Of a stretch of 64,000 bases of DNA, positions 1 through 64,000 are shown one piece after another. The DNA is taken from NCBI RefSeq assembly GCF_000337835.1, contig NZ_AOLM01000004.1, positions 62,001 to 126,000 on the forward strand, read 5' to 3'. Source of the stretch: Haloferax sulfurifontis ATCC BAA-897. GTDB lineage: Archaea; Halobacteriota; Halobacteria; Halobacteriales; Haloferacaceae. The stretch's first letter is position 1. Every line of letters starts with the position of its first letter. The position numbers and the translations under genes are program-made. Under the pieces are notes generated by a model. That model worked only from the letters and a program-made list of their open reading frames with translations. It did no database searches and was not told the DNA's origin.

Positions 1-487
1 TCCGCTGGACGACCGAGTTGCCCATGACGGCGTTCGCCAGCCGCGGGAACATGGCTCCCAGCTGGGCGAGCGTGCCGTAGTTGGCGAGGATGCGGTTGCG
101 GATGTACTCCCGCGAGAGCTTGTCCATCTCCTCGTCGACGTACTCGCCGCGGGCCGTGTTGTGCATCTGGCTGAGCGGGACGCCCGACGGACAGGCGTCG
201 TCACAGCGCATGCAGTTCGAACACGACATGATGGAGTCGTCGACGGCCTCGTCTTCCTTGCGCTTGAGCCGCCACTGCTCGGGACCCTGGAACTTCGGCC
301 CGGGGAACTCGTCGTCGACTTCGGCGACCGGGCAGGACACGTCGCAGGCGGTACACTTGTAACAGTTGTCCGCGCCGGGACGGAGGTCCATGTCGGTGCT
401 GTCGGGGAACACCTCGACGGCCTCGAAGTCGTCTGTCTGTGCGTCGGGGGTCAGCGTTGGATTGCCTGGGGATTCTGCGTCGCTCAT
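1..487 (-). CDS. glpC: Anaerobic glycerol-3-phosphate dehydrogenase subunit C (N-terminal part; runs off the window)
   Basis: This is the iron-sulfur subunit expected to pass electrons from GlpAB to the membrane quinone pool during glycerol use. The visible N-terminal 162 residues hold two 4Fe-4S-type cysteine clusters: CYKCTACDTSCP near residues 42-53 and CSNCMRCDDACP near 88-99. The rest of the gene lies beyond position 1. The start ATG (485-487) overlaps the glpB stop in an ATGA, so the two are translationally coupled. Gene order glpA-glpB-glpC on the reverse strand matches the haloarchaeal glycerol operon, where glpK normally follows. Identification rests on the paired ferredoxin motifs and on the operon. 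Confidence 0.93.
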   Translation of the reverse strand, partial: MSDAESPGNPTLTPDAQTDDFEAVEVFPDSTDMDLRPGADNCYKCTACDVSCPVAEVDDEFPGPKFQGPEQWRLKRKEDEAVDDSIMSCSNCMRCDDACPSGVPLSQMHNTARGEYVDEEMDKLSREYIRNRILANYGTLAQLGAMFPRLANAVMGNSVVQR

Positions 488-1752
488 CTGGTTGCCTCCT
501 CGCCCGCGAGGCGGCCGGCGACGGCACCCGTCGCCAAAGAGACGCCGCTCGCGGATTTCTCGCGCGCCACGTCGGCACCGCCGACGACGCCGCCCGCGGC
601 GCGCAGGTTCTCGAAGTGCAGTTCGCCGTCTTCGTCGGTCGGCCGGAGTTCGTCGTCGGGGACGACGCCGAAGCGCGCGAACGCGTGGTCGCCGAACGCC
701 TCGGGCTCGGACCAGTCGTAGCGGTCCTCGGGGTGCGGGACGTGACAGCCGAAGACGGGCTCCGTGACCGATTCGCGGTCGGAGTCGAGGCCCTTGCCGA
801 CGAGGCCGCCCGTCGCGAGGACGACCTGATCGGCCGAGTAGGGCGTCGGTCGGCTCTTCTGGTCGACGATGACGGTCTCGACGCGGCCGTCTTCGGCCTC
901 GAAATCGACCGCCGGGTTGCCCGCCGAGATGCGGACGCCCGCCTCGTCGAGCGCGTCGAACAGGATGTCTTCGAGCTTGAGTCCGAGCAGGCTCGGCGGG
1001 CCGGTCGGCACCTCGAAGACGGGGACGCCGAGGCGGTCCGAAAGCTCCTCGCGGACCGCCTCGTCGTGGTCGTCGCCGAGCATCGCCGGGAAGCCGACGC
1101 GCGACTCGCCGTCCAGTTCCTCGGCGACGGTGTCGGCGAGGACGGAGCGGACCGTGCCGCCCGCGACTTCCTCGTCGCGGTCGAGGGCCTTGGCGAACCG
1201 CGTCACCTTCGCGTCGGCGCGGAACCGCTTGGGGAACTCGACGGTGACGCCGCGGGCCGAAAACGGCACGCCGGCGGCCGCGAGGTGGTCGGCCGCGACG
1301 GGGGCGTCGAAGTCCGTGAGGCCCGCGAAGCCCACCAGAAGCGTGTCGCCAGACGAACTGGCGAGGCCGGGCGCGACCGACTCGGGGTAGCGCGCGGTCG
1401 GCTTCACCGCGCCGCCGTGAGTCATCACGAGCGCGTTCGAGTCGGTGTGGCCGCCGCGGTAGGCGTCGCCGACCGCCTCGTCGAAGACGCGGAGCCCGGC
1501 GCGGACGCCGTCCTCGCCGACGACGCGGTAGGGGTGGCCCTCCGGGAGCGCGTCGAGGCCGGCGAAGGGGTCCGAAAGCGGACCGTCGCCGCCGGCGTGC
1601 CCGAGCACGTCGACGAGGCCGCTGGCCTGTCGGAGCGTGCTCTTCTTGTGGGCGAGCAGGCGCACGCGAGCGCCCGTCTCCGCGGCCGAGAGCGCGGCCG
1701 TGCAGGCGGCGATACCGCCGCCGATGACGAGCACGTCGTCAGTTATCGCCAT
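484..1752 (-). CDS. glpB: Anaerobic glycerol-3-phosphate dehydrogenase subunit B
   Basis: FAD-binding subunit of the GlpABC complex, about 422 residues. The N-terminus ([20 protein letters not shown]) is a Rossmann dinucleotide fold with the GxGxxx(A/G) pattern. A second nucleotide-binding stretch lies near the C-terminus ([13 protein letters not shown]). I chose the ATG at 1752 over the in-frame GTG at 1758 because it puts the flavin motif close to the N-terminus, as in GlpA. It overlaps the 3' end of glpA by 14 bases and its stop overlaps the glpC start, so all three genes form one transcript. Confidence 0.9.
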
Positions 1753-3526
1753 CGGCACCTCCGAGCGCGTCGTCGCTCGCGCGGTCCGCGGCCCGTCTGC
1801 GACCGCCGTCCGCGACCGCGCCGCCGGACGCGACGCCCGAGGCGTCGTCCTCCGACGCGCCGCCGTCGTCGAAGGCGGCGAAGTCGATGTCGGCGTCGGC
1901 CGCCGCGGGGTCCTCGTCGCGGTTCATCGTCGCCGCGTGGAGCATGTGCTTCAGCGCGGTCTGGGAGAGCTGGGTCCCCCACATCGCGTGGCGCTCGCCC
2001 TTCCAGCGCTCCTGATAGAGGTCGTCGAGCGAGGCCCGGACGGTCTCCTCGTCGTACTCGGGGGCGAGTTCGTTCGCCATCCGGTGACAGCAGATTGCCC
2101 CCTGACAGTTGCCCATCGAGGCGCGCGTCTGGATGCGCACGGAGTTGAGTTCCGTGCCCGCGGTGTCGAGGGCGTCGTGAATCTCGGCGCGCGTGACGGC
2201 CTCGCACTCGCAGACGACCGGGTTAGGGTCGACGCTGTTGAGGACTTCGTCGGCGCGCGAGCCGAGCCGCTGGGCCGACCGGCGGCCGATGGGCGACCGC
2301 AGGCCGAAATCGTCCATGTAGTCGCGGAGGACGGTGAAGTCCTCGCTTCCCGGGAGCGGCACGTCGGCGGTGCGGCACTCGGCGTCGACGCCGAGCTTCT
2401 CGCAGACGTGGTCCGAAATCTGCTCGGCCATCATCCGATAGGTCGTGAGCTTGCCGCCGACGATGCTCGTCATGCCCGGCAGGTCGTCGCGGTCGGCGTG
2501 GTCCAACAGGAAGAACTCGCGGGTGATGTCCGTCGGGTCCTCCGTGCCGGTGCCCGGCGGCTCGTACAGCGGGCGGACGCCCCAGAAGGAGCGAATCGTC
2601 CGCGCGTCGGCCAACATGGGCACGAGCTCCGAGAGCGTCTCTATCATCAGGTCGACCTCCCAGCCCTCCTCGGGGTAGTCCTCCGGGTCCTCGACCTCCT
2701 CGTCCGTCGTCCCGAGGATGCACGTCGTCTCGTGGGGGACGATGATGTCGGCGTCGCCCTTCGGCCGACAGCGGTTGACGACCGTGTCCACCTGCCGGGT
2801 GTTCATGATGGTCATGACGCCCTTCGACGGCCGGACTTCGACGTCCACGCCCGCGAAGTCGCCGATTTGGCCGGCCCACGCGCCCGTCGCGTTGACGACG
2901 TAGTCGGCGCGGATTTCCTCGACCTCGCCGGGCTCGCCGTGGACGTACGGTCCGGTGCCGGTCTGGTGGGTGACCTCGACGCCGACGACCTCGCCGCCCT
3001 CGACGAGCACGTCGGTGACCTCGGAGTGCGTCTCGATGCGCGCGCCGTGCTCGACGGCGCTCGCGGCGTTCGCCACGCAGAGGCGGAACGGGTCGACCGC
3101 CCCGTCCGGGACCTTGATGGCGCGTTTGATGTCCTTCGCGAGGTACGGCTCTATCTCGCGCGCTTCCTCGGCGGACAGCACCTCGGCCGGAATGCCGCAC
3201 TCGCGGCAACCCTCCAGTTTCTTCTCGAAGTACTCGTCTGAGTCCTCGGGGCGCTGGACGAACAGCCCGCCCGTCATCTCGACGCAGTGGCCCGCGATGC
3301 GCCGGAGGACGCGGTTCTCTTCGATACACTCCTTGGCGGACGCCTGGTCCGATACCGCGTACCGACCCCCGCTGTGGAGGAGTCCGTGCATCCGCCCCGT
3401 CGTCCCGTGTGTGAGGTTCCCCTTCTCGACGAGGGTCACGTCCAGCCCGCGCATCGCGAGGTCGCGCGCGATACCCGTGCCGGTCGACCCCCCGCCAATG
3501 ACGAGGACGCTCGGCGATTTTTTCAT
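1739..3526 (-). CDS. glpA: Anaerobic glycerol-3-phosphate dehydrogenase subunit A
   Basis: Catalytic FAD subunit that oxidises sn-glycerol-3-phosphate to dihydroxyacetone phosphate. It is about 595 residues, within the haloarchaeal family size. It starts with a flavin-binding motif ([18 protein letters not shown]), followed by the DAO-fold body. The C-terminal half carries the BFD-like [2Fe-2S] cysteines ([13 protein letters not shown] and a later GNCQGAICC). The tail is rich in Asp, Gly and Ala, as is common in haloarchaea. The ATG at 3526 is preferred over the upstream GTG at 3556, because the upstream codon sits on the TATA-like box. It is the first gene of glpABC. Confidence 0.93.
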
Positions 3527-3555
3527 CTGTCTTTCGTGAGGTAGGACCGACGGCA

Positions 3556-3565
3556 CTTTATTTTA
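3556..3565 (-). promoter_or_regulatory. TATA-like box of the glpABC promoter
   Basis: On the reverse strand this reads TAAAATAAAG, an AT-only island in GC-rich DNA about 30-35 bases before the glpA ATG. Transcripts would then have a very short leader or none. Assignment is by position and composition only. Confidence 0.4.
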
Positions 3566-3569
3566 CCTT

Positions 3570-3881
3570 CACTCGTCTCGCGTCCCGTTCGTCTCACGGA
3601 ACAGACCACTTCGGTCGCGAGACTGCCATCGGAGCGCCCGTAGAATGCCGTAGCTCGGCGTTTCTACACCGAATCGAAACGACGGCGATAATTCAAAATT
3701 ATTGTTCCAATTAGTTACGTACGACTCGATTAAGAAGGCGAACCCGAACCTCTCAACTGGCTTTGAGGCGGCCGTCACGGCCGATTTCAGTGTTTCGTGT
3801 TCTCACTTGTCAGGGACGTTGTCGGGAGTGGTCGGTTTTTAGGCGTGCGCCGGATACCGTCGGCCAGGGACTTACCACGCC
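3570..3881. other. Divergent intergenic region between glpA and orc
   Basis: About 310 bases without a convincing gene. It holds an AT-rich patch around 3690-3715 that could include operator or promoter elements for the divergent genes. I looked for G-rich origin-recognition-box repeats beside the orc gene and did not see a repeated family. The open frames here have non-halophilic composition and no recognisable domain. Confidence 0.4.
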
Positions 3882-5084
3882 ATGCGCCTCGAAGACAGAA
3901 TCACCAGGCGACGACGCCGCGGCGGGAAGCGGCCCCGGCTCGTTCGGGACCTGAGCGCGCTCGACCCGACGGCCCACCCCGAAGAGCCGACCGGCCGCGG
4001 CCCGACGCTCGAACGCATCCTCGACCATCTCGACCCCGTGTTCGACGGCGACCTGCCGCCCAACGCCCACGTCCACGGACCGAAGGGCGTCGGGAAGTCG
4101 GCGGTCGTCGCGTCGCTCTTCGAGCACCTCGCCAGCGCGCTCCCCGCCCGGCGGTCGGTCATCCACACCACCACGCGCACCGCCGCCACGCCGACGACCT
4201 CGTTCGCCTACGTCGACTCTCGCGACGCCTCGACCGAGTTCGCGCTTCTCCACGCGGCGCTCGACGCGCTCTGCGAGGAGCCGGTGCCGTCGCAGGGCGT
4301 CGGCGTCGAGGCGCTCCGCGAGCGGCTCGCGGAGTGGGTCGCTCACGACGAACACGCGGTCGTCGCCGTCGACCACGTGGGCGAGCCGGAGACCTACTCC
4401 GCGGCGACGGCAGTCGAGACGCTCGGGTCGGTGTCGCCGCACGTCTCGGTGCTCACCGTCGGCCGCGACCCCCGCGACGACGCGACTGCGGGCGGCGAGG
4501 CGGACGGCGACACCGCCGCGACGCCCGCGAGGTCAATCGCCGTCTCGGCCTACGAACGCCACAGTCTCGTCGACATCCTCGTCGCGCGCGCGTCCGACGG
4601 CGTCACCCGAAACGCGCTTCCCCACGAGGCGACGCGCGAGGTCGCCGAGTGGGCCGACGGCGACGCCCACGACGCGCTGTCGGCGCTCTACGGGGCGGCG
4701 ACGCTCGCCGCCGCCGACGGCGCGGACACCGTCGATACCGAGTACGTCTGCGCCGGCATCGACGCCGTCCCCGACGACGGCTGTTCGCTCGGCCGCGTGT
4801 TCGCGCTCTCCGAGAGCCGTCGCCGCGTCCTTCGGGCGTTCGTCGCGCTCGACGACGGGGAGGCGGCTTCCGTCTCGGCGGCGACCGAGCACATCGCCGC
4901 GTCGCCGCGGGTGTCGCTGTCGCCCGCGACCATCCGGCGCGTCCTCTACGAGCTTTCGGACCTCGGCATCGTCCGGCGGGTCTCGGACTGTGACCCCACC
5001 GACGGCCCGGGGCGGCCGGCGACGCGGCCCGTCCCGAACTTCTCGGTGCTGGCGTTCCGCGGGCTGGACGACGGCGAGCGCTGA
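3882..5084 (+). CDS. Orc1/Cdc6-family AAA+ ATPase (replication initiator paralogue)
   Basis: A 400-residue protein with the Orc1/Cdc6 layout. A short basic N-terminus is followed by a AAA+ domain with Walker A GPKGVGKS at residues 66-73 and a Walker B-like strand VVAVDHVGE near 160-168. The C-terminal winged helix (about 300-390) would contact DNA. The usual acidic residue after the Walker B Asp is His here (DH in place of DE), so ATP hydrolysis may be weak. Haloferax carries many orc paralogues, and most are not tied to an active origin. I see no clear origin repeats beside it. It may be the gene called orc4 in H. volcanii, from remembered gene order. Confidence 0.8.
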   Translation: MRLEDRITRRRRRGGKRPRLVRDLSALDPTAHPEEPTGRGPTLERILDHLDPVFDGDLPPNAHVHGPKGVGKSAVVASLFEHLASALPARRSVIHTTTRTAATPTTSFAYVDSRDASTEFALLHAALDALCEEPVPSQGVGVEALRERLAEWVAHDEHAVVAVDHVGEPETYSAATAVETLGSVSPHVSVLTVGRDPRDDATAGGEADGDTAATPARSIAVSAYERHSLVDILVARASDGVTRNALPHEATREVAEWADGDAHDALSALYGAATLAAADGADTVDTEYVCAGIDAVPDDGCSLGRVFALSESRRRVLRAFVALDDGEAASVSAATEHIAASPRVSLSPATIRRVLYELSDLGIVRRVSDCDPTDGPGRPATRPVPNFSVLAFRGLDDGER

Positions 5085-5183
5085 ATCGCGGGGCCGACCA
5101 GCCGTCGGACCGACGACCCGCCGGACCGCGGCGCGCTTCTCCCCGACCGCTGAACCTTTTTCCCCCGTCTCCCAACTCCGGGT

Positions 5184-5864
5184 ATGGTTCCGCCGCTCGT
5201 ACTCGACATCGACGGGACGCTCACCGACGCGGAAGGCCACCTCGACCCCCGCGCGTTCGAGGTGCTCCCGACGTGGGACGCCCCCGTCATCCTCGCCACC
5301 GGCAAGGCGTTTCCTTATCCGGTCTCGCTGTGTCACTACCTCGGACTCCCGCAGACGGTCATCGCGGAGAACGGCGGGGTCGTTCTCGCCGACGGCGAGG
5401 TGACGTTCACCGGCGACCGCGAGGCCGCGCAGGCCGCCGCCGACGAGTTCGTCGCGCGCGGCGGCGACCTCGGGTGGGACGCCGCGGACACCGCGAACCG
5501 CTGGCGCGAGACCGAAATCATCGCCCGTCTCGACGCCGACGAGGCGCTCCTCCGCGAGGTCGCAGACGAGTTCGACCTCGAAGTCATCGACACCGGCTTC
5601 GCCTACCACATCAAGACGCCGGGAGTCGAGAAGGGCGTCGGCCTCGAACGCGTCTGCGAGACGATGGACTACGACCCCGAGGAGTTCGTCGCCGTCGGCG
5701 ACAGCGTCAACGACGCCTCGACGTTCGGCGTCGCCGGGCGGTCGTTCGCCGTCGCCAACGCGGACGACGTGGCCAAGGGGGCCGCCGACACGGTGCTCGA
5801 ACAGTCGTACATGGACGGCACGCTGTCCGTGCTCGAATCGCTCCGGGAAGAAGACGCGGCGTAA
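5184..5864 (+). CDS. pgp: Phosphoglycolate phosphatase (archaeal HAD type)
   Basis: HAD-superfamily phosphatase of 226 residues, matching the archaeal TA0175-type phosphoglycolate phosphatase. The motif I aspartates are in VLDIDGTLTD (residues 7-16). Motif II is ILATGKAF, Lys motif III is near TPGVEKGVGL, and motif IV is AVGDSVNDAS. It would dephosphorylate 2-phosphoglycolate or a similar small phosphate ester in the cytosol. A cap domain lies between motifs II and III. It is probably transcribed on its own, with a T-rich stretch (cctttttccccc) just upstream of the start. Confidence 0.85.
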   Translation: MVPPLVLDIDGTLTDAEGHLDPRAFEVLPTWDAPVILATGKAFPYPVSLCHYLGLPQTVIAENGGVVLADGEVTFTGDREAAQAAADEFVARGGDLGWDAADTANRWRETEIIARLDADEALLREVADEFDLEVIDTGFAYHIKTPGVEKGVGLERVCETMDYDPEEFVAVGDSVNDASTFGVAGRSFAVANADDVAKGAADTVLEQSYMDGTLSVLESLREEDAA

Positions 5865-5894
5865 TCGCCGGTCGTTCGCGTCGCTCTCGGCGTC

Positions 5895-6083
5895 TCAGGC
5901 CGGTTCCTCGAAGGGAGCGAAGCGCCCGTTGATGTCCCACTCGTGGATGCAGTAGGCGCTTCCGACCTGTTTTTCGCCGTCCGCTTCGGCGACGAGCCAC
6001 GTCGCGGCGTCGTCGTCCCAGCGTTCCACCCGACCACAGCGCTCGCAGACGCGTCGCGTCGGCCGTCGAAGTTGGGGTTCCAT
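5895..6083 (-). CDS. HEWD family small zinc-binding-like protein
   Basis: A 62-residue haloarchaeal protein. It has one CxxC (VCERCGRVERW), a second Cys in SAYCIHEWDINGRFAPF, and the HEWD tetrapeptide that names the family. The Cys/His spacing suggests a small metal-binding fold, but no function is established. The frame stays open further upstream to 6221. I chose the ATG at 6081-6083 because the upstream extension is Arg- and Gly-rich and does not look like a halophilic protein. It converges on the phosphatase gene. Confidence 0.75.
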   Translation of the reverse strand: MEPQLRRPTRRVCERCGRVERWDDDAATWLVAEADGEKQVGSAYCIHEWDINGRFAPFEEPA

Positions 6084-6283
6084 ACGTGTGTGACCGATTG
6101 CCGAGCAAAAAAGCCCATCGCCGTCGGCAGTTTCGCGGTCGGCCGCTCGGAGTCGGGCCGCCCCGCCAGCGGACCGACCCGCGTCGCCTTGCCACCGGAC
6201 TGACCGCGGACGGCTGTGCACGCGTCGAACACGACTCGGGCCGGAACCGATGGGACTTACGGGCCGGGGTGCGGAGTGTGCGC

Positions 6284-6838
6284 ATGGGCTTTCACACCTT
6301 CGACGCCGACAGGGCGGCGAAACTGGACGACCCCGCGCGGTTCCGATTCGTCTCCCGGGAGGAACTCCTCTCGCGCCTCGGCGTCGCCCCCGATAGCGTC
6401 GTCGCCGACCTCGGAAGCGGCACCGGCTTTTTCACCGACGAGGTCGCCCCGCACGTCGGGACGCTCTACGCCGTGGACGTACAGGAGGTCATGCACGACT
6501 TCTACCGCGAGAAGGGCGCGCCCGACACCGTCGAGTTCGTCACGGCCGACGTGGCGTCGCTCCCCTTCGACGACGACCACCTCGACGCCGCCTTCTCGAC
6601 GATGACCTACCACGAGTTCGCAACCGACGACGCGCTCGCCGAACTCGCCCGCGTCGTCCGCCCCGGCGGCTCAGTGGTCGTGGTCGATTGGTCCACGTCC
6701 GGTTCGGGCGACGACGGACCGCCGCTCGACGAGCGGTTCGGCCTCGGCGACGCCGTCTCGGCGCTGGAATCGGTCGGCTTCACCGTCTCTCACGCCGAGA
6801 CGCGACGCGAGACGTTCGTCTGCGTCGCCCGGCGCTGA
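6284..6838 (+). CDS. Class I SAM-dependent methyltransferase
   Basis: A 184-residue methyltransferase. Motif I is VVADLGSGTGFFTDEVAP, an acidic end of strand 2 follows (LYAVDVQEVM), then motif II/III TADVASLPFDDDHLDAAFST and post-motif ELARVVRPGGSVVVVDW. This is the UbiE/Methyltransf_11 arrangement. The substrate cannot be inferred. The start ATG at 6284 gives MGFHTFDADRA, the usual opening of this haloarchaeal subfamily. The longer upstream frame overlaps the divergent HEWD gene and was rejected. Confidence 0.82.
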   Translation: MGFHTFDADRAAKLDDPARFRFVSREELLSRLGVAPDSVVADLGSGTGFFTDEVAPHVGTLYAVDVQEVMHDFYREKGAPDTVEFVTADVASLPFDDDHLDAAFSTMTYHEFATDDALAELARVVRPGGSVVVVDWSTSGSGDDGPPLDERFGLGDAVSALESVGFTVSHAETRRETFVCVARR

Positions 6839-7011
6839 CGCGGACGGCGTCAGCCAAACACCGCCCGCTTCGGAAAACTGAACACTACGGCGGCGTCTGT
6901 CGGGTTTCCCCCGTCCTCAAGCACTAATTTCGGCGTCTAATATTAATATCCTAGAGTAATCTGGAGAATATCAGGACAACGCTTACGTCGAGGGATATGG
7001 TATTATATACC

Positions 7012-7167
7012 ATGACATTGCATAACTCAGTCATCGACGGCTATCACCCCACCGAGGGGTATTACGAGTGTCGCTCCTGTCGCACGCGAACCGTCAGCGA
7101 GACCCACCTGTCGGAGTGTCCCGACTGCGGCGGGTCGGTTCGAAACATCGCCGTCGCCCGCGAGTGA
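7012..7167 (+). CDS. Rubrerythrin-like-domain small zinc ribbon protein
   Basis: A 51-residue protein built around a rubredoxin/zinc-ribbon knuckle pair: YYECRSCRTRTVSETHLSEC and CPDCGGSVRNIAVARE. The CxxC...CxxC spacing and the C-terminal VRNIAVARE match the haloarchaeal rubrerythrin-like-domain family, which has the metal knuckles but no di-iron helical bundle. A redox or metal role is plausible but unproven. AT-rich stretches (around 6940-6955 and directly before the start) provide a promoter. Confidence 0.75.
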   Translation: MTLHNSVIDGYHPTEGYYECRSCRTRTVSETHLSECPDCGGSVRNIAVARE

Positions 7168-7329
7168 CCAGCGACTCGCGCGACTCGGCGGGTCATCGAC
7201 TCCGAACAACCCCTCAACTTCCTTCTCACAGAGCGCACGGAGGGTCGTATCCCCCCGTCAGTCGCCCGCTGTCGGTCGCCCGCTGTGGTTGGTTGTGGTC
7301 CCGCGGCACCTGTGGCCACGACGCTCCGC

Positions 7330-8298
7330 TCACGACTCGATGACGCCGGTGTAGCGGTCGACGAGTAAGACGACCGCCGCGCCGACGACCGCGGCCACGA
7401 CGAACGCGCCGTAGAGTTCGGTCGTCCACGACCGCCCCGATTCGACGAGCGCGGCGGTGCTCTCTACCACCGGGGCGCGGAGCGCGCCGACGATGAGGCT
7501 CACGAGGAACGCCAGCGTCGCCCGTCTGTAGTGTTCGAGCGCCCAGCGGACGACGTGCGCGATGGTGAACAGGCCGACGACGGCTCCGACCATGAACGTG
7601 ACGACGACCGTGCCCGACTCGACGACGACCGACAGCGGCGCGCCGGCGGCGACGTCGAGGAGGCTGTCGATGAACGCGTTGAGCGTCGCGTTCATGTACT
7701 CGTACTGTCCGAGAATCAACAGGAGAAGCGACCCGGAGACGCCGGGGAGAATCATCGCGCTGACGGCGATTCCGCCGGCGACCGCAATCGCCGGCGGCGA
7801 GTGCCCGAACGCGCCGCCGCTCCCGCCCGAGGCGACGAACGCGAGGGCGAACCCGGCGACGGCCGCCGCGATTTGACGCGGGCCGTCGAGCGACACCTGG
7901 GCGTAGAGGACGACCGCCGACGCGGCGATGAGCCCGAAGAAGAAGCCGTAGGTGGGCACCGGTGCCTCGGTGAGCGCGATGTGGAGCACGCGCATCACGG
8001 TCACGATGGCGGTGGCGATACCCGCGCCGAGCGCGAGCAGGAAGCCGATGTCGATTTCGCGCATCGCCGCGACCGCGTCGGCTCGGCGGCCGGGGACGAC
8101 GACGCCGAGGACGCGTTTGATGCGGCCGGGCGTGATGGCCGTCACCGCGCCGATGAGTCGTTCGTAGATGCCAGTGATGAGCGCGATAGTACCGCCCGAG
8201 ACGCCCGGAACGGCGTCGGCGGCCCCCATACAGACGCCTTTCAGGTAGATGAGAAGCCACGAGAAACGGGCTGTCGACCCGTCTGAGTTCCTCGACAT
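7330..8298 (-). CDS. DUF368 (PopT-family) polytopic membrane protein
   Basis: A 322-residue membrane protein with about eight to ten hydrophobic segments. It has the DUF368 signature near the N-terminus (GAADAVPGVSGGTIALITGI) and a second internal copy-like motif (AVSAMILPGVSGSLLLLILG). DUF368 proteins in bacteria (PopT) have been implicated in recycling undecaprenyl phosphate across the membrane. By analogy, the archaeal protein may flip dolichyl phosphate after glycan transfer. It is divergent from aglM and two genes from aglB, which fits that role. The transported lipid is inference. Confidence 0.85.
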   Translation of the reverse strand: MSRNSDGSTARFSWLLIYLKGVCMGAADAVPGVSGGTIALITGIYERLIGAVTAITPGRIKRVLGVVVPGRRADAVAAMREIDIGFLLALGAGIATAIVTVMRVLHIALTEAPVPTYGFFFGLIAASAVVLYAQVSLDGPRQIAAAVAGFALAFVASGGSGGAFGHSPPAIAVAGGIAVSAMILPGVSGSLLLLILGQYEYMNATLNAFIDSLLDVAAGAPLSVVVESGTVVVTFMVGAVVGLFTIAHVVRWALEHYRRATLAFLVSLIVGALRAPVVESTAALVESGRSWTTELYGAFVVAAVVGAAVVLLVDRYTGVIES

Positions 8299-8415
8299 TT
8301 CGTTGTCGGATGCTCTCTCGGCGAGGATATCAGTCCACCGTTCGACGTTGCGGCGCGCTCGGGTGTGAGCCGGACTCGGAAAGAATCAAAGCTCACGGCG
8401 TGCACAACTCTGTCA

Positions 8416-9708
8416 ATGAAGTTCAGCATCATCGGTAGCGGGTACGTCGGCACGACGGTCGCGGCCTGCTTCGCGGAGCTCGGCCACCGCGTCGTCAACG
8501 TCGACATCGACGACGATATCGTTCGGGCGTTGAACGAGGGCCGATGTCCGATTCACGAGCCCGGGCTGGCCGAACTCGTCGAACGGCACGCGGGAGACGG
8601 ACTCCGAGCGACGACCGACTACGACGAGATTCTCGACACGGAGGCCACGTTCCTCGCCCTCCCGACCCCGTCGAACGACGACGGCAGTATCGACCTCGGC
8701 GCGATGAAGGCCGCCGCGACGTCGCTCGGCGAGACGCTCGCGCGGAAAGACGGTTCGCATCTCGTCGTCACCAAGAGCACGGTCGTCCCGACGACGACGG
8801 TCGACGTCATCGGGCCGCGAATCGAGGAGGCGTCGGGGAAACGCGTCGGCGAGGGGTTCGATATCGCGATGAACCCCGAGTTCCTCCGCGAGGGCACCGC
8901 AGTCGACGACTTCCTCGGCCCTGACAAAATCGTCCTCGGCGCACAGACCGAACGCGCGTACGAAACGCTAGACGAGATATTCGCCCCGCTCGTCGACCGC
9001 GCCGGAAACCCGCCGGTCGTCAAGACCGGCATCAGCGAGGCCGAGATGATAAAGTACGCCAACAACGCCTTCCTCGCGTCGAAAATCAGCCTCGCCAACG
9101 ACCTCGCGAACATCTGCAAGGAGTTCGGCGTCGACTCCGACGAGGTGTTGGAGACTATCGGTCTCGACTCCCGCATCGGGTCGGCGTTCCTCGGTGCGGG
9201 GCTCGGGTGGGGCGGGTCGTGCTTCCCGAAGGACACGGCGGCGATTATCGCCGCCGCGCGCGGTCGGGGCTACGAACCGCGTCTGTTGCAGGCCGCCGTC
9301 GACGTCAACGACGGCCAACCGGAGCGAATGCTCGATCTCCTCCGCGAGCGAATCGACCTCGACGGCACGCGCGTCGCCGTTCTCGGGCTCGCGTTCAAGC
9401 CCGGCACCGACGACATCCGGAAGTCGCGGGCGACGTTACTCATCAACTCGCTCATCGACGCCGGGGCCGACGTCGTCGGCTACGACCCCGTCGCAACCGA
9501 AAACATGCGCGAGCGGTTCCCCGACATCGAGTACGCCGACTCGGCCGCAGACGCGCTCGCGGGCGCCGATGCGGCGCTCGTCGCGACCGACTGGGACGAG
9601 TTCGCGGCGCTCGACGACGAGTTCGACGCCATGCGCTCGCCCGTCGTCATCGACGGCCGCCGCATCGTCACTCGACGCGACGGCATCGACTACGAGTCGC
9701 TCGTCTGA
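8416..9708 (+). CDS. aglM: UDP-glucose 6-dehydrogenase AglM
   Basis: Makes UDP-glucuronate from UDP-glucose with two NAD+ reductions, supplying hexuronic acids for the S-layer glycan. It is 430 residues, the same size I recall for Haloferax AglM. It has an N-terminal NAD fold (SIIGSGYVGTTVAACFAELG), the NAKI-like central segment (EAEMIKYANNAFLASKIS), the catalytic cysteine C269 in GWGGSCFPKD, and a C-terminal UDP-binding domain. The ATG at 8416 is used. The frame upstream (8365) is not needed. In this window its product could also feed the UDP-xylose synthase-like enzyme at 14392-15384. Confidence 0.93.
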   Translation: MKFSIIGSGYVGTTVAACFAELGHRVVNVDIDDDIVRALNEGRCPIHEPGLAELVERHAGDGLRATTDYDEILDTEATFLALPTPSNDDGSIDLGAMKAAATSLGETLARKDGSHLVVTKSTVVPTTTVDVIGPRIEEASGKRVGEGFDIAMNPEFLREGTAVDDFLGPDKIVLGAQTERAYETLDEIFAPLVDRAGNPPVVKTGISEAEMIKYANNAFLASKISLANDLANICKEFGVDSDEVLETIGLDSRIGSAFLGAGLGWGGSCFPKDTAAIIAAARGRGYEPRLLQAAVDVNDGQPERMLDLLRERIDLDGTRVAVLGLAFKPGTDDIRKSRATLLINSLIDAGADVVGYDPVATENMRERFPDIEYADSAADALAGADAALVATDWDEFAALDDEFDAMRSPVVIDGRRIVTRRDGIDYESLV

Positions 9709-9788
9709 ATCAGCCTCACGAATCGCTCGTCTGCGTCGGTCTCACGAGTCGCCCGTCGCGTCGGCTCCGCAGACTGCTCCAGAGCGGA

Positions 9789-9794
9789 TTTTTT
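9789..9794 (+). terminator. T-tract terminator after aglM
   Basis: Six consecutive T about 80 bases past the aglM stop. Haloarchaeal termination mostly needs only a short U-tract. It faces the equivalent tract of aglB. Confidence 0.5.
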
Positions 9795-9861
9795 CACTTT
9801 CTACCCGATAACCGCTGGTAAGTTCGAAAACGGGCAACTGGTCACCGGTGTCGCAGAAGAC

Positions 9862-9867
9862 AAAAAA
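9862..9867 (-). terminator. T-tract terminator after aglB
   Basis: Six A on the plus strand, that is six T downstream of the aglB stop on the reverse strand. With the tract at 9789 it forms convergent termination between aglM and aglB. Confidence 0.5.
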
Positions 9868-9893
9868 GGCCGTCGGCGTTGCCGTTCGCTTCG

Positions 9894-12800
9894 TTACGGA
9901 GCGACCGCGGCCGCGCCGGCGTCGACTGACGCCGAGACCGAGGCCGACGTCGACTCGTTCGTCTGCGAGTCGTCCGACGAGGAGCCGCCGGGCAGGTCGA
10001 GTTCCTGTTCGTTCCGTTCGAGGGTGACCTGCACGGCACCGTCTTCGGCACCGTTGACGAGGCCCTCCTCGACGGCGACGTTCTCCGCCTGATAGGTGAC
10101 GATGGTGTTGTTCCCGGCGACCGAGGTCGGCCCGGTGAACGCGTAGCCGCCCGTCGAGCGGACGCTGACGTTCGTGTAGCCGTTGTCCGGTCCGTACTCG
10201 TCGTAGCCGGTCGTGGAGTACGGGAGCGTCATCGTGAACTCACCGTCGGCGTCGGTCTGCGCCTGCTGTGTGTAGGTGAAGTTCGTACCCGTGGTCAGGT
10301 CGCGCATCTGGACGCGCGCGGTCACCGTCGCGTTGGCCGGGGCACCGCTGCCTTCGACCGTCGCGCCGGGGACGCGCTCGAACGTCTTGACCCACGATGG
10401 GTTGTTGGGGACGAGCGCCTGTGGCTGGATGCCGTAGGTGTTGCCCTCCCTGACGATGGAGTTCTGGTAGGACCCCGAGCGGAGCGCCGAGCTGTTCGAG
10501 GACTTCACGAGACGGTAGTGTTCGAGTGCCGAAACGCGCTCCTCGGGGAACGTGCCGAGACCGCCGATCTGGGAGGTCGGGTCGTTCGCGACGTACTCCT
10601 CGGCGGCGCTCATGTTGTCGAACACTCTGACTGCCTGCCCGTCCGAGGGCGTCACTCTGAACGTCGCCGAGCCGTCGGCGGATGTGCGCTCTTCCCAATC
10701 GACGACGATCGGCGACGCCTCGCGAGCGCTGCCGTGGTACGCGTAGAGTCGGACCATCAGGCTCTCGTAGTAGCGCTGGTCTTTGACGTTCGATGCGGCG
10801 GCGACAGTCGTCTGCCCGTTCTGCTCTTGTAGGCGGTACATCGGACTGTAGAAGTCCGACGCCGAGACGTTCGACTCGTCGTAGAAGACGGTCGGCGCGG
10901 CGAACTTCGAGTCGGTCGAAGCCATCTGCCAGTCGACCATGACGTAGCGAGTCTGATCGCCTTCGCCGTCGTCACCCATCGAGGTGAGGACCGATTCAGC
11001 CTGCTGTTCGTCGTCGGCGAGGAGGAAGTTCGCTGCCCCGGTAGCACCTTCCTGGAACGGGTTCGCGTTCGGGATGCGTTCGCCGAGGACGGTGATCAAG
11101 TGACCGTAGTCCCACCAGGACATGACGCCGTAGGAGCCGTCCGGATAGTCGAAGTCGTCTGCGCGCTCGTACGTCCCGTAGTACTCCATCCGGTTCGATT
11201 CTCCGCCGAATTCGCCTTCCGCGGGTGTGTTGTTCTGCATCCAGGAGAGACTTCCGTCCCACTGAGTGACGGTCCCTGGACCGGTTTGAGACGCTTGCAT
11301 AGCGGTCTGAGACACGCCGCCGTTACCGAGTTGGATCGGGATGATGAGGACGGGCGTGAGGATGAGGAGGACGGCAATCATGACCGCTGCGACCTGACCA
11401 TACGAGACGTCGTCGAGGCGGTCGACGCTCGCGAAGCCGATGAAGTCGATTCTGAGGACTTCTCGAAGGAGGTAGGCGTTCATCACCGCGACGACGACCG
11501 CGAGGTAGTAGTTGAAACGAACCTGCGTGAAGGCGGCAGAGGTCATAATAGCTGCCCACACGAGGACGAACAGCTGCTCGCTCTCGTATTCAGCTTGCAT
11601 CACTGCCCCCACGATGAGTGCGGTGACGATGGTCAGACTGACGAGCGACGATTCGACGCCGAGGGCACTACCGATCCCTGCCGGAAGCGCCGGTATCAAG
11701 AAGAGTACTCCGATGAGGGTGAGGCTCCCGGCGACGTATCCAATCCTCCGCGAGTTCCCACCCTTGACGAGTGGTTTCGCGACGAGCCAAACTGCTGCGA
11801 GAACACCTGTGAAGAAGGTAAACCCGTACTCGGACATGATACGGCCGACAGCAGTTTGACCGCTCGACTGGAGCGAGCTTGCAGCAATGAACGGCTGTGC
11901 CTCTCCGATGGTCCGAGTGGCTGCCCCGGCGCTGAACCCGACCGTGCGGAGGAAGTTAGTCGTAATCTGTCTGAAAGCGTCCGGGAGGATGACCGCTAGT
12001 AGCGCTATCGCGATGAGGCCGATGGCAGCGACGGCGATGGGGTATCCTCGGGCGTCGATATCGCTTGACTCCCACCAGCGAGCGAGTGCGGCGAGAAAGG
12101 CAGCACCGAGAGCGATACCGAACGAGAACAGCGGTTGAATGAGGCTGAACTGGGTGATACTGAACGAGGTGTCGGAGAGTGGGACGAACATCAAGACGCC
12201 GGTGACGAGCATCGAGACGACACCGACGAACGCGACGTGCTCGGGGGACCGCCCGCGTACGAAGTCAGAAACCATCGCAAGGACCAAAAAGAGCCCAACA
12301 ATCCCGACGAGGAGGATGCCCGGCGGCCACGACCACATGTAGACCGCCATCGCGACGCCAGCGAGCACGGACCACTTGATGGGATTTCGGAGTGCATTGA
12401 AGTCTCCAGCCTCAACGAGCTCCCAGACGGGTTTTTCGCGGTCGGCGACACTGAGGGCAACCATCACCGCGAGGACCGCGAAACCTTGGAAGAACGGCTC
12501 GGCGATGTTGTGGTCGGCGAATCCGACGAGACCACGTTGAAGGAAGGTCCCGGGTAGGAGCATCAGGATGACGACGCCGAAAAGGCCACCGAGGCGTCCG
12601 CCAAGTCTGCGGCCGATCAAGAACGTTGGAATGGCGACGAGCGTACCAAAGACTGCCGGGGCGACGAGGAGCGTCTTCGCGATCAAATCCGTGGAGGGGC
12701 TCCCGAGTCCAACGATGAGTGCGACCGTCGCAATTATTTGGTCGTAGATAGTGCCGAACTGGCCGACACTCGTCCCGAACGGGAAGTTCGTCCACGGGTC

Positions 12801-13040
12801 GAACGGCATTGTGGAGGGCCAATTGCGAACCGTGTACGAAACTTCGCGGAGGTGGTACCACGCGTCGTTTCCCGAGAAAAGGACATCACCATCCCTGATG
12901 AAATTACTGTACGACCGGAGACGAATAGCCAACATAGTGACTAATATCACGAGGAGGGCGGGGACGTGATACCAGTCTTTGAACAGTTCGAGGACCGACT
13001 GAGAATCAAGGCCCTCTGTACGTTCAGAGTCTACGCTCAT
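9894..13040 (-). CDS. aglB: Dolichyl-phosphooligosaccharide-protein glycotransferase AglB
   Basis: Catalytic oligosaccharyltransferase that transfers the assembled lipid-linked glycan to Asn-X-Ser/Thr on S-layer glycoprotein, archaellins and other exported proteins. It has 1048 residues. About a dozen transmembrane segments fill residues 20-590. The metal-binding DxD-like region sits in the first external loop (SGNDAWYHLREVSYTVRNW). The catalytic-pocket WWDYGH motif is at residues 642-647. A large external C-terminal domain is Asn/Thr-rich and ends in a Ser/Asp-rich tail. AT-rich sequence (ACTTATG on the reverse strand, about 13066-13075) sits about 30 bases before the ATG. It is the conserved anchor of the variable glycosylation island. 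Confidence 0.96.
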   Translation of the reverse strand: MSVDSERTEGLDSQSVLELFKDWYHVPALLVILVTMLAIRLRSYSNFIRDGDVLFSGNDAWYHLREVSYTVRNWPSTMPFDPWTNFPFGTSVGQFGTIYDQIIATVALIVGLGSPSTDLIAKTLLVAPAVFGTLVAIPTFLIGRRLGGRLGGLFGVVILMLLPGTFLQRGLVGFADHNIAEPFFQGFAVLAVMVALSVADREKPVWELVEAGDFNALRNPIKWSVLAGVAMAVYMWSWPPGILLVGIVGLFLVLAMVSDFVRGRSPEHVAFVGVVSMLVTGVLMFVPLSDTSFSITQFSLIQPLFSFGIALGAAFLAALARWWESSDIDARGYPIAVAAIGLIAIALLAVILPDAFRQITTNFLRTVGFSAGAATRTIGEAQPFIAASSLQSSGQTAVGRIMSEYGFTFFTGVLAAVWLVAKPLVKGGNSRRIGYVAGSLTLIGVLFLIPALPAGIGSALGVESSLVSLTIVTALIVGAVMQAEYESEQLFVLVWAAIMTSAAFTQVRFNYYLAVVVAVMNAYLLREVLRIDFIGFASVDRLDDVSYGQVAAVMIAVLLILTPVLIIPIQLGNGGVSQTAMQASQTGPGTVTQWDGSLSWMQNNTPAEGEFGGESNRMEYYGTYERADDFDYPDGSYGVMSWWDYGHLITVLGERIPNANPFQEGATGAANFLLADDEQQAESVLTSMGDDGEGDQTRYVMVDWQMASTDSKFAAPTVFYDESNVSASDFYSPMYRLQEQNGQTTVAAASNVKDQRYYESLMVRLYAYHGSAREASPIVVDWEERTSADGSATFRVTPSDGQAVRVFDNMSAAEEYVANDPTSQIGGLGTFPEERVSALEHYRLVKSSNSSALRSGSYQNSIVREGNTYGIQPQALVPNNPSWVKTFERVPGATVEGSGAPANATVTARVQMRDLTTGTNFTYTQQAQTDADGEFTMTLPYSTTGYDEYGPDNGYTNVSVRSTGGYAFTGPTSVAGNNTIVTYQAENVAVEEGLVNGAEDGAVQVTLERNEQELDLPGGSSSDDSQTNESTSASVSASVDAGAAAVAP

Positions 13041-13160
13041 TGCTTCGATGGATTCGGAAAACGCGCATAAGTCTTGTGAAAGTCGGTCTTCAAAATTTCT
13101 CCTCTAGGCATGTTACTTACCCTCAAGAAATCCACGTTTCGTCACACGGTTACCCGACGA

Positions 13161-14216
13161 TCACCGACTCTCGTACCAGTCGACGTACCGCTCGATTCCT
13201 TCCTCGAAGTCGACTCTTGGTTCCCAGTCGAGTTCATCCCGTGCTCGGGACGTGTCCGAGACGTACACCTTTTGGTCTCCTTCACGCCACTCGCCGAAGG
13301 AGATGTCGGTTCGCTTATCAGACTTTTCTTCGAGGAGGTCGAGGAATTCGAGGAGGCTTGTCGTGTTCTTCGTTCCACCACCCATGTTGTAGACCGCGGA
13401 CTTGCCGTCAGGGTCTGAGAGAAATGCGTCATAGGCGCGAACGAGATCTTTCACATAGAGGACGTCACGAACTTGCTTTCCGTCTCCGAAGATGGTCAGC
13501 GGTTCGTCGTTGAGCGTACTAATTGCAAAGTGAGCGACCCATCCTTGATCTTCATTTCCGAACTGTCGTGTCCCATAGATACAACTCATGCGGAACGCTG
13601 CTGCTTGCACTTCGTTTCGCTTTGTATAGTCCTGCACGTAGATGTCAGCTGCGAGTTTCGAGACACCGTATGGTGTATGTTCGCACCCGTCGATAGAGAG
13701 GGACTCAGGGATTCCCTGATCGAAGTCTGGGTCATCGTACCAGTAGCGACTCTCTTGTTCGCGGACGGGGATGTTGTTGACGTTGTTTCCGTACACTTTG
13801 TTCGTCGAGGCGAGCACCACCGCAGGGTCGCTGTCTGCTTTCCGTGCAGCCTCGAGGACGTTGAACGTCCCTTCGGCGTTCACCTCGAAATCCGTGCGAG
13901 GGTCAGTAAGCGACGCCGTGACTGCGACTTGGCCGGCGGTGTGCACGATTGCGTCGTGCCCTTCGACGATGGATTCGAACGTATCAGCGGCGCGGATGTC
14001 AGCTTCGACGAGTTCGACCTCGGGGTAGTTCTCCTCGATGAAATTCCAGTTGTATGCCGCGGTGTTCCGACTCTCATCGGCATTTTCGAGCGTCTCAGTT
14101 CGACTGAGGTTGTCGAGTGCCGTGACGTCGGCACCCTGTTCTGCGTAGTACTCGACCGCGTGACTGCCGACGAAGCCCGCGCCACCAGTGACGAGGACGT
14201 TCTCCGGTTTGCTCAT
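13161..14216 (-). CDS. NAD-dependent epimerase, CDP-paratose 2-epimerase (TyvE)-like
   Basis: Extended short-chain dehydrogenase of 351 residues. It has nucleotide motif TGGAGFVGSH at 10-19 and the catalytic Tyr-Lys pair YGVSK at 183-187. Internal signatures (LASTNKVYGNNVN; MSCIYGTRQFGNEDQGWVAH) are what I associate with CDP-paratose/tyvelose 2-epimerases, as opposed to GalE. It would epimerise a nucleotide-linked hexose or deoxyhexose for the N-glycan. The true substrate is uncertain, because no CDP-sugar dehydratase is visible here. It lies between aglB and the UDP-xylose synthase-like gene on the same strand, with about 120 bases to aglB and 175 to the upstream gene. Confidence 0.75.
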   Translation of the reverse strand: MSKPENVLVTGGAGFVGSHAVEYYAEQGADVTALDNLSRTETLENADESRNTAAYNWNFIEENYPEVELVEADIRAADTFESIVEGHDAIVHTAGQVAVTASLTDPRTDFEVNAEGTFNVLEAARKADSDPAVVLASTNKVYGNNVNNIPVREQESRYWYDDPDFDQGIPESLSIDGCEHTPYGVSKLAADIYVQDYTKRNEVQAAAFRMSCIYGTRQFGNEDQGWVAHFAISTLNDEPLTIFGDGKQVRDVLYVKDLVRAYDAFLSDPDGKSAVYNMGGGTKNTTSLLEFLDLLEEKSDKRTDISFGEWREGDQKVYVSDTSRARDELDWEPRVDFEEGIERYVDWYESR

Positions 14217-14318
14217 GTGTTAGGTCTGCGTGCATGTGGTGAAAATACATGAGGTGGATATAGTTATTGCTCGCAATTCGACTGTTGTGTATAAAATCAC
14301 CACGTTAGATGACTCGGA

Positions 14319-14399
14319 TTACTCTTCTCCAACGAGACCCATCTCTTCGAGTTCTGCGTGGACTTCCTCGAAGTTTTCACTGACTCCGCGATTAGTCGT
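14319..14399 (-). pseudogene. C-terminal coding remnant, possibly of a sulfatase-fold gene
   Basis: A 26-codon reverse-strand stretch ends in a stop and reads like a real halophilic C-terminus (FEEVHAELEEMGLVGEE). It has a stop immediately upstream and no start. The form resembles the end of the sulfatase-fold protein at 21340-22395 (EEVTQRLQDLGYF). It overlaps the 3' end of the next gene by 8 bases, so it looks like a recombination scar where a replaced gene left its last codons. Short length makes this tentative. Confidence 0.25.
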
Positions 14400-15384
14400 C
14401 TGTTAGCCGCTGTTCGAAATACGGAATCGTTCTTTTGAGTCCCGTTCGGAGCGAGATCGAGGGCTTCCAATCGAGTTGCGACGTGATTTTGGAGATATCA
14501 GGGCGTCGAACTTCTGGGTCGTCTTGTGGAAGTGATTTGTACGTCACGCCGGAATCGGTATCGACGACATTGAGGATGACGTCAGTTAATTCTCGAATGG
14601 AAATCTCTTCCGTGTTCCCGATGTTGAACACATCGCCTGCAGCGACTTCAGCAGGGGCATCAGCAATCGTTCGGATTCCTGCGACCAGATCTGATACGTA
14701 ACAAAAACTCCGGGTCTGACTACCATCACCGTAGACAGTCAAGTCCTCACCACGGAGCGCCTGCGTCAGGAAGTTTGGAACCACACGACCGTCGTTTGGA
14801 TCCATTCGGGGACCATACGTGTTGAAGATTCTAGCGGTGCGAATGTCCATCTCGTATTTCCGTTCATACGCGACGGCGAGTGCCTCCGAGAAGCGCTTCG
14901 ACTCGTCGTAGGGCGCTCGCGGGCCTCTGATGTTGACGTTGCCGTTGTACGTTTCCGACTGAGGGTGTTCGTTTGCATTCCCGTACACTTCACTCGTCGA
15001 GGCGATGAACACGCGAGCGTCGTGGTCACGAGCACATTCGAGTGCGCGCTTGGTCCCCTGACTGTTCGTCAGTGCGATTTCGACGGAGTGCGAGGTGAAA
15101 TCTTCTGGACTCGCCCGTGACGCCATGTGATAGACGACATCGACAGTTTTGAATTCAGGGAACGGATCCCGGACATCGTGTTTCTGAACGGTAAGCCTTG
15201 GCGACTCAACATGCGCCAAGTTCTCCTGACGGCCACTCCCGTAGTTGTCGAGAACAGTGACACGGAACCCATCTTTAAGGAGGCTATCGACGAGGTGGCT
15301 CCCGAGAAATCCCGCACCGCCAGTCACGACTACGTGCGTTGTGATTTCTGTATCAGGCTGTAGTGAACTTTTGTCTTCCGACAT
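14392..15384 (-). CDS. UDP-glucuronate decarboxylase (UDP-xylose synthase)-like SDR
   Basis: A 330-residue extended SDR. Cofactor motif TGGAGFLGSH is at 21-30 and the catalytic YDESK at 159-163. The later run TYGPRMDPNDGRVVPNFLTQ and TVYGDGSQTRSFCYVSDLV is typical of UDP-xylose synthases and related 4,6-modifying enzymes. It would convert UDP-glucuronate, the product of AglM, to UDP-xylose. It is separated from the upstream AglF-like gene by only 3 bases, so they are co-transcribed. A dTDP-glucose 4,6-dehydratase is less likely given the DGRVVPNF and QTRSF pattern. Exact product not proven. Confidence 0.75.
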   Translation of the reverse strand: MSEDKSSLQPDTEITTHVVVTGGAGFLGSHLVDSLLKDGFRVTVLDNYGSGRQENLAHVESPRLTVQKHDVRDPFPEFKTVDVVYHMASRASPEDFTSHSVEIALTNSQGTKRALECARDHDARVFIASTSEVYGNANEHPQSETYNGNVNIRGPRAPYDESKRFSEALAVAYERKYEMDIRTARIFNTYGPRMDPNDGRVVPNFLTQALRGEDLTVYGDGSQTRSFCYVSDLVAGIRTIADAPAEVAAGDVFNIGNTEEISIRELTDVILNVVDTDSGVTYKSLPQDDPEVRRPDISKITSQLDWKPSISLRTGLKRTIPYFEQRLTDD

Positions 15385-15387
15385 CTG

Positions 15388-16398
15388 TTAGAAATAGATA
15401 CTGCTGTTGTCGCCAACGTTGAGATTGTTCGCCTCACCGTGGACATCCGTGTTACTCCCGACGATGCTTTCGTTGATATTGACGCCCTGTAAGACCGCAT
15501 TCTGTCCAACAATACTGTTGGCGACGATGCTCTGTTCTATCGTGGCCCTATCGTCAATACTCACGTACGGGCCAACGACACTCTCTTTGACGGTTATGTT
15601 CTCTCCAGCGTCAATGGGAGGGATGATGACAGATCCTCTAAGTTGCTCGTCTCCATTTGTTTTAGTTCGTTCGAGAAGAACACGGTTGGCTTCCAGAAGC
15701 GTCTCGGGACGACCACAGTCGTACCAGTCTTCGACTTCGAATGTTCGGAGGTTGCACCCCTGTTCGACCATCCTCTGGAGCGCGTCGGTTAATTGGAACT
15801 CGTTTCCAGCACCTCTGATGTCGTTGTCGACCAGATGCCCGAGCGCGTCAAAAAGTGCGTTCGAATTTTCGATAATGTACACGCCACTGATAGCTAAGTT
15901 CGATGGTGGGTCATCAGGTTTCTCGACGAGTCGGCTGACTGCGTTGTCCCCGCTCATCTCGACGACGCCATAATGGCTCGGTTCGGAAACCTCCTTCACG
16001 CCGATGCTTCCGTCGCTCTCCGGAAGTTCGTCATGAGCATCGAGGAATGTGTTGAATCTGTTTTCGAAGAGCATGTCCCCGAGTGCGATGAGTAACTCGT
16101 CGCCGCGGGCGATAGATTCGGCCTGATAGATACTGTGGCCGAGGCCTTTTGCGTTCTCTTGTTCAACGAAGTCGAACGCGAACCGTTCGGAGAATGCAGA
16201 CCGAGCGTACTCAGTAATCTGGTCTTTCATAGTCCCTCCGACGACGACGACGACTTCTTCGACATTCGTCTCGGCAATATTTTGGAGGATATGTCCGAGA
16301 ATCGGCTTTCCAGCTAGCCTTACCATTCCCTTTGGTTTCGTATGCGTCTGGGGGTAGAGCCGTGTCCCTTGACCGGCAGCTGGAATGATCGCTTTCAT
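15388..16398 (-). CDS. Sugar-1-phosphate nucleotidyltransferase (AglF-like)
   Basis: A 336-residue nucleotidyltransferase that would activate a hexose-1-phosphate to an NDP-sugar for glycan assembly. The N-terminal catalytic domain has GQGTRLYPQTHTKPKGM (8-24) and LIALGDMLFENRF, with VEKPDDPPSNLAISGVYII further in. The last 90 or so residues are a left-handed beta-helix of hexapeptide repeats (ITVKESVVGPYVSIDDRATI and on). AglF of H. volcanii is the nearest recalled homologue, and RmlA-type dTDP-glucose synthase is the alternative. It heads an operon with the UDP-xylose synthase-like gene. The start ATG sits after an AT-rich stretch. Confidence 0.8.
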   Translation of the reverse strand: MKAIIPAAGQGTRLYPQTHTKPKGMVRLAGKPILGHILQNIAETNVEEVVVVVGGTMKDQITEYARSAFSERFAFDFVEQENAKGLGHSIYQAESIARGDELLIALGDMLFENRFNTFLDAHDELPESDGSIGVKEVSEPSHYGVVEMSGDNAVSRLVEKPDDPPSNLAISGVYIIENSNALFDALGHLVDNDIRGAGNEFQLTDALQRMVEQGCNLRTFEVEDWYDCGRPETLLEANRVLLERTKTNGDEQLRGSVIIPPIDAGENITVKESVVGPYVSIDDRATIEQSIVANSIVGQNAVLQGVNINESIVGSNTDVHGEANNLNVGDNSSIYF

Positions 16399-16518
16399 TA
16401 AAGACAGATTCCTTTCCCCTATCTAAAATCCACCGCTCCATGTGAACATGGGAGGAACGTCTCCCCGCAAATATCACACGACGAACTTTCTTTAAAAAGG
16501 CTCATACTTTGAGGGCCA

Positions 16519-16572
16519 ATGATGGTCTCACTCGTCGTCCCCGTCCACAATGAGGTAGGGGGCTGGACGTGA
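16519..16572 (+). pseudogene. N-terminal remnant of a GT2 glycosyltransferase
   Basis: Seventeen codons open with MMVSLVVPVHNEVGG, the classic GT2 start (hydrophobic strand then VPxxNE), and then hit a stop. Nothing further of the enzyme can be read in any frame. It is likely the 5' scar of a deleted or replaced glycosyltransferase. A chance match is possible given the length. Confidence 0.35.
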
Positions 16573-16634
16573 CTGACTGACTGCGTGAAATCGGTTCTCT
16601 CCTCTAAATTTTTTTCACGTGCTTGAAGTTGTCT

Positions 16635-17204
16635 ATGTGGGAATACGAACTGTTTGGCCAAGCTGAACGTCTGCGAATCTCTCTACTCGTTGCAGTTGCC
16701 GGGTTTTATGGGTAACTCCCCGGTGTTGATAGTTGGAAGGGGCACAACTCGCAGACGGCGTTCATTAGTTAGATTCGCCCTCGAAACGGCTTGTGTCAGC
16801 ACTCATCAGAAGTGTCATCCACTGGTCGTGGGTGTTCATCTACGTGCAGGCGTCTTCTACCGAACTCCTCAAAATCATCAGTACGACGCTGTCGCGCTCG
16901 CTCCCTCGATTACACTACTTGAGTTTTGAGGACTTGAAATCGCCTGGTAATGGCATTCTTACAATACGTTCTATATCGTAACCGTGGCGATTCTCGTCGG
17001 CGACTTGCTCTCTGGGTCAGTTGTCCTGTTCGAACTGTCCAGTGAGTATTCGTCGTGACCAACAGTGGTGATACGAACGCACAGGATGTCGAGACGTACC
17101 TCGAAATACCTGACACAGATAGTGCGACCGTCCTTGTGATTGACGAGTATCGGCTGCCCGTACAGTGGTATCTTCGTGCTACCGTCCCGGTTGAGTTGGT
17201 ATAG
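16635..17204 (+). pseudogene. Decayed membrane-protein gene fragments
   Basis: Several short forward frames look like pieces of one lost gene. A start with a hydrophobic helix (RLRISLLVAVAGFYG, 16635-16715) is interrupted by a stop. Later come hydrophobic pieces (VAILVGDLLSGSVVLFEL near 16981) and an acidic then hydrophobic C-terminal piece ending in LPVQWYLRATVPVELV at 17202-17204. The pattern suggests a membrane glycosyltransferase that lost its middle and gained frameshifts. No family can be named. Codon use is less GC-biased than in neighbouring genes. Confidence 0.3.
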
Positions 17205-17492
17205 AGTCTCCTCGTATACAGTCTCTCAAAGTTATTGTTGGCCTCCGACATCGAAGAAGCTTCTGAGATATTTATTATTGTCAGTAGTGGTAGATGTGAA
17301 CTATAACTCCAAATAAACTTTGAGAAGTGTACCGTAGTGTTCCTTGGGTTGAGCGTAGCCTCAGAAACCCCATTCAGAAAGAGTGACACCACTTACGACT
17401 ACAGTACAATCTTCCAACCCTATTTTTGACTGGCTGCTGAAGAAGGTAGTGTCTACCAAAGATTTTTATAATTCACGCTCACCGCTGATATC
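17205..17492 (+). promoter_or_regulatory. AT-rich intergenic DNA with the promoter of the following GT4 gene
   Basis: About 290 bases without a gene. The TATA box tttataatt at 17465-17473 lies about 24 bases before the GTG start of the next gene, which predicts a leaderless mRNA. The rest is low-GC DNA typical of the variable island. Confidence 0.55.
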
Positions 17493-18620
17493 GTGCGTGT
17501 CGCCATCATCACACCCCGATATCCACCTAACGTTCACGGTGGGGGAGAAATCAGTGTCCAACTTCTTGCAAATGAACTATCACCTCAGGTAGATCGTGTT
17601 GAGGTGTTTAGTTTCGATGGCGCCGGTGCGCGATCAGTCGACGGAATCAAAGTCCACCGATTTAGAAGCCTCCCACACCAGATACTGGAGTGTTCGAATC
17701 TACTGGCATACCTCCCATTGAGAAGGAAACTCAAGCAGTTAGAATCATTCGACGTACTCCATTCGTACAACATCGTATTGAACCCTGTTGTTGGTCGTCT
17801 CTCCTCTCAGATGGACGTTCCAAGCGTAGCGACACTGAACTCGTATGACCTCCTACCTAAGTCGGCTTTCGGAATAAAAGCACCCCCGAAACGACGTTTG
17901 TACGAACTTCTCTCAATGGGCACTACTGGCCGAATTATCCGGAGCGAAACAAAACGGATCAACCGCTTTATCACACTGAGCGACGCTTCTAGAACTATCT
18001 ACCGCGAAAACGGATTCCAGGACGTTCCGATCGATGTGGTCCCAAATATGCTTGATCCTTCATTTAAAATTCCTGAATCTGGAACAGACTCCAATAGCTA
18101 TCAGTTACTCTTCGTTGGTAGCCTAATCAGAGAGAAGGGAGTCAAGTATCTTATTGAGTCTCTGTCTCATCTTTCTTCGGATATCTCTCTCAGAGTAGTT
18201 GGCACTGGAGACCAACGCCAACCCCTTGAGTCATTAGCTAATCGATTGGAAGTTAACTCTCGTATCGATTTCACGGGCCAGATTCCGTACGAGCAACTAT
18301 GTCAGTACTACACAGATGCTGACTTATTCGTCCATCCTGGTGTATGGCCGGAACCGTTCGGGCGAACGTTGCTAGAGGCGATGCAAGCAGGCCTTCCAGT
18401 GGTTGCAACTAACCTAGGGGGGCCCGCAGAAATCGTCCAGCAAGACGAACTCCTCTGTCCGCCAAGAAACGCCAAAAAGCTCGCTGAGACAATTTCGCTA
18501 GCACGAGATCGATCAGGCGATGGAGTCCAGAACCAGGCGTATGTCTACAAACGGTACTCTCCCGAAACAGTCATCGACGAAATTTGTGATGTGTACCAGT
18601 TGGCAATGGACGGTTGGTAA
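17493..18620 (+). CDS. Glycosyltransferase family 4
   Basis: A 375-residue GT-B enzyme. The N-terminal acceptor domain starts MRVAIITPRYPPNVHGGGE, with the Gly-rich loop of GT4 enzymes. The C-terminal donor domain has LLFVGSLIREKGVKYLIES and the EX7E-like region FGRTLLEAMQAGLPVVATN. It would add one sugar to the dolichol-linked glycan on the cytoplasmic face. It starts with GTG right behind a TATA box. The codon use (AGA, CTA, ATA) and lower GC differ from housekeeping genes in the window, consistent with horizontal acquisition. Confidence 0.85.
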   Translation: MRVAIITPRYPPNVHGGGEISVQLLANELSPQVDRVEVFSFDGAGARSVDGIKVHRFRSLPHQILECSNLLAYLPLRRKLKQLESFDVLHSYNIVLNPVVGRLSSQMDVPSVATLNSYDLLPKSAFGIKAPPKRRLYELLSMGTTGRIIRSETKRINRFITLSDASRTIYRENGFQDVPIDVVPNMLDPSFKIPESGTDSNSYQLLFVGSLIREKGVKYLIESLSHLSSDISLRVVGTGDQRQPLESLANRLEVNSRIDFTGQIPYEQLCQYYTDADLFVHPGVWPEPFGRTLLEAMQAGLPVVATNLGGPAEIVQQDELLCPPRNAKKLAETISLARDRSGDGVQNQAYVYKRYSPETVIDEICDVYQLAMDGW

Positions 18621-18629
18621 TCCGTCCAC

Positions 18630-19511
18630 CTACGAATTAATCGTACTTTTCAGCTCCCCAACACGGTTTAACATACGTTCAAGAACATATAAGAAGGACA
18701 CGTCCAGATTTTTGGATTGTTGTAGAGCCAAGGGGAGATAGGCTAACGAGCCAAACAGCCCAAACAATATCCGCGGTATTGTCCGAGATCCACCGTGTTT
18801 TTGATGGAAGTGGTGTGTTCCTTCTCCAGACCGGATTGCTCTACTAACGAATGACTCCCAACTGTAATCATCGTTGTGTTCTACAGATATTGGGATGTAT
18901 TTCATATCGAATCCGGCTTCAACGACCCGGCGCTGTAGGTCTGCATCTTCTCCTGCTGCTAATGGGAACGATTCATCGAATCCGTCCATCTCGGAAAGCA
19001 CAGACCGTAGGTATGCAACATTTGCCGTTCCGCCCACTGCCAAGTCACCTTCATCCCGAACTGGCTCGTCCGGTTCATCGTACGACATCTGGTCTCGAAA
19101 TCTGTGCGCTTGAGCAAAGCGGTTGTTCCTCAATAGTTCCTCGAGTGGGACTAACGAGCCACCTACTGCTGCAACACCCGGTTCGAAACCAGCAACCAAC
19201 GAATGTACCCAATCTCGCGGAACGATGCAGTCGTCGTCTGTGAACAGAATAAACTCACCTGCCGCACGTCGCCACCCCCGGTTACGTGCTGCCGCAGGTC
19301 CTGAATTTTCCTGTCGTAGTACCTGTACGTGTCCCTGCTCTTCGAAACGCCTGAGAACGTCGTGTTGGTTTTTGGATTCGGAGCCGTCGTCGACGACGAT
19401 TATCTCATAATTGTCTGCGGTCTGGTCACAGACTGACCCTAATGTCTGCTCTAATTTCGACGGTCGCTCGTAGGTCGGGATAACAATAGACGCGCGTATC
19501 TTGGAGGTCAC
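18630..19511 (-). CDS. Glycosyltransferase family 2
   Basis: A 293-residue GT-A enzyme. It opens with ASIVIPTYERPSKLEQTLGS, then IIVVDDGS, the NSGPAAARNRGWRRA motif, the metal-binding DDD in FTDDDCIVP, and a Glyco_transf_7C-like stretch (GGTANVAYLRSVLSEMDGFD, then GEDADLQRRV). It is a probable inverting sugar transferase for the N-glycan. It uses a GTG start at 19511. It converges on the GT4 gene with a 9-base gap and is divergent from the flippase gene. A C-terminal hydrophobic patch may give membrane association. Confidence 0.85.
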   Translation of the reverse strand: MTSKIRASIVIPTYERPSKLEQTLGSVCDQTADNYEIIVVDDGSESKNQHDVLRRFEEQGHVQVLRQENSGPAAARNRGWRRAAGEFILFTDDDCIVPRDWVHSLVAGFEPGVAAVGGSLVPLEELLRNNRFAQAHRFRDQMSYDEPDEPVRDEGDLAVGGTANVAYLRSVLSEMDGFDESFPLAAGEDADLQRRVVEAGFDMKYIPISVEHNDDYSWESFVSRAIRSGEGTHHFHQKHGGSRTIPRILFGLFGSLAYLPLALQQSKNLDVSFLYVLERMLNRVGELKSTINS

Positions 19512-19728
19512 GTATTTATGACGTTGAGACAGTTCGTTCTAACACAGTTACCATTGCTGAACCGAAGTTCTGTGAATCAATCTCTGTATGGCCGTTCATG
19601 CAATATAATTTCTCTACCTACGTTTTGTTTCCTACGTATTCAAAATGCCTTAGCTGACGCGGCACTGGTAACTGGCTGTGAATCCGATACGAGAACTATT
19701 AATCCGATACACTTTGAACTGAGACAAG

Positions 19729-21174
19729 ATGGATACTGCTCGTTCTGGTATCGGTTGGTTGATTGCCCAGATGGGTGCACTCGCTGTGGCCTGGATCGCG
19801 AGCATTTATTTTGCTCGAACACTTCCTGATCCTCAGACGTCCCTCGGCACGTTCTATGCGTTTGAGACTGTCGTCACATTCCTTGTTTTGCTTGGAAACG
19901 GCGGTCTGAACGAAGCAATCGTTAAACGAGTCAGTGAAGGGAGAGATCCCGAACAGTTTGCAACTGCTGGTTTGTTGCTATCTATATCACTTGTTGTCAC
20001 TGTCTCGGCGGGCATCCTATTGTCATCACAACTACTGATAAATTTCTTTAATTTTGGGGGAATCTCAGTATTGGTGATTATTGTGACAGTCATTTCATAT
20101 CAAATGAGGGATACTTTGGGTGCACTTCTAGCAAGCAAATTCCAAGTTGGACGCTCAGGAGCCATCAACTTCGCAAATTCGGTTGGGCAAGTCGCCGTTC
20201 AGGTCTCACTTGTCTCTATCGGTTTCGGTGCCATTGGACTCATGATAGGATATATGGCGGGTGCGGTGTTCGCATCGCTGATAGCGATCTGTCTCGTCTC
20301 AAATCGTTTCAACATCGCCTCACCCACGAAGCACCACATCTATAGTCTGGTTCGGTTCGCTCGGTACAGCTTCCTCAACAACTTCGTCCAGAAATTTTAC
20401 GATAATATCGACATTATCATAATAACAATTTTACTTGGTACATCATCAACAGGCGTATACGGAATTGGCTTTCGATTCTCTCTCCTTGTCATGGTTATCT
20501 ACAGCGCAATTACCCGCTCGGTCGCACCTGAGATTAGTCGGCTAGATATGGAAGGAAATAACGAGCGTATTCGGGAACTCCTCAACGATTCAATCGTTTT
20601 GGGACTGTTTTTTGGGATTCCTGCTCTGGCTGGGTTCGGTGTTCTCGCACAACCAATCATCGTCACGTTCTACACGGAGGAGTTCGCCTCGGCAGCAGTC
20701 ATCGCATTCGGTGCCGTCGCAACAAGAATCCCGGAAGGACTTCGGTCGACTGCTAGCGCTGTACTGAGCGGCATGGACCGTCCAGACATCACCTTTCGGG
20801 GTGGTGCTATTCTCATGATTACAAATCTTGTTCTTGATCTTATTCTTGTCCCGACGATTGGAATCAAGGGTGCTGTAGTGGCGAGCTTTGCTGGAATGTC
20901 CCTGCAACTGTTGTATCTTACTTATTATCTCTTTTCGATTCTTGACCTCTCGTACGTTGATCTTCCTGGCCGAGAGGTCCTGGCCGAGGTCCTAGCCGCG
21001 CTCGTAATGGCCGGTGTCGTCTACGCTGTGAGAGTCAGGCTCCCCGGGATGTCTGCTGCATTACTTGTTGGATTAGTTCTGCTCGGTGTTATCACTTACT
21101 TCACGGTCATTATCGGTATCAGTGGAGGTGTCCGGCGCCGAGTATTCGGAATCGCACGAACGGTAATACCTTGA
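19729..21174 (+). CDS. Polysaccharide-type flippase (Wzx/AglR-like, MOP family)
   Basis: A 481-residue polytopic membrane protein with 12-14 predicted helices and few charges. It belongs to the MOP superfamily of lipid-linked oligosaccharide flippases. Recognisable features are the N-terminal GIGWLIAQMGALAVAWIASI helix, the central NNFVQKFYDNIDIIIITILL segment and the late RIPEGLRSTASAVLSGM loop. It probably moves the dolichol-linked glycan to the outer face before AglB acts, the role attributed to AglR in H. volcanii. A TATA-like ctattaat at 19697-19704 lies about 28 bases before the ATG. GC content is low for this genome. Confidence 0.85.
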   Translation: MDTARSGIGWLIAQMGALAVAWIASIYFARTLPDPQTSLGTFYAFETVVTFLVLLGNGGLNEAIVKRVSEGRDPEQFATAGLLLSISLVVTVSAGILLSSQLLINFFNFGGISVLVIIVTVISYQMRDTLGALLASKFQVGRSGAINFANSVGQVAVQVSLVSIGFGAIGLMIGYMAGAVFASLIAICLVSNRFNIASPTKHHIYSLVRFARYSFLNNFVQKFYDNIDIIIITILLGTSSTGVYGIGFRFSLLVMVIYSAITRSVAPEISRLDMEGNNERIRELLNDSIVLGLFFGIPALAGFGVLAQPIIVTFYTEEFASAAVIAFGAVATRIPEGLRSTASAVLSGMDRPDITFRGGAILMITNLVLDLILVPTIGIKGAVVASFAGMSLQLLYLTYYLFSILDLSYVDLPGREVLAEVLAALVMAGVVYAVRVRLPGMSAALLVGLVLLGVITYFTVIIGISGGVRRRVFGIARTVIP

Positions 21175-21339
21175 TGTTGCAGCGATTAAGATACCGACTA
21201 ATTGTCACTCTTATTCTCGACAACACCTGTAGTTCACCCAGAGCACCTGGATGTTGGAGTCGTTTTTGGCTACCATTGTCGACTTCGCATCTCCCATGAG
21301 TCCTACCGACTCTCTTTAGCAACTGATAACCACTTGGAA

Positions 21340-22395
21340 CTAAAAATAACCGAGATCTTGGAGTCTCTGTGTCACCTCTTCAGAAGTGACATTTGAATTT
21401 GTGACACTCTCTGTGGGTGTGTGTGTTTTGTTGTCCGTTCCAGTAGTTTCGTACCACGGGACGGTAACGAGTGGGTCGATTGGCATCCAACGTGGATGGC
21501 CGTAAATCCCATACTCTCCAATCGCGTTTCCGTGGTCTGAGGTAACAACGGCAGTGTCGGCGTCAACATTTTCCAACAGTATTTTGACGTCCTCTAATAC
21601 GTGGCGTAAGTTGTTCTTATACTCACGCCACACTGTTTCTTCGTCCACATCTCCGGTCCGTAACTGCTCCCATATCGTCCGTGACTGCTTCTTTCGCTCT
21701 TTATCGTTTGGACCGATATACGAGCCTTGGTCTAACTCTGGTGCGGGAATGAACGGATGATGCGGTTGCATATAATGGACAATCATCGAATCTATGTCCT
21801 GGTTCCTACTGGTCTCGATTGCTGTATCAGTGATTGGTCTGGGTTGAATCGTTCCGATATCGTTATCCCAACTCCTTCGCCAGACCTCCTTCAATATCTT
21901 CACAGGCACCTCTCGTTCTCCGGTGAGTTTTGTTTTACAGGATGAACATATTTCACACCCCTCATGGTACACGGCTTGGTGCGAAGGTTTGATCTCAGCC
22001 CCACAGTCACACTGATTAGAGAACGTATAAGGGAATGCATAGATCGAATTAGGATTTCCAGTAACATACGCTGCCTGTGCGAGTTTGCGTTTATACTGTG
22101 GGTCGAAAATCTTCTTTACCCAATCCGATGTCGAACTCGCAACTGACGTTAACGAGTTCTGGTTTGAGAGAAACTGGTATTCATCTGCGACAGATTGTAG
22201 TAAATCCAAACGACAAGCGTCAAGTACAATCAGAAGGTCCCAATCACGCTCCCAAACTGATGTTGGATTATAATTCAAATTGCTAATCCATCTGACACAT
22301 CCTACTCGAAATTCGTACGATGACTCTTTAACACCATCTATCCCGTCTGTCCGGATTGACTGGACAGAACTGTTGAACCAGTCGAATAGACTCAT
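21340..22395 (-). CDS. Sulfatase/alkaline-phosphatase-fold protein with inserted Cys-rich zinc-ribbon-like segment
   Basis: A 351-residue cytosolic-looking protein of the alkaline phosphatase superfamily. The first metal/nucleophile site is LIVLDACRLDLL (D59, C61, R62) and the late metal site is VVTSDHGNAIGEYG (D287, H288) followed by GHP. Such genes are common in haloarchaeal glycan clusters and might modify a sugar with sulfate or phosphate. Residues 129-153 carry five cysteines (CDCG, then CEICSSC), a probable zinc ribbon inserted in the fold. The C-terminus is TQRLQDLGYF. There is no signal peptide. Substrate unknown. Low GC suggests transfer with the island. Confidence 0.7.
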   Translation of the reverse strand: MSLFDWFNSSVQSIRTDGIDGVKESSYEFRVGCVRWISNLNYNPTSVWERDWDLLIVLDACRLDLLQSVADEYQFLSNQNSLTSVASSTSDWVKKIFDPQYKRKLAQAAYVTGNPNSIYAFPYTFSNQCDCGAEIKPSHQAVYHEGCEICSSCKTKLTGEREVPVKILKEVWRRSWDNDIGTIQPRPITDTAIETSRNQDIDSMIVHYMQPHHPFIPAPELDQGSYIGPNDKERKKQSRTIWEQLRTGDVDEETVWREYKNNLRHVLEDVKILLENVDADTAVVTSDHGNAIGEYGIYGHPRWMPIDPLVTVPWYETTGTDNKTHTPTESVTNSNVTSEEVTQRLQDLGYF

Positions 22396-22443
22396 GTATA
22401 GGTTCGTTCATCCCTGGGTCTAATAAGGTATTTCCCTTTTAAT

Positions 22444-23332
22444 GGCTCTGGTGAATCGCCATACAGCGGTTGATTTCACTGTTTTGCGGCACACTTGATG
22501 TTGTGAACGACACACTTCACGACGAGTTCACGAAATTCTCGGTACCAGGTTCGCACTCGCACGGCGTCGCCGTGCGTGCGCTTGATCGACGAGAAGACGG
22601 TCTCACACATCGATCGTTGACGGCATCGAGGCCCATCGACCCGCGCGTTATGCGCGTGGTCAATGGGCCGGAAGATCCGGTGCTTAATCAGCGGTCTGAC
22701 GTCCTCTTCTCGGAGTTTCTCGCGTGAATCCATCCGATTCGTAGCCTTTGTCAGCGGCGAGGCTGTGCATGTCGTCTGCGTTGCGGCAGGCGACCTGCCA
22801 GCCGAGCTGTGTGTCGTGCGTTTCGGTCGTACAGTGAACGTCAAGAATCGCTTGAGTCTCTGTATCCACGAGAGCCGTCGCTTTGAGCGTCTGAACGCGG
22901 TAATTCGTGCGGCGGCAGTAGTGCTTGCTGGCGTTCTCGCGGTCGAAAAACGTAGCGTCGATTGCGGCGTGACCCGAGGGGTCGTGCAGCTGCGCCGACA
23001 GGCGCAGCAGCACTCGCCAGATCTTCATTTCGAACCTGTCAAACGCTTTAACCAGCGTCGAGTGGTCAGGGAGATCGCCCTCTTCGAGGCCGATCTCCCC
23101 AAAATATGCGGCATCTCGCTCAGCAAATCGAGTGCCTTGCGGTACGATTCATCAAGGTAAACCCGAAGACAGTGCAGCGAGACGAGGACGTAGTCGGTGA
23201 CAACATTTTTAGCCAACGTGACGACTTTTGTCGTGAAGCGGGAGATTTTCGACATAGGCATCAACAGTCTTCCGCTTCAACTCCTTTGAGTTAACGACCG
23301 AATCCGCCGCCATCTAGTGATTTACCAGAGCC
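22444..23332 (-). mobile_element. Degenerate IS5-family insertion sequence
   Basis: Near-perfect 16-bp terminal inverted repeats bound the element: GGCTCTGGTGAATCGC at 22444-22459, and GTGATTTACCAGAGCC at 23317-23332, whose complement is GGCTCTGGTAAATCAC. There are two mismatches. Between them lies a single transposase gene on the reverse strand with the DDE motifs of the haloarchaeal IS5 group. I see no matching target-site duplication in the flanks (left ...cccttttaat, right gacaaattc...). The element is therefore old, rearranged, or one flank has changed. It separates the sulfatase-fold gene from the GT4/GT2 pair. Confidence 0.8.
22476..23264 (-). pseudogene. IS5-family transposase, broken by two frameshifts
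   Basis: Three overlapping reverse-strand frames together give a full transposase of about 265 residues. Frame 1 runs 23264 to about 23095 (LDLLSEMPHI). Frame 2 runs to about 22735 (first catalytic Asp in AAIDATFFDRENASKHYCRR, second in LAADKGYES). Frame 3 runs to 22476 (catalytic Glu in SMCETVFSSIKR, then WYREFRELV). The first shift is at a TTTTGGGG run, the second near GAATCGGATGG, where one extra base appears. Two independent shifts argue for inactivation, not for a programmed shift. Confidence 0.8.
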
Positions 23333-23494
23333 GACAAATTCATTCTAGAAATATACAACTACCTATGTCCAACCAACCCTTCGTAGACCCAATCCCTTGT
23401 TTGTGGGTTTAATTAGCGCGAAAATCCGTCTTGTCCTCTTTGATTTGGGCGCTCGGTTGATCTGCTAACCCTTTGAGAGAAAAACGATGCTAGG
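23333..23494. other. Short AT-rich spacer beside the insertion sequence
   Basis: No gene, repeat or clear promoter is visible. It contains two short T-rich stretches and separates the IS end from the converging GT4 stop. Confidence 0.3.
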
Positions 23495-24538
23495 TTATTG
23501 ATTTTGATAGATGATCTGAGTAAACTCGGCCACTTCGCTCCACGTGATGCCAATATCAACATCGACATCAACGTGGTCCAAAGAGTGGACTGTACTGACT
23601 ATCTCCGAGGATCTGGCATCTTGAATCGCGAAACTTCCTTCTCTTCTTGCCCAGTCCACTAATGCCCCCGCTTCCCTCACCACACACGGCGTCCCCGCCG
23701 CCAACGCCTCTGCCACCGTCATCCCGTAGGCCTCGAACTCGCTCATGGTCACGTAGACGTCGGCACCGGCGTAGAGACCGGGCAACGTCTCGCTATCAAC
23801 GTATCCGAGGAACTCGACTCGGTCTTCGACACCAGCCTCTCGTGCGATTCGCTCCAACGCATCGCGATACGGCCCGCTCCCCGCGACGAGCAGGTCGAAT
23901 TCGGGGAGGTCGGTCATCGCACGAATCACGTGCTGGACACCTTTGTATTCCTCTAACCGTCCAACTGTGAGGAGATACGGTCGTTCCCGATCGAACGGCG
24001 TGGCCGACGTGAACCGCTCGACATTGAGTCCGTTCGGTATCACCGTCGCATCGACGTCGAAGTCCCTTGCCAATTGTTCGCGTTCCCACTCGCTGACGGC
24101 GATGACAGCGTCGGCACGTCTGACTGCCCACCTGCCGAACGGCCTGTAAAGCGACAGCAGTCTCTCCCGAACCGAACTCGCGCTGCCACCGTGGTAGTGC
24201 GTCGTCACGACGAACCGTCGCTCACCGACACCCAGCGCCGCGAAAAACAGCGGGAACGAGTGATAATTGTGTGCGTGGACGATATCGGCGTCCGCGTTCC
24301 GAACTGCCCGCATGATCTGCGGGCAAATATGCATGGCACCGTCCGGTGCGACCCCGCGGTAGCGCTTAATACGAACGCCGTTTCGGCGCTCGCGTCGAAA
24401 CCCATCCCCGCCAGCGTCAGCCGTGAGGACAGTAACCTCGTGCCCACGATCGACGAGTCGCTCCGAAAGCTCGCAGACGTGGGTTTCGACCCCTCCGGAT
24501 TGCGGCGGATACCGCGGCGTCACCTGCAGTATCCTCAT
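23495..24538 (-). CDS. Glycosyltransferase family 4
   Basis: A 347-residue GT-B enzyme beginning MRILQVTPRYPPQSGGVETH. It has the donor-domain stretch YLLTVGRLEEYKGVQHVIRA and the EX7E motif in EFEAYGMTVAEALAAGTPCV. The ATG at 24536-24538 overlaps the stop of the upstream GT2 gene (TGA/ATG overlap), so the pair is one transcriptional and translational unit. The frame upstream of this ATG is an Arg-rich shadow. The last 40 residues are less conserved-looking (Asp/Val repeats, IGITWSEVAEFTQII). It probably acts on the same lipid-linked glycan. GC content returns towards the genome norm here. Confidence 0.85.
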   Translation of the reverse strand: MRILQVTPRYPPQSGGVETHVCELSERLVDRGHEVTVLTADAGGDGFRRERRNGVRIKRYRGVAPDGAMHICPQIMRAVRNADADIVHAHNYHSFPLFFAALGVGERRFVVTTHYHGGSASSVRERLLSLYRPFGRWAVRRADAVIAVSEWEREQLARDFDVDATVIPNGLNVERFTSATPFDRERPYLLTVGRLEEYKGVQHVIRAMTDLPEFDLLVAGSGPYRDALERIAREAGVEDRVEFLGYVDSETLPGLYAGADVYVTMSEFEAYGMTVAEALAAGTPCVVREAGALVDWARREGSFAIQDARSSEIVSTVHSLDHVDVDVDIGITWSEVAEFTQIIYQNQ

Positions 24539-25689
24539 TCGTACTGGTCTCGCAGTTCTTCGTCGACTTCCCAAATCGCACTCCCTTCCCCGCGCAGCAG
24601 TTTCACACTCGCAAAGAGCAGCGACACCTGCGTATCGAAGAGTGCGTAGGCGGGCTGGAGCGACCCGAGTTCATCGTGTGACCCGAGAGCGACGAACGCG
24701 GCGGCGGCACCGGGTACAACGAGTCCAAGGGGGCCACCGAGGGCGAACCCGGCGAGCGTCGTCACCGAAACCGCGGCTGCGAGCAGCCACGGGGAGACTA
24801 TCATAAACCACCAGTTGAACGGGAGAACGACAGCCCCGTACATTCCGTACCGACCCAATGCGTCGCGGTGCTGGGCGAGGAGTCGAATCAAGCCCATCGC
24901 ACGCCGGTCTTTCTGCGTTCGCCGCTTGGAGAACGCAGAGTGCGACGCCTCCTTGTAGCGGATGTCAGGGTCGAAGACGACGCGCTTGCCGTTCCGCCGA
25001 ATCAGCAGTGCCAGTTCGGTGTCGTCGGCGATGGAGTCCGGGTCGATGGGGACGATTTCGTCGTTTTCGAACGCGGAGAACGGCCCGTGGAAGATGAGTG
25101 TCGAATCGAGATGCGATTCGAGCGTTTGGATGGTCGCTTGGATTCCACGGTACCCCTCTTCGACGCCGCTGCCTCCCAGGACGTCTGCGTTTCGGCCGGT
25201 GACCGCGCCGACGTCGGGGTCGGCGAGGTTGGCGGCCGCGACACGGAGCGCATCGGATGCGACTTTCGAGTCGCAATCGGTCTTGACCACCATCTCGTTT
25301 TTTGCGGCGGCGTAGGCGTCGTTGAGCGCAGGGGCGAGGCCGCGACGCTCGTCTTCTTCGATGAGGTTCAGCGTCGGCGTGTCGCGGCGCTCGAACCAGT
25401 TACGGATGATGTCTCGCGTCGAGTCGTCGCTCGAATCCACGATGACGACTTCGACTTTCTCCATCGGGTAGTCGAGCGCATAGATGTCGTCGAGTTTGTT
25501 TTCGATGATTCGTTCCTCGTTGTACGTCGGCAGCACGATGCTGACCGTCGGTTCCGCGTCCTGCTTGTTCGCTGGGGAGCCCTCCGGGTCAACCACGTAG
25601 TAGAGCAATCCGTAGAGCAGGTACGGGATTCCCGTGAGCGAAAAAAGGAACACCGCCCCTTTCGCCAGACGGCGAGCGAGAGTGCGCAT
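24535..25689 (-). CDS. Membrane-bound glycosyltransferase family 2
   Basis: A 384-residue processive-type GT2. It has an N-terminal helix (VFLFSLTGIPYLLYGLLYYV), then a GT-A domain with VSIVLPTYNEERIIENKLDD, VVIVDSSDDSTRD, metal-binding KTDCDSKV, and a DDTELALLIRRNGKRVVFDP motif with following SKRRTQKDRRAMG (Q/RxxRW-like). Two to three C-terminal helices span about residues 285-345. It could polymerise or add a sugar at the membrane. It lies upstream of and overlaps the GT4 gene by 4 bases. Confidence 0.85.
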   Translation of the reverse strand: MRTLARRLAKGAVFLFSLTGIPYLLYGLLYYVVDPEGSPANKQDAEPTVSIVLPTYNEERIIENKLDDIYALDYPMEKVEVVIVDSSDDSTRDIIRNWFERRDTPTLNLIEEDERRGLAPALNDAYAAAKNEMVVKTDCDSKVASDALRVAAANLADPDVGAVTGRNADVLGGSGVEEGYRGIQATIQTLESHLDSTLIFHGPFSAFENDEIVPIDPDSIADDTELALLIRRNGKRVVFDPDIRYKEASHSAFSKRRTQKDRRAMGLIRLLAQHRDALGRYGMYGAVVLPFNWWFMIVSPWLLAAAVSVTTLAGFALGGPLGLVVPGAAAAFVALGSHDELGSLQPAYALFDTQVSLLFASVKLLRGEGSAIWEVDEELRDQYE

Positions 25690-26715
25690 ACCCCCGGTTG
25701 AACGAGGGTGATAAAAATAACACGGGTCTCACCCCTTTGCTACCGTCCTCCAGAGTTCATATCGGTAGCGACCACCTCTCTGGTTAGTTGCAACTCTGGC
25801 TGGCGCACACCCACACAATTTCCCGGAAAGACACCTTCGTTATGATCGTCCCGAGGCTCTGATTTGATTAGAGACCCCCCTAAGTGAGATCCATCGAATA
25901 GACCAACATTTCAGATCGAGGTATACTGGATACACAGGACATCAGCTTCGCAAATATGGTCGATTCAGCGATTGTTGAGTGAACGTGAACTTCGCTGGTC
26001 GAAGCAAGTGTGAGTGCCGACGATAGGCGAGGAGACTCTCTGCGAAGAAACGAAAACAGACAATACACCACCTGTACGATGAGGTGTACTGGTGATGAGA
26101 GAGAAAGTGACAGGCGTCGCGACTCGACGATCTAGTGAGTCCGTCGACGAGCACAGGCCTGTGAGGAAACGAAAAACCACAGTCAAGCGCGACGCTACGG
26201 CACGAAAACACGCGGGGGATTCGTAGACTGAGGTCAGTGGTCGACAGGACCTCAGCACCAAATTCACACCCCAGAGACGACGATACGAATACACCCTTGC
26301 GGAAAACGGGCGAGTGTGTACACCCCTGATATCGGTGGGTGTACCGGGGTGAGCCGAAGACACTTAAAAGCAAAAAGGGTGTAGAGGATGGGCAAAAAAG
26401 TACAAGGGTGTACGAGTACCAAGCAGCTGCGATCCATACCCACGAGATATTGGTGAGCTACGGCTCCAGTACTTCCCGCCCGAGTAACAGTCTCGAGGAG
26501 CCTCCTTGACCGAACCGAGTTGGTGGGGTGGCACAAACAGACTCCCGGTTGGAGATAAAACGTGGCTTTCGGGGCGTGATGTAGTACGGGTTAGCGACGT
26601 CAGTTCGCACAACGCCGACTGTCACCCGTGTAAACCGTTCAGGTGCACAACGAAGTCGTGTCCTTGATACTAAAGAGAAAACCCTTTTGAGAAGTCCTCA
26701 ACCACCACTGTAACA
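25690..26715. other. Gene-free, composition-shifted block with repeated GGTGTA motifs
   Basis: About 1 kb between divergent GT2 and aglJ with no credible gene. GC is clearly lower than in flanking coding DNA. Reverse-strand frames of 90-143 codons exist but encode Ser/Arg/Cys-rich strings with no domain and the wrong composition for a halophile. It contains seven copies of TACACC/GGTGTA (positions in the repeat entry) and A-rich GAAACGAAAA motifs at about 26047-26056 and 26164-26174. The last 60 bases hold the aglJ promoter. It could be a lost origin, a regulatory block, an RNA gene or a degraded insertion. Confidence 0.5.
26064..26412. repeat. Cluster of seven TACACC/GGTGTA motifs
   Basis: Copies on the plus strand are TACACC at 26064, 26290 and 26319, and GGTGTA at 26083, 26338, 26378 and 26407. 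Five of them extend to GGGTGTA within 26290-26412. The 26319 and 26337 copies form an 11-base-loop inverted repeat (TACACCC / GGGTGTA), and the 26064/26083 pair is another inverted arrangement. This density is far above chance for a 6-7-mer in 350 bases. It resembles an iteron or operator array for a DNA-binding protein. Confidence 0.5.
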
Positions 26716-27627
26716 ATGCCCACCCCCGACGCCGTCTGTATCCTCGTCCCTACCTACAACGAGGCAGAAACAATCGCCGATGTCGTCTCAGACTACAGAG
26801 ACGAGGGATTCGCTAACGTCCTCGTCATCGACGGCAATTCCACAGATGGGACACGGGAGCTGGCCGAAGACGCCGGTGCTCACGTCGTCGTTCAGTCGGG
26901 GACGGGGAAAGGCCAAGCAGTCAGAGAAGCCATCGAGGACCACGTCACAGCCGAGTACGTCCTGATGCTCGACGGCGACGGGACCTACGAAGCGACGGAC
27001 GCCGCCAAGATGCTCGACCCGCTCACCGAGGGGTACGACCACGTCATCGGCGACCGATTCGCCGACATGCGGCCGGGCGCGATGACGCGGCTCAACAGGG
27101 TTGGAAACCGCATCATCAACCGGGCGTTCGCGTTCATTCACGGTCAGGACTTCCGCGATATTCTCAGCGGCTACCGGGCGTTCACTCGCGAGTCGTTTCT
27201 CGACATGACGCTCACCTCCGACGGGTTCGGTATCGAGACGGAGATGGCCGTCGAGTGCGCGAAGCGTGGTATCAAGACGACGGTCGTCCCCACGACCTAC
27301 TATCCGCGGCCCGACGGCTCGGACACGAACCTCGACCCGATCCGCGACGGCGGTATCATCTTTCTCGAACTGTACCGCCGCGCCAAGACCAACAACCCGC
27401 TTTTCTACTTCGGAAGCGTCGGGTTCGCGTCGACTGCGACTGGGGTCGGCCTCGCCCTCTACGTCGCCTACGAGTGGGTCGTTCGCTCGGTCTCCCACGA
27501 GGTCATCGCCGTCGTTTCCATGGCGGGAATCCTCTTCGGGGTGCAGTTGCTGATGTTCGGCGTGCTGTCGGATCTCATCTTGTCGTTGCATCGCGAGCAG
27601 ATGAAGCGCATCGAAGAACTGGAGTGA
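26716..27627 (+). CDS. aglJ: Dolichyl-phosphate hexosyltransferase AglJ
   Basis: GT2 enzyme of 303 residues that attaches the first sugar of the N-glycan to dolichyl phosphate. The catalytic domain shows VCILVPTYNEAETIADVVSD, VLVIDGNSTDGT, MLDGDGTYEA and the GDRFADMRPGAMTRLNRVGN and DILSGYRAFTRESF motifs of the DPM1-like AglJ family. Two C-terminal helices (about 232-255 and 262-290) anchor it in the membrane. It is the conserved right-hand anchor of the glycosylation island, opposite aglB. High GC and standard codon use mark it as core genome. A T-rich stretch about 25 bases before the ATG may serve as the TATA box. Confidence 0.92.
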   Translation: MPTPDAVCILVPTYNEAETIADVVSDYRDEGFANVLVIDGNSTDGTRELAEDAGAHVVVQSGTGKGQAVREAIEDHVTAEYVLMLDGDGTYEATDAAKMLDPLTEGYDHVIGDRFADMRPGAMTRLNRVGNRIINRAFAFIHGQDFRDILSGYRAFTRESFLDMTLTSDGFGIETEMAVECAKRGIKTTVVPTTYYPRPDGSDTNLDPIRDGGIIFLELYRRAKTNNPLFYFGSVGFASTATGVGLALYVAYEWVVRSVSHEVIAVVSMAGILFGVQLLMFGVLSDLILSLHREQMKRIEELE

Positions 27628-27677
27628 GCGTCGGCTCGCGCCGGCCGTCGAGACCGGGGATTCGACCGAGACCGCCG

Positions 27678-28004
27678 TTAGAACGGAACGAGCGAGCGAA
27701 GCCGACCCATCAGGCTCTTCGACGCTTTGGCGCGGAACTCCTCGAACACCGGGTGGAGCGTCTCCAAGAGGTCGCGGCGGGAGTCGAATCGGTCTTTGGG
27801 CGCGGCGGCGAGGGCGTCGCTTATGGCGACCGTATTGCCCGCGGCGTCAATCGGGACGGCGACGTCGTCGAGTGCTCGCACGATCTCGCTTGCGTCTGCC
27901 GGGTAGTCGATGTCTGCGGTGTCGACATCATCGGCGAGCGCGGCGATACCGAATTCGATTGAGTTCGGCTCCGACGTATCGTTCTGCGGCGGTCTCGCGG
28001 CCAT
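27678..28004 (-). CDS. Small haloarchaeal protein, DUF5789-like
   Basis: An acidic 108-residue protein with a conserved-looking core (DIDYPADASEIVRALDDVAV and ISDALAAAPKDRFDSRRDL). It resembles DUF5789 proteins in its YPA...E(I/L)V...GNTV...AL pattern, but this is from memory and only moderately sure. The function is unknown. The ATG at 28002-28004 gives an acidic halophilic N-terminus. The longer frame upstream crosses into the promoter of the divergent RHH gene. It converges on aglJ. Confidence 0.65.
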   Translation of the reverse strand: MAARPPQNDTSEPNSIEFGIAALADDVDTADIDYPADASEIVRALDDVAVPIDAAGNTVAISDALAAAPKDRFDSRRDLLETLHPVFEEFRAKASKSLMGRLRSLVPF

Positions 28005-28139
28005 CGAACGTACATAGGACGTCCCGCATGGAAAAACCCCCGACCTTCGGTGATATCGCCGGCGAACGCCGGGAAACCGCGACGAACGGTCGCGGTCGCC
28101 ACCGTTGGGGTTAACCTCGCCCGGTGCCACGGTCGAGCC

Positions 28140-28352
28140 ATGACCGAGTACACGACGGTCTCGATTCCGAAGGAGTTGGCCGCTCGCGTCGACGACACCA
28201 TCGAGGGAACCACCTTCTCGAGCACGAGCGATCTCGTCCGGTTCCTCCTGCGCAGTATCGTCATCCAGCACGAGCGCTCCGGCGGCGACCTCTCGGAGGC
28301 GGAGTTCCAAGAGATAGCGGAACAGCTCACTGACCTCGGATACCTGCGGTAG
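28140..28352 (+). CDS. Ribbon-helix-helix (CopG-like) DNA-binding protein
   Basis: A 70-residue protein starting MTEYTTVSIPKELAARVDDT, a typical RHH beta-strand (TTVSIP) followed by helix A. Helix B is in STSDLVRFLLRSIVIQHE. It is likely a dimeric transcription regulator; no toxin gene is adjacent in an operon. It is divergent from the DUF5789-like gene, and the two may share regulation. The start ATG follows GC-rich DNA with no obvious TATA box. Confidence 0.75.
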   Translation: MTEYTTVSIPKELAARVDDTIEGTTFSSTSDLVRFLLRSIVIQHERSGGDLSEAEFQEIAEQLTDLGYLR

Positions 28353-28371
28353 TCGGCCGGAGGCGGGCGGC

Positions 28372-28917
28372 TCAGTCGAGTTCTTCTCGCGGCGGTTCGG
28401 CGTCGACGACGGCGAGTTCCAACTTCCGACCGGCGCGGTCGAAGGCCGCGAGCGTCCGCCGCTCCCACGGGGGGACGGCGAGGAGCACCACGGCCGCGAG
28501 GTCGTCGCGTTCCGTGAGCTCGAGCGGTCCCTGCGGGTGGGTGAGAAACCGGGCGCGGCCGCGCCCGGCGGGCGTTCCGAGGTCCATCCCGAAGACGGCG
28601 CTCACGGACTGGCCGGCCTCGGCCATGTAGAAGTGGGTGAGAACCGGGGTCTCCGGGTCGAGCCCGAGCTCCGCGTCGAACTCGCCCGCGGGCGTCGGCG
28701 CGAGGACGAGGTTCATCGACGACGGTTCGGCGTCTTCGGCCATGTCGAGAAGCAGGTCGACGAGTCCCCGGGTGACGTGAATCCGTCGCCGCTCGCCCTC
28801 GACTTCGACTTCGGAACCGGAATCGGAATCGACGGTTTCCCCGTCGGTCGTGCGGTCGGGTGTCGGCTCCGCGCCGGAGAGGTGCTCGTCGCCGGGGGCG
28901 GTCGTATCGTCGGGCAT
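28372..28917 (-). CDS. Uncharacterised haloarchaeal protein
   Basis: A 181-residue acidic protein that I do not recognise. Its N-terminal 45 residues are Asp/Glu/Thr-rich and probably disordered. A folded core follows (RRIHVTRGLVDLLLDMAEDA, then PVLTHFYMAEAGQSVSAVFG and a C-terminal strand run AVVLLAVPPWERRTLAAFDR). Its ATG (28915-28917) overlaps by one base the stop of the metallo-beta-lactamase-like gene, so the two are coupled. No catalytic motif or membrane segment is visible. Confidence 0.7.
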   Translation of the reverse strand: MPDDTTAPGDEHLSGAEPTPDRTTDGETVDSDSGSEVEVEGERRRIHVTRGLVDLLLDMAEDAEPSSMNLVLAPTPAGEFDAELGLDPETPVLTHFYMAEAGQSVSAVFGMDLGTPAGRGRARFLTHPQGPLELTERDDLAAVVLLAVPPWERRTLAAFDRAGRKLELAVVDAEPPREELD

Positions 28918-29603
28918 CAGTTCGAGAGCATCGAAGTGAACGCCCGGGCGTAGGCGCTCGGGAGGTTTCGCCGGGCGTTTCCGAGCGCGGTTCGAAGCTC
29001 GTCGCCCGCGTTCACGGGGACGCCAGCGCCGTGACCGACGAGTAGCCGTTCGGGGTCGTAGCGCGAGAGCACGCGCCGCGGCGGGAACGGCCGGAGCATC
29101 GGGTGGACGCCGAGGTGTTCGCCGCGGGCGCAGAAGTAGTCCACCGTGCCGACCGACTCGGGGACGACGAGCAGGTCGTACTCGTCGTGGTAGAAGCCGA
29201 CTTCCTGCCACGGCGGGAGCGAGCGGTCGACGAGGCGGAACGCCTCGAAGCCCGAGTCGGCGAGGTCGGCCCCGAAGCGCTCGACGGCCGCGTCGAGTTC
29301 GTCAGCGACGCCCGTCATCCACGAGGCGACGTAGACTGGCACCTCGTGGCGGTTGGCGATGGCCGCCGCGTCGCGTTTGTGTCGGTCGAGGCCGACGACG
29401 ACGCCGGCCACGTCGCCGAGCTCGGCGAACAGGTCGTCGATACCGGGGGCGTCGACGGGGTCGAACACCCACACGTCGCCGTCGACTTCGACGGCGTGGC
29501 TGGCGCGTTGCATGGTCTCGTCGGGGTGTGCGAGCCAGCCGACGCCGTGGTCCCATCGGTCGATTTCGCGGGGTTCGGAGGCACCGCGACCTTTCATCGG
29601 CAT
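28917..29603 (-). CDS. Metallo-beta-lactamase-fold-like protein lacking the usual metal motif
   Basis: About 228 residues with an MBL-like order: a substrate-binding strand HAVEVDGDVWVFDPVDAPG, a GVVVGLDRHKRDAAAIANRH stretch where active enzymes have HxHxDH, a FCARGEHLGVHPMLRPFPP mid-region and a late LLVGHGAGVPVNAGDEL. The first motif keeps only H and D in different spacing, so metal binding is doubtful. Starts at 29597, 29603 and 29630 are all possible; I chose 29603. It is the upstream partner of the 181-residue protein. Confidence 0.6.
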   Translation of the reverse strand: MPMKGRGASEPREIDRWDHGVGWLAHPDETMQRASHAVEVDGDVWVFDPVDAPGIDDLFAELGDVAGVVVGLDRHKRDAAAIANRHEVPVYVASWMTGVADELDAAVERFGADLADSGFEAFRLVDRSLPPWQEVGFYHDEYDLLVVPESVGTVDYFCARGEHLGVHPMLRPFPPRRVLSRYDPERLLVGHGAGVPVNAGDELRTALGNARRNLPSAYARAFTSMLSN

Positions 29604-29720
29604 GCCAGTATCGTAGAGCGCGCGGTGCATAAGGACTCTCCCCGCGGCCCATGCCCCCGGTTCTCGCGCCTCACGTCGGCGGTCGCTCGCCGGGACGCGA
29701 GACCAACGCGGGTCGGCCTC

Positions 29721-30008
29721 TCAGAGGTCGTCCGTGTTGATGTCCACGCCCGGTGGGGAGACGACGAGGAACTTCCGGAAGTGCATCAGCTGGCCGCCCA
29801 TGTCTTTGACGTCGCGTGCGAAGCCCGACGCGAGTTTGTTGAGGTCGCCTTCGATGGCGAGAAAGAGGACGTTGCCGCGGGCGACGGACTGGACCCACTC
29901 TTCGGGCGGGGTAGACCCGTCGAGGACGCCGAGGACGACATCGCCCTCGGCGTCGTCTTCGTTGAGGTGTTCTTCGGCCGTCTGCAAGTTGAGATTGAAA
30001 TCGCCCAT
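29721..30008 (-). CDS. DUF5779 family protein
   Basis: A 95-residue haloarchaeal protein of unknown function. Its sequence (GDVVLGVLDGSTPPEEWVQS, NVLFLAIEGDLNKLASGFAR, DMGGQLMHFRKFLVVSPPGV) fits the DUF5779 family as I remember it, and the length agrees. It has no cysteine and no membrane segment. The ATG at 30006-30008 is used, because the longer frame adds a basic, unacidic N-terminus. It is transcribed away from leuA, with about 370 bases of intergenic DNA between. Confidence 0.75.
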   Translation of the reverse strand: MGDFNLNLQTAEEHLNEDDAEGDVVLGVLDGSTPPEEWVQSVARGNVLFLAIEGDLNKLASGFARDVKDMGGQLMHFRKFLVVSPPGVDINTDDL

Positions 30009-30375
30009 ACCCGCCCGGTTGTCGAGCGACGAGAAAAGGGTTCGGTCGGGCCGCGAGCCCGCCGTCGAGCGTCGCGATTGGTTCATTGTTATCACGTTGC
30101 ACGCGACAGTCGCGTTTCAATCCACGTTTGTCCAGTCCGCGGTGCGCGCATCGGCCACGAAATTTTGTTTCTAAACTCTATTCGATTGTATTATGTAGTA
30201 CAGCGATTCGAACGCCAAGCGAGCATATCAAGTCAATATATGACATTAAATACTATAAGGTCGTTTAGGTAAGTCGATTAGGGTCGGTGCGGGTTGTCAC
30301 GCGACACCCCCTGAACGTTCGTGATACTGTCGGGGAGAAACGTTTAAATAGGAGTTCGGGCACGTGACTGACACG
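30009..30375 (+). promoter_or_regulatory. Intergenic region with the leuA promoter
   Basis: About 370 bases, AT-rich from 30160 to 30270, without a gene. The clear element is the TATA box tttaaata at 30343-30350, preceded by a purine-rich BRE (gagaaacg). It lies about 30 bases before the ATG at 30376 and so predicts a leaderless leuA mRNA. A second AT-rich stretch near 30240-30255 may serve the DUF5779 gene on the other strand. Confidence 0.6.
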
Positions 30376-31612
<1,237 letters not shown>

Positions 31613-31692
31613 TGGCGCCGGGCTGTGGCCCTACGGGGCGACCGCCCTGCACGCGTTCGACCTCCCGACCGGCGTGCAATCGTTGCCCGCCG

Positions 31693-31706
31693 CGAAAGCA
31701 TTATTA
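31693..31706 (+). promoter_or_regulatory. BRE/TATA promoter of the ilvB leader
   Basis: The string CGAAAG (31693-31698), a good haloarchaeal BRE, is followed by ttatta at 31701-31706. It is about 30 bases before the leader ORF ATG at 31733. This gives the ilv-leu operon its own start, separate from leuA, with a leaderless leader ORF. Confidence 0.6.
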
Positions 31707-31732
31707 CCGACGGGACGGACGTGTTGCATACG

Positions 31733-31834
31733 ATGACCTCGCACGACGAACACGCGGTTCGCGCGACCCCGGTCGCCGGGGCCAGCGACGCCGCCGTCGG
31801 CGCGATTCGGTCGCTCATTATTGTAGGGGCATAG
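31733..31834 (+). CDS. Candidate ilvB leader peptide (33 residues)
   Basis: A short ORF placed exactly where a leaderless start is expected from the TATA box at 31701. It begins MTSHDEHAVRATP and ends AIRSLIIVGA, so Leu-Ile-Ile-Val codons (CTC ATT ATT GTA, 31814-31825) fall just before the stop. ATT and GTA are minor codons in this GC-rich genome. The stop TAG (31832-31834) lies in the loop of a hairpin. It sits 142 bases before ilvB, whose pathway makes exactly these amino acids. Regulation by ribosome stalling is inference. The frame also extends upstream to 31625, but that part has no promoter. Confidence 0.55.
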   Translation: MTSHDEHAVRATPVAGASDAAVGAIRSLIIVGA

Positions 31835-31842
31835 CCCCCTAC
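31823..31842 (+). promoter_or_regulatory. Hairpin across the leader-peptide stop codon
   Basis: GTAGGGG (31823-31829) pairs perfectly with CCCCTAC (31836-31842) around a 6-base loop. The last Val codon of the leader enters the 5' arm and the stop codon lies in the loop. No T-run follows, so it is not a canonical archaeal terminator. It would be melted or formed according to ribosome position. Confidence 0.6.
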
Positions 31843-31902
31843 CACACGATCTCTCCGTCCCGCGTATCCGCACCGTTTTCAGACACGTCCGAAGTCCCCA
31901 CA

Positions 31903-31980
31903 ATGGCGCACCAGCACCACACGCAGTCACCAGACAACTCGTATCGACGACCGACCACACACCACGGAGCCCACACATGA
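31903..31980 (+). CDS. His-rich 25-residue mini-ORF coupled to ilvB
   Basis: The ORF reads MAHQHHTQSPDNSYRRP and on to THHGAHT. Seven of 25 residues are His. Its TGA overlaps the ilvB ATG in an ATGA, the same coupling seen throughout this operon. It follows the hairpin after the first leader ORF. It may be a translated leader that loads ribosomes onto ilvB. It may instead be fortuitous, because CAC-rich DNA is common upstream of haloarchaeal genes. Confidence 0.35.
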   Translation: MAHQHHTQSPDNSYRRPTTHHGAHT

Positions 31981-33740
31981 GCGAACGAACCGCAGCCACG
32001 ACCGACCCCGACGCGACGGAAGCCGACGACGACTCGACCGAGACGCCGACCGAGGTTACCACGGGTTCGACGTCAGTCGTCCGCGCCCTCGAAAACGCCG
32101 GCGTCGAGACCGCCTTCGGCGTGCAGGGCGGGGCGATAATGCCCATCTACGACGCGCTGTACCACTCGGACATCCGTCACGTGACGATGGCCCACGAGCA
32201 GGGCGCGGCGCACGCCGCCGACGCGTACGGCGTCGTTCGCGGCGACCCCGGCGTCTGTCTCGCCACGTCCGGCCCGGGCGCGACGAACCTCGTGACCGGC
32301 ATCGCCGACGCGAACATGGACTCCGACGCGGTGCTCGCGCTCACGGGGCAGGTCCCGTCCGACATGGTCGGCTCCGACGCGTTCCAGGAGACCGACACCA
32401 CGGGCGTCACCGCGCCCATCACGAAGCACAACTACTTCGCCTCGTCGCCCGACACGGTCGGTGACACCGTCGGCGAAGCGTTCGCGCTCGCCGCCGAGGG
32501 CCGCCCCGGCCCGACGCTCGTCGACCTCCCGAAGGACGTCTCGCTCAACGAGACCGACAGCGAGCCGGGGGCGGCACAGCCGCCCGAGACGTGCCGCGCT
32601 CGCACCGACCCGGCCGACTCGCAGGTCGAGGCGGCCGCGCGCGCGATCGAGCGCGCCGAGAAGCCGCTCTTGCTGTTCGGCGGCGGCGTGGTCAAGGCCG
32701 ACGCGACCGAGGTCGCCCGGCAGTTCGCGACCGAGCACCGGATTCCGGTCGTCACCACGATGCCCGGAATCGGCGCGATGCCGGAGGACCACGAACTCTG
32801 CCTGTCGTGGGCGGGGATGCACGGCACCGGCTACGCCAACATGGCCATCACGCACACCGACTGTCTCATCGCGGTCGGCACGCGGTTCGACGACCGCCTG
32901 ACCGGCGGCATCGACACGTTCGCGCCCGAGGCCGAGGTCGTCCACATCGACATCGACCCGGCGGAAATCTCGAAGAACGTCCACGCGGACTACCCGGTCG
33001 TCGGCGACGCCGGCCGCGCCATCGAGCGCGTCGACGCCGAACTGGACGAGGGCCCCGACGCGCGCGAGTGGGTCGAACAGTGTCTCACGTGGAAAGACGA
33101 GTACCCGATGGACTACGCGGCCCCGGACAACGAGCCGCTGAAGCCGCAGTTCGTCGTCGAGGCGCTCGACGAGGCCACGCCCGACGAGACCATCGTCACG
33201 AGCGGCGTCGGCCAGCACCAGATGTGGGCCGCCCAGTACTGGACGTTCACCGAGCCGCGGCGGTGGGTCTCCTCTCACGGCCTCGGCACGATGGGCTACG
33301 GCCTGCCCGCCGCAATCGGCGCGCGGGTCGCGGCCGACGACGACGAGACGGTCGTCTGCGTCGACGGCGACGCCTCGTTCCTGATGACGATTCAGGAGCT
33401 TTCGGTCGCCGTCCGCGAGAACCTCGACATCACCGTCGCCATCCTGAACAACGAGTACATCGGGATGGTCCGTCAGTGGCAGGACGCCTTCTTCGAGGGC
33501 CGACGCATGGCCGCCGGCTACGAGTGGTGTCCCCAGTTCGACAAGCTCGCCGAGGCGTTCGGCGCGCGCGGCTGGACCGTCGACTCCTACGAGGAGGTTC
33601 CCGACGCCATCGAGGAAGCGCTCGCGTACGACGGCCCCTCGGTCATCGACTTCCACGTCGACCCGGCGGAGAACGTCTACCCGATGGTCTCCTCGGGCGG
33701 CGCGAACGGCAAATTCGCACTCTCGGAGGACCAGTTATGA
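31977..33740 (+). CDS. ilvB: Acetolactate synthase large subunit
   Basis: Thiamine-diphosphate enzyme, 587 residues, that condenses pyruvate to acetolactate (valine, leucine) or acetohydroxybutyrate (isoleucine). The N-terminal domain has GVQGGAIMPIYDALY and the catalytic Glu region MAHEQGAAHAADAYG. The central FAD/Rossmann domain shows LLFGGGVVKADA. The C-terminal ThDP motif is VCVDGDASFLMTIQELSVAV ... NNEYIGMVRQWQ. It has a 40-residue acidic N-terminal extension, as in other haloarchaea. Its stop overlaps the ilvN start (ATGA). Expression is probably set by the leader region just upstream. Confidence 0.95.
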   Translation: MSERTAATTDPDATEADDDSTETPTEVTTGSTSVVRALENAGVETAFGVQGGAIMPIYDALYHSDIRHVTMAHEQGAAHAADAYGVVRGDPGVCLATSGPGATNLVTGIADANMDSDAVLALTGQVPSDMVGSDAFQETDTTGVTAPITKHNYFASSPDTVGDTVGEAFALAAEGRPGPTLVDLPKDVSLNETDSEPGAAQPPETCRARTDPADSQVEAAARAIERAEKPLLLFGGGVVKADATEVARQFATEHRIPVVTTMPGIGAMPEDHELCLSWAGMHGTGYANMAITHTDCLIAVGTRFDDRLTGGIDTFAPEAEVVHIDIDPAEISKNVHADYPVVGDAGRAIERVDAELDEGPDAREWVEQCLTWKDEYPMDYAAPDNEPLKPQFVVEALDEATPDETIVTSGVGQHQMWAAQYWTFTEPRRWVSSHGLGTMGYGLPAAIGARVAADDDETVVCVDGDASFLMTIQELSVAVRENLDITVAILNNEYIGMVRQWQDAFFEGRRMAAGYEWCPQFDKLAEAFGARGWTVDSYEEVPDAIEEALAYDGPSVIDFHVDPAENVYPMVSSGGANGKFALSEDQL

Positions 33741-34393
33741 GCGACAATCGGACAGGACTGCAGGGCCCCGCGCCCGACGAGCGGCCACACCCCGACGGCC
33801 GCCGCAACGCGCAGGGCATCCGCATCGACCCCGAAGCGGAATCGGAACACGAACCGCGGCGCGCGGTCTTTTCGGCCATCGTCGAGGACGAACCCGGCGT
33901 GCTCTCGCGCGTCGCCGGCCTCGCCGCCCGCCGCCAGTTCAACATCGAGAGCCTCACCGTCGGCCCGACGACGGTCGAGGACCACTCCCGCATCACGATG
34001 GTCGTCGAGGAGCCCGAACCGGGCATCGACCAGATAGAAAAACAGCTCGCGAAGCTCAAGCCCGTCATCTCCGTCGGCGAGCTGGACGACGACGCCGTTC
34101 GCGCGGAACTCGTCCTCCTGAAGGTCCGCGGCGAGGACCCCGATAAGGTCCACGCCATCACGGAGATGTACGACGGCCGCACGCTCGACGCCGGCCCCGA
34201 GACCATCACGGTCCAACTCTCCGGCGACGAGCGCAAGATAGACGACGCCGTGGACGCGTTCCGGCGGTTCGGCATCATCGAAATCGCCCGGACCGGCCAG
34301 ACCGCGCTCGCCCACGGCTCGAAGAAGACCGTCCCCGGAGAGGAACCCGGAACCTCCGGCGAACCCACCAAACCCAACACCAACACGCAATGA
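33737..34393 (+). CDS. ilvN: Acetolactate synthase small (regulatory) subunit
   Basis: A 218-residue regulatory subunit with an N-terminal ACT domain ([20 protein letters not shown], then [11 protein letters not shown]) and the C-terminal ALS_ss_C domain ([15 protein letters not shown] onward). It binds end products, typically valine, and tunes IlvB. About 40 acidic residues precede the ACT domain and a hydrophilic tail of about 30 follows. Its start overlaps the ilvB stop and its stop overlaps the ilvC start, both by 4 bases, as expected for stoichiometric subunits. Confidence 0.93.
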
Positions 34394-35436
34394 CAGAACT
34401 CACCACGGAAGTCTACTACGACGACGACGCCGACCGCTCGCAGATCGACGACAAGACCGTAGCCGTCATCGGCTACGGCAGTCAGGGCCACGCCCACGCC
34501 CAGAACCTCGCCGACAGCGGGGTCGACGTGGTCGTCGGCCTCCGCGCGAACTCCTCGTCCCGCGACGCCGCGGAAGCCGACGGCCTCCGCGTCAAGGAGC
34601 CGGCCGCGGCGGCCGCCGAGGGCGACATCGTCTCCGTGCTCGTCCCCGACACCGTCCAGCCGGCGGTGTTCGAGGAGATTCGCGACTCCCTCGACGCGGG
34701 CGACACGCTCCAGTTCGCCCACGGCTTCAACATTCACTACAACCAGATTCGACCCCCGGAAGACGTCGACGTGACGATGGTCGCGCCGAAGTCGCCGGGC
34801 CACCTCGTCCGCCGCAACTACGAGGCGAACGAGGGGACGCCGGGTCTCATCGCCGTCTATCAGGACGTGACGGGCGACGCCAAGGAAGAGGCGCTGGCGT
34901 ACGCACACGGCCTCGGATGCACCCGCGCGGGCGTCATCGAGACGACGTTCCAAGAGGAGACCGAGACCGACCTGTTCGGCGAGCAGGCCGTCCTCTGCGG
35001 CGGCGTCACCTCGCTGGTCAAGCAGGGCTACGAGACGCTCGTCGACGCGGGCTACTCCCCCGAGATGGCCTACTTCGAGTGTCTGAACGAACTGAAGCTC
35101 ATCGTCGACCTGATGTACGAAGGCGGGCTCGGCGAGATGTGGCACTCGGTCTCCGACACCGCCGAGTTCGGCGGGCTGACCCGCGGCGACCGCGTCGTCG
35201 ACGAGCACGCCCGCGAGAACATGGAGGAGATTCTGGAGGAGGTCCAGGACGGCACCTTCGCCCGCGAGTGGATTCTGGAGAACCAGGCGGGCCGGCCGTC
35301 GTACTCCCAGCTCAAGGACGCAGAGGAGAACCACCACATCGAACAGGTCGGCGCGCCGCTTCGCGACCTGTTCGCGTGGGCCGACGAGGAAGACGAGGCG
35401 GACGCGGAGAAAGCCGAAGCGCCGGCGGACGACTGA
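34390..35436 (+). CDS. ilvC: Ketol-acid reductoisomerase
   Basis: Converts acetolactate to 2,3-dihydroxyisovalerate, using NAD(P)H and Mg. It is a class I enzyme of 348 residues. The Rossmann motif is [20 protein letters not shown]. The beta2 loop [12 protein letters not shown] has Arg and several Ser, which favours NADPH. The knotted C-terminal domain carries [31 protein letters not shown] and metal-binding acidic residues. The last 20 residues are an Asp/Glu/Ala tail. It overlaps ilvN by 4 bases and precedes the small ORF of the operon by 11 bases. Confidence 0.95.
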
Positions 35437-35447
35437 ACACGACACCA

Positions 35448-35717
35448 ATGACACGCGACGACACGACAGACCGAATGCGAGACATCAGCCACACGAACCC
35501 CTATACGGGCGAGACGTTCACCACGGTCTACGAGCGCGGCCCGGCCGTCACCGACGGCGGTCGGAGCGACTCGACGCCCGCGGCGACGGACGGGGACGCG
35601 ACCGAGACCCAAACGATGGGCGACGTCGACCACACGCCCCGCAACGGCGAGGGCGCGAACCAGGTCTGGGAACGCGGCCGCGACGACAGCGTCGTACCGG
35701 GTGACCGCCATGAGTGA
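35448..35717 (+). CDS. Uncharacterised 89-residue protein inside the ilv-leu operon
   Basis: An acidic, Gly/Thr-rich protein made of two copies of one motif: [20 protein letters not shown] at about residues 11-30, and [19 protein letters not shown] at about 59-77. A low-complexity linker separates them. It starts 11 bases after ilvC and its TGA runs 8 bases past the leuC ATG, so it is translated with the operon. No known domain, cysteine or membrane segment is visible. From remembered gene numbering H. volcanii also has one gene here, which suggests conservation. A chaperone or regulatory role for the aconitase-type LeuCD is a guess. Confidence 0.75.
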
Positions 35718-37131
35718 GGGAACGCTGTACGACAAGGTCTGGGAGGAACACACGGTCTCGGAGCTTCCGACCGGCCAGACCCAGCTGTTCTGCGGCCTCC
35801 ATCTCATCCACGAGGTGACGAGCCCGCAGGCGTTCGGCATGTTGCAGGAGCGCGACCTCGAAGTCGCCTACCCGAACCGGACGCACGCGACGGTCGACCA
35901 CATCGTCCCCACGTCGGACCAGTCGCGGCCGTTCCGCGACGACGCCGCCGAAGAGATGATGGCCGAACTCGAACAGAACGTCCGCGACGCGGGAATCAAC
36001 TTCTCGGACCCCACGTCGGGCGAGCAGGGTATCGTCCACGTCATCGGGCCCGAGAAGGGACTCACCCAGCCCGGCATGACTATCGTCTGCGGCGACAGCC
36101 ACACCTCGACCCACGGCGCGTTCGGCGCGCTCGCGTTCGGTATCGGCACGAGCCAGATTCGCGACGTGCTTGCGACCCAGACGGTCGCGATGGAGAAAAA
36201 GAAGGTCCGGAAAATCGAGGTCACGGGCGAACTCGGCCCCGGCGTCGAGGCCAAGGACGTCATCCTCGAAATCATCCGTCGCCTCGGGACCGAAGGCGGC
36301 GTCGGCTACGTCTACGAGTACGCCGGCGAGGCCATCGAGAACCTCGACATGGAGGGTCGGATGAGCATCTGTAACATGTCCATCGAGGGCGGCGCTCGCG
36401 CGGGCTACGTCAACCCCGACGAGACCACCTACGACTGGCTGAAAGACACGGAGTACTTCCAGGAGAACCCCGAGCGGTTCGACGAACTCAAGCCGTACTG
36501 GGAGTCCATCCGCTCCGACGAGGACGCCGAGTACGACGACGTCGTCACCATCGACGGCTCCGAACTCGAACCCGTCGTGACGTGGGGGACCACGCCCGGA
36601 CAGGGCGTCGGCATCACCCAGCCGATTCCGGCCCCGGAGGACCTGCCCGAAGAAAAGCAGGACACCGCCCGGATGGCCCAGGAGCACATGGGCGTCACGC
36701 CCGGCGAGACGATGCAGGGCTACGAAATCGACGTGGCGTTCCTCGGCTCGTGTACGAACGCCCGGATGCCCGACCTGCGCCGCGCGGCGGAGGTCGTGAA
36801 GGGCCGACAGGTCGCAGACAGCGTTCGCGCGATGGTCGTCCCCGGCAGTCAGCGCGTCAAGGCCGCCGCGGAGGCGGAGGGCCTCGACGAGATATTCAAG
36901 GACGCCGGCTTCGAGTGGCGCGAGGCGGGCTGTTCGATGTGTCTCGGCATGAACGAGGACCAACTGGAGGGCGACGAGGCCTCCGCGTCCTCGTCGAACC
37001 GCAACTTCATCGGTCGGCAGGGGTCGAAAGACGGCCGCACCGTCCTGATGAACCCGCGCATGGTCGCCGCGGCGGCCATCACCGGGGAAGTGACTGACGT
37101 GCGCGAACTGAAGGAGGTGACCACCGCATGA
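35710..37131 (+). CDS. leuC: 3-isopropylmalate dehydratase large subunit
   Basis: Aconitase-superfamily [4Fe-4S] subunit of 473 residues that isomerises 2-isopropylmalate to 3-isopropylmalate together with LeuD. Cluster ligands are the Cys of [13 protein letters not shown] and the CxxC of [11 protein letters not shown]. The family signature [12 protein letters not shown] and [20 protein letters not shown] are intact. The ATG at 35710 gives [14 protein letters not shown], the usual start, whereas the GTG at 35701 would only add three residues. It overlaps the small upstream ORF by 8 bases and leuD by 4. Confidence 0.95.
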
Positions 37132-37736
37132 CCGACGAGATTCCCGAAATCGACTCCGCGTTCGGCTCCGGCGTGCCCATCCGCGGCAACGACATCGACA
37201 CGGACCAGATTATCCCGGCGCGGTTCATGAAGGTCGTCACGTTCGACGGCCTCGGCGAGTTCGCGTTCTTCGACCAGCGCTACGACGAGAACGACGAACC
37301 CAAAGAGCACCCGCTGAACGAGCCGCAGTTCCAGGACGCCTCCATCATGGTCGTCAACGCCAACTTCGGCTGTGGCTCCTCTCGGGAGCACGCCCCGCAG
37401 GCGCTCATGCGCTGGGGCATCGACGCTATCATCGGCGAGTCGTTCGCCGAGATTTTCGCGGGCAACTGCCTCGCGCTCGGCATTCCGACGGTCACCGCCG
37501 ACCACGACACCATCACCGAACTGCAGGACTGGGTCGACGAGCACCCGGACGCTGACATCGACGTGGACGTGGAAAACGAGACGGTCACCTACGGCGACAC
37601 CACCGTGGACGTGACCGTCGACGACGCACAAAGGAAGGCGCTCACCGAGGGCGTCTGGGACACGACGGCGCTCATGAAGTCGAACGCCGACGCGGTCGCC
37701 GAGAAAGCCGCCGCCCTGCCTTACGTCGATGACTGA
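37128..37736 (+). CDS. leuD: 3-isopropylmalate dehydratase small subunit
   Basis: Swivel-domain partner of LeuC, 202 residues. The substrate-specificity and swivel motifs are visible: [15 protein letters not shown] near the N-terminus and [20 protein letters not shown] in the middle. The C-terminus is longer than in archaeal thermophilic LeuD and covers the bacterial-type extension ([20 protein letters not shown]). It begins inside the leuC stop (ATGA) and ends 8 bases inside leuB, consistent with one polycistronic transcript. Confidence 0.95.
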
Positions 37737-38703
37737 GGAAATCGTCGTCATCCCCGGCGACGGCATCGGCGCGGAGGTCATCCCGGCGGCGGTTGACGTG
37801 CTGAAGGCCGTCGGCGACTTCGAGTTCGTCGAGGCCGACGCCGGCGACCACGTCAAAGAAGCCACGGGCGAGGCGCTCCCGCAGGAGACCTACGACCTCG
37901 CCGCCGAGGCGGACGCGACGCTGTTCGGCGCGGCCGGCGAGACCGCGGCGGACGTCATCCTGCCGCTTCGGACCGCGGTGGACTCCTTCGTCAACGTCCG
38001 CCCGGCGAAGGCCTACCCCGGCGTCGACGCCCTGCGTCCGGAGACGGACCTCGTCTTCCTCCGGGAGAACACCGAAGGCGTCTACTCGGGCCACGAGGAC
38101 CGCCTCTCGGAGGACCTCTCGACGCTCACGCGCGTCGTCACCACCTCGGCGTCCGAGCGACTCGCCGAGTACGCCTGCGACTACGTCGGCGGCGAGGGCG
38201 GCAGTTTCCAGGTCGCCCACAAGGCGAACGTGATGCGCGAGACGGACGGTCGCTTCCGCGACGCCGTCGTCTCGGTCGCAGACGAGCGCGGCGTCGAGGC
38301 CGAAGAGGTCCTGATGGACGCCTTCGCGACGCGCGTCTGTCTGGACCCCACGCAGTTCGACACCGTCGTCTGTCCGAACCTCGCGGGCGACGTGCTTTCG
38401 GACCTCGCCGCCGGCCTCGTCGGCGGCCTCGGACTGCTCCCCTCGGCGAACATCGGCCCGGACGCCGCGCTGTTCGAGCCGGTTCACGGCTCCGCGCCCG
38501 ACATCGCCGGCGAGGGCATCGCCAACCCGGCCGCGACGATTCTGTCCGCGGCGATGCTCCTCGACTACCTCGACTACGAGGACGAAGCCGACCGCGTTCG
38601 GTCGGCCGTCGAAGGCGTCCTCGCCGACGGGCCGCGCACACCGGACCTCGGCGGCGACGCCTCCACTGAGGACGTGACCGCCGCGGTTCTCGACCGTCTC
38701 TGA
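37729..38703 (+). CDS. leuB: 3-isopropylmalate dehydrogenase
   Basis: Decarboxylating dehydrogenase of 324 residues that gives 2-oxoisocaproate, the last leucine-specific step before transamination. Signatures are [18 protein letters not shown], the substrate-binding Arg/Tyr region [24 protein letters not shown] and the metal-binding Asp region [20 protein letters not shown]. The usual NAD-specific GSAPDIAG is intact. Isocitrate dehydrogenase is excluded by length and context. It is the last gene of the operon. A 200-base gap follows before glpR. Confidence 0.93.
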
Positions 38704-38906
38704 GCGCCGGCGACGCACCGAATCGGCGGTTCGACGTTCGTTTCGAACACGCTCGTTTTCGTTTCTGATCGTTTTCTCACCCACGAACACCCCGTTTTCG
38801 TTCCTGTGTGGAATCCGTCCGTTTCGAACAGATACGGGCGGAATCCAACATAAACAATTAACACTACTCCCCGACCTATCTTCCACCTAACGAGGAATCG
38901 CCACCG
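38704..38906 (+). promoter_or_regulatory. Intergenic region with the glpR promoter
   Basis: It holds an AT-rich run ataaacaattaacac (about 38850-38865) as the probable promoter of glpR-pfkB. There is a GGAATCC direct repeat (about 38810 and 38840) that could be an operator. GlpR in Haloferax is reported to bind an inverted repeat near the TATA box, and I cannot assign it with certainty here. Confidence 0.4.
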
Positions 38907-39674
38907 ATGTTACCAGCAGAGCGCAAACGCCGCATCGTCGAACTCGTCTCCGACTCGGACGGTCGGTCGGTCGAGTCGCTGTCCGAACATCTCGGCTACT
39001 CGAAGGCGACGATACGGCGCGACCTGCGCGAACTCGAAGACCGTGGGCTCATCGAGCGGTCGCACGGCGGGGCCGTCCCCGTGACCTCCGTCGGGCGCGA
39101 GCAGACCTACGGCCAGAAGGAAGTACAGAATCTCGAAGGGAAACGCGCGATCGCGGACCGCGCGGTCGAAGAACTGGCCGAGGGGCAAGTCGTGTTCTTC
39201 GACGCCGGGACGACCACGATGGAGGTGGCCCGGAAAGTCCCCAAGGACGGGACGATACTCGGCGTCACCAACTCGCCGCGGCTCGCCATCGAACTGAACG
39301 AGGAGGACAACGAGGTCAAACTCACCGGTGGGACGCTCCGCCGGCGGACGAAGGCGCTCGTGGGGCCGACCGCGGAGTCGTTCATGGAGCGGACGAACTT
39401 CGATTTGCTGTTCCTCGGCACGAACGGGTTCGACGTCGAATCCGGCCTCACGACCCCGAACGAGGACGAAGCGCGGATGAAAGAGCTGATGGTCGAAAAG
39501 GCCGCGAAGGTCGTCCTCGTCGCCGACCTCTCGAAGCTCGGCCGACGGAGCTTCGTCCAGTTCGCATCACTCGAAGATATTGACCTGTTTATCACCGACG
39601 GGACGCTCGACGCCGACTCCCGAGAGGAGATAGAGAGCGCGGGCGTCACCGTCGTCGACGGAGTTGCACGATGA
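38907..39674 (+). CDS. glpR: DeoR-family transcriptional repressor GlpR
   Basis: A 255-residue regulator. The N-terminal winged HTH (RRIVELVSDSDGRSVESLSE, then YSKATIRRDLRELEDRGLIE) ends with the DeoR signature RSHGGAVPV. The C-terminal DeoR sensor domain (VVFFDAGTTTMEVARKVPKD, then VTNSPRLAIELNE and LFLGTNGFDVESGLTTPNE) binds a sugar phosphate. In H. volcanii, GlpR represses fructose and glucose kinase genes during growth on glycerol. It overlaps pfkB by 4 bases, so it is co-expressed with its target. Confidence 0.93.
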   Translation: MLPAERKRRIVELVSDSDGRSVESLSEHLGYSKATIRRDLRELEDRGLIERSHGGAVPVTSVGREQTYGQKEVQNLEGKRAIADRAVEELAEGQVVFFDAGTTTMEVARKVPKDGTILGVTNSPRLAIELNEEDNEVKLTGGTLRRRTKALVGPTAESFMERTNFDLLFLGTNGFDVESGLTTPNEDEARMKELMVEKAAKVVLVADLSKLGRRSFVQFASLEDIDLFITDGTLDADSREEIESAGVTVVDGVAR

Positions 39675-40588
39675 TTCTCACAGTCACCCCGAACCCAGCA
39701 GTCGACCACACGATTCACTTCGACGAACCGCTTCAGACCGGCGTCGTCCACCGGACCGACGACGCGGTGTTCACCGCCGGCGGCAAGGGTATCAACGTCG
39801 CCAAGTACGTCTCGGCGCTCGACGCCGACGCGACCGCCTCGGGCTTTCTCGGCGGCCACTTCGGGAAGTTCGTCCGCGACCGACTCGACGCCGACGGCAT
39901 CGCCTCGGACTTCGTCACCATCGACGCGGACACGCGGCTGAACACGACCGTGCTCGCGGAAGACGGCGAGTACAAACTCAATCACAACGGTCCGCAGATT
40001 CGGCCGGCCGACGTGGACGAACTCGTCGAAACCGCACAGGCGAACGAGCCGGACACGCTTCTGGTCGGCGGCAGTCTCCCGCCGGGGATGTCGCTTTCCG
40101 ACGTCGACAGGCTCGCTCGCGCGGGCGACTGGCAAATCGCGGTGGACATGGGCGGCGAGTACCTCGCCGAACTGGACGCCGACTACTACGTCTGCAAACC
40201 CAATCGCTCCGAGCTCGCGGCGGCGACGGGCCGAACGGTCGAGACCGAAGCCGACGCCGTCGAGGCCGCCGAGGAGCTTCACGCGCGCGGGTTCGAGTAC
40301 GTGTTGGCCTCGCTCGGCGCGGACGGCGCGCTCCTCGTCACCGACAGCGAGGTGCTCTCTGCGCCCGCGCTCGACGTGGAGGTCGTCGACACGGTCGGCG
40401 CGGGCGACGCGGTCATGTCGGGCTTCCTCGCCGCGCGCGAACACGGGCTGTCCGACGCTGACGCCCTCCGAATGGGCGTCCTGACGGCCGCGCGCGTCGT
40501 CGGCGTCGCCGGCACCCGCGTCCCGCACCTCGAAGACGTGCTGACGAACGAGATGCACGTCGAGGTGACGACCGTTCGGACTCGGTGA
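39671..40588 (+). CDS. pfkB: 1-phosphofructokinase
   Basis: A PfkB/ribokinase-family enzyme of 305 residues that phosphorylates fructose-1-phosphate, made by the PTS, to fructose-1,6-bisphosphate. It begins MILTVTPNPAVDHTIHFDEP. The substrate motif AGGKGINVAKYVSALD and the ATP/anion-hole motif DTVGAGDAVMSGFLAAREHG (catalytic Asp in GAGD) are intact. Its start overlaps the glpR stop. The downstream PTS and aldolase genes complete the pathway. Ketohexokinase-like activity is unlikely given this context. Confidence 0.93.
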   Translation: MILTVTPNPAVDHTIHFDEPLQTGVVHRTDDAVFTAGGKGINVAKYVSALDADATASGFLGGHFGKFVRDRLDADGIASDFVTIDADTRLNTTVLAEDGEYKLNHNGPQIRPADVDELVETAQANEPDTLLVGGSLPPGMSLSDVDRLARAGDWQIAVDMGGEYLAELDADYYVCKPNRSELAAATGRTVETEADAVEAAEELHARGFEYVLASLGADGALLVTDSEVLSAPALDVEVVDTVGAGDAVMSGFLAAREHGLSDADALRMGVLTAARVVGVAGTRVPHLEDVLTNEMHVEVTTVRTR

Positions 40589-40693
40589 TTCTCGTATAAA
40601 CGTTTATTAACGACTAAAGCGCGCAGTAACGTTCATATTCGAAAGGGTTTTTGAGCACATTTGCGTACGTTCTTTCGTAGGGGTGGCAACACT
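40589..40693 (+). promoter_or_regulatory. Promoter region of the fructose PTS operon
   Basis: About 105 bases with AT-rich gtataaacgtttattaac (40596-40613) as a TATA candidate and a Shine-Dalgarno-like GGGGTGG about 8 bases before the ptfC ATG. A leadered transcript is therefore expected, unlike most genes nearby. A short T-run (gggttttt, about 40645-40652) lies between them. Confidence 0.45.
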
Positions 40694-41821
40694 ATGGCAA
40701 ACGACGCAGAAGACGCGGTTCGGTCCTACCTCACGTCGGTGAAGGAGGACCTGATGACCGGGGTATCGTTCATGATTCCGTTCGTGACCATCGGCGGAAT
40801 CTTTCTCGCGCTGGGCTACGCGGTAGCCTCGCTTTCGAACAACGTACAAGACGTATTCAACAGCACGGGGACCGCCGGCTGGTTCCTCGCGCAGATCGGC
40901 GTCGCTGGGCTGACGCTGATGGTTCCGGTCCTCGGCGCGTACATCGCGTACGCCATCGCCGACCGACCGGGCCTCGCACCGGGCTTTATCCTGTCGTACA
41001 TCATCCAGCAGGGCAACGTCCTGCAGGCGGCCGGTGACGTCATCGGCCTTCAGGGCGGCTCCGCCGGCGCGGGTTACCTCGGCGCAATCGTCGCCGGGTT
41101 CCTCGCCGGTATCGTCGCGCGCTGGTTCAAACAGCGCGACGTGCCGGAGTTCATCGCACCGATGATGCCCGTGCTCCTCATCCCGGTGGCGACCACCGCG
41201 GTGCTCACGCCCGTGATGCTGTTCGTGCTGGGCGTCCCGATTTCCATCGCCAACGCGGGACTCACCGCGTTCCTGAGCAACATGCAGGGCGGCGGACAGG
41301 CAATCGTTCTGGGGGCTCTCCTCGGGGCGATGATGGCGGCCGACATGGGCGGCCCCATCAACAAGGTCGCCTACGTGTTCTCCGTCGGCCTCATCTCCGA
41401 GGGCGTCACCGCACCGATGGCCGCGGTCATGATCGCGGGCATGGTCCCGCCCATCGGCCTCGCGCTGTCGAACTTCATCGCGCCGCAGAAGTACGCGGCC
41501 GAGATGTACGAGAACGCCAAGAGCGGCGTGCTCCTCGGGTTCTCCTTTATCACCGAGGGCGCGATTCCGTACGCGGCCGCCGACCCGGCCCGCGTCATTC
41601 CGAGCGTCGTCGCCGGGAGCGCCGTCGCCGGCGCGGCCTCGATGGCGCTCGGCGTGAACATGCCGGCACCGCACGGCGGCATCTTCGTGGTTCCGCTGTC
41701 GAACCAGCCGTTCATGTTCGTCGCGTGCATCCTCCTGGGCTCCATCGTCACGGCCGTCATCGCGACGGCCATCAAGCCGAACTTCGACGCCAAGGTCGCG
41801 GCCCAGAGCTCCGACGACTGA
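40694..41821 (+). CDS. ptfC: Fructose-specific PTS permease, EIIC component
   Basis: Membrane channel of the fructose phosphotransferase system, 375 residues with about ten hydrophobic helices. The sequence carries the EIIC-Fru signatures GVSFMIPFVTIGGIFLALGY near the N-terminus, MAADMGGPINKVAYVF in the middle and the substrate-binding SFITEGAIPYAAADPARVIP late. The ATG at 40694 (MANDAEDAVRSYL) is supported by the SD sequence. The upstream extension in frame (MRTFFRRGG) is basic and not needed. Fructose is taken up and phosphorylated to fructose-1-phosphate by EIIB. Confidence 0.93.
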   Translation: MANDAEDAVRSYLTSVKEDLMTGVSFMIPFVTIGGIFLALGYAVASLSNNVQDVFNSTGTAGWFLAQIGVAGLTLMVPVLGAYIAYAIADRPGLAPGFILSYIIQQGNVLQAAGDVIGLQGGSAGAGYLGAIVAGFLAGIVARWFKQRDVPEFIAPMMPVLLIPVATTAVLTPVMLFVLGVPISIANAGLTAFLSNMQGGGQAIVLGALLGAMMAADMGGPINKVAYVFSVGLISEGVTAPMAAVMIAGMVPPIGLALSNFIAPQKYAAEMYENAKSGVLLGFSFITEGAIPYAAADPARVIPSVVAGSAVAGAASMALGVNMPAPHGGIFVVPLSNQPFMFVACILLGSIVTAVIATAIKPNFDAKVAAQSSDD

Positions 41822-41866
41822 CCACAACCGAACTAATCTTTCCGTACTCGAACGAAGCACAATACA

Positions 41867-42331
41867 ATGGACGTCACTGACATCAGCACCATCACACCGC
41901 TCGAACTGATCTCGCTCGAAGAGCCGCCGGCGACGAAGGAGGGAGCCATCGAGTTCCTCCTCGACCTCGCGGTCGACGCCGGTCGCGTCGACGACCGCGA
42001 CGCCGCGCTCGACGCCCTCCTCGAACGCGAGGAGGAGGCGACGACCGGCGTCGGCTTCGGCATCGGCATCCCCCACGCGAAGACCGACGCCGTCTCGAAG
42101 CCGACGGTCGCCTTCGCGCGCTCGACCGAGGGCATCGACTTCGACGCCATGGACGACAAGCCGGCGAAGCTCCTCTTTATGATTCTCGTCCCCGCGGCGG
42201 GCGGCGAGGACCACCTGCAGATTCTGAGCGCCCTCTCGCGGTCGCTCATGCACGAGGACGTCCGCGAGAAGCTCCTCGAAGCCGAGAGCAAACAGACCGT
42301 CCAGGACGTGCTCGCCGAGGTGGTCGAGTGA
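41867..42331 (+). CDS. ptfA: Fructose-specific PTS EIIA component
   Basis: A 154-residue EIIA-Fru/Mtl domain protein that relays phosphate from HPr to EIIB. The phospho-accepting His is H70 in GFGIGIPHAKTDAV. The usual strand run VAFARSTEGIDFDAMDDKPA and LLFMILVPAAGGEDHLQILS follows. Here EIIA, EIIB and EIIC are separate proteins, not a fused FruA, as in other haloarchaea. Its TGA overlaps the ptfH ATG by one base. A short AT-rich leader lies between ptfC and this gene. Confidence 0.93.
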   Translation: MDVTDISTITPLELISLEEPPATKEGAIEFLLDLAVDAGRVDDRDAALDALLEREEEATTGVGFGIGIPHAKTDAVSKPTVAFARSTEGIDFDAMDDKPAKLLFMILVPAAGGEDHLQILSALSRSLMHEDVREKLLEAESKQTVQDVLAEVVE

Positions 42332-42600
42332 TGGAGCGGACCGTCACGGTCGTCCCCGAAGACGGGCTTCACGCCCGGCCAGCCTCGCAGTTCGTCGAGA
42401 CCGCAAACGAGTTCGACGCCGACGTACAGCTCGGCCGCGCCGACGAGGACGACCTCGTCCCCGCCGCCAGCATGCTGGCCGTCACCGGTCTCGGCGTCGG
42501 CCACGACGAGTCCGTGCGCCTCGTCGCCGAGGGTGACGACGCGGAAGCGGCACTCGACGCCCTAGAGGATATCCTTTCGACGCCCGAAGCCAAACAGTAA
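42331..42600 (+). CDS. ptfH: Phosphocarrier protein HPr
   Basis: An 89-residue HPr. The phosphorylated His is H14 in EDGLHARPASQF. The region of the regulatory serine reads VPAASMLAVTGLGVG. It has the strong acidic bias of halophilic HPr. I use the ATG at 42331; the GTG just before it belongs to the same frame but is redundant. It is the shared carrier between EI (next gene) and EIIA (previous gene). Confidence 0.93.
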   Translation: MERTVTVVPEDGLHARPASQFVETANEFDADVQLGRADEDDLVPAASMLAVTGLGVGHDESVRLVAEGDDAEAALDALEDILSTPEAKQ

Positions 42601-42603
42601 GCC

Positions 42604-44301
42604 ATGACCGAACGAACCCTCTCCGGCATCGGCGTGACACCGCTTTCGGGCGTCGGCACTGTCGTCTGGTACCGACCGGACGCCGACCTCCCCGAGCCGC
42701 CGGCACCGGAAGACGTGGACGAAGACGCCGAACTGGCGCGCTTCGAGGACGCCCGCGCGGCCGCCGAGGACGAACTCGAAGCCGAGCGCGAGCGGACCGC
42801 CGAACGCGTCGGCGAGGAGGAGGCCGCGGTGTTCGACGCGCACGTGCAGTTCCTCAACGACCCGCAGATAACCGACGGCGTCACCGACGCCATCGAGGGC
42901 GGGCTCCCGGCCGAACACGCCGTGCAGGAGACGTTCTCCGAGTTCGTCGAGCAGTTCGAGAACATGGGCGGTCGCATGGGCGAGCGCGCCGACGACCTCC
43001 GCGACGTGCGCGACCGACTCGTGCGCGTCCTCTCGGACGGCGAGCGCGTCGACCTCTCGTCCCTGCCGGAGGGGAGCGTCGTCGTCGCCGAACGGCTCAC
43101 GCCGAGCGACACAGCGCAACTCGACCCGGAGCGCGTCGCCGGCTTCGTCACGGTGACGGGCGGCCGCACCTCCCACGCGGCCATCTTCGCGCGCTCGCTC
43201 GCCCTGCCGGCCATCGTCGGCGTGGGCGAGGAACTCCAGTCCGTCGAGGACGGCGCGGAAGTCGTCGTCGACGGCGAGTCGGGCGACCTCGTGGTCGACC
43301 CGACCGACGAGCGCAAGGAGGCCGCCGCGGCCGCCGCCGACGTGGACGTCCGACACGAGTCGGTCGAGACCGCAGACGGCGTCGACATCGAGGTCGCCGC
43401 CAACATCGGCACGCTGGCGGACCTCGGGCCGGCCGTCGACCGCGGGGCCGACGGCGTCGGTCTGTTCCGCACCGAGTTCCTCTTTCTCGACCGCGAGTCG
43501 CCGCCGGACGAAGACGAGCAGTACGAGGCGTACGTCGAGGCGCTCGAATCGTTCGACGGCGGGCGCGTCGTCGTGCGGACGCTCGACATCGGCGGCGACA
43601 AGCCGGTGCCGTACCTCGACCTGCCGGACGAGGAGAACCCGTTCCTCGGCGAGCGCGGCATCCGCCGGTCGCTCGGCCCGGACGCGGACCTCTTCGAGAC
43701 ACAGGTGCGCGCGCTCCTGCGCGCGGCGGCCAGCGCCGACGGCGCGAACCTGTCGGTGATGCTCCCGCTCGTCTCGACGGTCGAGGAGCTTCGCGCCGGC
43801 CGCGAGCGGTTCGAGTCGGTCGCCGCGGACCTCGACGCCGACGGCGTCGCGAACGAACTGCCCGAGTTCGGAATCATGGTCGAGACGCCCGCCGCGGCGT
43901 TCATGGCCGACCAGTTCGCGCCGCACGTGGACTTTTTCAGCATCGGGACGAACGACCTCGCGCAGTACGTGATGGCCGCCGAGCGCGGCAACGAGCGCGT
44001 CTCCGAGCTCGGCGACTACCGACAGCCGGCGGTCCTCCGCGCCATCGACGCCACCGTCTCGGCGGCCGAGGGCGAGGACTGCTGGGTCGGCATGTGCGGC
44101 GAGATGGCCGGCGACCCGGACCTCACCGAACTGCTCGTCGGGCTCGGCCTCGACGAACTGAGCATGAGCGCCGTGACGGTGCCGCAGGTCAAGGCGGCCG
44201 TCACGGAGACCGACACCGCGGACGCCCGCGAACTCGCAGAGCGCGTCCTTCAGGCCGACACCAAGGCTGAAGTCGCGGAAATCCTTACACTAGAGCTATG
44301 A
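42604..44301 (+). CDS. ptfI: PTS enzyme I (phosphoenolpyruvate-protein phosphotransferase)
   Basis: A 565-residue EI that takes phosphate from PEP. The active-site His is H191 in GGRTSHAAIFARS. The HPr-binding helical part comes first, then the PEP-binding TIM barrel with GVGLFRTEFLFLDRESPPDE, VRTLDIGGDKPVPYL, DFFSIGTNDLAQYVMAAERG and the catalytic Cys in WVGMCGEMAGDP. It is full-length compared with bacterial EI. Its stop overlaps the ptfB start (ATGA). It is the entry point of phosphate into the pathway encoded here. Confidence 0.95.
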   Translation: MTERTLSGIGVTPLSGVGTVVWYRPDADLPEPPAPEDVDEDAELARFEDARAAAEDELEAERERTAERVGEEEAAVFDAHVQFLNDPQITDGVTDAIEGGLPAEHAVQETFSEFVEQFENMGGRMGERADDLRDVRDRLVRVLSDGERVDLSSLPEGSVVVAERLTPSDTAQLDPERVAGFVTVTGGRTSHAAIFARSLALPAIVGVGEELQSVEDGAEVVVDGESGDLVVDPTDERKEAAAAAADVDVRHESVETADGVDIEVAANIGTLADLGPAVDRGADGVGLFRTEFLFLDRESPPDEDEQYEAYVEALESFDGGRVVVRTLDIGGDKPVPYLDLPDEENPFLGERGIRRSLGPDADLFETQVRALLRAAASADGANLSVMLPLVSTVEELRAGRERFESVAADLDADGVANELPEFGIMVETPAAAFMADQFAPHVDFFSIGTNDLAQYVMAAERGNERVSELGDYRQPAVLRAIDATVSAAEGEDCWVGMCGEMAGDPDLTELLVGLGLDELSMSAVTVPQVKAAVTETDTADARELAERVLQADTKAEVAEILTLEL

Positions 44302-44774
44302 AACTCGTCGCAGTCACATCCTGTCCGACCGGAATCGCACACAGCCAGATGGCGGCCGAGAACCTCTTGCAGGCCGGCGAGCGCCTCGGCCACGACATCG
44401 ACGTCGAGGTCCAGGGCGCGATGGGCACGCAGGACGAACTGTCTTCGGACGCCATCGCCGAGGCCGACGCGGTCATCATCACCTCGGACACCTCGGTCAG
44501 CCGCGACCGATTCGACGGCAAACTCGTCCTCAAGGGGACGGTCAAAGACGGCGTGAACAACGCCGAGGCAGTCGTGGAGAAGGCCGTCGAACTCGCCGAG
44601 GCCGGCAAGACCGGTTCGGTCACGTTCGGTAGCGGCGACGACGGCGAGGACGCCGAGGCCGGTGCCGACGCCGACGACTCGTCCGGCGACGCCGCGGACT
44701 CGGACGAACCCGTGCGCCGCGGCGGCGACCCCGAAAAGGGACTGTTCGCCCGGCTGAAGAAGCTGTTCTCGTAA
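44298..44774 (+). CDS. ptfB: Fructose-specific PTS EIIB component
   Basis: A 158-residue EIIB-Fru. The phosphorylated Cys is C9 in VAVTSCPTGIAHSQMAAENL. The domain covers about 105 residues (EADAVIITSDTSVSRDRFDG). It is followed by a 50-residue Asp/Glu/Ala-rich linker and a short basic-hydrophobic tail KGLFARLKKLFS, which may dock it to the membrane near EIIC. It is the last gene of the PTS operon, and a T-run (cgtttttccccc) follows at about 44794-44798. Confidence 0.92.
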   Translation: MKLVAVTSCPTGIAHSQMAAENLLQAGERLGHDIDVEVQGAMGTQDELSSDAIAEADAVIITSDTSVSRDRFDGKLVLKGTVKDGVNNAEAVVEKAVELAEAGKTGSVTFGSGDDGEDAEAGADADDSSGDAADSDEPVRRGGDPEKGLFARLKKLFS

Positions 44775-44891
44775 CTCCCGCCGACGGTTTCTCGTTTTTC
44801 CCCCGCCCGTCAGCGGCGGCGCTCCATCCCCCGATGAAAATTAACTCGAACGTGAACAAACGAAAACGTGCAGAATCGAAACTCACTTCCC

Positions 44892-44931
44892 ATACATTAT
44901 TAGTCTCGCAGTCGTTGACGAAACCGAGGTG
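44892..44931 (+). promoter_or_regulatory. Promoter and Shine-Dalgarno of fba
   Basis: A TATA-like cattatta lies near 44895-44902 and a strong anti-SD match GAGGTGA at 44926-44932, about 8 bases before the fba ATG. This is a leadered transcript with its own promoter, though read-through from the PTS operon is possible. Confidence 0.5.
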
Positions 44932-44939
44932 AACGCATA

Positions 44940-45932
44940 ATGCCGTTCTACGGCGGGGAGGAACTCGCCACAGTGTACGACGAGGCGCTCGACGAAGGAT
45001 TCGGCCTCATCGCGAGTAACATCGCGGAGCCGAACATTATGATGGGTCTCATGGAGGGAGCCGACCGGATGGACTCGGACCTCCTGTTGCAGATGAGCGG
45101 CGGGGCCTGTCGGTTCGCGGGCGACGGCGACGCCGTCGCGGGCCTGAAAGCCATGGGGAACTACATCGAGACCATCGCCGAGCGGTACGACATCGGCGTC
45201 TTCCTCAACATGGACCACCAGACGGACCTCGAGTTCATCGAGAAACAGATCGAACTCGACATCCCGTCGTCCATCATGATCGACGCCTCCCACGAGCCGT
45301 TCGACGAGAACGTCGCGACGAGCCGCGAGGTCGTCGAGATGGTCGACGCCGCGGACTCCGACGTCCTCATCGAGGCCGAACTCGGCCAGATAAAGGGCGT
45401 CGAAGACGAAATCGAGGCCGAAGAGGCGTTCTACACGGACCCCGAGCAGGCCGTCGAGTTCGTCGAGAAGACGGGCGCGGACCTGCTCGCCATCTCCGTC
45501 GGCACGCAACACGGCGTCGCCAAGGGCAAGGACCTCGAACTCCGCCCGGACCTCGCCAACGACATCCGGCAGGCCCTGCGCGACCACGGCCTCGACACGC
45601 CGCTCGTCCTCCACGGCTCCTCGGGCGTCCAGCCCGACCAACTGCAGGAGATGCTCAAACACGGCATCTGCAAGGTCAACAAGGACACCCGCTACCAGTA
45701 CGAGTACACGCGCACCGCCTACGACCGCTACACCGAGGAACCGAACGCCATCGTCCCGCCCGAGGGCGTCGCGGACGCCCGCGACACGTTCTTCAACGAG
45801 ACCGACTGGTCGCCGAACAAGGACGTGTTCGACCCCCGCGTCGCCGGCCGCGACATCCGCGAGCGCATCGCCGACGTGCACGCCGACCTGACCGAGGTCT
45901 CCGGTAGCGCCGGCCAGTCGCTGTTCAAGTAA
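44940..45932 (+). CDS. fba: Class II fructose-bisphosphate aldolase
   Basis: A zinc-dependent aldolase of 330 residues that splits fructose-1,6-bisphosphate into triose phosphates. Metal and substrate residues are visible: the Asp-His of [13 protein letters not shown], the Glu of [12 protein letters not shown], the His of [11 protein letters not shown] and [10 protein letters not shown]. The C-terminal [20 protein letters not shown] fits the family. Most archaea use class I or FbaA enzymes, so a class II enzyme beside a PTS is one of the bacterial-type features shared by Haloferax. Its position completes fructose breakdown encoded by pfkB and the PTS. Confidence 0.93.
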
Positions 45933-46026
45933 CGCCGCGCGGGCGGTGGCACGTTCACCGTCGAGCGCTCGTCGCGTCCGCACTCGGACCGACACCGGCC
46001 GTCGTCTCCACCCGGCACACCGCCGG

Positions 46027-46031
46027 TTTTT
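46027..46031 (+). terminator. T-tract after fba
   Basis: A run of five T in GC-rich DNA about 95 bases past the fba stop, preceded by a GC-rich stretch (ccggcacaccgccgg) able to form a small hairpin. A plausible terminator of the fructose operon. Confidence 0.4.
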
Positions 46032-46135
46032 CGTTTCGATACGTGTCCCGCCCAGCGGCGGCGCTCTCGGTGCTCGGTGGCAGTCGAATCCGCCGCCCCA
46101 CGTCGCTTAAGGTGTCACGCGGCGTGGGTGTAGGT

Positions 46136-46285
46136 ATGCCGCAGATTCACCTCGACGACGAGACGGTCGCCCGACTCGACGCGCTCCGCGAGGAAGACGA
46201 GGAGTACGACGAACTTATCAACGAACTGATGAACATCTACGAGGCGAGCGAGCGAACGCTGTTCCACGCCGGCGACGAGTACTGA
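46136..46285 (+). CDS. Small RHH/antitoxin-like haloarchaeal protein
   Basis: A 49-residue acidic protein, MPQIHLDDETVARLDALREE, ending in IYEASERTLFHAGDEY. The short strand followed by two helices resembles a minimal ribbon-helix-helix or antitoxin N-terminus, and many haloarchaea have a near-identical small protein. No toxin gene is adjacent. The ATG at 46136 is right after GGTGTAGGT. The longer frame from 46043 includes a low-complexity extension and was rejected. Function unknown. Confidence 0.65.
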   Translation: MPQIHLDDETVARLDALREEDEEYDELINELMNIYEASERTLFHAGDEY

Positions 46286-46322
46286 GACGCCGGGCGCGAA
46301 CGCAACCGCCGGAACGCCCCGG

Positions 46323-46766
46323 CTATTCGAGGTAGCTGACCCGGACCTGATTCCACTTGCCCTTCTTTTCGAGGTGGTCTTGGAGTTCGTCGGCGTACGC
46401 CTGCGTGAGTCGCTCTGCGGCCTCCAGTTTCTCCTGTTCGCCCTTCTTTCCGCCGCCGCTCATCCCGAGTGCGCCCTTGATGGAGTCGACGATGCCGCCG
46501 GCGGACGAGGAGTCGTCTCCGCCGCCGCCCATCCCGCCCATCTGACTGCGGATGTTGTCGAGTTCGGGGATAATCTGCGGGACCTTCTCCGTGTCGGCGA
46601 CGATGCGCGCCGCCTCGGGGTCGTCCGCGTTCTCGATTTCGAACTCGGTCGCCGTCATGATGAGACCCCACTCCTGACTGTTGAACCGGGAGTTCATCAC
46701 CTGCTCGTTGAACTCGCGGTCCACCGTCATCCGGTCGCCGACGATGCTGTCGGTCCAGTGTGCCAT
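46323..46766 (-). CDS. DUF5799 family protein
   Basis: A 147-residue haloarchaeal protein matching my memory of DUF5799: WTDSIVGDRMTVDREFNEQV, then NSQEWGLIMTATEFEIENAD and the PQIIPELDNIRSQMGGMGGG stretch. A Gly/Ser-rich linker with GALGMSGGGKKG separates it from a helical C-terminal part ending EKKGKWNQVRVSYLE. No enzyme motif or membrane segment is visible. The ATG at 46764-46766 is used. The longer frame is a shadow of the next gene's start. It converges on the preceding small gene. Confidence 0.75.
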   Translation of the reverse strand: MAHWTDSIVGDRMTVDREFNEQVMNSRFNSQEWGLIMTATEFEIENADDPEAARIVADTEKVPQIIPELDNIRSQMGGMGGGGDDSSSAGGIVDSIKGALGMSGGGKKGEQEKLEAAERLTQAYADELQDHLEKKGKWNQVRVSYLE

Positions 46767-46904
46767 GTGCACACGTCGTCGGCGGGTCGGTATCAGAGTT
46801 GCGGGGCCGACCGACCGTCGGCGGCGCGTCTCTCCGCCGGCGAGACGCCGCGGGGGAACCGGCACCCATGCGGGTTTAATGCGGTTGGGTGACGACCCCG
46901 AGTC

Positions 46905-48125
46905 ATGGAGCGGTACGACCTCCTGTACAGACTGTACGGGAACTTCGACGCGGACGCGGTCCGGGACGCACAGGACTTCGTCGACCTCTTGCCGCCGCTC
47001 GGCTCGCCGGTGGCGCTGTCGCACTGGCAGGCGGTCGACGACGAACTCACGGCGAAGAAAGACCGCATTCGCCGCGCGCTTTCGGACGGCGACCGCTACG
47101 CCGAACTCGCCGCGCGCGCGACGCGTGACCAGGCCTTCACGGCCCTCGACCTCTACACGAAGTACGGGCGAGAAGTGAACGCGCTCGTCCTCGACGTGGA
47201 CGAGACGCTTCGCTCCGCGGGGCAGACGGACAACGAGATTCCTCGCGAGGTGCTCCACCTCCTCACCCGGTTCCACGAGCGGGACGTTCCCATCGTCATC
47301 TGCACCGGCCAGACCTTAGAGAACGTCAAGGGGTTCGCCATTCAGGGGCTGGGCAACGAACTCGTTCACTCGGGTGACGTGAGCATCGTCTACGAGGCCG
47401 GCACCGGCGTCTTCACGCCCGGTCACGGCTCGGACACGAAGCGCCTCCTCTACGAGACGCTCGACGACTCGGTGCAGTCGGTGTTCGAGTCGGTCCGCGG
47501 GCGCGTCATCCGCGACCTCCCCGACGCGCTCCGCGGTGGCGTTCACCTGCAGGGCAACGAGTTCAACGTCACGCTCAAACCGAACTTCGAGACCGGGAGC
47601 GACGACGCCGAGGCGGTCATCGACGGCGCGCTCGTCTACCTGCTTGACCTCCTCGGCGAGGCGCTCACCGACGACCCCGCCGGCCCCGACTGGGCGCGGG
47701 CGTACTTCGCGGCGCGCGACCCGGAGATACGCGACGTGCTCGACGACCGCGACGGGCTTCCCGAGTCGGAGGCGGAGATTCCCGAGGACGTCGAACGGAC
47801 CCTCGAACGCGTGACGGTCGCGTACTACCACGCCGACGCCGCGGAACTCTCCGCGGTGGACCTGAACAAGGCGGCGGGGGTCCGCGCCGCGCTCGACGTG
47901 CTCGGGGTGGACGACCCGTTCGTCCTCGTGATGGGCGATTCGAAGTCCGACCTCGACGTGATGCAGTGGGCCGCGGAAAACGAGTGCGGGCTCGCGGCGG
48001 CTCCGGAACACTCCTCGCCGGGCGTGCTCGACCACGTCCGCGAGACCGACGAACTGGTGTTTCCCCGCGGCGATGCCGCGTCGGTGCTCCGGACGGCCTA
48101 CGCCCTCAATCTCTTGGTCGACTGA
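46905..48125 (+). CDS. HAD-superfamily hydrolase with N-terminal extension
   Basis: A 406-residue protein. Residues 1-90 form a helical extension. A HAD core starts at ALVLDVDETLRSAGQ (nucleophile Asp), with VICTGQTLENVKGFAIQGLG (motif II) and a late VLVMGDSKSDLDVMQWAAEN (motif IV). The cap between them is large, as in Cof-type or sucrose/trehalose phosphatase-like enzymes. The substrate is probably a sugar phosphate or nucleotide. The extension has no domain I can name. It starts at ATG 46905, which gives MERYDLLYRLYGNFD. Confidence 0.75.
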   Translation: MERYDLLYRLYGNFDADAVRDAQDFVDLLPPLGSPVALSHWQAVDDELTAKKDRIRRALSDGDRYAELAARATRDQAFTALDLYTKYGREVNALVLDVDETLRSAGQTDNEIPREVLHLLTRFHERDVPIVICTGQTLENVKGFAIQGLGNELVHSGDVSIVYEAGTGVFTPGHGSDTKRLLYETLDDSVQSVFESVRGRVIRDLPDALRGGVHLQGNEFNVTLKPNFETGSDDAEAVIDGALVYLLDLLGEALTDDPAGPDWARAYFAARDPEIRDVLDDRDGLPESEAEIPEDVERTLERVTVAYYHADAAELSAVDLNKAAGVRAALDVLGVDDPFVLVMGDSKSDLDVMQWAAENECGLAAAPEHSSPGVLDHVRETDELVFPRGDAASVLRTAYALNLLVD

Positions 48126-48200
48126 GCGGGCCGCGTCGTCGCGGTGCCCGGTCGCTACAGCTGAGCAAGGCGAGTGTTTCGGGGGTGACTCCGAGGCGGC

Positions 48201-48872
48201 TCAGACCGTGCACATCCCGATGTCGTCACCCGAGTCGTCGCCGGTGTCGTCGGTGTTCGAGTCGTCCGAAGACGAGTCATCGGTGCTGTCGTCGGTCGAG
48301 TCGTCTGCACTATCGTCGGTCGAGTCGTCTGCACTATCGTCGGTCGAGTCGCCCGCGCTGTCGTCGGTCGAATCGTCCGAAGACGAGTCGTCCGCGCTGT
48401 TGTCAGTCGAGGAGTCGTCACTCGAATCATCTGAAGACGAGTCGTCCGCGCTGTTGTCAGTCGAGGAGTCGTCACTCGAATCGTCCGAAGACGAGTCGTC
48501 GTCATTGTAGTTCGAGACGCCGACCGGGCTCCCGCGCGGTCTGGTCGTCCTCGTCGCCGAGTCGGTGTCGTTGTCGCCGGTCTCGACCGTCTCGAACGTC
48601 CCGCTCTCGCTTTCGCTCTCGTTTGCGGTGCCGTCGTCGCCCGAGTCGTCGGCCCCGTCGTCGCCGGCGACGACGGGTTCGGCTTCGATTCCGGGGTCGG
48701 GGTCCTCGGGCGGCGCGTCGTCCGCGTCGGGGCCGGCCACGTCGGCGCCGATGCTTCTGTCGGCGTCGTCGACCGGCGCGGGCGTCTCGGGCGTATTCAC
48801 GCCGCCGGAGAGGAGCGCGAACGCGACGATGATGAGGACGACGACGCCGACGCCGAGCTGGCCGAGATTCAT
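48201..48872 (-). CDS. Membrane-anchored Asp/Ser-repeat surface protein
   Basis: A 223-residue protein with one N-terminal hydrophobic helix (LGQLGVGVVVLIIVAFALLSGG), no lipobox, then about 190 very acidic residues. After a Pro/Asp/Ala linker and two sequons (NESE, NDTDS), the last 110 residues are repeats of DDSSSDDSSDDSSTDNSA and DDSTDDSA type, ending GDDIGMCTV. It is probably exposed outside the cell and may act as a stalk, glycosylated or salt-binding. The repeats are also visible in DNA (separate entries). Orientation is reverse, converging on the HAD gene. Confidence 0.7.
   Translation of the reverse strand: MNLGQLGVGVVVLIIVAFALLSGGVNTPETPAPVDDADRSIGADVAGPDADDAPPEDPDPGIEAEPVVAGDDGADDSGDDGTANESESESGTFETVETGDNDTDSATRTTRPRGSPVGVSNYNDDDSSSDDSSDDSSTDNSADDSSSDDSSDDSSTDNSADDSSSDDSTDDSAGDSTDDSADDSTDDSADDSTDDSTDDSSSDDSNTDDTGDDSGDDIGMCTV
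48289..48384. repeat. Four tandem 24-bp repeats in the Asp/Ser protein gene
   Basis: The unit reads tcgtcggtcgag followed by tcgtctgcacta. Copies start at 48289, 48313, 48337 and 48361. Copies 1 and 2 are identical; 3 and 4 diverge in the second half. Each encodes eight residues of the DDSADDST type, so copy number can change without breaking the frame. Confidence 0.85.
48379..48486. repeat. Two tandem 54-bp repeats in the Asp/Ser protein gene
   Basis: Unit of 18 codons starting gaagacgagtcgtccgcgct, at 48379-48432 and 48433-48486, with at most a few differences, and a partial third copy from 48487. The period differs from the 24-bp array beside it, so two expansion events are likely. Confidence 0.85.
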
Positions 48873-49274
48873 CGCCTGACCTCCCGGTGGTCGGAGTCGG
48901 TTCTCGGGGTTGGTACATCGGTGGGGGTCAGAGACATGGTTCGACCTGTTATTTGCGTTCCGAGGGCTTCGTTACGAATCGTCTACCGCTCGGCGTCGCG
49001 CTCCGAAATTTCCCCGGTAGAGAGCGCCCCGGACCGCGGAGGAACTGCTCGAATCCATCACCGGATGCGAACATTCGCGTTCCTAACCCATGTTAATCCG
49101 CGAATACCACGCCAATCTGAGGGTCTATTTTCGACGGACACTCACCGTGAACAGAATGTCCGGAAATCCTGTGGTTATCGTCGGGCTACGTGGTGTCGAA
49201 CTCGGGTCGAAAGACGCCGCGTCTCGGGGCCTCCGGCTCTGTAGTTATCTTCTCGGAGCGCGTACAGTCACTGA
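48873..49274. other. Gene-free region between the Asp/Ser-repeat gene and the luciferase-domain gene
   Basis: About 400 bases of divergent intergenic DNA. An open frame from 49090 to 49278 (starting MLIREYHANLRVYF) overlaps the next gene and lacks the acidic bias of this proteome, so I do not call it. No clear TATA box for the following gene is visible. Confidence 0.35.
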
Positions 49275-49721
49275 ATGACCGCCTCCATCGACAGAATCAT
49301 CTCGCGCGTCTCGCGCTGGCCCGGCGTCGAGACAGCGCCGCACCGCTTCGGAGGGACCGAGTTCGTCGTCGCCGGCAGGGAAATCGCCCACGTCCACGAC
49401 GCCGGCGTCGTCGACCTCGCGCTCACGAGGCGCGTCCGCGACGTGCTTCTCACCGACGGGCTCGCGGACCCGCACCACGTCCTGCCCGACTCCGCGTGGG
49501 TGACCTACCGCGTCAGAAGCGGTGCCGACGTCCCCGACGCGATGCGTCTGCTCAGACTCGCGTATCTCTGGCGGCTCCTCGCGGTCCGCCGCCGCGGAAT
49601 CGACCCCGACCCCGAGGCGGACCCCGACACCGACCTCCGCCGCCTCGGTCTCCCCGCCGACCTCGACGCGCTCGTCCGCGAGACGTTCCGCGACTCCCTC
49701 GACCGACGCGCGCCGGTCTGA
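49275..49721 (+). CDS. Luciferase-domain (DUF5519-like) protein
   Basis: A 148-residue protein with the luciferase-domain signature: APHRFGGTEFVVAGREIAHV, then VVDLALTRRVRDVLLTDGLA and PHHVLPDSAWVTYRVRSGAD. Despite the domain name, function in prokaryotes is unknown. Conserved His residues (IAHVHDAG; PHHVLPDS) may be functional. The frame is high-GC and acidic. It lies 83 bases before gad and shares direction but has no obvious metabolic link. Confidence 0.75.
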   Translation: MTASIDRIISRVSRWPGVETAPHRFGGTEFVVAGREIAHVHDAGVVDLALTRRVRDVLLTDGLADPHHVLPDSAWVTYRVRSGADVPDAMRLLRLAYLWRLLAVRRRGIDPDPEADPDTDLRRLGLPADLDALVRETFRDSLDRRAPV

Positions 49722-49804
49722 CTTCGCTCCCGGTCCCCCGAGTCCCGAGCGGAGACATGTCTCGGTCGGAAAAACTTTACTAACGTCCGAGTAAACCACT
49801 CTGC

Positions 49805-51043
49805 ATGGGTAAGAACTACGCGGATTTACACGATCCGAACGCGGAGTACACGATGCGAGAGCTGTCGGCGGAGACGATGGGCGTGACGGCCAAGCGCGGC
49901 GGCGGCCGCGACGTCGAAATCACCGACGTGCAGACGACGATGATCGACGGCAACTTCCCGTGGACGCTCGTCCGCATCTACACCGACGCGGGCGTCGTCG
50001 GCACCGGCGAGGCCTACTGGGGCGCGGGCGTTCCCGAACTCATCGAGCGCATGAAGCCGTTCGTCATCGGCGAGAACCCCCTCGACATCGACCGCCTGTA
50101 CGAGCATCTCATCCAAAAGATGTCCGGTGAGGGCTCCGTCGAGGGCGTCACGGTCACCGCCATCGCGGGCATCGAAATCGCGCTTCACGACCTCGCGGGC
50201 AAGATTCTCGACATCCCGGCCTACCAGCTTCTCGGCGGGAAGTACCGCGACAAGGTGCGAGTCTACTGCGACTGCCACACCGAAGAGGAGGCCGACCCCG
50301 AGGCGTGCGCCGACGAGGCAGAGCGCGTGGTCGACGAACTCGGCTACGACGCCCTCAAATTCGACCTCGACGTGCCGTCGGGCTTCGAGAAGGACCGCGC
50401 GAACCGCCACCTGCGGCCCGGCGAGATTCGGCACAAGGCCGAAATCGTCGAGAAGGTGACAGAGCGCGTCAAGGACAAGGCGGACGTGGCGTTCGACTGC
50501 CACTGGACGTTCTCGGGCGGGAGCGCAAAGCGCCTTGCGGCCGAGTTGGAAGACTACGACGTGTGGTGGCTCGAAGACCCCGTGCCGCCGGAGAACCTCG
50601 AGGTGCAGGAAGAGGTCACGAAGTCGACGCTCACGCCCATCACGGTCGGCGAGAACCGCTACCGCGTGACGGAGCTTCGCCGGCTCATCGAGAATCAGGC
50701 CGTGGACATCGTCGCGCCGGACATGCCGAAGGTCGGTGGGATGCGCGAGACGCAGAAGATCGCGGACGTGGCGAACCAGTACTACGTGCCGGTCGCGATG
50801 CACAACGTGTCGTCGCCGGTGGCGACGATGGCGTCGGCGCACGTCGGGACGGCGATTCCGAACTCGCTGGCGGTCGAATACCACTCCTACGAGCTGGGCT
50901 GGTGGGGCGACCTCGTCGAGGAGACGGTCATCGAGGACGGCTACATCGAGATTCCGGAGAAGCCGGGCCTCGGCGTGACGCTGGACATGGACACCGTCGA
51001 AGAACACATGGTCGACGGCGAGACGCTGTTTGACGAGGCGTAA
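49805..51043 (+). CDS. gad: Gluconate dehydratase (enolase superfamily)
   Basis: Converts gluconate to 2-keto-3-deoxygluconate in the semi-phosphorylative Entner-Doudoroff route by which haloarchaea degrade glucose. It has 412 residues. The N-terminal capping domain contains TTMIDGNFPWTLVRIYTDAG. In the barrel, acid/base and metal ligands appear as ALKFDLDVPSG, ADVAFDCHWTFSGG (Asp), WWLEDPVPPENLE (Glu) and ITVGENRYRVTEL (Glu). The His of PVAMHNVSSPV completes the site. An AT-rich aaaaactttactaac about 25-35 bases before the ATG is the likely promoter. The galactonate homologue is an alternative, since galactokinase is the neighbour. Confidence 0.9.
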   Translation: MGKNYADLHDPNAEYTMRELSAETMGVTAKRGGGRDVEITDVQTTMIDGNFPWTLVRIYTDAGVVGTGEAYWGAGVPELIERMKPFVIGENPLDIDRLYEHLIQKMSGEGSVEGVTVTAIAGIEIALHDLAGKILDIPAYQLLGGKYRDKVRVYCDCHTEEEADPEACADEAERVVDELGYDALKFDLDVPSGFEKDRANRHLRPGEIRHKAEIVEKVTERVKDKADVAFDCHWTFSGGSAKRLAAELEDYDVWWLEDPVPPENLEVQEEVTKSTLTPITVGENRYRVTELRRLIENQAVDIVAPDMPKVGGMRETQKIADVANQYYVPVAMHNVSSPVATMASAHVGTAIPNSLAVEYHSYELGWWGDLVEETVIEDGYIEIPEKPGLGVTLDMDTVEEHMVDGETLFDEA

Positions 51044-51150
51044 GCCGAAGTCAAATCAGTCGGGCTTCGCTCGACGCGATTCGACGAGTCGTAAGCTTCG
51101 GCGAACCGGTGAATCTCTGATTCGCCTCGTCCGACGAGGCGTAAGCCGAA
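51032..51150. repeat. Three near-copies of the gad stop-codon region, about 50-bp period
   Basis: GACGAGGCGTAAGCCGAA at 51032-51049 covers the last gad codons and stop. The same 18 bases recur exactly at 51133-51150, and a diverged copy (gacgagtcgtaagcttcg) at 51083-51100. It looks like an old tandem duplication of the gene's 3' end. Confidence 0.6.
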
Positions 51151-51226
51151 CCGAAACCACAGCAGGACTCACGGACCCGCGTTTCCATTTTTCCGACCTC
51201 GCACGCGGAGCCGTCGGCTCGTCTCC

Positions 51227-52459
51227 TCACCTCTCGTCGACCAGTCGAACGCCGGCGGAGGGACGGCAGGCGAACACGTCGGCGTCGGGGCCGACGCGCT
51301 CGGGGGCGGCGGCTCGAATCGCGCGCGCGGCTTGGTCGAGCGCGTCGCCGTCGACTAACGCGACCGCGCTTCCGCCGAAGCCGCCGCCGGTCATCCGCGC
51401 GCCGTAGACGCCCGGCGTCTCGGCGGCGAGTTCGACCGCCGCGTCGAGCTCCGGACAGCTCACCTCGTAGTCGTCGCGCAGGCTGTCGTGGGCCGCGAGC
51501 ATCGCGTCGCCGACGCGGTCGAGGTCGCCAGCGACGAGCGCGTCGCGGGCGCGTCGGACGCGCTCGTTTTCCGTCACGACGTGCCGAACGCGGCGGTAGT
51601 GAACCGGGTCCAGCGCGTCTGCGTGGGCGTCGAGGAGGGCGCGGTCCACGTCGCGCAGGGAGTCGAGGTCGCGGTCGGCGCGCTCGCGCAGGCGGTCGAG
51701 CGCCGCCTCGCACTCGCGGACGCGGTCGTTGTAGCCCGATTCGGTCAGTTCGTGGGAGACGCCGGTGTCGATGACGAGCACGCCGACGCCGTCGCCGAGG
51801 GGGACCGACTCGGTCTCGCGGCTCCGGCAGTCGAGAAAGAGCGCCGAGTCGGCCTCGCACAGCGCGGCCGAAAACTGGTCGAGGATGCCGCACTCGACGC
51901 CGACGCCCTCGCGTTCGGCCCGCCAGCACGCCAGCGCGAGGTCGGCGGCGGGGCGGTCGCGCCCGGCGACCGCAAGGAGCGCGCGACCGACGGAGAGTTC
52001 GAGCGCGGCCGACGAGGAGAGTCCCGCGCCCGTGGGCACGTCGGATGCGATGGCGAGGTCCGCGCCGCCGATTGGGTCGTCCTCGCGGAGGACGCGCGCG
52101 ACCGCGGCGACGTAGGCCGCCCACCCGTCGGGGTCGTCGTCGGGGGCGAGCTCGGCCGTCTCGTCGAAGTCGGCGGCGCGGACGCGGAGTCTGTCGTCGC
52201 TTCTCGGGCGGGCCGCGACCGCGACGTGGCGGTCGACGGCCATCGGGAGGCAGAGGCCGTCGTTGTAGTCGGTGTGGCCGCCGACGAGGTTCACGCGGCC
52301 GGGAGCGACGGCGACCGCCGGGGCCGTGCTCGCAGGTGCGTCTGCGGTCGACGCCGAGCTGTCGCCCTCGACCCGGAGCGACGCGAGCGCGGCGTGCGCG
52401 CGCTCCACCGGGGTCGAGGCCGTCGGGGCCACGTCGTCGGTATCGTCTCCCCCGGTCAT
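51227..52459 (-). CDS. galK: Galactokinase (GHMP family)
   Basis: A 410-residue GHMP kinase. The galactokinase signature is GRVNLVGGHTDYNDGLCLPM, and the GHMP phosphate loop is DVPTGAGLSSSAALELSVG. The late motif is GARMTGGGFGGSAVALVDGD. It phosphorylates galactose to galactose-1-phosphate. It is longer than bacterial GalK because of an acidic, Ala-rich N-terminal extension of about 50 residues. The ATG at 52457-52459 overlaps the stop of the MOSC gene in an ATGA. No galT or galE lies beside it, so its product may feed other pathways or the substrate may be another sugar. Confidence 0.85.
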   Translation of the reverse strand: MTGGDDTDDVAPTASTPVERAHAALASLRVEGDSSASTADAPASTAPAVAVAPGRVNLVGGHTDYNDGLCLPMAVDRHVAVAARPRSDDRLRVRAADFDETAELAPDDDPDGWAAYVAAVARVLREDDPIGGADLAIASDVPTGAGLSSSAALELSVGRALLAVAGRDRPAADLALACWRAEREGVGVECGILDQFSAALCEADSALFLDCRSRETESVPLGDGVGVLVIDTGVSHELTESGYNDRVRECEAALDRLRERADRDLDSLRDVDRALLDAHADALDPVHYRRVRHVVTENERVRRARDALVAGDLDRVGDAMLAAHDSLRDDYEVSCPELDAAVELAAETPGVYGARMTGGGFGGSAVALVDGDALDQAARAIRAAAPERVGPDADVFACRPSAGVRLVDER

Positions 52460-53046
52460 TCGTGGCCGCTCCCGTGCGGTTCCTCGTCGCTCGCCGCGGC
52501 GTCGTCGCCGTCGCCCGCAACCGCGTCGCCGCCGAGTCGCCGGGCTATCTGCCGGCCCAGTTCGCGCGGGTTCGCTTCGGTCACGCGGAGGTCGTCGCCG
52601 ACCGCGACCCGGCCGGGCGCGAGCACGCCCGCGCAGATGCCGCCGCGGGACTCGCGGAGCGCGTCGCCCACGTCGTCGTCGCCGACGAGGTCCGCGAGGT
52701 GCGCGCAGGGCGGCCTGAGCTTCGTGCCGCGAAGTTCGGCCCCGCCGAGTTCGAACGTCGCGTCGAGCAGACCGGCGAAGTCGACGCCGCGGACGACGAC
52801 GTTCCGGCGGTGCCGGCCGCCAGCGAGGTCGAGGTCGTACTCGCGCGCCGCGTCGTCCAGCACCGCGGCGTCGACGAGCGTCACCGGACAGCCGTCGGTC
52901 GCCGAGTAGAAGCCGTCGCCGTCGGCGTAGCGGTCGCCCTCGATGCCGCCCGGCGCGACCGAGACGGCCTCGTGGGAGGCCATCGGTTCGGCCTTCGACG
53001 GCGCGGTGTACAGCGCCTCGACGCGCCCGCGAACCTCGGAAGTCAT
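52456..53046 (-). CDS. MOSC-domain protein
   Basis: A 196-residue MOSC (molybdenum cofactor sulfurase C-terminal) protein. The domain reads ALYTAPSKAEPMASHEAVSV, GIEGDRYADGDGFYS, HRRNVVVRGVDFAGLLDATF and the Cys-containing LRPPCAHLADLV near residue 120. The Cys may carry sulfur for Mo-cofactor enzymes; in stand-alone MOSC proteins the role is mostly unknown. The Asp/Ala-rich tail is typical of haloarchaea. It is upstream of and overlaps galK by 4 bases, though no functional link is known. The ATG at 53046 is preferred over that at 53061. Confidence 0.85.
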   Translation of the reverse strand: MTSEVRGRVEALYTAPSKAEPMASHEAVSVAPGGIEGDRYADGDGFYSATDGCPVTLVDAAVLDDAAREYDLDLAGGRHRRNVVVRGVDFAGLLDATFELGGAELRGTKLRPPCAHLADLVGDDDVGDALRESRGGICAGVLAPGRVAVGDDLRVTEANPRELGRQIARRLGGDAVAGDGDDAAASDEEPHGSGHE

Positions 53047-53136
53047 ACCTCCGGCTACCACTCGGGGACACGAATAGATTGGGTCGGCGGCGCGGGGCTG
53101 GGCAGTGCGGGGCGGGCCGGTCGTCGCGGCGGCGAC

Positions 53137-53772
53137 TCAGCAGAGCGGCTTCGGGTCGACGCCGAGTTCGGCGAGGCCGTCGGCGTAGTCGTCGTACGCC
53201 AGTTGGACGACGTACTCTGCGACCATCCGGGCGCGCTCCCAGTCGGCGTCGGTCGCACAGCGGTCGTCGAGGAGGTCGAGACCGGCCGACAGCGTCTCTT
53301 CGGTCTCGGCTTTCAACTCGCGGAAGAGGTCGGCGCGGGGCTCGTCGGCCTCGTTGACGAAGAAGCCGATGACCTGCGTGTGGGTCCGAACCGAGACGAG
53401 GCCGCGGCCGACCATCCCGGCGGCGGCGCGCTCGATAGCGACCTCGCGCCCGCGGAGGTACGCGTGCATCACGCCGGGTTCGTCGGGAAGGTCGATGTCC
53501 TCGCCGAGGGCGTCGAGGACGCGGTCGAGATGTTCGGCCTCTCGGGTCGCGGTGGCCTCGAAGGCGGCTCTCGCTTCGGCGTCGGCCTCGTCTGCGGCCC
53601 ACGCCGCGAACGTCCCGCGGGCCGCGTGCTCGGAGTACGCGGCGGCGCGGAGCACCGCCGGTTCGGAGAGGTCCGCCTCGGTCAGCGCCAACAGGAGCTT
53701 CGACGAGCCGAGCCGGTCGAGTTGGGTTCGCTTCGCCGTCTCGACTGACTCGCGGAACGAATCGGCGTCCAT
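53137..53772 (-). CDS. Ferritin-like/rubrerythrin-family protein
   Basis: A 211-residue helical protein. Carboxylate and His residues are spaced as in ferritin-like four-helix bundles: RAAAYSEHAARGTFAAWAAD in one helix, ATREAEHLDRVLDALG in the next and further Glu/His in YLRGREVAIERAAAGMVGRG. There is no rubredoxin domain. It may bind a di-iron centre and remove peroxide or store iron. The upstream frame reaches 53970, but that part is basic and overlaps hemAT. The start MDADSFRESVETA at 53772 is used. The gene is divergent from hemAT. Confidence 0.65.
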   Translation of the reverse strand: MDADSFRESVETAKRTQLDRLGSSKLLLALTEADLSEPAVLRAAAYSEHAARGTFAAWAADEADAEARAAFEATATREAEHLDRVLDALGEDIDLPDEPGVMHAYLRGREVAIERAAAGMVGRGLVSVRTHTQVIGFFVNEADEPRADLFRELKAETEETLSAGLDLLDDRCATDADWERARMVAEYVVQLAYDDYADGLAELGVDPKPLC

Positions 53773-53909
53773 GCCGGATATCGGCTCGCCAGTCACCTGA
53801 ACGTTCGGACCGGTCGGCGAATGTGGGATTCTCACGGCAATCAATCCCGGTATCATTCGTGATATTCCGCGGAGAGGGTTGAAATACCGGTGTCCGTTGA
53901 AGAAAGTAT

Positions 53910-55661
53910 ATGGCAGACTCCTCGGGGCAAGTCGACGCCGGCGCGCGAGCGCGCGTCGACGGAGACGCACTTCTCTCGCAGTTGGATATCGATGCGGCGG
54001 AAATCGACCGACGGAAATCGTTCGTTCGGCTCTCGGAGGGAGACGAACGTCGCCTGCGCGACCTCGAACCGCTCTTGGACGAGTTTGCGGACGAGTTCGC
54101 GGCGGAGTTCTACGACCACCTCGGCGAGCACGCGACGGGGAAGTTCTTCGGTCGCTCGACGAAGACGACCGAGATGTTACAGGCCGACCAGGCCACGTAT
54201 CTCCGCGAACTCGGCCGCGGCGAGTACGACGGGGACTACTTCGCCAAGCGGGCGCGCATCGGGAAGTTACACGATATGATAGACCTCGGGCCGAAGTTCT
54301 ACCTCGGCGCGTACTCGGTCTACTACGAGGGCATTCTCGGTGCCGTCGCGGACGAGGTGAAAGCCGAGTTCACCGGCGGCGACACGGCCGGGAGCGATGC
54401 CGACACCGAGTTCGACGCCGACGGCAACCGTGGCGGCCTCTTTTCGGGACTTCTCGGCGGCGTGTCCGGCGTTTCGGGCGGGCTCGGCGGCGGCGACGAC
54501 CGGGTCGAAGCCGCCGTCGACGAGGTCGTCGCGCGCGTCCTCCCCGTGTTGAAGCTCCTGTCTCTCGACCAGCAGGTGGCGATGGAGACGTACATCCACT
54601 CGTACAGTCAGGCGGCGCGCGAGGCCGCCGAGCGTCGGCGCGCCCTCGCCAACGAGGTCGAAGCCGACGTGAGCGCCCCCGTCGAGTCGCTCCTGCGGAG
54701 CTCCGAGGAGGTCACGGAGCGAACCGACGACATCGAGGCCACGGCGCAGGCGCAGGCCGACGACATGGCGACCGTCGCCGCCGAGGTGTCCGAGATGAGC
54801 GCGACCGTCGAGGAGATCGCGGCGACCGCAGAGGAGGTTGAGCGGACCAGCGCCGACGCCGCCATGCGCGCCGCCGAGGGCGAGGACGCGGCCGACGAGG
54901 CCATCGACGTGATGCGCGACGTGAGCGAGGCCGCGGAGACGGCCTCCGAGGACGTCCAGCGACTCCACGACCAGATCGCGGAGATAGACGAGGTGCTCGA
55001 CGCCATCAACGACATCGCCGAACAGACGAACCTGCTCGCGCTCAACGCCTCCATCGAGGCCGCCCGCGCCGGCGACGCGGGCGAGGGATTCGCCGTCGTC
55101 GCCAGCGAGGTGAAGAACCTCGCCGAGGAGTCGCAGGCCCGCGCCGCCGAGGTCGAAGGCACGGTGGGACACATCCAGACCGAGGCGCAGGAGACCATCG
55201 ACAGCCTCTCGCAGACGACCGGGCGACTGTACGACGGCATCGACCGCGGGGAAGACGTGATGCGGAGCCTCTCCGACATCTCGGCCGCGGTCGAACAGGC
55301 CACCGTCGGCGTCGGCGAAGTCGCCTCGGCGACCGACGACCAGGCCGCGAGCGCCGAGCAGGTCGCCGGCATGGTCGACGACGCGACCGCCCGCGCGACC
55401 ACCGTGTCGGACCAAATCGGCGATATCGCAGACGCCAACCGCTCGCAGACCGAGCAGGTGCTCTCGATTCGCGACGCGGCCGACCGCCTCGGCGGCGGCG
55501 AGACGGGCGGCGTTGACGGGTCGAACGCCTCACCGGAACCGGGCTCCGACGCCCCGTCCGCCGGTGGGGTCGACGGCCCGCCGGGCGACGTCGTCGACGA
55601 GTTCGACTTCGACGAACCGCCGTCGCGCCGTCTCAGTAACGACGGCGGAACGACCGAGTAG
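53910..55661 (+). CDS. hemAT: Globin-coupled aerotaxis transducer HemAT
   Basis: Soluble oxygen-sensing chemoreceptor of 583 residues with no transmembrane helix. Residues 20-170 form a sensor globin: the heme-ligating proximal His is H121 in [20 protein letters not shown], which aligns with H123 of Bacillus HemAT. Then comes a Gly-rich linker ([15 protein letters not shown]) and a long coiled-coil signalling domain whose hairpin tip is [20 protein letters not shown] and following [18 protein letters not shown]. Glu/Gln-rich methylation helices flank it. The C-terminus is an acidic, Pro-rich tail. It signals to CheA/CheW elsewhere in the genome. Confidence 0.95.
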
Positions 55662-55726
55662 CGAACGCTCCGCTCTCTTTTCGGCCCGCGGAGCGTTCTT
55701 CCGACCGGCGCGCGTATCGTGTGCGT

Positions 55727-56869
55727 ATGACTCCCGAGGAACTGGCGGCCCGACTCGCCCGCGGCGACCCCACGACGGTGCTCGACGTGCGCGACCGCGA
55801 CGAGTTCGAAGCGTGGCGCGTCGACGGCGCGGCCGTGACCGCGACGCAGATTCCGGCGATTCGCTTCACGCAGGCCGAGATTCGCGGCACGGTCGACGAA
55901 CTCGCGGCGGAGTTCCGAGGCGCGCCCTCGCCGGTGGTCGTCGTCTGCGCGGAGGGTCGGTCGAGCGCGCACGTCGCGGACTTGCTCTCCGCGGCCGGCG
56001 TCCCCGCCGAGAACCTCGAAACCGGCATGGACGGCTGGGCGCGCGTCTACCGCGCCCGCGAACTCTCGGTCGGGAACGCGGACGCGACGGTCCTCCAGTA
56101 CGACCGCCCCTCCAGCGGCTGTCTCGCCTATCTGGTCGTCGGCGGCGACGAGGCCGTGGTCATCGACCCCCTTCGGGCGTTCGCGGACCGATACGTCGCA
56201 GACGCCCGCGAGCGCGGCGCGGACGTCGTCGCCGCCGTCGACACCCACGTCCACGCCGACCACGTCAGCGGCGTCAGAGCGGTCGCAGAGCGCGCTGACG
56301 CGACCGCCGTCCTCCCGGCGGGCGCGACCGACCGCGGCCTCGACTTCGACGCGCGACTCGTCGCGGACGGCGAGCCCGTCGGCGTCGGCGACGCGGAACT
56401 CGTCGCCGTCCACGCGCCGGGACACACGACCGAGATGACCGCGTTCCGCCTCGGGGACCTGCTCGTTGCGGGCGACAGCCTCTTTTTGGAGAGCGTCGCC
56501 CGCCCGGACCTCGAAGACGGCGACGAGGGCGCGACCGACGCCGCGAGACGGCTTCACGCGACGCTCACGGAACGGTACGGCGAGTTCGCGGACGACACGC
56601 TGGTCGCGCCAGCCCACCGCGGCCCGCGGACGGTCCCCGACGGAGACGGCGCGTACGTCGCCGAACTCGGGGCGCTCCGGGAGCGACTCGGGGCGCTCGC
56701 GATGGACGAGGACGCGTTCGTCTCGTTCGTCTGCTCGGATATGCCGCCGCGGCCGGCCAACTACGAGCGAATCATCGAGACGAACCTCGGGCGCGACTCG
56801 CTGACCGACGAGGAGGCGTTCGACGTCGAGTTGGGACCGAACAACTGCGCGGCGACGAGCGAGGCGTGA
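55727..56869 (+). CDS. Rhodanese / metallo-beta-lactamase fusion (persulfide dioxygenase-like)
   Basis: A 380-residue protein. Residues 1-120 are a rhodanese domain with active-site loop VVVVCAEGRSSAHVAD (Cys). Residues 130-300 are an MBL domain with HxHxDH in VDTHVHADHVSGVRAV, PGHTTEMT, LVAGDSLFLESVARPD and the later VAPAHRGPRTV. The combination fits persulfide dioxygenase / sulfurtransferase enzymes that handle glutathione-like persulfides. Haloarchaea use gamma-glutamylcysteine and CoA in place of glutathione. Residue order here is rhodanese first. The ATG at 55727 is used. It follows hemAT in the same direction after a 65-base gap. Confidence 0.85.
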   Translation: MTPEELAARLARGDPTTVLDVRDRDEFEAWRVDGAAVTATQIPAIRFTQAEIRGTVDELAAEFRGAPSPVVVVCAEGRSSAHVADLLSAAGVPAENLETGMDGWARVYRARELSVGNADATVLQYDRPSSGCLAYLVVGGDEAVVIDPLRAFADRYVADARERGADVVAAVDTHVHADHVSGVRAVAERADATAVLPAGATDRGLDFDARLVADGEPVGVGDAELVAVHAPGHTTEMTAFRLGDLLVAGDSLFLESVARPDLEDGDEGATDAARRLHATLTERYGEFADDTLVAPAHRGPRTVPDGDGAYVAELGALRERLGALAMDEDAFVSFVCSDMPPRPANYERIIETNLGRDSLTDEEAFDVELGPNNCAATSEA

Positions 56870-56989
56870 GACGCGGTCCGCGGGCAGATTGCGAGCCGAG
56901 CGAGTACGTCGGACCGGCGCGTCGGCTCGGCGACTCGGTACGAAGCGGAGAACGCGGGCCGGCGGACCGGCCCCGGTGAGTACCCGTCG

Positions 56990-57316
56990 TCAGTCGTCGT
57001 CAGCGGCGGTGCCGGCGGCCGCGGCGTCGCCCTCGATGCTCGGCGGGTAGACGCCGCGGTCGAGTTTGAGGTCGCTCTGCGGGCGGGCCATGCAGGTGAG
57101 CGCGAAGCGCTCGGCCTCCTCGTCGGTCAGCCCGCGGGCGGCGGGCTGGGTGACGTCGCCTTCGAGAATCTCGGCGGAGCACGCGAGGCACATCCCGACG
57201 CGGCAGGAGTACTCCTGTGCGATGCCCTCCTCGATGCAGGCCTTGAGAATGGTCTGCTTGTCGGAGACGGTGATGGTCTCGCCCGTGCCGACGAACTCGA
57301 CGGTGTACTCGGTCAT
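56990..57316 (-). CDS. 2Fe-2S ferredoxin
   Basis: A 108-residue plant-type ferredoxin. Cluster ligands are C38, C43 and C46 in EYSCRVGMCLACSAEI, and C75 in FALTCMARPQSD. Spacing CX4CX2C...C is canonical. It lacks the large acidic insertion of the main halophilic ferredoxin, so it is probably a secondary electron carrier for a specific oxidoreductase. The tail is Ala/Asp-rich. The ATG at 57314-57316 is used. A TATA-like aactgtttatcaaa (57343-57356) about 30-40 bases upstream is visible on the reverse strand. Confidence 0.93.
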   Translation of the reverse strand: MTEYTVEFVGTGETITVSDKQTILKACIEEGIAQEYSCRVGMCLACSAEILEGDVTQPAARGLTDEEAERFALTCMARPQSDLKLDRGVYPPSIEGDAAAAGTAADDD

Positions 57317-57401
57317 ACCGCGGCGTATGCGCGACCGCACCAAAACTGTTTATCAAAGCCGCGGCGACCCCGTCGCCGACCGCGACGACACGCGGTTCGG
57401 A

Positions 57402-57890
57402 CTACTCCTCAGCCTCGGCGTCGGCGTCCGCGCTCTCGTCGGCGTCCGCCTCGTCTTCGTCTTCGTCGTCCAGTCGGATGGTGAGCACCGGCACCGGCGA
57501 CGTGCGGACGACGCGCTCGGTGACGCTCCCGAGGAGGTAGTGGCTCAGGCCCGTGCGCCCGTGGGTGCCCATGACGACGAGGTCGATGTCGTGGTCGTCG
57601 ATGTACTCCCGGATGGAGCGGTAGGCGGTCCCGGTGACGACCTCGGCCTGCACGTCGATGCCGGCCTCCTCGGCGGCCTCGCGGACGTGTCGGGTCGCGG
57701 CGTCGCCCTCCCGTTCGAGGGCGTCGATGACCACGTCCGCGCCGGCGTCGAGCGAGGTGTAGATGCTGGTGTCGACGACGTACAGGGCGTGAATCCGCGC
57801 GTCGTACGTCTCCGCGATGTCGAGGGCGTGGTCGATGGCGCGTTCGGCGGCCTTGCTTCCGTCGGTGGGGACGAGGATTTCGCTGTACAT
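57402..57890 (-). CDS. Universal stress protein A family
   Basis: A 162-residue UspA-domain protein. It begins MYSEILVPTDGSKAAERAID and has the ATP-binding motif G2xG9xGS in VMGTHGRTGLSHYLLGSVTE, followed by the SPVPVLTIR strand. It should bind ATP and dimerise. The last 22 residues are only Asp, Glu, Ala and Ser. Function in stress response is by family. It precedes the ferredoxin gene on the same strand with an 85-base gap, and follows the 95-residue gene. Confidence 0.93.
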   Translation of the reverse strand: MYSEILVPTDGSKAAERAIDHALDIAETYDARIHALYVVDTSIYTSLDAGADVVIDALEREGDAATRHVREAAEEAGIDVQAEVVTGTAYRSIREYIDDHDIDLVVMGTHGRTGLSHYLLGSVTERVVRTSPVPVLTIRLDDEDEDEADADESADADAEAEE

Positions 57891-57924
57891 GACGGATTAT
57901 ACTTAGTTCGGAACGCGGTTAATA

Positions 57925-58212
57925 CTACTCCTCGTTCCCGTCGCCTCGGAACGACAGGACGGCTTCCTCGCACGTCTGCAGTCCGTCGATTCGCTCGGTC
58001 TCGCCGTCGAGTGCGACCGTCTCGACGACCGACCAGCCGGCGTCGTCCTCGTAGGCGACGCCTTTGACCCACGCGTCGGTGGCGAAAAGCAGGCTTCGGG
58101 CGGGGCCGTCGTCCTCGACGGCGACGACGAGGTCGAACGCGTCCGCGCGATTCAGCGACGTCAGCTCCTGCGGTTCGAGGGGCCGAGGGGGTAGCGACTC
58201 GATGAGCGACAT
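57925..58212 (-). CDS. Uncharacterised haloarchaeal protein
   Basis: A 95-residue acidic protein that I do not recognise. Visible strands are FDLVVAVEDDGPARSLLFAT, WVKGVAYEDDAGWSVVETVA and a Cys in GLQTCEEAVLSF. It begins MSLIESLPPRPLEPQELTSL. There is no membrane segment or catalytic motif. It is a compact alpha/beta fold by composition, upstream of the universal stress protein and divergent from the Agl23-like gene. Confidence 0.7.
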   Translation of the reverse strand: MSLIESLPPRPLEPQELTSLNRADAFDLVVAVEDDGPARSLLFATDAWVKGVAYEDDAGWSVVETVALDGETERIDGLQTCEEAVLSFRGDGNEE

Positions 58213-58315
58213 ATCGGAGTGCTACCGGTCGGCGGGGATGACGCTTTCGAAGGGGCGGGCCGGGGGGCCTCCGCGAGTCGTAACCTTTCTGCCGTCCGGC
58301 GCGTCACGTCACCTC

Positions 58316-59959
58316 ATGACCCCCTCCCGCGCCGGACGGCGTCCCGACCGGACGGCGCTCGCCGTCGTCGCGCTCGCGGCCGCGGCGCTCGTCGTCCGCC
58401 TCGTCGGCCTCGGCGACCGGCCGCTCCACTGGGACGAGGCCCGCGTCGGCTACTGGAGCCTCCGGTCGCTCGAAACCGGCTTCCTCTCGTATCGCCCCGT
58501 CGCCGGCGGGCCGCTGGTCTACCACCTCTCGCGGCCGTCGCTCGCGCTCGTCGGCGCGACCGACTTCGCGCTCCGCCTCCCCTTTGCCCTGTTCGGCGCG
58601 GCGCTCCCGCTCGCCGCGCTCCTCTTCCGCGACCGCCTCGCCGACGACGAGACCCTCGGGTTCGCGGCCGTCCTCGCGGCGAATCCGATCCTCGTCTACT
58701 ACGGGCGGTTCGCCCGCGGCGACGTGCTCGCGGTCGGCTTCGCGCTCGTCGCCTTCGGCTTCGCGCTCCGCCTCGTCGACGGCGCGGGGCGGCGCAACGC
58801 CTACGGACTCGCCGCGGCCGTCGCGCTCGCGGTCGCCTCGTCGGGGCTCGGCGTCGTCGCCCTCTGCTGTCTCGGCGTCGCCGGACTGCTGGTGTTCGAC
58901 CACGCGGCGCTCCTCCCGTCGGCGCGCCCGGCCGCGATGCGCCTCGGCGAGTACGCCGCCCGACTCCGCGGCGCGGCGACCCCCGCGGCTCGCTCGGCCC
59001 TCGTCTTCGTCGCGGTCTACGTCTTCGCCTTCGCGCCGCGGGCGGGCGACACCGACGGCGCGGGTCTCTACACGCCGGGGACGGTGCTCGGCGCAATCGA
59101 CGCGGCGCTGTTCGACTCGGTCCGTCGCTTCGTCGGCGTCCGCGTCGTCGACCGCTACCCCGAGGGGACCCACGAGTACCTCCCGTATCTCGGCGACCTC
59201 CTCGGAACGCTCGCGTTGGCGGCGCTCCCGGTCGTCGTCCTCGGTGCGGCGGTCTTCCTCGTCGACCGCTACACGGCCGGCGGGCCGCGCTCGGAGGTGT
59301 CGGCGGCGGTCTACTGGGCCGGCGCGTCGCTGGCGTTCGTCCCCATGCTGACCGAGGTGTCCGCGCCGTGGCTCGGCGTCTACGTCGTCGTCCCGCTCGC
59401 GCTCCCGGCGGGCGTCGGCCTCGCGGCGCTCGTCCGCTGGGGCCGTCGCGCCTTCTACTCACGGGACGCGCCCCGCGTCGCGGCCGCGGTCGTCGTCCTG
59501 CTCGCGCTCGTCGCCCAGACCGGCGCGGTGGCGTCGAGCGAGGTGTACGCCCCGAGCGACCGCGACGCCGAACTCGCGCAGTTCGCCCAGCCGTCGGAGG
59601 AGTTCTCGTCGTTCCGCGACAACCTCTCGGCGTGGGTCGGACCGACCGACGACGACGCCCCGGAGGTGCTCTACTACGGGAGTTCGATGTACGTCGCCGA
59701 CGGCGCGGCCGACTACCCGCCGGTCCCCGAGGCGTGGGGCGAGCGGCTCCCGATGGCGTGGTACGTCGAGCGACTCGGGGCCGACTCGACATCGGCGGCG
59801 ACGCCCGAGGCGCTCGAAGCCCGGTCGTCGGTTCCGCCGGTGGTCATCGCGCCCGCCGACGAGCGCGGGACGGTCGCGCCGCTCCTCGACGGCTACGTCG
59901 CACACCAGTACGACACCGGCCTCTGGGGGCGGTCGGTCGTGGTGTTCGTGAAAAACTGA
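58316..59959 (+). CDS. Agl23-like polytopic membrane protein (TIGR03663 family)
   Basis: A 547-residue membrane protein with about ten hydrophobic helices. The opening loop PLHWDEARVGYWSLRSLETG is the DE-containing first-loop motif of PMT/GT39-like enzymes, followed by VYHLSRPSLALVGAT and ILVYYGRFARGDVLAVGFAL. The C-terminal external part begins near VYAPSDRDAELAQFAQ. The family is annotated in haloarchaea as a flippase-associated N-glycosylation protein (Agl23), from weak genetic inference. It probably transfers or moves a lipid-linked sugar. It is outside the agl island by 30 kb. ATG at 58316. Confidence 0.75.
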   Translation: MTPSRAGRRPDRTALAVVALAAAALVVRLVGLGDRPLHWDEARVGYWSLRSLETGFLSYRPVAGGPLVYHLSRPSLALVGATDFALRLPFALFGAALPLAALLFRDRLADDETLGFAAVLAANPILVYYGRFARGDVLAVGFALVAFGFALRLVDGAGRRNAYGLAAAVALAVASSGLGVVALCCLGVAGLLVFDHAALLPSARPAAMRLGEYAARLRGAATPAARSALVFVAVYVFAFAPRAGDTDGAGLYTPGTVLGAIDAALFDSVRRFVGVRVVDRYPEGTHEYLPYLGDLLGTLALAALPVVVLGAAVFLVDRYTAGGPRSEVSAAVYWAGASLAFVPMLTEVSAPWLGVYVVVPLALPAGVGLAALVRWGRRAFYSRDAPRVAAAVVVLLALVAQTGAVASSEVYAPSDRDAELAQFAQPSEEFSSFRDNLSAWVGPTDDDAPEVLYYGSSMYVADGAADYPPVPEAWGERLPMAWYVERLGADSTSAATPEALEARSSVPPVVIAPADERGTVAPLLDGYVAHQYDTGLWGRSVVVFVKN

Positions 59960-60028
59960 AACTGCGCGTCTTCGACGGTCTCAATCGGTGACGGCGAGCC
60001 GGGTCCGGTCGGGTCTACGGGCCGACGC

Positions 60029-60982
60029 TCAGCGGAAACCCATCGCTTCGATCTGTTCTTGGTAGCGGTTTCGGATGGTGACCTCTGTCACCTGCGCCAC
60101 GTCCGCGACCTCGCGCTGAGTCTTCTTCTCGTTGCAGAGAAGCGACGCGGCGTAGATGGCGGCGGCGGCGAAGCCGGTCGGCGACTTGCCCGACAGCAGG
60201 CCCTGCTCGGCGGACACGTCGATGATCTCGGTCGCCTTCGCCTGGACCTCCTCGGAGAGGTCGAGCGCGGAGGCGAACCGCGGGACGAACTGCTTGGGGT
60301 CGACGGGCTTGAGTTCGAGTCCGAGTTCCTGCGAGATGTAGCGGTACGTGCGGCCGATCTCCTTCTGCGGGACGCGCGACACCTCCGCGACCTCGTCGAG
60401 CGAGCGCGGGATGCCCTCCTGACGACACGCGGCGTACAGCGCCGACGTGGCGACGCCCTCGATGGAGCGGCCGCGAATCAGGTCCTCGTTGAGCGCGCGG
60501 CGATAGATGACCGACGCGACCTCGCGGACCGACCGCGGGACGCCGAGCGCCGAGGCCATGCGGTCGATTTCGCTGAGCGCGAACTGGAGGTTGCGCTCGC
60601 CGGCGTCCTTCGTCCGGATGCGCTCTTGCCACTTGCGCAGGCGGTGCATCTGCGAGCGTTTCTCGGACGAAAGCGAGCGGCCGTAGGCGTCCTTGTCCTT
60701 CCAGTCGATGGTCGTCGTCAGCCCCCGGTCGTGCATCGTTTCCGTGATGGGCGCACCGACGCGCGACTTCGACTGCCGCTCGGAGTGGTTGAACGCCCGC
60801 CACTCCGGGCCGCGGTCGATCTGTCGCTCGTCGAGGACGAGGCCGCAGTCGTCACACACCAACTCCCCCTGGTCTGCGTCCGTGACGATCTGGTCAGAAC
60901 CGCACTCCGGGCAGTTGACTTGCTCGTCCTCTTGTGCCGTTGCCTCCTCCTCTCGTTGACGCTGCCGGCTCGGACGTTCCAT
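60029..60982 (-). CDS. tfb: Transcription initiation factor TFB
   Basis: Archaeal TFIIB, 317 residues. The N-terminal zinc ribbon has cysteines at 24, 27, 43 and 46 ([17 protein letters not shown]). The B-reader/linker region [20 protein letters not shown] follows. The two cyclin repeats (residues 120-210 and 215-310) include [20 protein letters not shown] and [20 protein letters not shown]. The last segment [20 protein letters not shown] is the BRE-recognition helix-turn-helix. A TATA box aatttaaa (61006-61013) is about 28 bases before the ATG. The genome has several tfb paralogues, and which one this is cannot be told. Confidence 0.97.
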
Positions 60983-61005
60983 TAAAAGGTTTCTGGTGGA
61001 GCGTG

Positions 61006-61013
61006 AATTTAAA
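61006..61013 (-). promoter_or_regulatory. TATA box of tfb
   Basis: TTTAAATT on the reverse strand, about 28 bases before the tfb ATG, predicts a leaderless mRNA. Confidence 0.6.
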
Positions 61014-61090
61014 CCTTTGTAACAGAAATATGATACAGGCCGCTGTCTGGCGATTCGACGAGTTCGGATTCGGGCAACCCGGACGCACCT

Positions 61091-61098
61091 ACTTATAC
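61091..61098 (+). promoter_or_regulatory. TATA box of the nuclease gene
   Basis: acttatac at 61091-61098, about 28 bases before the ATG at 61124. Confidence 0.55.
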
Positions 61099-61123
61099 GG
61101 TTCCCTGACAAACGGTGAATCGA

Positions 61124-62107
61124 ATGGTCAGACGTGCTACCGCGACACTCGTTGTCGTCGCGCTCGCGGTCCTCGCGGGCTGTCTCGGCGGGGGCGGCGC
61201 GGACGCGACGACGACGGTCGAACCGACCGCGACAGCGGCGGCGTCGACGACGTCGCAGTCGGGGTCGCCGACGACCGCGGCCGCCCTGGGCGACGTGACA
61301 GTCGAGGTGGTCGAGGTGGTCGACGGTGATACCATCAAAGTCGTCATGCCGGACGGCGCGCGCGAGACGGTCCGCCTCCTCGGCGTCGACACCCCGGAGG
61401 TCCACGCCGAGAACACGCCCGACGAGTTCGAGGGGGTCCCCGAGACGGAGGCCGGACGGACCTGCCTCCGCGCGGCCGGCGAGAACGCGAGCGCCTACGC
61501 GAAGTCCCGGCTCGCCGACCGGACGGTCGAACTCCGGTACGACGAGAAGGCGGGCGAGCGCGGCTACTACGGGCGGCTCCTCGCGTACGTCGTCGTCGAC
61601 GGCGCGGAGTTCAACTACGACCTCATCACCGAGGGCCACGCCCGGGTCTACGAGAGTTCGTTCGAGGAGCGCGAGCGCTACGAGCGCGCCGAACGCGACG
61701 CCAGAGAGCGCGGGGTCGGCCTCTGGTCCTGCGCGACCGAGGGCGCGGCCGCGGGGGGCGCGGACGCGACCACCGACGACGGCCTCTCCGTCTCGGTCGT
61801 CGCCGACGCGCCCGGCAACGACAACGACAACCTGAACGAGGAGTACGTCACGCTCCGGAACGACGGCGACGCGACACTCGACCTCTCGGGGTGGACCGTC
61901 TCCGACGCGGCGGGCGCGACCTACACGTTCGCCGGGGGGACCGAACTCGACCCCGGCGCGTCGCTGACGCTCCACACGGGGTCGGGAACCGACACCGACG
62001 AGGACGTCTACTGGGGTCGCGGCGGCGCGGTGTGGAACAACGGCGGCGACACGGTCACGATTCGGGACGCCGGGGGAACGGAGGTCCTCTCGTACACGTA
62101 CGAGTAG
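61124..62107 (+). CDS. Lipoprotein thermonuclease (SNase) with C-terminal lamin-tail domain
   Basis: A 327-residue exported lipoprotein. The signal ends in the lipobox LAGC (residues 17-20), followed by a Thr/Ala-rich linker. The staphylococcal nuclease-like domain spans about 57-205: [50 protein letters not shown] with Arg and Glu catalytic residues. The lamin-tail domain (LTD, about 220-327) shows [20 protein letters not shown] and [16 protein letters not shown]. It probably degrades DNA outside the cell, for phosphate or nutrients. The LTD may bind the envelope. Confidence 0.9.
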
Positions 62108-62304
62108 CAGTGTTGTCCGAGTAGAACCTCGTCGGGACGAGCAGAATCGCTCGCGCGGGGTCGAGGGGAATGGGGGTGGAGCGTGCTCCCCCAACGGTGG
62201 TACGACACCTGTCAACATTAGTCTCTAGGTTGTCACGTTCGCGGAGATATCCGCGCGTCATCGGCGAATCTGCCTCTGCCTAATTACTACTGTGCATTTA
62301 CAAA

Positions 62305-62315
62305 GATATATAAAT
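62305..62315 (+). promoter_or_regulatory. TATA box of the 62331 gene pair
   Basis: gatatataaat with an upstream acaaa (BRE-like), about 22 bases before the ATG at 62331. It points to leaderless transcription of the two-gene unit. Confidence 0.6.
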
Positions 62316-62330
62316 AACTAGAGAAAATGT

Positions 62331-62735
62331 ATGCGCAACATGAGCACGCTCGAATCCTCGTCCGTCGAAGCCGCCGTCACCGCCGGCCGCCCCGCCGACC
62401 TGACTCCCGTCGTCCTCGACGCGTCGCGGCTGGAGTCGACCGCACCGTCGCACCTCCGCGACCTGAAGGCCGGACTCGCCGAGGAGGGCTACCTCCCGGC
62501 CGAACTCACCGTCGAAGCCCGCTTCGGCGAGGACGACCCCCTCGCGGTGCAATCGGAGTCCGACCGCCTCCGCGAGTACGTCCGCGCCGCCGCGTTCCTC
62601 GGCGTCGGCCGGGTCGCCGTCGACGTCGCGGAGTGCTGTCGCCCCGACGACGCCGAGTCGGCGCTCGCGGCGCTCGGCGAGCGCGCCCGGCGCGAGGGTG
62701 TCGCTTTTGAGCTTCGAGGTTCCATCGACGGCTGA
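62331..62735 (+). CDS. Uncharacterised haloarchaeal protein coupled to the METTL5-type methyltransferase
   Basis: A 134-residue acidic protein, no recognised family. Core sequence is DLTPVVLDASRLESTAPSHL, LREYVRAAAFLGVGRVAVDV, ECCRPDDAESALAALGERAR. The fold looks like alternating helix and strand, and two adjacent cysteines (ECC) are present. It ends in TGATG with the next gene, so translation is linked. The start at 62331 is matched by the TATA box; MSTLESS at 62340 is an alternative. It may be a partner protein of the methyltransferase. No direct evidence. Confidence 0.7.
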   Translation: MRNMSTLESSSVEAAVTAGRPADLTPVVLDASRLESTAPSHLRDLKAGLAEEGYLPAELTVEARFGEDDPLAVQSESDRLREYVRAAAFLGVGRVAVDVAECCRPDDAESALAALGERARREGVAFELRGSIDG

Positions 62736-63361
62736 TGGCAACCAAGGCCGCGCTGGAGGCGCAGTTGGCGGTGGTCGCCGGCTTCGAGAACCCGAAGGTC
62801 TCGCTCGAACAGTACCCGACGCCGCCGGACCTCGCCGCGCACCTCGTCCACCTCGCGGACCTCCGCGGCGACATCGAGGGCGCGACGGTCCTCGATTTAG
62901 GTTCGGGTACCGGCATGCTCGGACTGGGCGCGGCGCTCCGTTCGCCCGCCCGCGTCGTCGGCGTCGAACTCGACGACGACGCGCTCGCCACCGCGACGGA
63001 CAACGCCCGCCGGGTCGGCGCGAGCGCCCCCATCGACTGGATTCGCGCCGACGCCACCCGCCTGCCGCTCTGTCTCTCGGACGACCGGCAGGCCACGGTG
63101 CTCATGAACCCCCCGTTCGGCGCGCAACGGGGCAACGAACACGCCGACCGCGCTTTCCTCGAATCGGTCGCGTCGGTCGCCGACGTGTCCTACTCGGTCC
63201 ACAACGAGGGGAGCAAGGAGTTCGTCGAGTCGTTCGTCGCCGACGCCGGCGGCGACCTCACCGACGCCTTCCGGGCGACGTTCGACCTCGACCGCCAGTT
63301 CGAGTTCCACGACGAGGACCGCCGACAGCTCGACGCCGAAGTGTTCCGCATCGAGTGGTGA
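62735..63361 (+). CDS. METTL5-family rRNA N6-adenine methyltransferase
   Basis: A 208-residue class I methyltransferase with motif I ATVLDLGSGTGMLGLGAALR, an acidic strand 2 (VVGVELDDDALATATDN), and the catalytic motif IV NPPFGAQRGNEHADRAFLES. The NPPF tetrapeptide marks N6-adenine methyltransferases. The N-terminal PKVSLEQYPTPPDLAAHLV stretch is what METTL5-type enzymes share, and METTL5 modifies 18S/16S rRNA in helix 44. Such enzymes often need the small Trm112 partner. Expected product is m6A in 16S rRNA, by family. It starts in the stop of the upstream gene. Confidence 0.85.
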   Translation: MATKAALEAQLAVVAGFENPKVSLEQYPTPPDLAAHLVHLADLRGDIEGATVLDLGSGTGMLGLGAALRSPARVVGVELDDDALATATDNARRVGASAPIDWIRADATRLPLCLSDDRQATVLMNPPFGAQRGNEHADRAFLESVASVADVSYSVHNEGSKEFVESFVADAGGDLTDAFRATFDLDRQFEFHDEDRRQLDAEVFRIEW

Positions 63362-63442
63362 GCCGGCGGCGCACCGTCGCGCAGACCGGGAGCCGCGGCG
63401 GTCGTCCCGCCGGTACCGTCACCGCGCGACGCCTAACCCACG

Positions 63443-64000
63443 CTAATTGTACGTCTCTGCTCGCGCGACGCGGACTCTCGTCCCGCGCGACTCGGCGAAC
63501 ACGAGGGAGTTCTCGCGGACGAACCGAATCCCGTCGAGCGTCGTCGTCGTGTTCTCGGTCGGCATCGGTCCCCTGACGGTCCCGCTGTCGGACGACACCT
63601 GCACGTCGTAGCCCGTCGCCGTCGGCACGACCGAGACGCTCCGCCGGGCGACGACGGGTTCGGCCCGGACCGGGCCGGTGTCGTACGCCAGTCGCGCCTC
63701 GCCGTCGGCGACGAGGAACACCCGGTAGGCGGTTCCCGCGCCGGTGACGACGTAGCCGTCGCGGACCGCCGTCACCCGGTCGCGCCAGCCGAGACCGCCG
63801 AGTCTGACCGCGGATTCGCCGTCGAACGCCAGCCGGTTCGTCGAGACGGCGGTCGTCCAGATGCCGCGCCGCTCGCTTTTGACGATGACCCCCGAGGTGT
63901 TGGTCGTCGTCGACTCGCCGAACAGTTCGACGTCGAAGACGGCGGTCAGCCCGTTCGGCACGTCCTCGGCGTAGGTCACCTCGTAGTCCCTGACTGTGAC
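63443..64000 (-). CDS. C-terminal part of an uncharacterised, probably secreted or membrane protein
   Basis: The frame is open to the window edge. The visible 185 or so residues (VTVRDYEVTYAEDVPNGLTA, then FDVELFGESTTTNTSGVIVK, WTTAVSTNRLAFDGESAVRL) are rich in beta strands and lack Cys. N-X-S/T sequons are present (NTSG, NTTTT), which suggests the region lies outside the cell. Its end is VRVARAETYN. The N-terminal portion, which would decide the family, is beyond position 64000. A C-terminal domain of a membrane protease is one option from remembered gene order, at low confidence. Confidence 0.6.
   Translation of the reverse strand, partial: VTVRDYEVTYAEDVPNGLTAVFDVELFGESTTTNTSGVIVKSERRGIWTTAVSTNRLAFDGESAVRLGGLGWRDRVTAVRDGYVVTGAGTAYRVFLVADGEARLAYDTGPVRAEPVVARRSVSVVPTATGYDVQVSSDSGTVRGPMPTENTTTTLDGIRFVRENSLVFAESRGTRVRVARAETYN

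Follow-up and report, generated by a model that had tools for sequence, protein, structure and literature searches.

The window, by which we mean the whole 64,000-nucleotide stretch of Haloferax sulfurifontis ATCC BAA-897 DNA analysed here, carries a three-gene cassette next to aglB that, in our best explanation, probably provides the AglB N-glycan with a UDP-pentose. The evidence is of the sequence level, comprising gene order, enzyme families, catalytic residues, co-occurrence and the absence of CDP-linked and RmlC alternatives, and from it we infer all enzyme activities. By the sequence tests made, the middle gene is a UDP-glucuronate decarboxylase (UDP-xylose synthase, UXS), and the cassette very probably makes UDP-xylose. 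The third gene represents, by its sequence, a TyvE-like C2-epimerase subfamily of its own.

Organization of the glycan locus

The three genes are complete, adjacent ORFs on the minus strand and collinear with aglB in the ORF list of the window (Table 1), as an earlier note on this DNA had described them. They are separated by 3 bp and 175 bp, with a further 120 bp up to aglB, and the glycosyltransferase genes begin on the other side, again in agreement with that description. AglM, previously placed at 8416, has its MKFSIIGSG start at that position within a longer ORF. AglB, AglM and AglJ all score above their NCBIfam cut-offs within the locus, and relatives of AglJ (86-96% identity) occur in G393 (partial), G311, G126, G379 and G196.

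Table 1. Genes of the glycan locus in the window, with the evidence for each assignment
Feature	Coordinates	Strand	Evidence
AglM UDP-glucose 6-dehydrogenase	8365..9708, start probably 8416	+	NF041297 740.5 bits vs cut-off 670
AglB oligosaccharyltransferase	9894..13040	-	TIGR04154 981 bits vs cut-off 450; last gene of collinear run
TyvE-like nucleotide-sugar C2-epimerase, separate subfamily	13161..14216	-	TaTyvE 9rl0 7.6e-70
UDP-glucuronate decarboxylase (UXS)	14392..15384	-	solved-structure match, tree, residues
RmlA/AglF-like sugar-1-phosphate nucleotidyltransferase	15388..16398	-	Pfam PF00483
GT4-type glycosyltransferase	17493..18620	+	Pfam PF00534; 95% in sister genome G393
GT2-type glycosyltransferase	18630..19511	-	Pfam PF00535; 93% in G393
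Wzx-like polysaccharide flippase/transporter	19729..21174	+	Pfam PF13440
351-aa protein	21340..22395	-	no Pfam/NCBIfam match at 0.001; 93% in G393
GT4-type glycosyltransferase	23495..24574	-	Pfam PF13439, PF00534; 88% in G393
GT2-type glycosyltransferase	24535..25689	-	Pfam PF00535; 91% in G393
AglJ, first N-glycan pathway glycosyltransferase, far locus border	26716..27627	+	TIGR04182 453 bits vs cut-off 325

Pfam and NCBIfam family scans identified no pentose-specific enzyme among the locus glycosyltransferases. The 351-aa product may be sulfatase-like. A third SDR of 374-386 aa often lies near the TyvE-like gene in other loci; the window lacks it, and its best match in the genome reaches 74 bits.

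The first cassette gene had been called an AglF-like nucleotidyltransferase. The family assignment stands, but the AglF label holds only loosely, because the protein scores under both equivalog cut-offs (243.7 bits against 320.25 for TIGR01208 rmlA_long, and 157.9 bits against 400 for AglF NF041313). Relatives with 58-72% identity adjoin UXS in other haloarchaea, and the sister genome G393 carries one at 95%. The product probably supplies UDP-glucose.

The middle gene is a canonical UXS by sequence

The best solved match of the middle protein is human UXS1 (5e-86, 292 bits; next family 144 bits), which strongly confirms its earlier description as a UXS-like SDR. It is 48% identical to human UXS1, 43-44% to the Sinorhizobium meliloti UXSs and 24% to ArnA. 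In a tree with characterised UXS and RmlB proteins, a comparison that had been proposed before, it groups with UXS and not with RmlB: its starred branch also holds S. meliloti Uxs1/Uxs2 and human UXS1, with ArnA outermost, and the UXS group without ArnA has a support of 90 and stands apart from RmlB, GalE and Uxe1. The TSE triad, the YxxxK motif, the active-site Asn and the Arg equivalent to ArnA R619 are all kept, the roles of these diagnostic residues being taken from the available text of PMC10338323.

Some decarboxylases release the keto product, according to the same portion of that source, and an ArnA-like enzyme mainly releasing UDP-4-keto-xylose could serve a branched or amino sugar. 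We consider this very improbable here, given the identities above, the TSE form usual for decarboxylases together with the Thr/Asn tied to the reductive step, and the lack of any aminotransferase family match among the 12 locus proteins scanned against Pfam and NCBIfam.

The third gene is TyvE-like, with an altered base loop

The third protein had been described as a CDP-paratose 2-epimerase-like SDR, and its closest solved relatives are indeed TaTyvE (9rl0) and StTyvE (1orr, 4.2e-61), at 37-39% identity, with the next family at 6.5e-37. It keeps the TNK segment (T138/N139/K140), Y183 and K187, corresponding to the catalytic Thr124, Tyr164 and Lys168 of TyvE, whose roles are given in the accessible part of PMC13098431, as well as Q224, W226 and F230 (TyvE Gln205, Trp207 and Phe211). 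The loop that holds the CDP base is altered, with Tyr203 of TaTyvE replaced by Glu222 and Trp210 by His229 in all 16 haloarchaeal rows. Only Trp207 and Phe211 are thus kept from the set that binds CDP (Trp207, Trp210, Phe211, and Tyr203 over cytosine). Further changes relative to the CDP-type TyvE are Met85 to Val and HSSM to MSCI. An assignment as a Uxe1-type UDP-xylose 4-epimerase was rejected, the protein being 26% identical to Uxe1 (84 bits) and in a separate clade.

The earlier note had left the choice between a pentose and a deoxysugar in the glycan. Its pentose part is well supported by sequence, through the canonical UXS, the adjoining UDP-glucose dehydrogenase, the linkage to AglB and the recurring gene order; its deoxysugar part did not hold. 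With an RmlA-like first gene and a TyvE-like third gene, the cassette could be read as making a dTDP- or CDP-linked deoxysugar such as rhamnose, paratose or tyvelose. However, the middle enzyme is a UXS and not an RmlB, and the CDP-binding Trp210 and Tyr203 are replaced. No RmlC family gene was found in the genome at E 0.001, the same search being positive in Haloferax volcanii, and the dTDP-rhamnose route was rejected. In this draft genome (99.5% complete), the best scores were 41 bits for the CDP-glucose cytidylyltransferase (TIGR02623, cut-off 300) and 85 bits for the CDP-glucose 4,6-dehydratase (TIGR02622, cut-off 278), and the CDP-paratose/tyvelose route was rejected likewise. Since the genome lacks RmlC and neither CDP-glucose enzyme exceeds its cut-off there, tyvelose, paratose and rhamnose are unlikely, and we regard the deoxysugar reading as highly improbable.

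Co-occurrence with UXS in the order

We searched 392 genomes of the order with the UXS and TyvE-like proteins at a threshold of E 1e-60. UXS was present in 15/16 genomes with the TyvE-like gene and in 40/376 without it (Fisher 4e-13, uncorrected for kinship or for joint travel as one cassette). Within 14 genomes whose TyvE-like copy is at least 70% identical, 12 have UXS on the same contig no more than 15 kb away. Against the association stand G216, where a TyvE-like gene (59%) was matched but UXS was not at this threshold, and G006 and G268, which carry the two genes on separate contigs. Conversely, the TyvE-like gene was missing at the threshold in 40 of the 55 genomes with UXS.

The order RmlA-UXS-TyvE-AglB, tight and on one strand, is shared by the window and G393; RmlA-UXS-TyvE-AglM-AglB is found on one strand in G123 (L041) and G153 (L047), and RmlA-UXS-SDR-TyvE-AglB in G027 (L044) and G352 (L201). 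As other haloarchaeal families show this gene order too, the cassette is more than a chance arrangement. The TyvE-like gene is nearly always accompanied by UXS in the order, which suggests that the pentose is processed further; UDP-xylose is its proposed substrate.

However, the TyvE-like enzyme may use another sugar nucleotide while UXS still makes UDP-xylose for the glycan, a possibility that we rate as serious though somewhat below even; it shares the UXS part with our best explanation, so that the two overlap in their odds. UDP-glucose to UDP-mannose and UDP-glucuronate to UDP-mannuronate are candidate reactions, and TaTyvE C2-epimerises all tested NDP-glucoses, UDP-glucose included, as stated in the available portion of PMC7851689. 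Against this, the TyvE-like gene almost never occurs without UXS in the order, and the UXSs that it adjoins occupy three places in the haloarchaeal UXS tree, a pattern not required if the substrate were UDP-glucose or UDP-glucuronate.

Relatives outside the haloarchaea also favour another substrate. A wider scan matched at least 593 stretches, of which at least 585 were confirmed and the best 80 loci kept. UXS (at least 180 bits) is nearby in 8 of these 80, in 6/77 without the three haloarchaeal loci, and in 7 of the 48 flanked by 4.5 kb or more on each side. Because so few of the best loci have UXS near, the subfamily as a whole is not tied to UDP-xylose, and a subfamily-wide link was not upheld; most of the non-haloarchaeal relatives scanned lie away from UXS, so that the subfamily must have a different substrate or a different supply as well. 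Surveying the neighbours common to the best 80 loci gave no substrate for the relatives lacking UXS. Among the matches listed, UXS-linked bacterial genes come from rhizobia, Azospirillum, Hyphomicrobiaceae and Legionella; Deinococcus has a UXS-linked relative at 35% on a very long branch of unsure placement.

As an exploratory observation, Met210 and His229 occur jointly in 20 of 24 UXS-linked rows and in 12 of 74 others, kinship being uncorrected and the 80-locus set biased in its residue counts, since one of the two scan patterns, EDQGW[VI]AH, overlaps the base loop. The pattern is broken by three Hyphomicrobiales rows and by the Deinococcus row, and owing to these and to the uncorrected kinship we draw no conclusion from the counts.

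A proposed route to a pentose in the N-glycan

Based on these assignments, the nucleotidyltransferase would convert glucose-1-phosphate to UDP-glucose and AglM would oxidise the latter to UDP-glucuronate. UXS would then oxidise C4, release CO2 and reduce the intermediate back to give UDP-xylose, which is likely destined for the AglB glycan. The TyvE-like enzyme probably works by way of an NAD-dependent keto intermediate to invert a sugar nucleotide at C2; that it does so on UDP-xylose, yielding UDP-lyxose, is a tentative suggestion. A locus glycosyltransferase would place the pentose on the dolichol-linked chain, and AglB would transfer the chain to Asn; that a pentose enters the N-glycan in this way appears quite probable.

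Alternatively, the cassette could serve an extracellular polysaccharide or other glycan, since bacterial UXS/TyvE-like pairs sit among glycosyltransferase and polysaccharide genes and the locus itself holds a Wzx-like gene. This is unlikely in view of the same-strand run into aglB in the window, G123, G027, G153, G352 and G393, and of the AglM-AglB and AglJ borders, which also delimit the known Haloferax N-glycosylation cluster in the accessible text of PMC5867893.

A supply of UDP-pentose to the AglB N-glycan would place pentoses among archaeal N-glycan sugars, in a protein coat of unusual chemistry, and it gives a narrow prediction, a 132-Da residue in the xylo or lyxo configuration. Possibly, though with less confidence, the TyvE-like subfamily includes a UDP-xylose 2-epimerase forming UDP-D-lyxose, and lyxose becomes part of haloarchaeal AglB N-glycans; the bacterial UXS/TyvE-like pairs in rhizobia, Azospirillum, Hyphomicrobiaceae and Legionella would then have recruited this step separately. 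To our knowledge, C2 epimerisation of sugar nucleotides is otherwise found only with CDP-dideoxysugars and in promiscuous relatives, and it would gain a natural UDP-pentose counterpart. Our literature search, with little coverage of subscription journals, turned up, among the papers listed, none on UDP-lyxose and none on point for UDP-xylose or pentose in archaeal N-glycans or for lyxose in archaeal glycoproteins.

Comparison with known systems

The aglM-aglB...aglJ locus has an interior that can be swapped, and the cassette is one version of it, present in 2 of the 14 genomes tested within the genus; neither UXS nor the TyvE-like protein had a match (E 1e-60) in the 12 other survey genomes of the genus, a set outside which H. 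volcanii falls. The aglJ...aglB-aglM cluster of H. volcanii shares the border genes and the UDP-glucuronate supply, as far as the available part of PMC5867893 describes it, but the interior in the window carries the UXS cassette. The locus also shows how genomes of a single genus exchange entire sugar chemistries while the border genes stay fixed, a point of relevance to virus sensitivity and mating, both of which the same part of that paper raises for Haloferax.

UXS enzymes of archaea are not in themselves a novelty: PMC3220709, in the text available, lists 125 archaeal UXS-type homologues and mentions, citing unpublished data, that a Methanospirillum hungatei protein has UXS activity. Human UXS1 and S. 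meliloti Uxs1/Uxs2 share with the window enzyme a part of the tree, 43-48% identity and the catalytic residues, whereas the window enzyme is archaeal, adjoins AglB and stands in one run with a TyvE-like epimerase. The S. meliloti Uxs1-Uxe1 pair (UDP-xylose, UDP-arabinose) likewise has a UXS followed by a UDP-pentose epimerase; Uxe1, identified here from its position and gene order on pSymB, differs in being a GalE-type C4-epimerase that groups with E. coli GalE. In contrast to the CDP-tyvelose 2-epimerases (EC 5.1.3.10), the window epimerase belongs to a genome with no CDP-sugar pathway over cut-off, and it goes with UXS.

Genes of the cassette and their neighbours

The three adjacent genes that the earlier note had placed between aglB and the glycosyltransferases were confirmed as complete open reading frames on the minus strand: a nucleotidyltransferase, a UDP-glucuronate decarboxylase (UDP-xylose synthase, UXS) and a relative of CDP-tyvelose 2-epimerase (TyvE-like). 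The gaps between them are 3 bp and 175 bp, and aglB follows on the same strand after 120 bp. Four more glycosyltransferase genes, classed as GT4 or GT2, and one Wzx-like gene lie at 17493-25689. About 1 kb of this region (22443-23500) is missing from the sister-genome locus; because its minus-strand ORFs (22684-23028 and 22476-22844) each match a separate part of the DDE_Tnp_1 transposase domain and lie in different frames, this segment reads as a broken insertion sequence.

Features of the glycan locus, and loci elsewhere that carry a third SDR gene
Feature	Position	Strand	Remark
Nucleotidyltransferase (RmlA-like)	15388-16398	minus	complete ORF
UXS, 330 aa	14392-15384	minus	complete ORF
TyvE-like epimerase, 351 aa	13161-14216	minus	complete ORF
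AglM	8365-9708		above NCBIfam cut-off
AglJ	26716-27627		above NCBIfam cut-off
Third SDR	L044:9629-10780		also L042, L050, L201, L202; L063-L066; L110, L112, L116, L124, L144, L154

Sequence comparison identifies the 330-aa product as a UDP-glucuronate decarboxylase. Its top solved match is human UXS1 (5e-86, 292 bits), with the next family at 144 bits. The decarboxylase phylogeny proposed earlier agrees: in a quick tree of 39 rows, several long ones carrying a warning, the protein joins human UXS1 and both S. meliloti UXSs under a starred branch, apart from GalE, RmlB and Uxe1, and ArnA is the outermost row of the starred UXS group. The S. meliloti UXS/UXE genes were picked by pSymB position and order, following a statement in PMC3220709, which describes assays of two UXSs and one UXE from a strain of that species. 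Residues retained are the TSE triad, the YxxxK motif, the Asn of the active site and an Arg equivalent to ArnA R619 (residue roles as given in PMC10338323).

The nearest relatives of the 351-aa product are CDP-tyvelose 2-epimerases (37-39% identity). Its catalytic Thr, Tyr and Lys are conserved, as is the Asn-Lys pair in the TNK segment, mutation of which abolished activity in the characterised enzyme TaTyvE (PMC13098431). The base-closing loop is altered in 16/16 haloarchaeal rows, Tyr203 being replaced by Glu and Trp210 by His. TaTyvE itself accepts UDP-glucose (PMC7851689), and a UDP substrate is therefore chemically reasonable for the window epimerase, by analogy. Classification as a CDP-tyvelose 2-epimerase was not adopted, since neither a CDP-glucose cytidylyltransferase nor a CDP-glucose 4,6-dehydratase reached the cut-off in the genome and no RmlC-type gene was found in it.

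Pairing of the epimerase with UXS

The order survey covered 392 genomes; the epimerase, at E 1e-60 or better, turned up in 16 of them and UXS in 55. UXS was present in 15 of the 16 epimerase genomes versus 40 of the 376 others (Fisher 4e-13, a value that ignores kinship and joint travel as one cassette). Where the epimerase copy has at least 70% identity, UXS lies within 15 kb on the same contig in 12 of 14 genomes (13 kb away in G377); in G006 and G268 the two genes are on separate contigs. No UXS was matched in G216 (epimerase copy at 59%), and G169 has nothing closer than a 39% relative.

When 38 of the 64 UXS matches were placed in a tree with 5 anchors, TyvE-linked UXSs occupied three places: a starred clade of 18, to which 11 of these rows belong; a group with support 89 outside that clade, which includes G220; and a third group, also starred, containing G153-C15 and one G263 copy. 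Starred branches force at least five changes of the linkage label, and the epimerase has thus joined up repeatedly with distinct kinds of UXS; G263 qualifies this reading, as both kinds flank one epimerase there. In that genome (L202, 3231-15446) a single TyvE-like gene sits between two nucleotidyltransferase-UXS pairs of different clades. Elsewhere, a 103-aa ORF beside a UXS (L053:10066-10377; 63% identity to the epimerase over 41 aa) is probably what remains of a TyvE-like gene since lost, and a second, partial TyvE-like copy with two in-frame stops lies near a contig end (L040, G178:C90:23151-23786).

Within the genus, AglB was found in 15/15 genomes searched. In the order survey, 12 further genomes of the genus, one of them labelled as the same species, gave no match to either UXS or the epimerase; the sister genome G393, viewed separately, has the complete cassette at 91-95% identity. 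The cassette is thus present in 2 of 14 same-genus genomes tested, G392 being outside the count. In a comparison of eight 20-kb loci, the window included, the six without the cassette all have AglB (78-84%) but different interior genes; inside the compared stretch, AglM shows up in three of them and AglJ in four.

Relatives outside the haloarchaea

Plasmids of Azospirillum, Rhizobium, Bradyrhizobium and Sinorhizobium carry epimerase relatives (41-48%) with UXS within about 6 kb, these UXSs scoring 270-289 bits against the window UXS; a 35% relative in Deinococcus is likewise near UXS. UXS accompanied the relative in 6 of 7 plasmid regions examined, the exception being Isosphaera. Among the best 80 loci of a genome-wide scan, a UXS of at least 180 bits occurred in 8 (6 of 77 once haloarchaeal loci are set aside). 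Scanned loci were often short; 48 of the 80 had flanks of 4.5 kb or more on each side, and 7 of these had UXS. The subfamily is wide-ranging: the titles of matches listed include Omnitrophota, Chloroflexota, Patescibacteria, and DPANN and Asgard archaea. UXS-linked rows stand in several places of the 100-row TyvE tree (at least 7 changes by parsimony, 3 forced by starred branches).

Most subfamily members seen must use another substrate or one supplied from elsewhere, and a UDP-xylose substrate cannot be read off the family alone. This scarcity of UXS is the main evidence against a family-based assignment; the main rival explanation is that the TyvE-like enzyme acts on a different UDP-sugar, for instance UDP-glucose or UDP-glucuronate.

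A third SDR (about 370-385 aa), absent from the window, directly adjoins the TyvE-like gene across several phyla, whether UXS is there or not. Haloarchaeal and bacterial copies share 45-54% identity, and matches above 150 bits occurred in 10 of the best 80 scanned loci. The two genes together may mark an older two-enzyme pathway. A small HAD-type phosphatase, which we take to be GmhB-like, lies near the TyvE-like gene in 8 of the best 80 scanned loci (L098:7200-7745, for example), and 7 of the copies are no more than 300 bp away; this hints that the sugar differs in those bacteria.

A predicted pentose in the N-glycan

In the pathway that we propose, AglM would convert UDP-glucose to UDP-glucuronate and UXS would convert this to UDP-xylose, steps predicted from family membership. 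We infer that the TyvE-like enzyme could then invert C2 of UDP-xylose, possibly giving UDP-lyxose, and that the pentose would enter the lipid-linked chain and be transferred to Asn via AglB.

Archaeal UXS is already known and not new, PMC3220709 mentioning an active Methanospirillum enzyme as unpublished. Nor is variation of the glycan locus as such: the AglB/AglM-AglJ borders are those of the major Haloferax N-glycosylation cluster described in PMC5867893, which also reports its strain-to-strain variation. As far as open-licence literature listings show, the recurring RmlA-UXS-TyvE-like run beside aglB is new, as is the prediction that an archaeal N-glycan contains a pentose, which may be lyxose.
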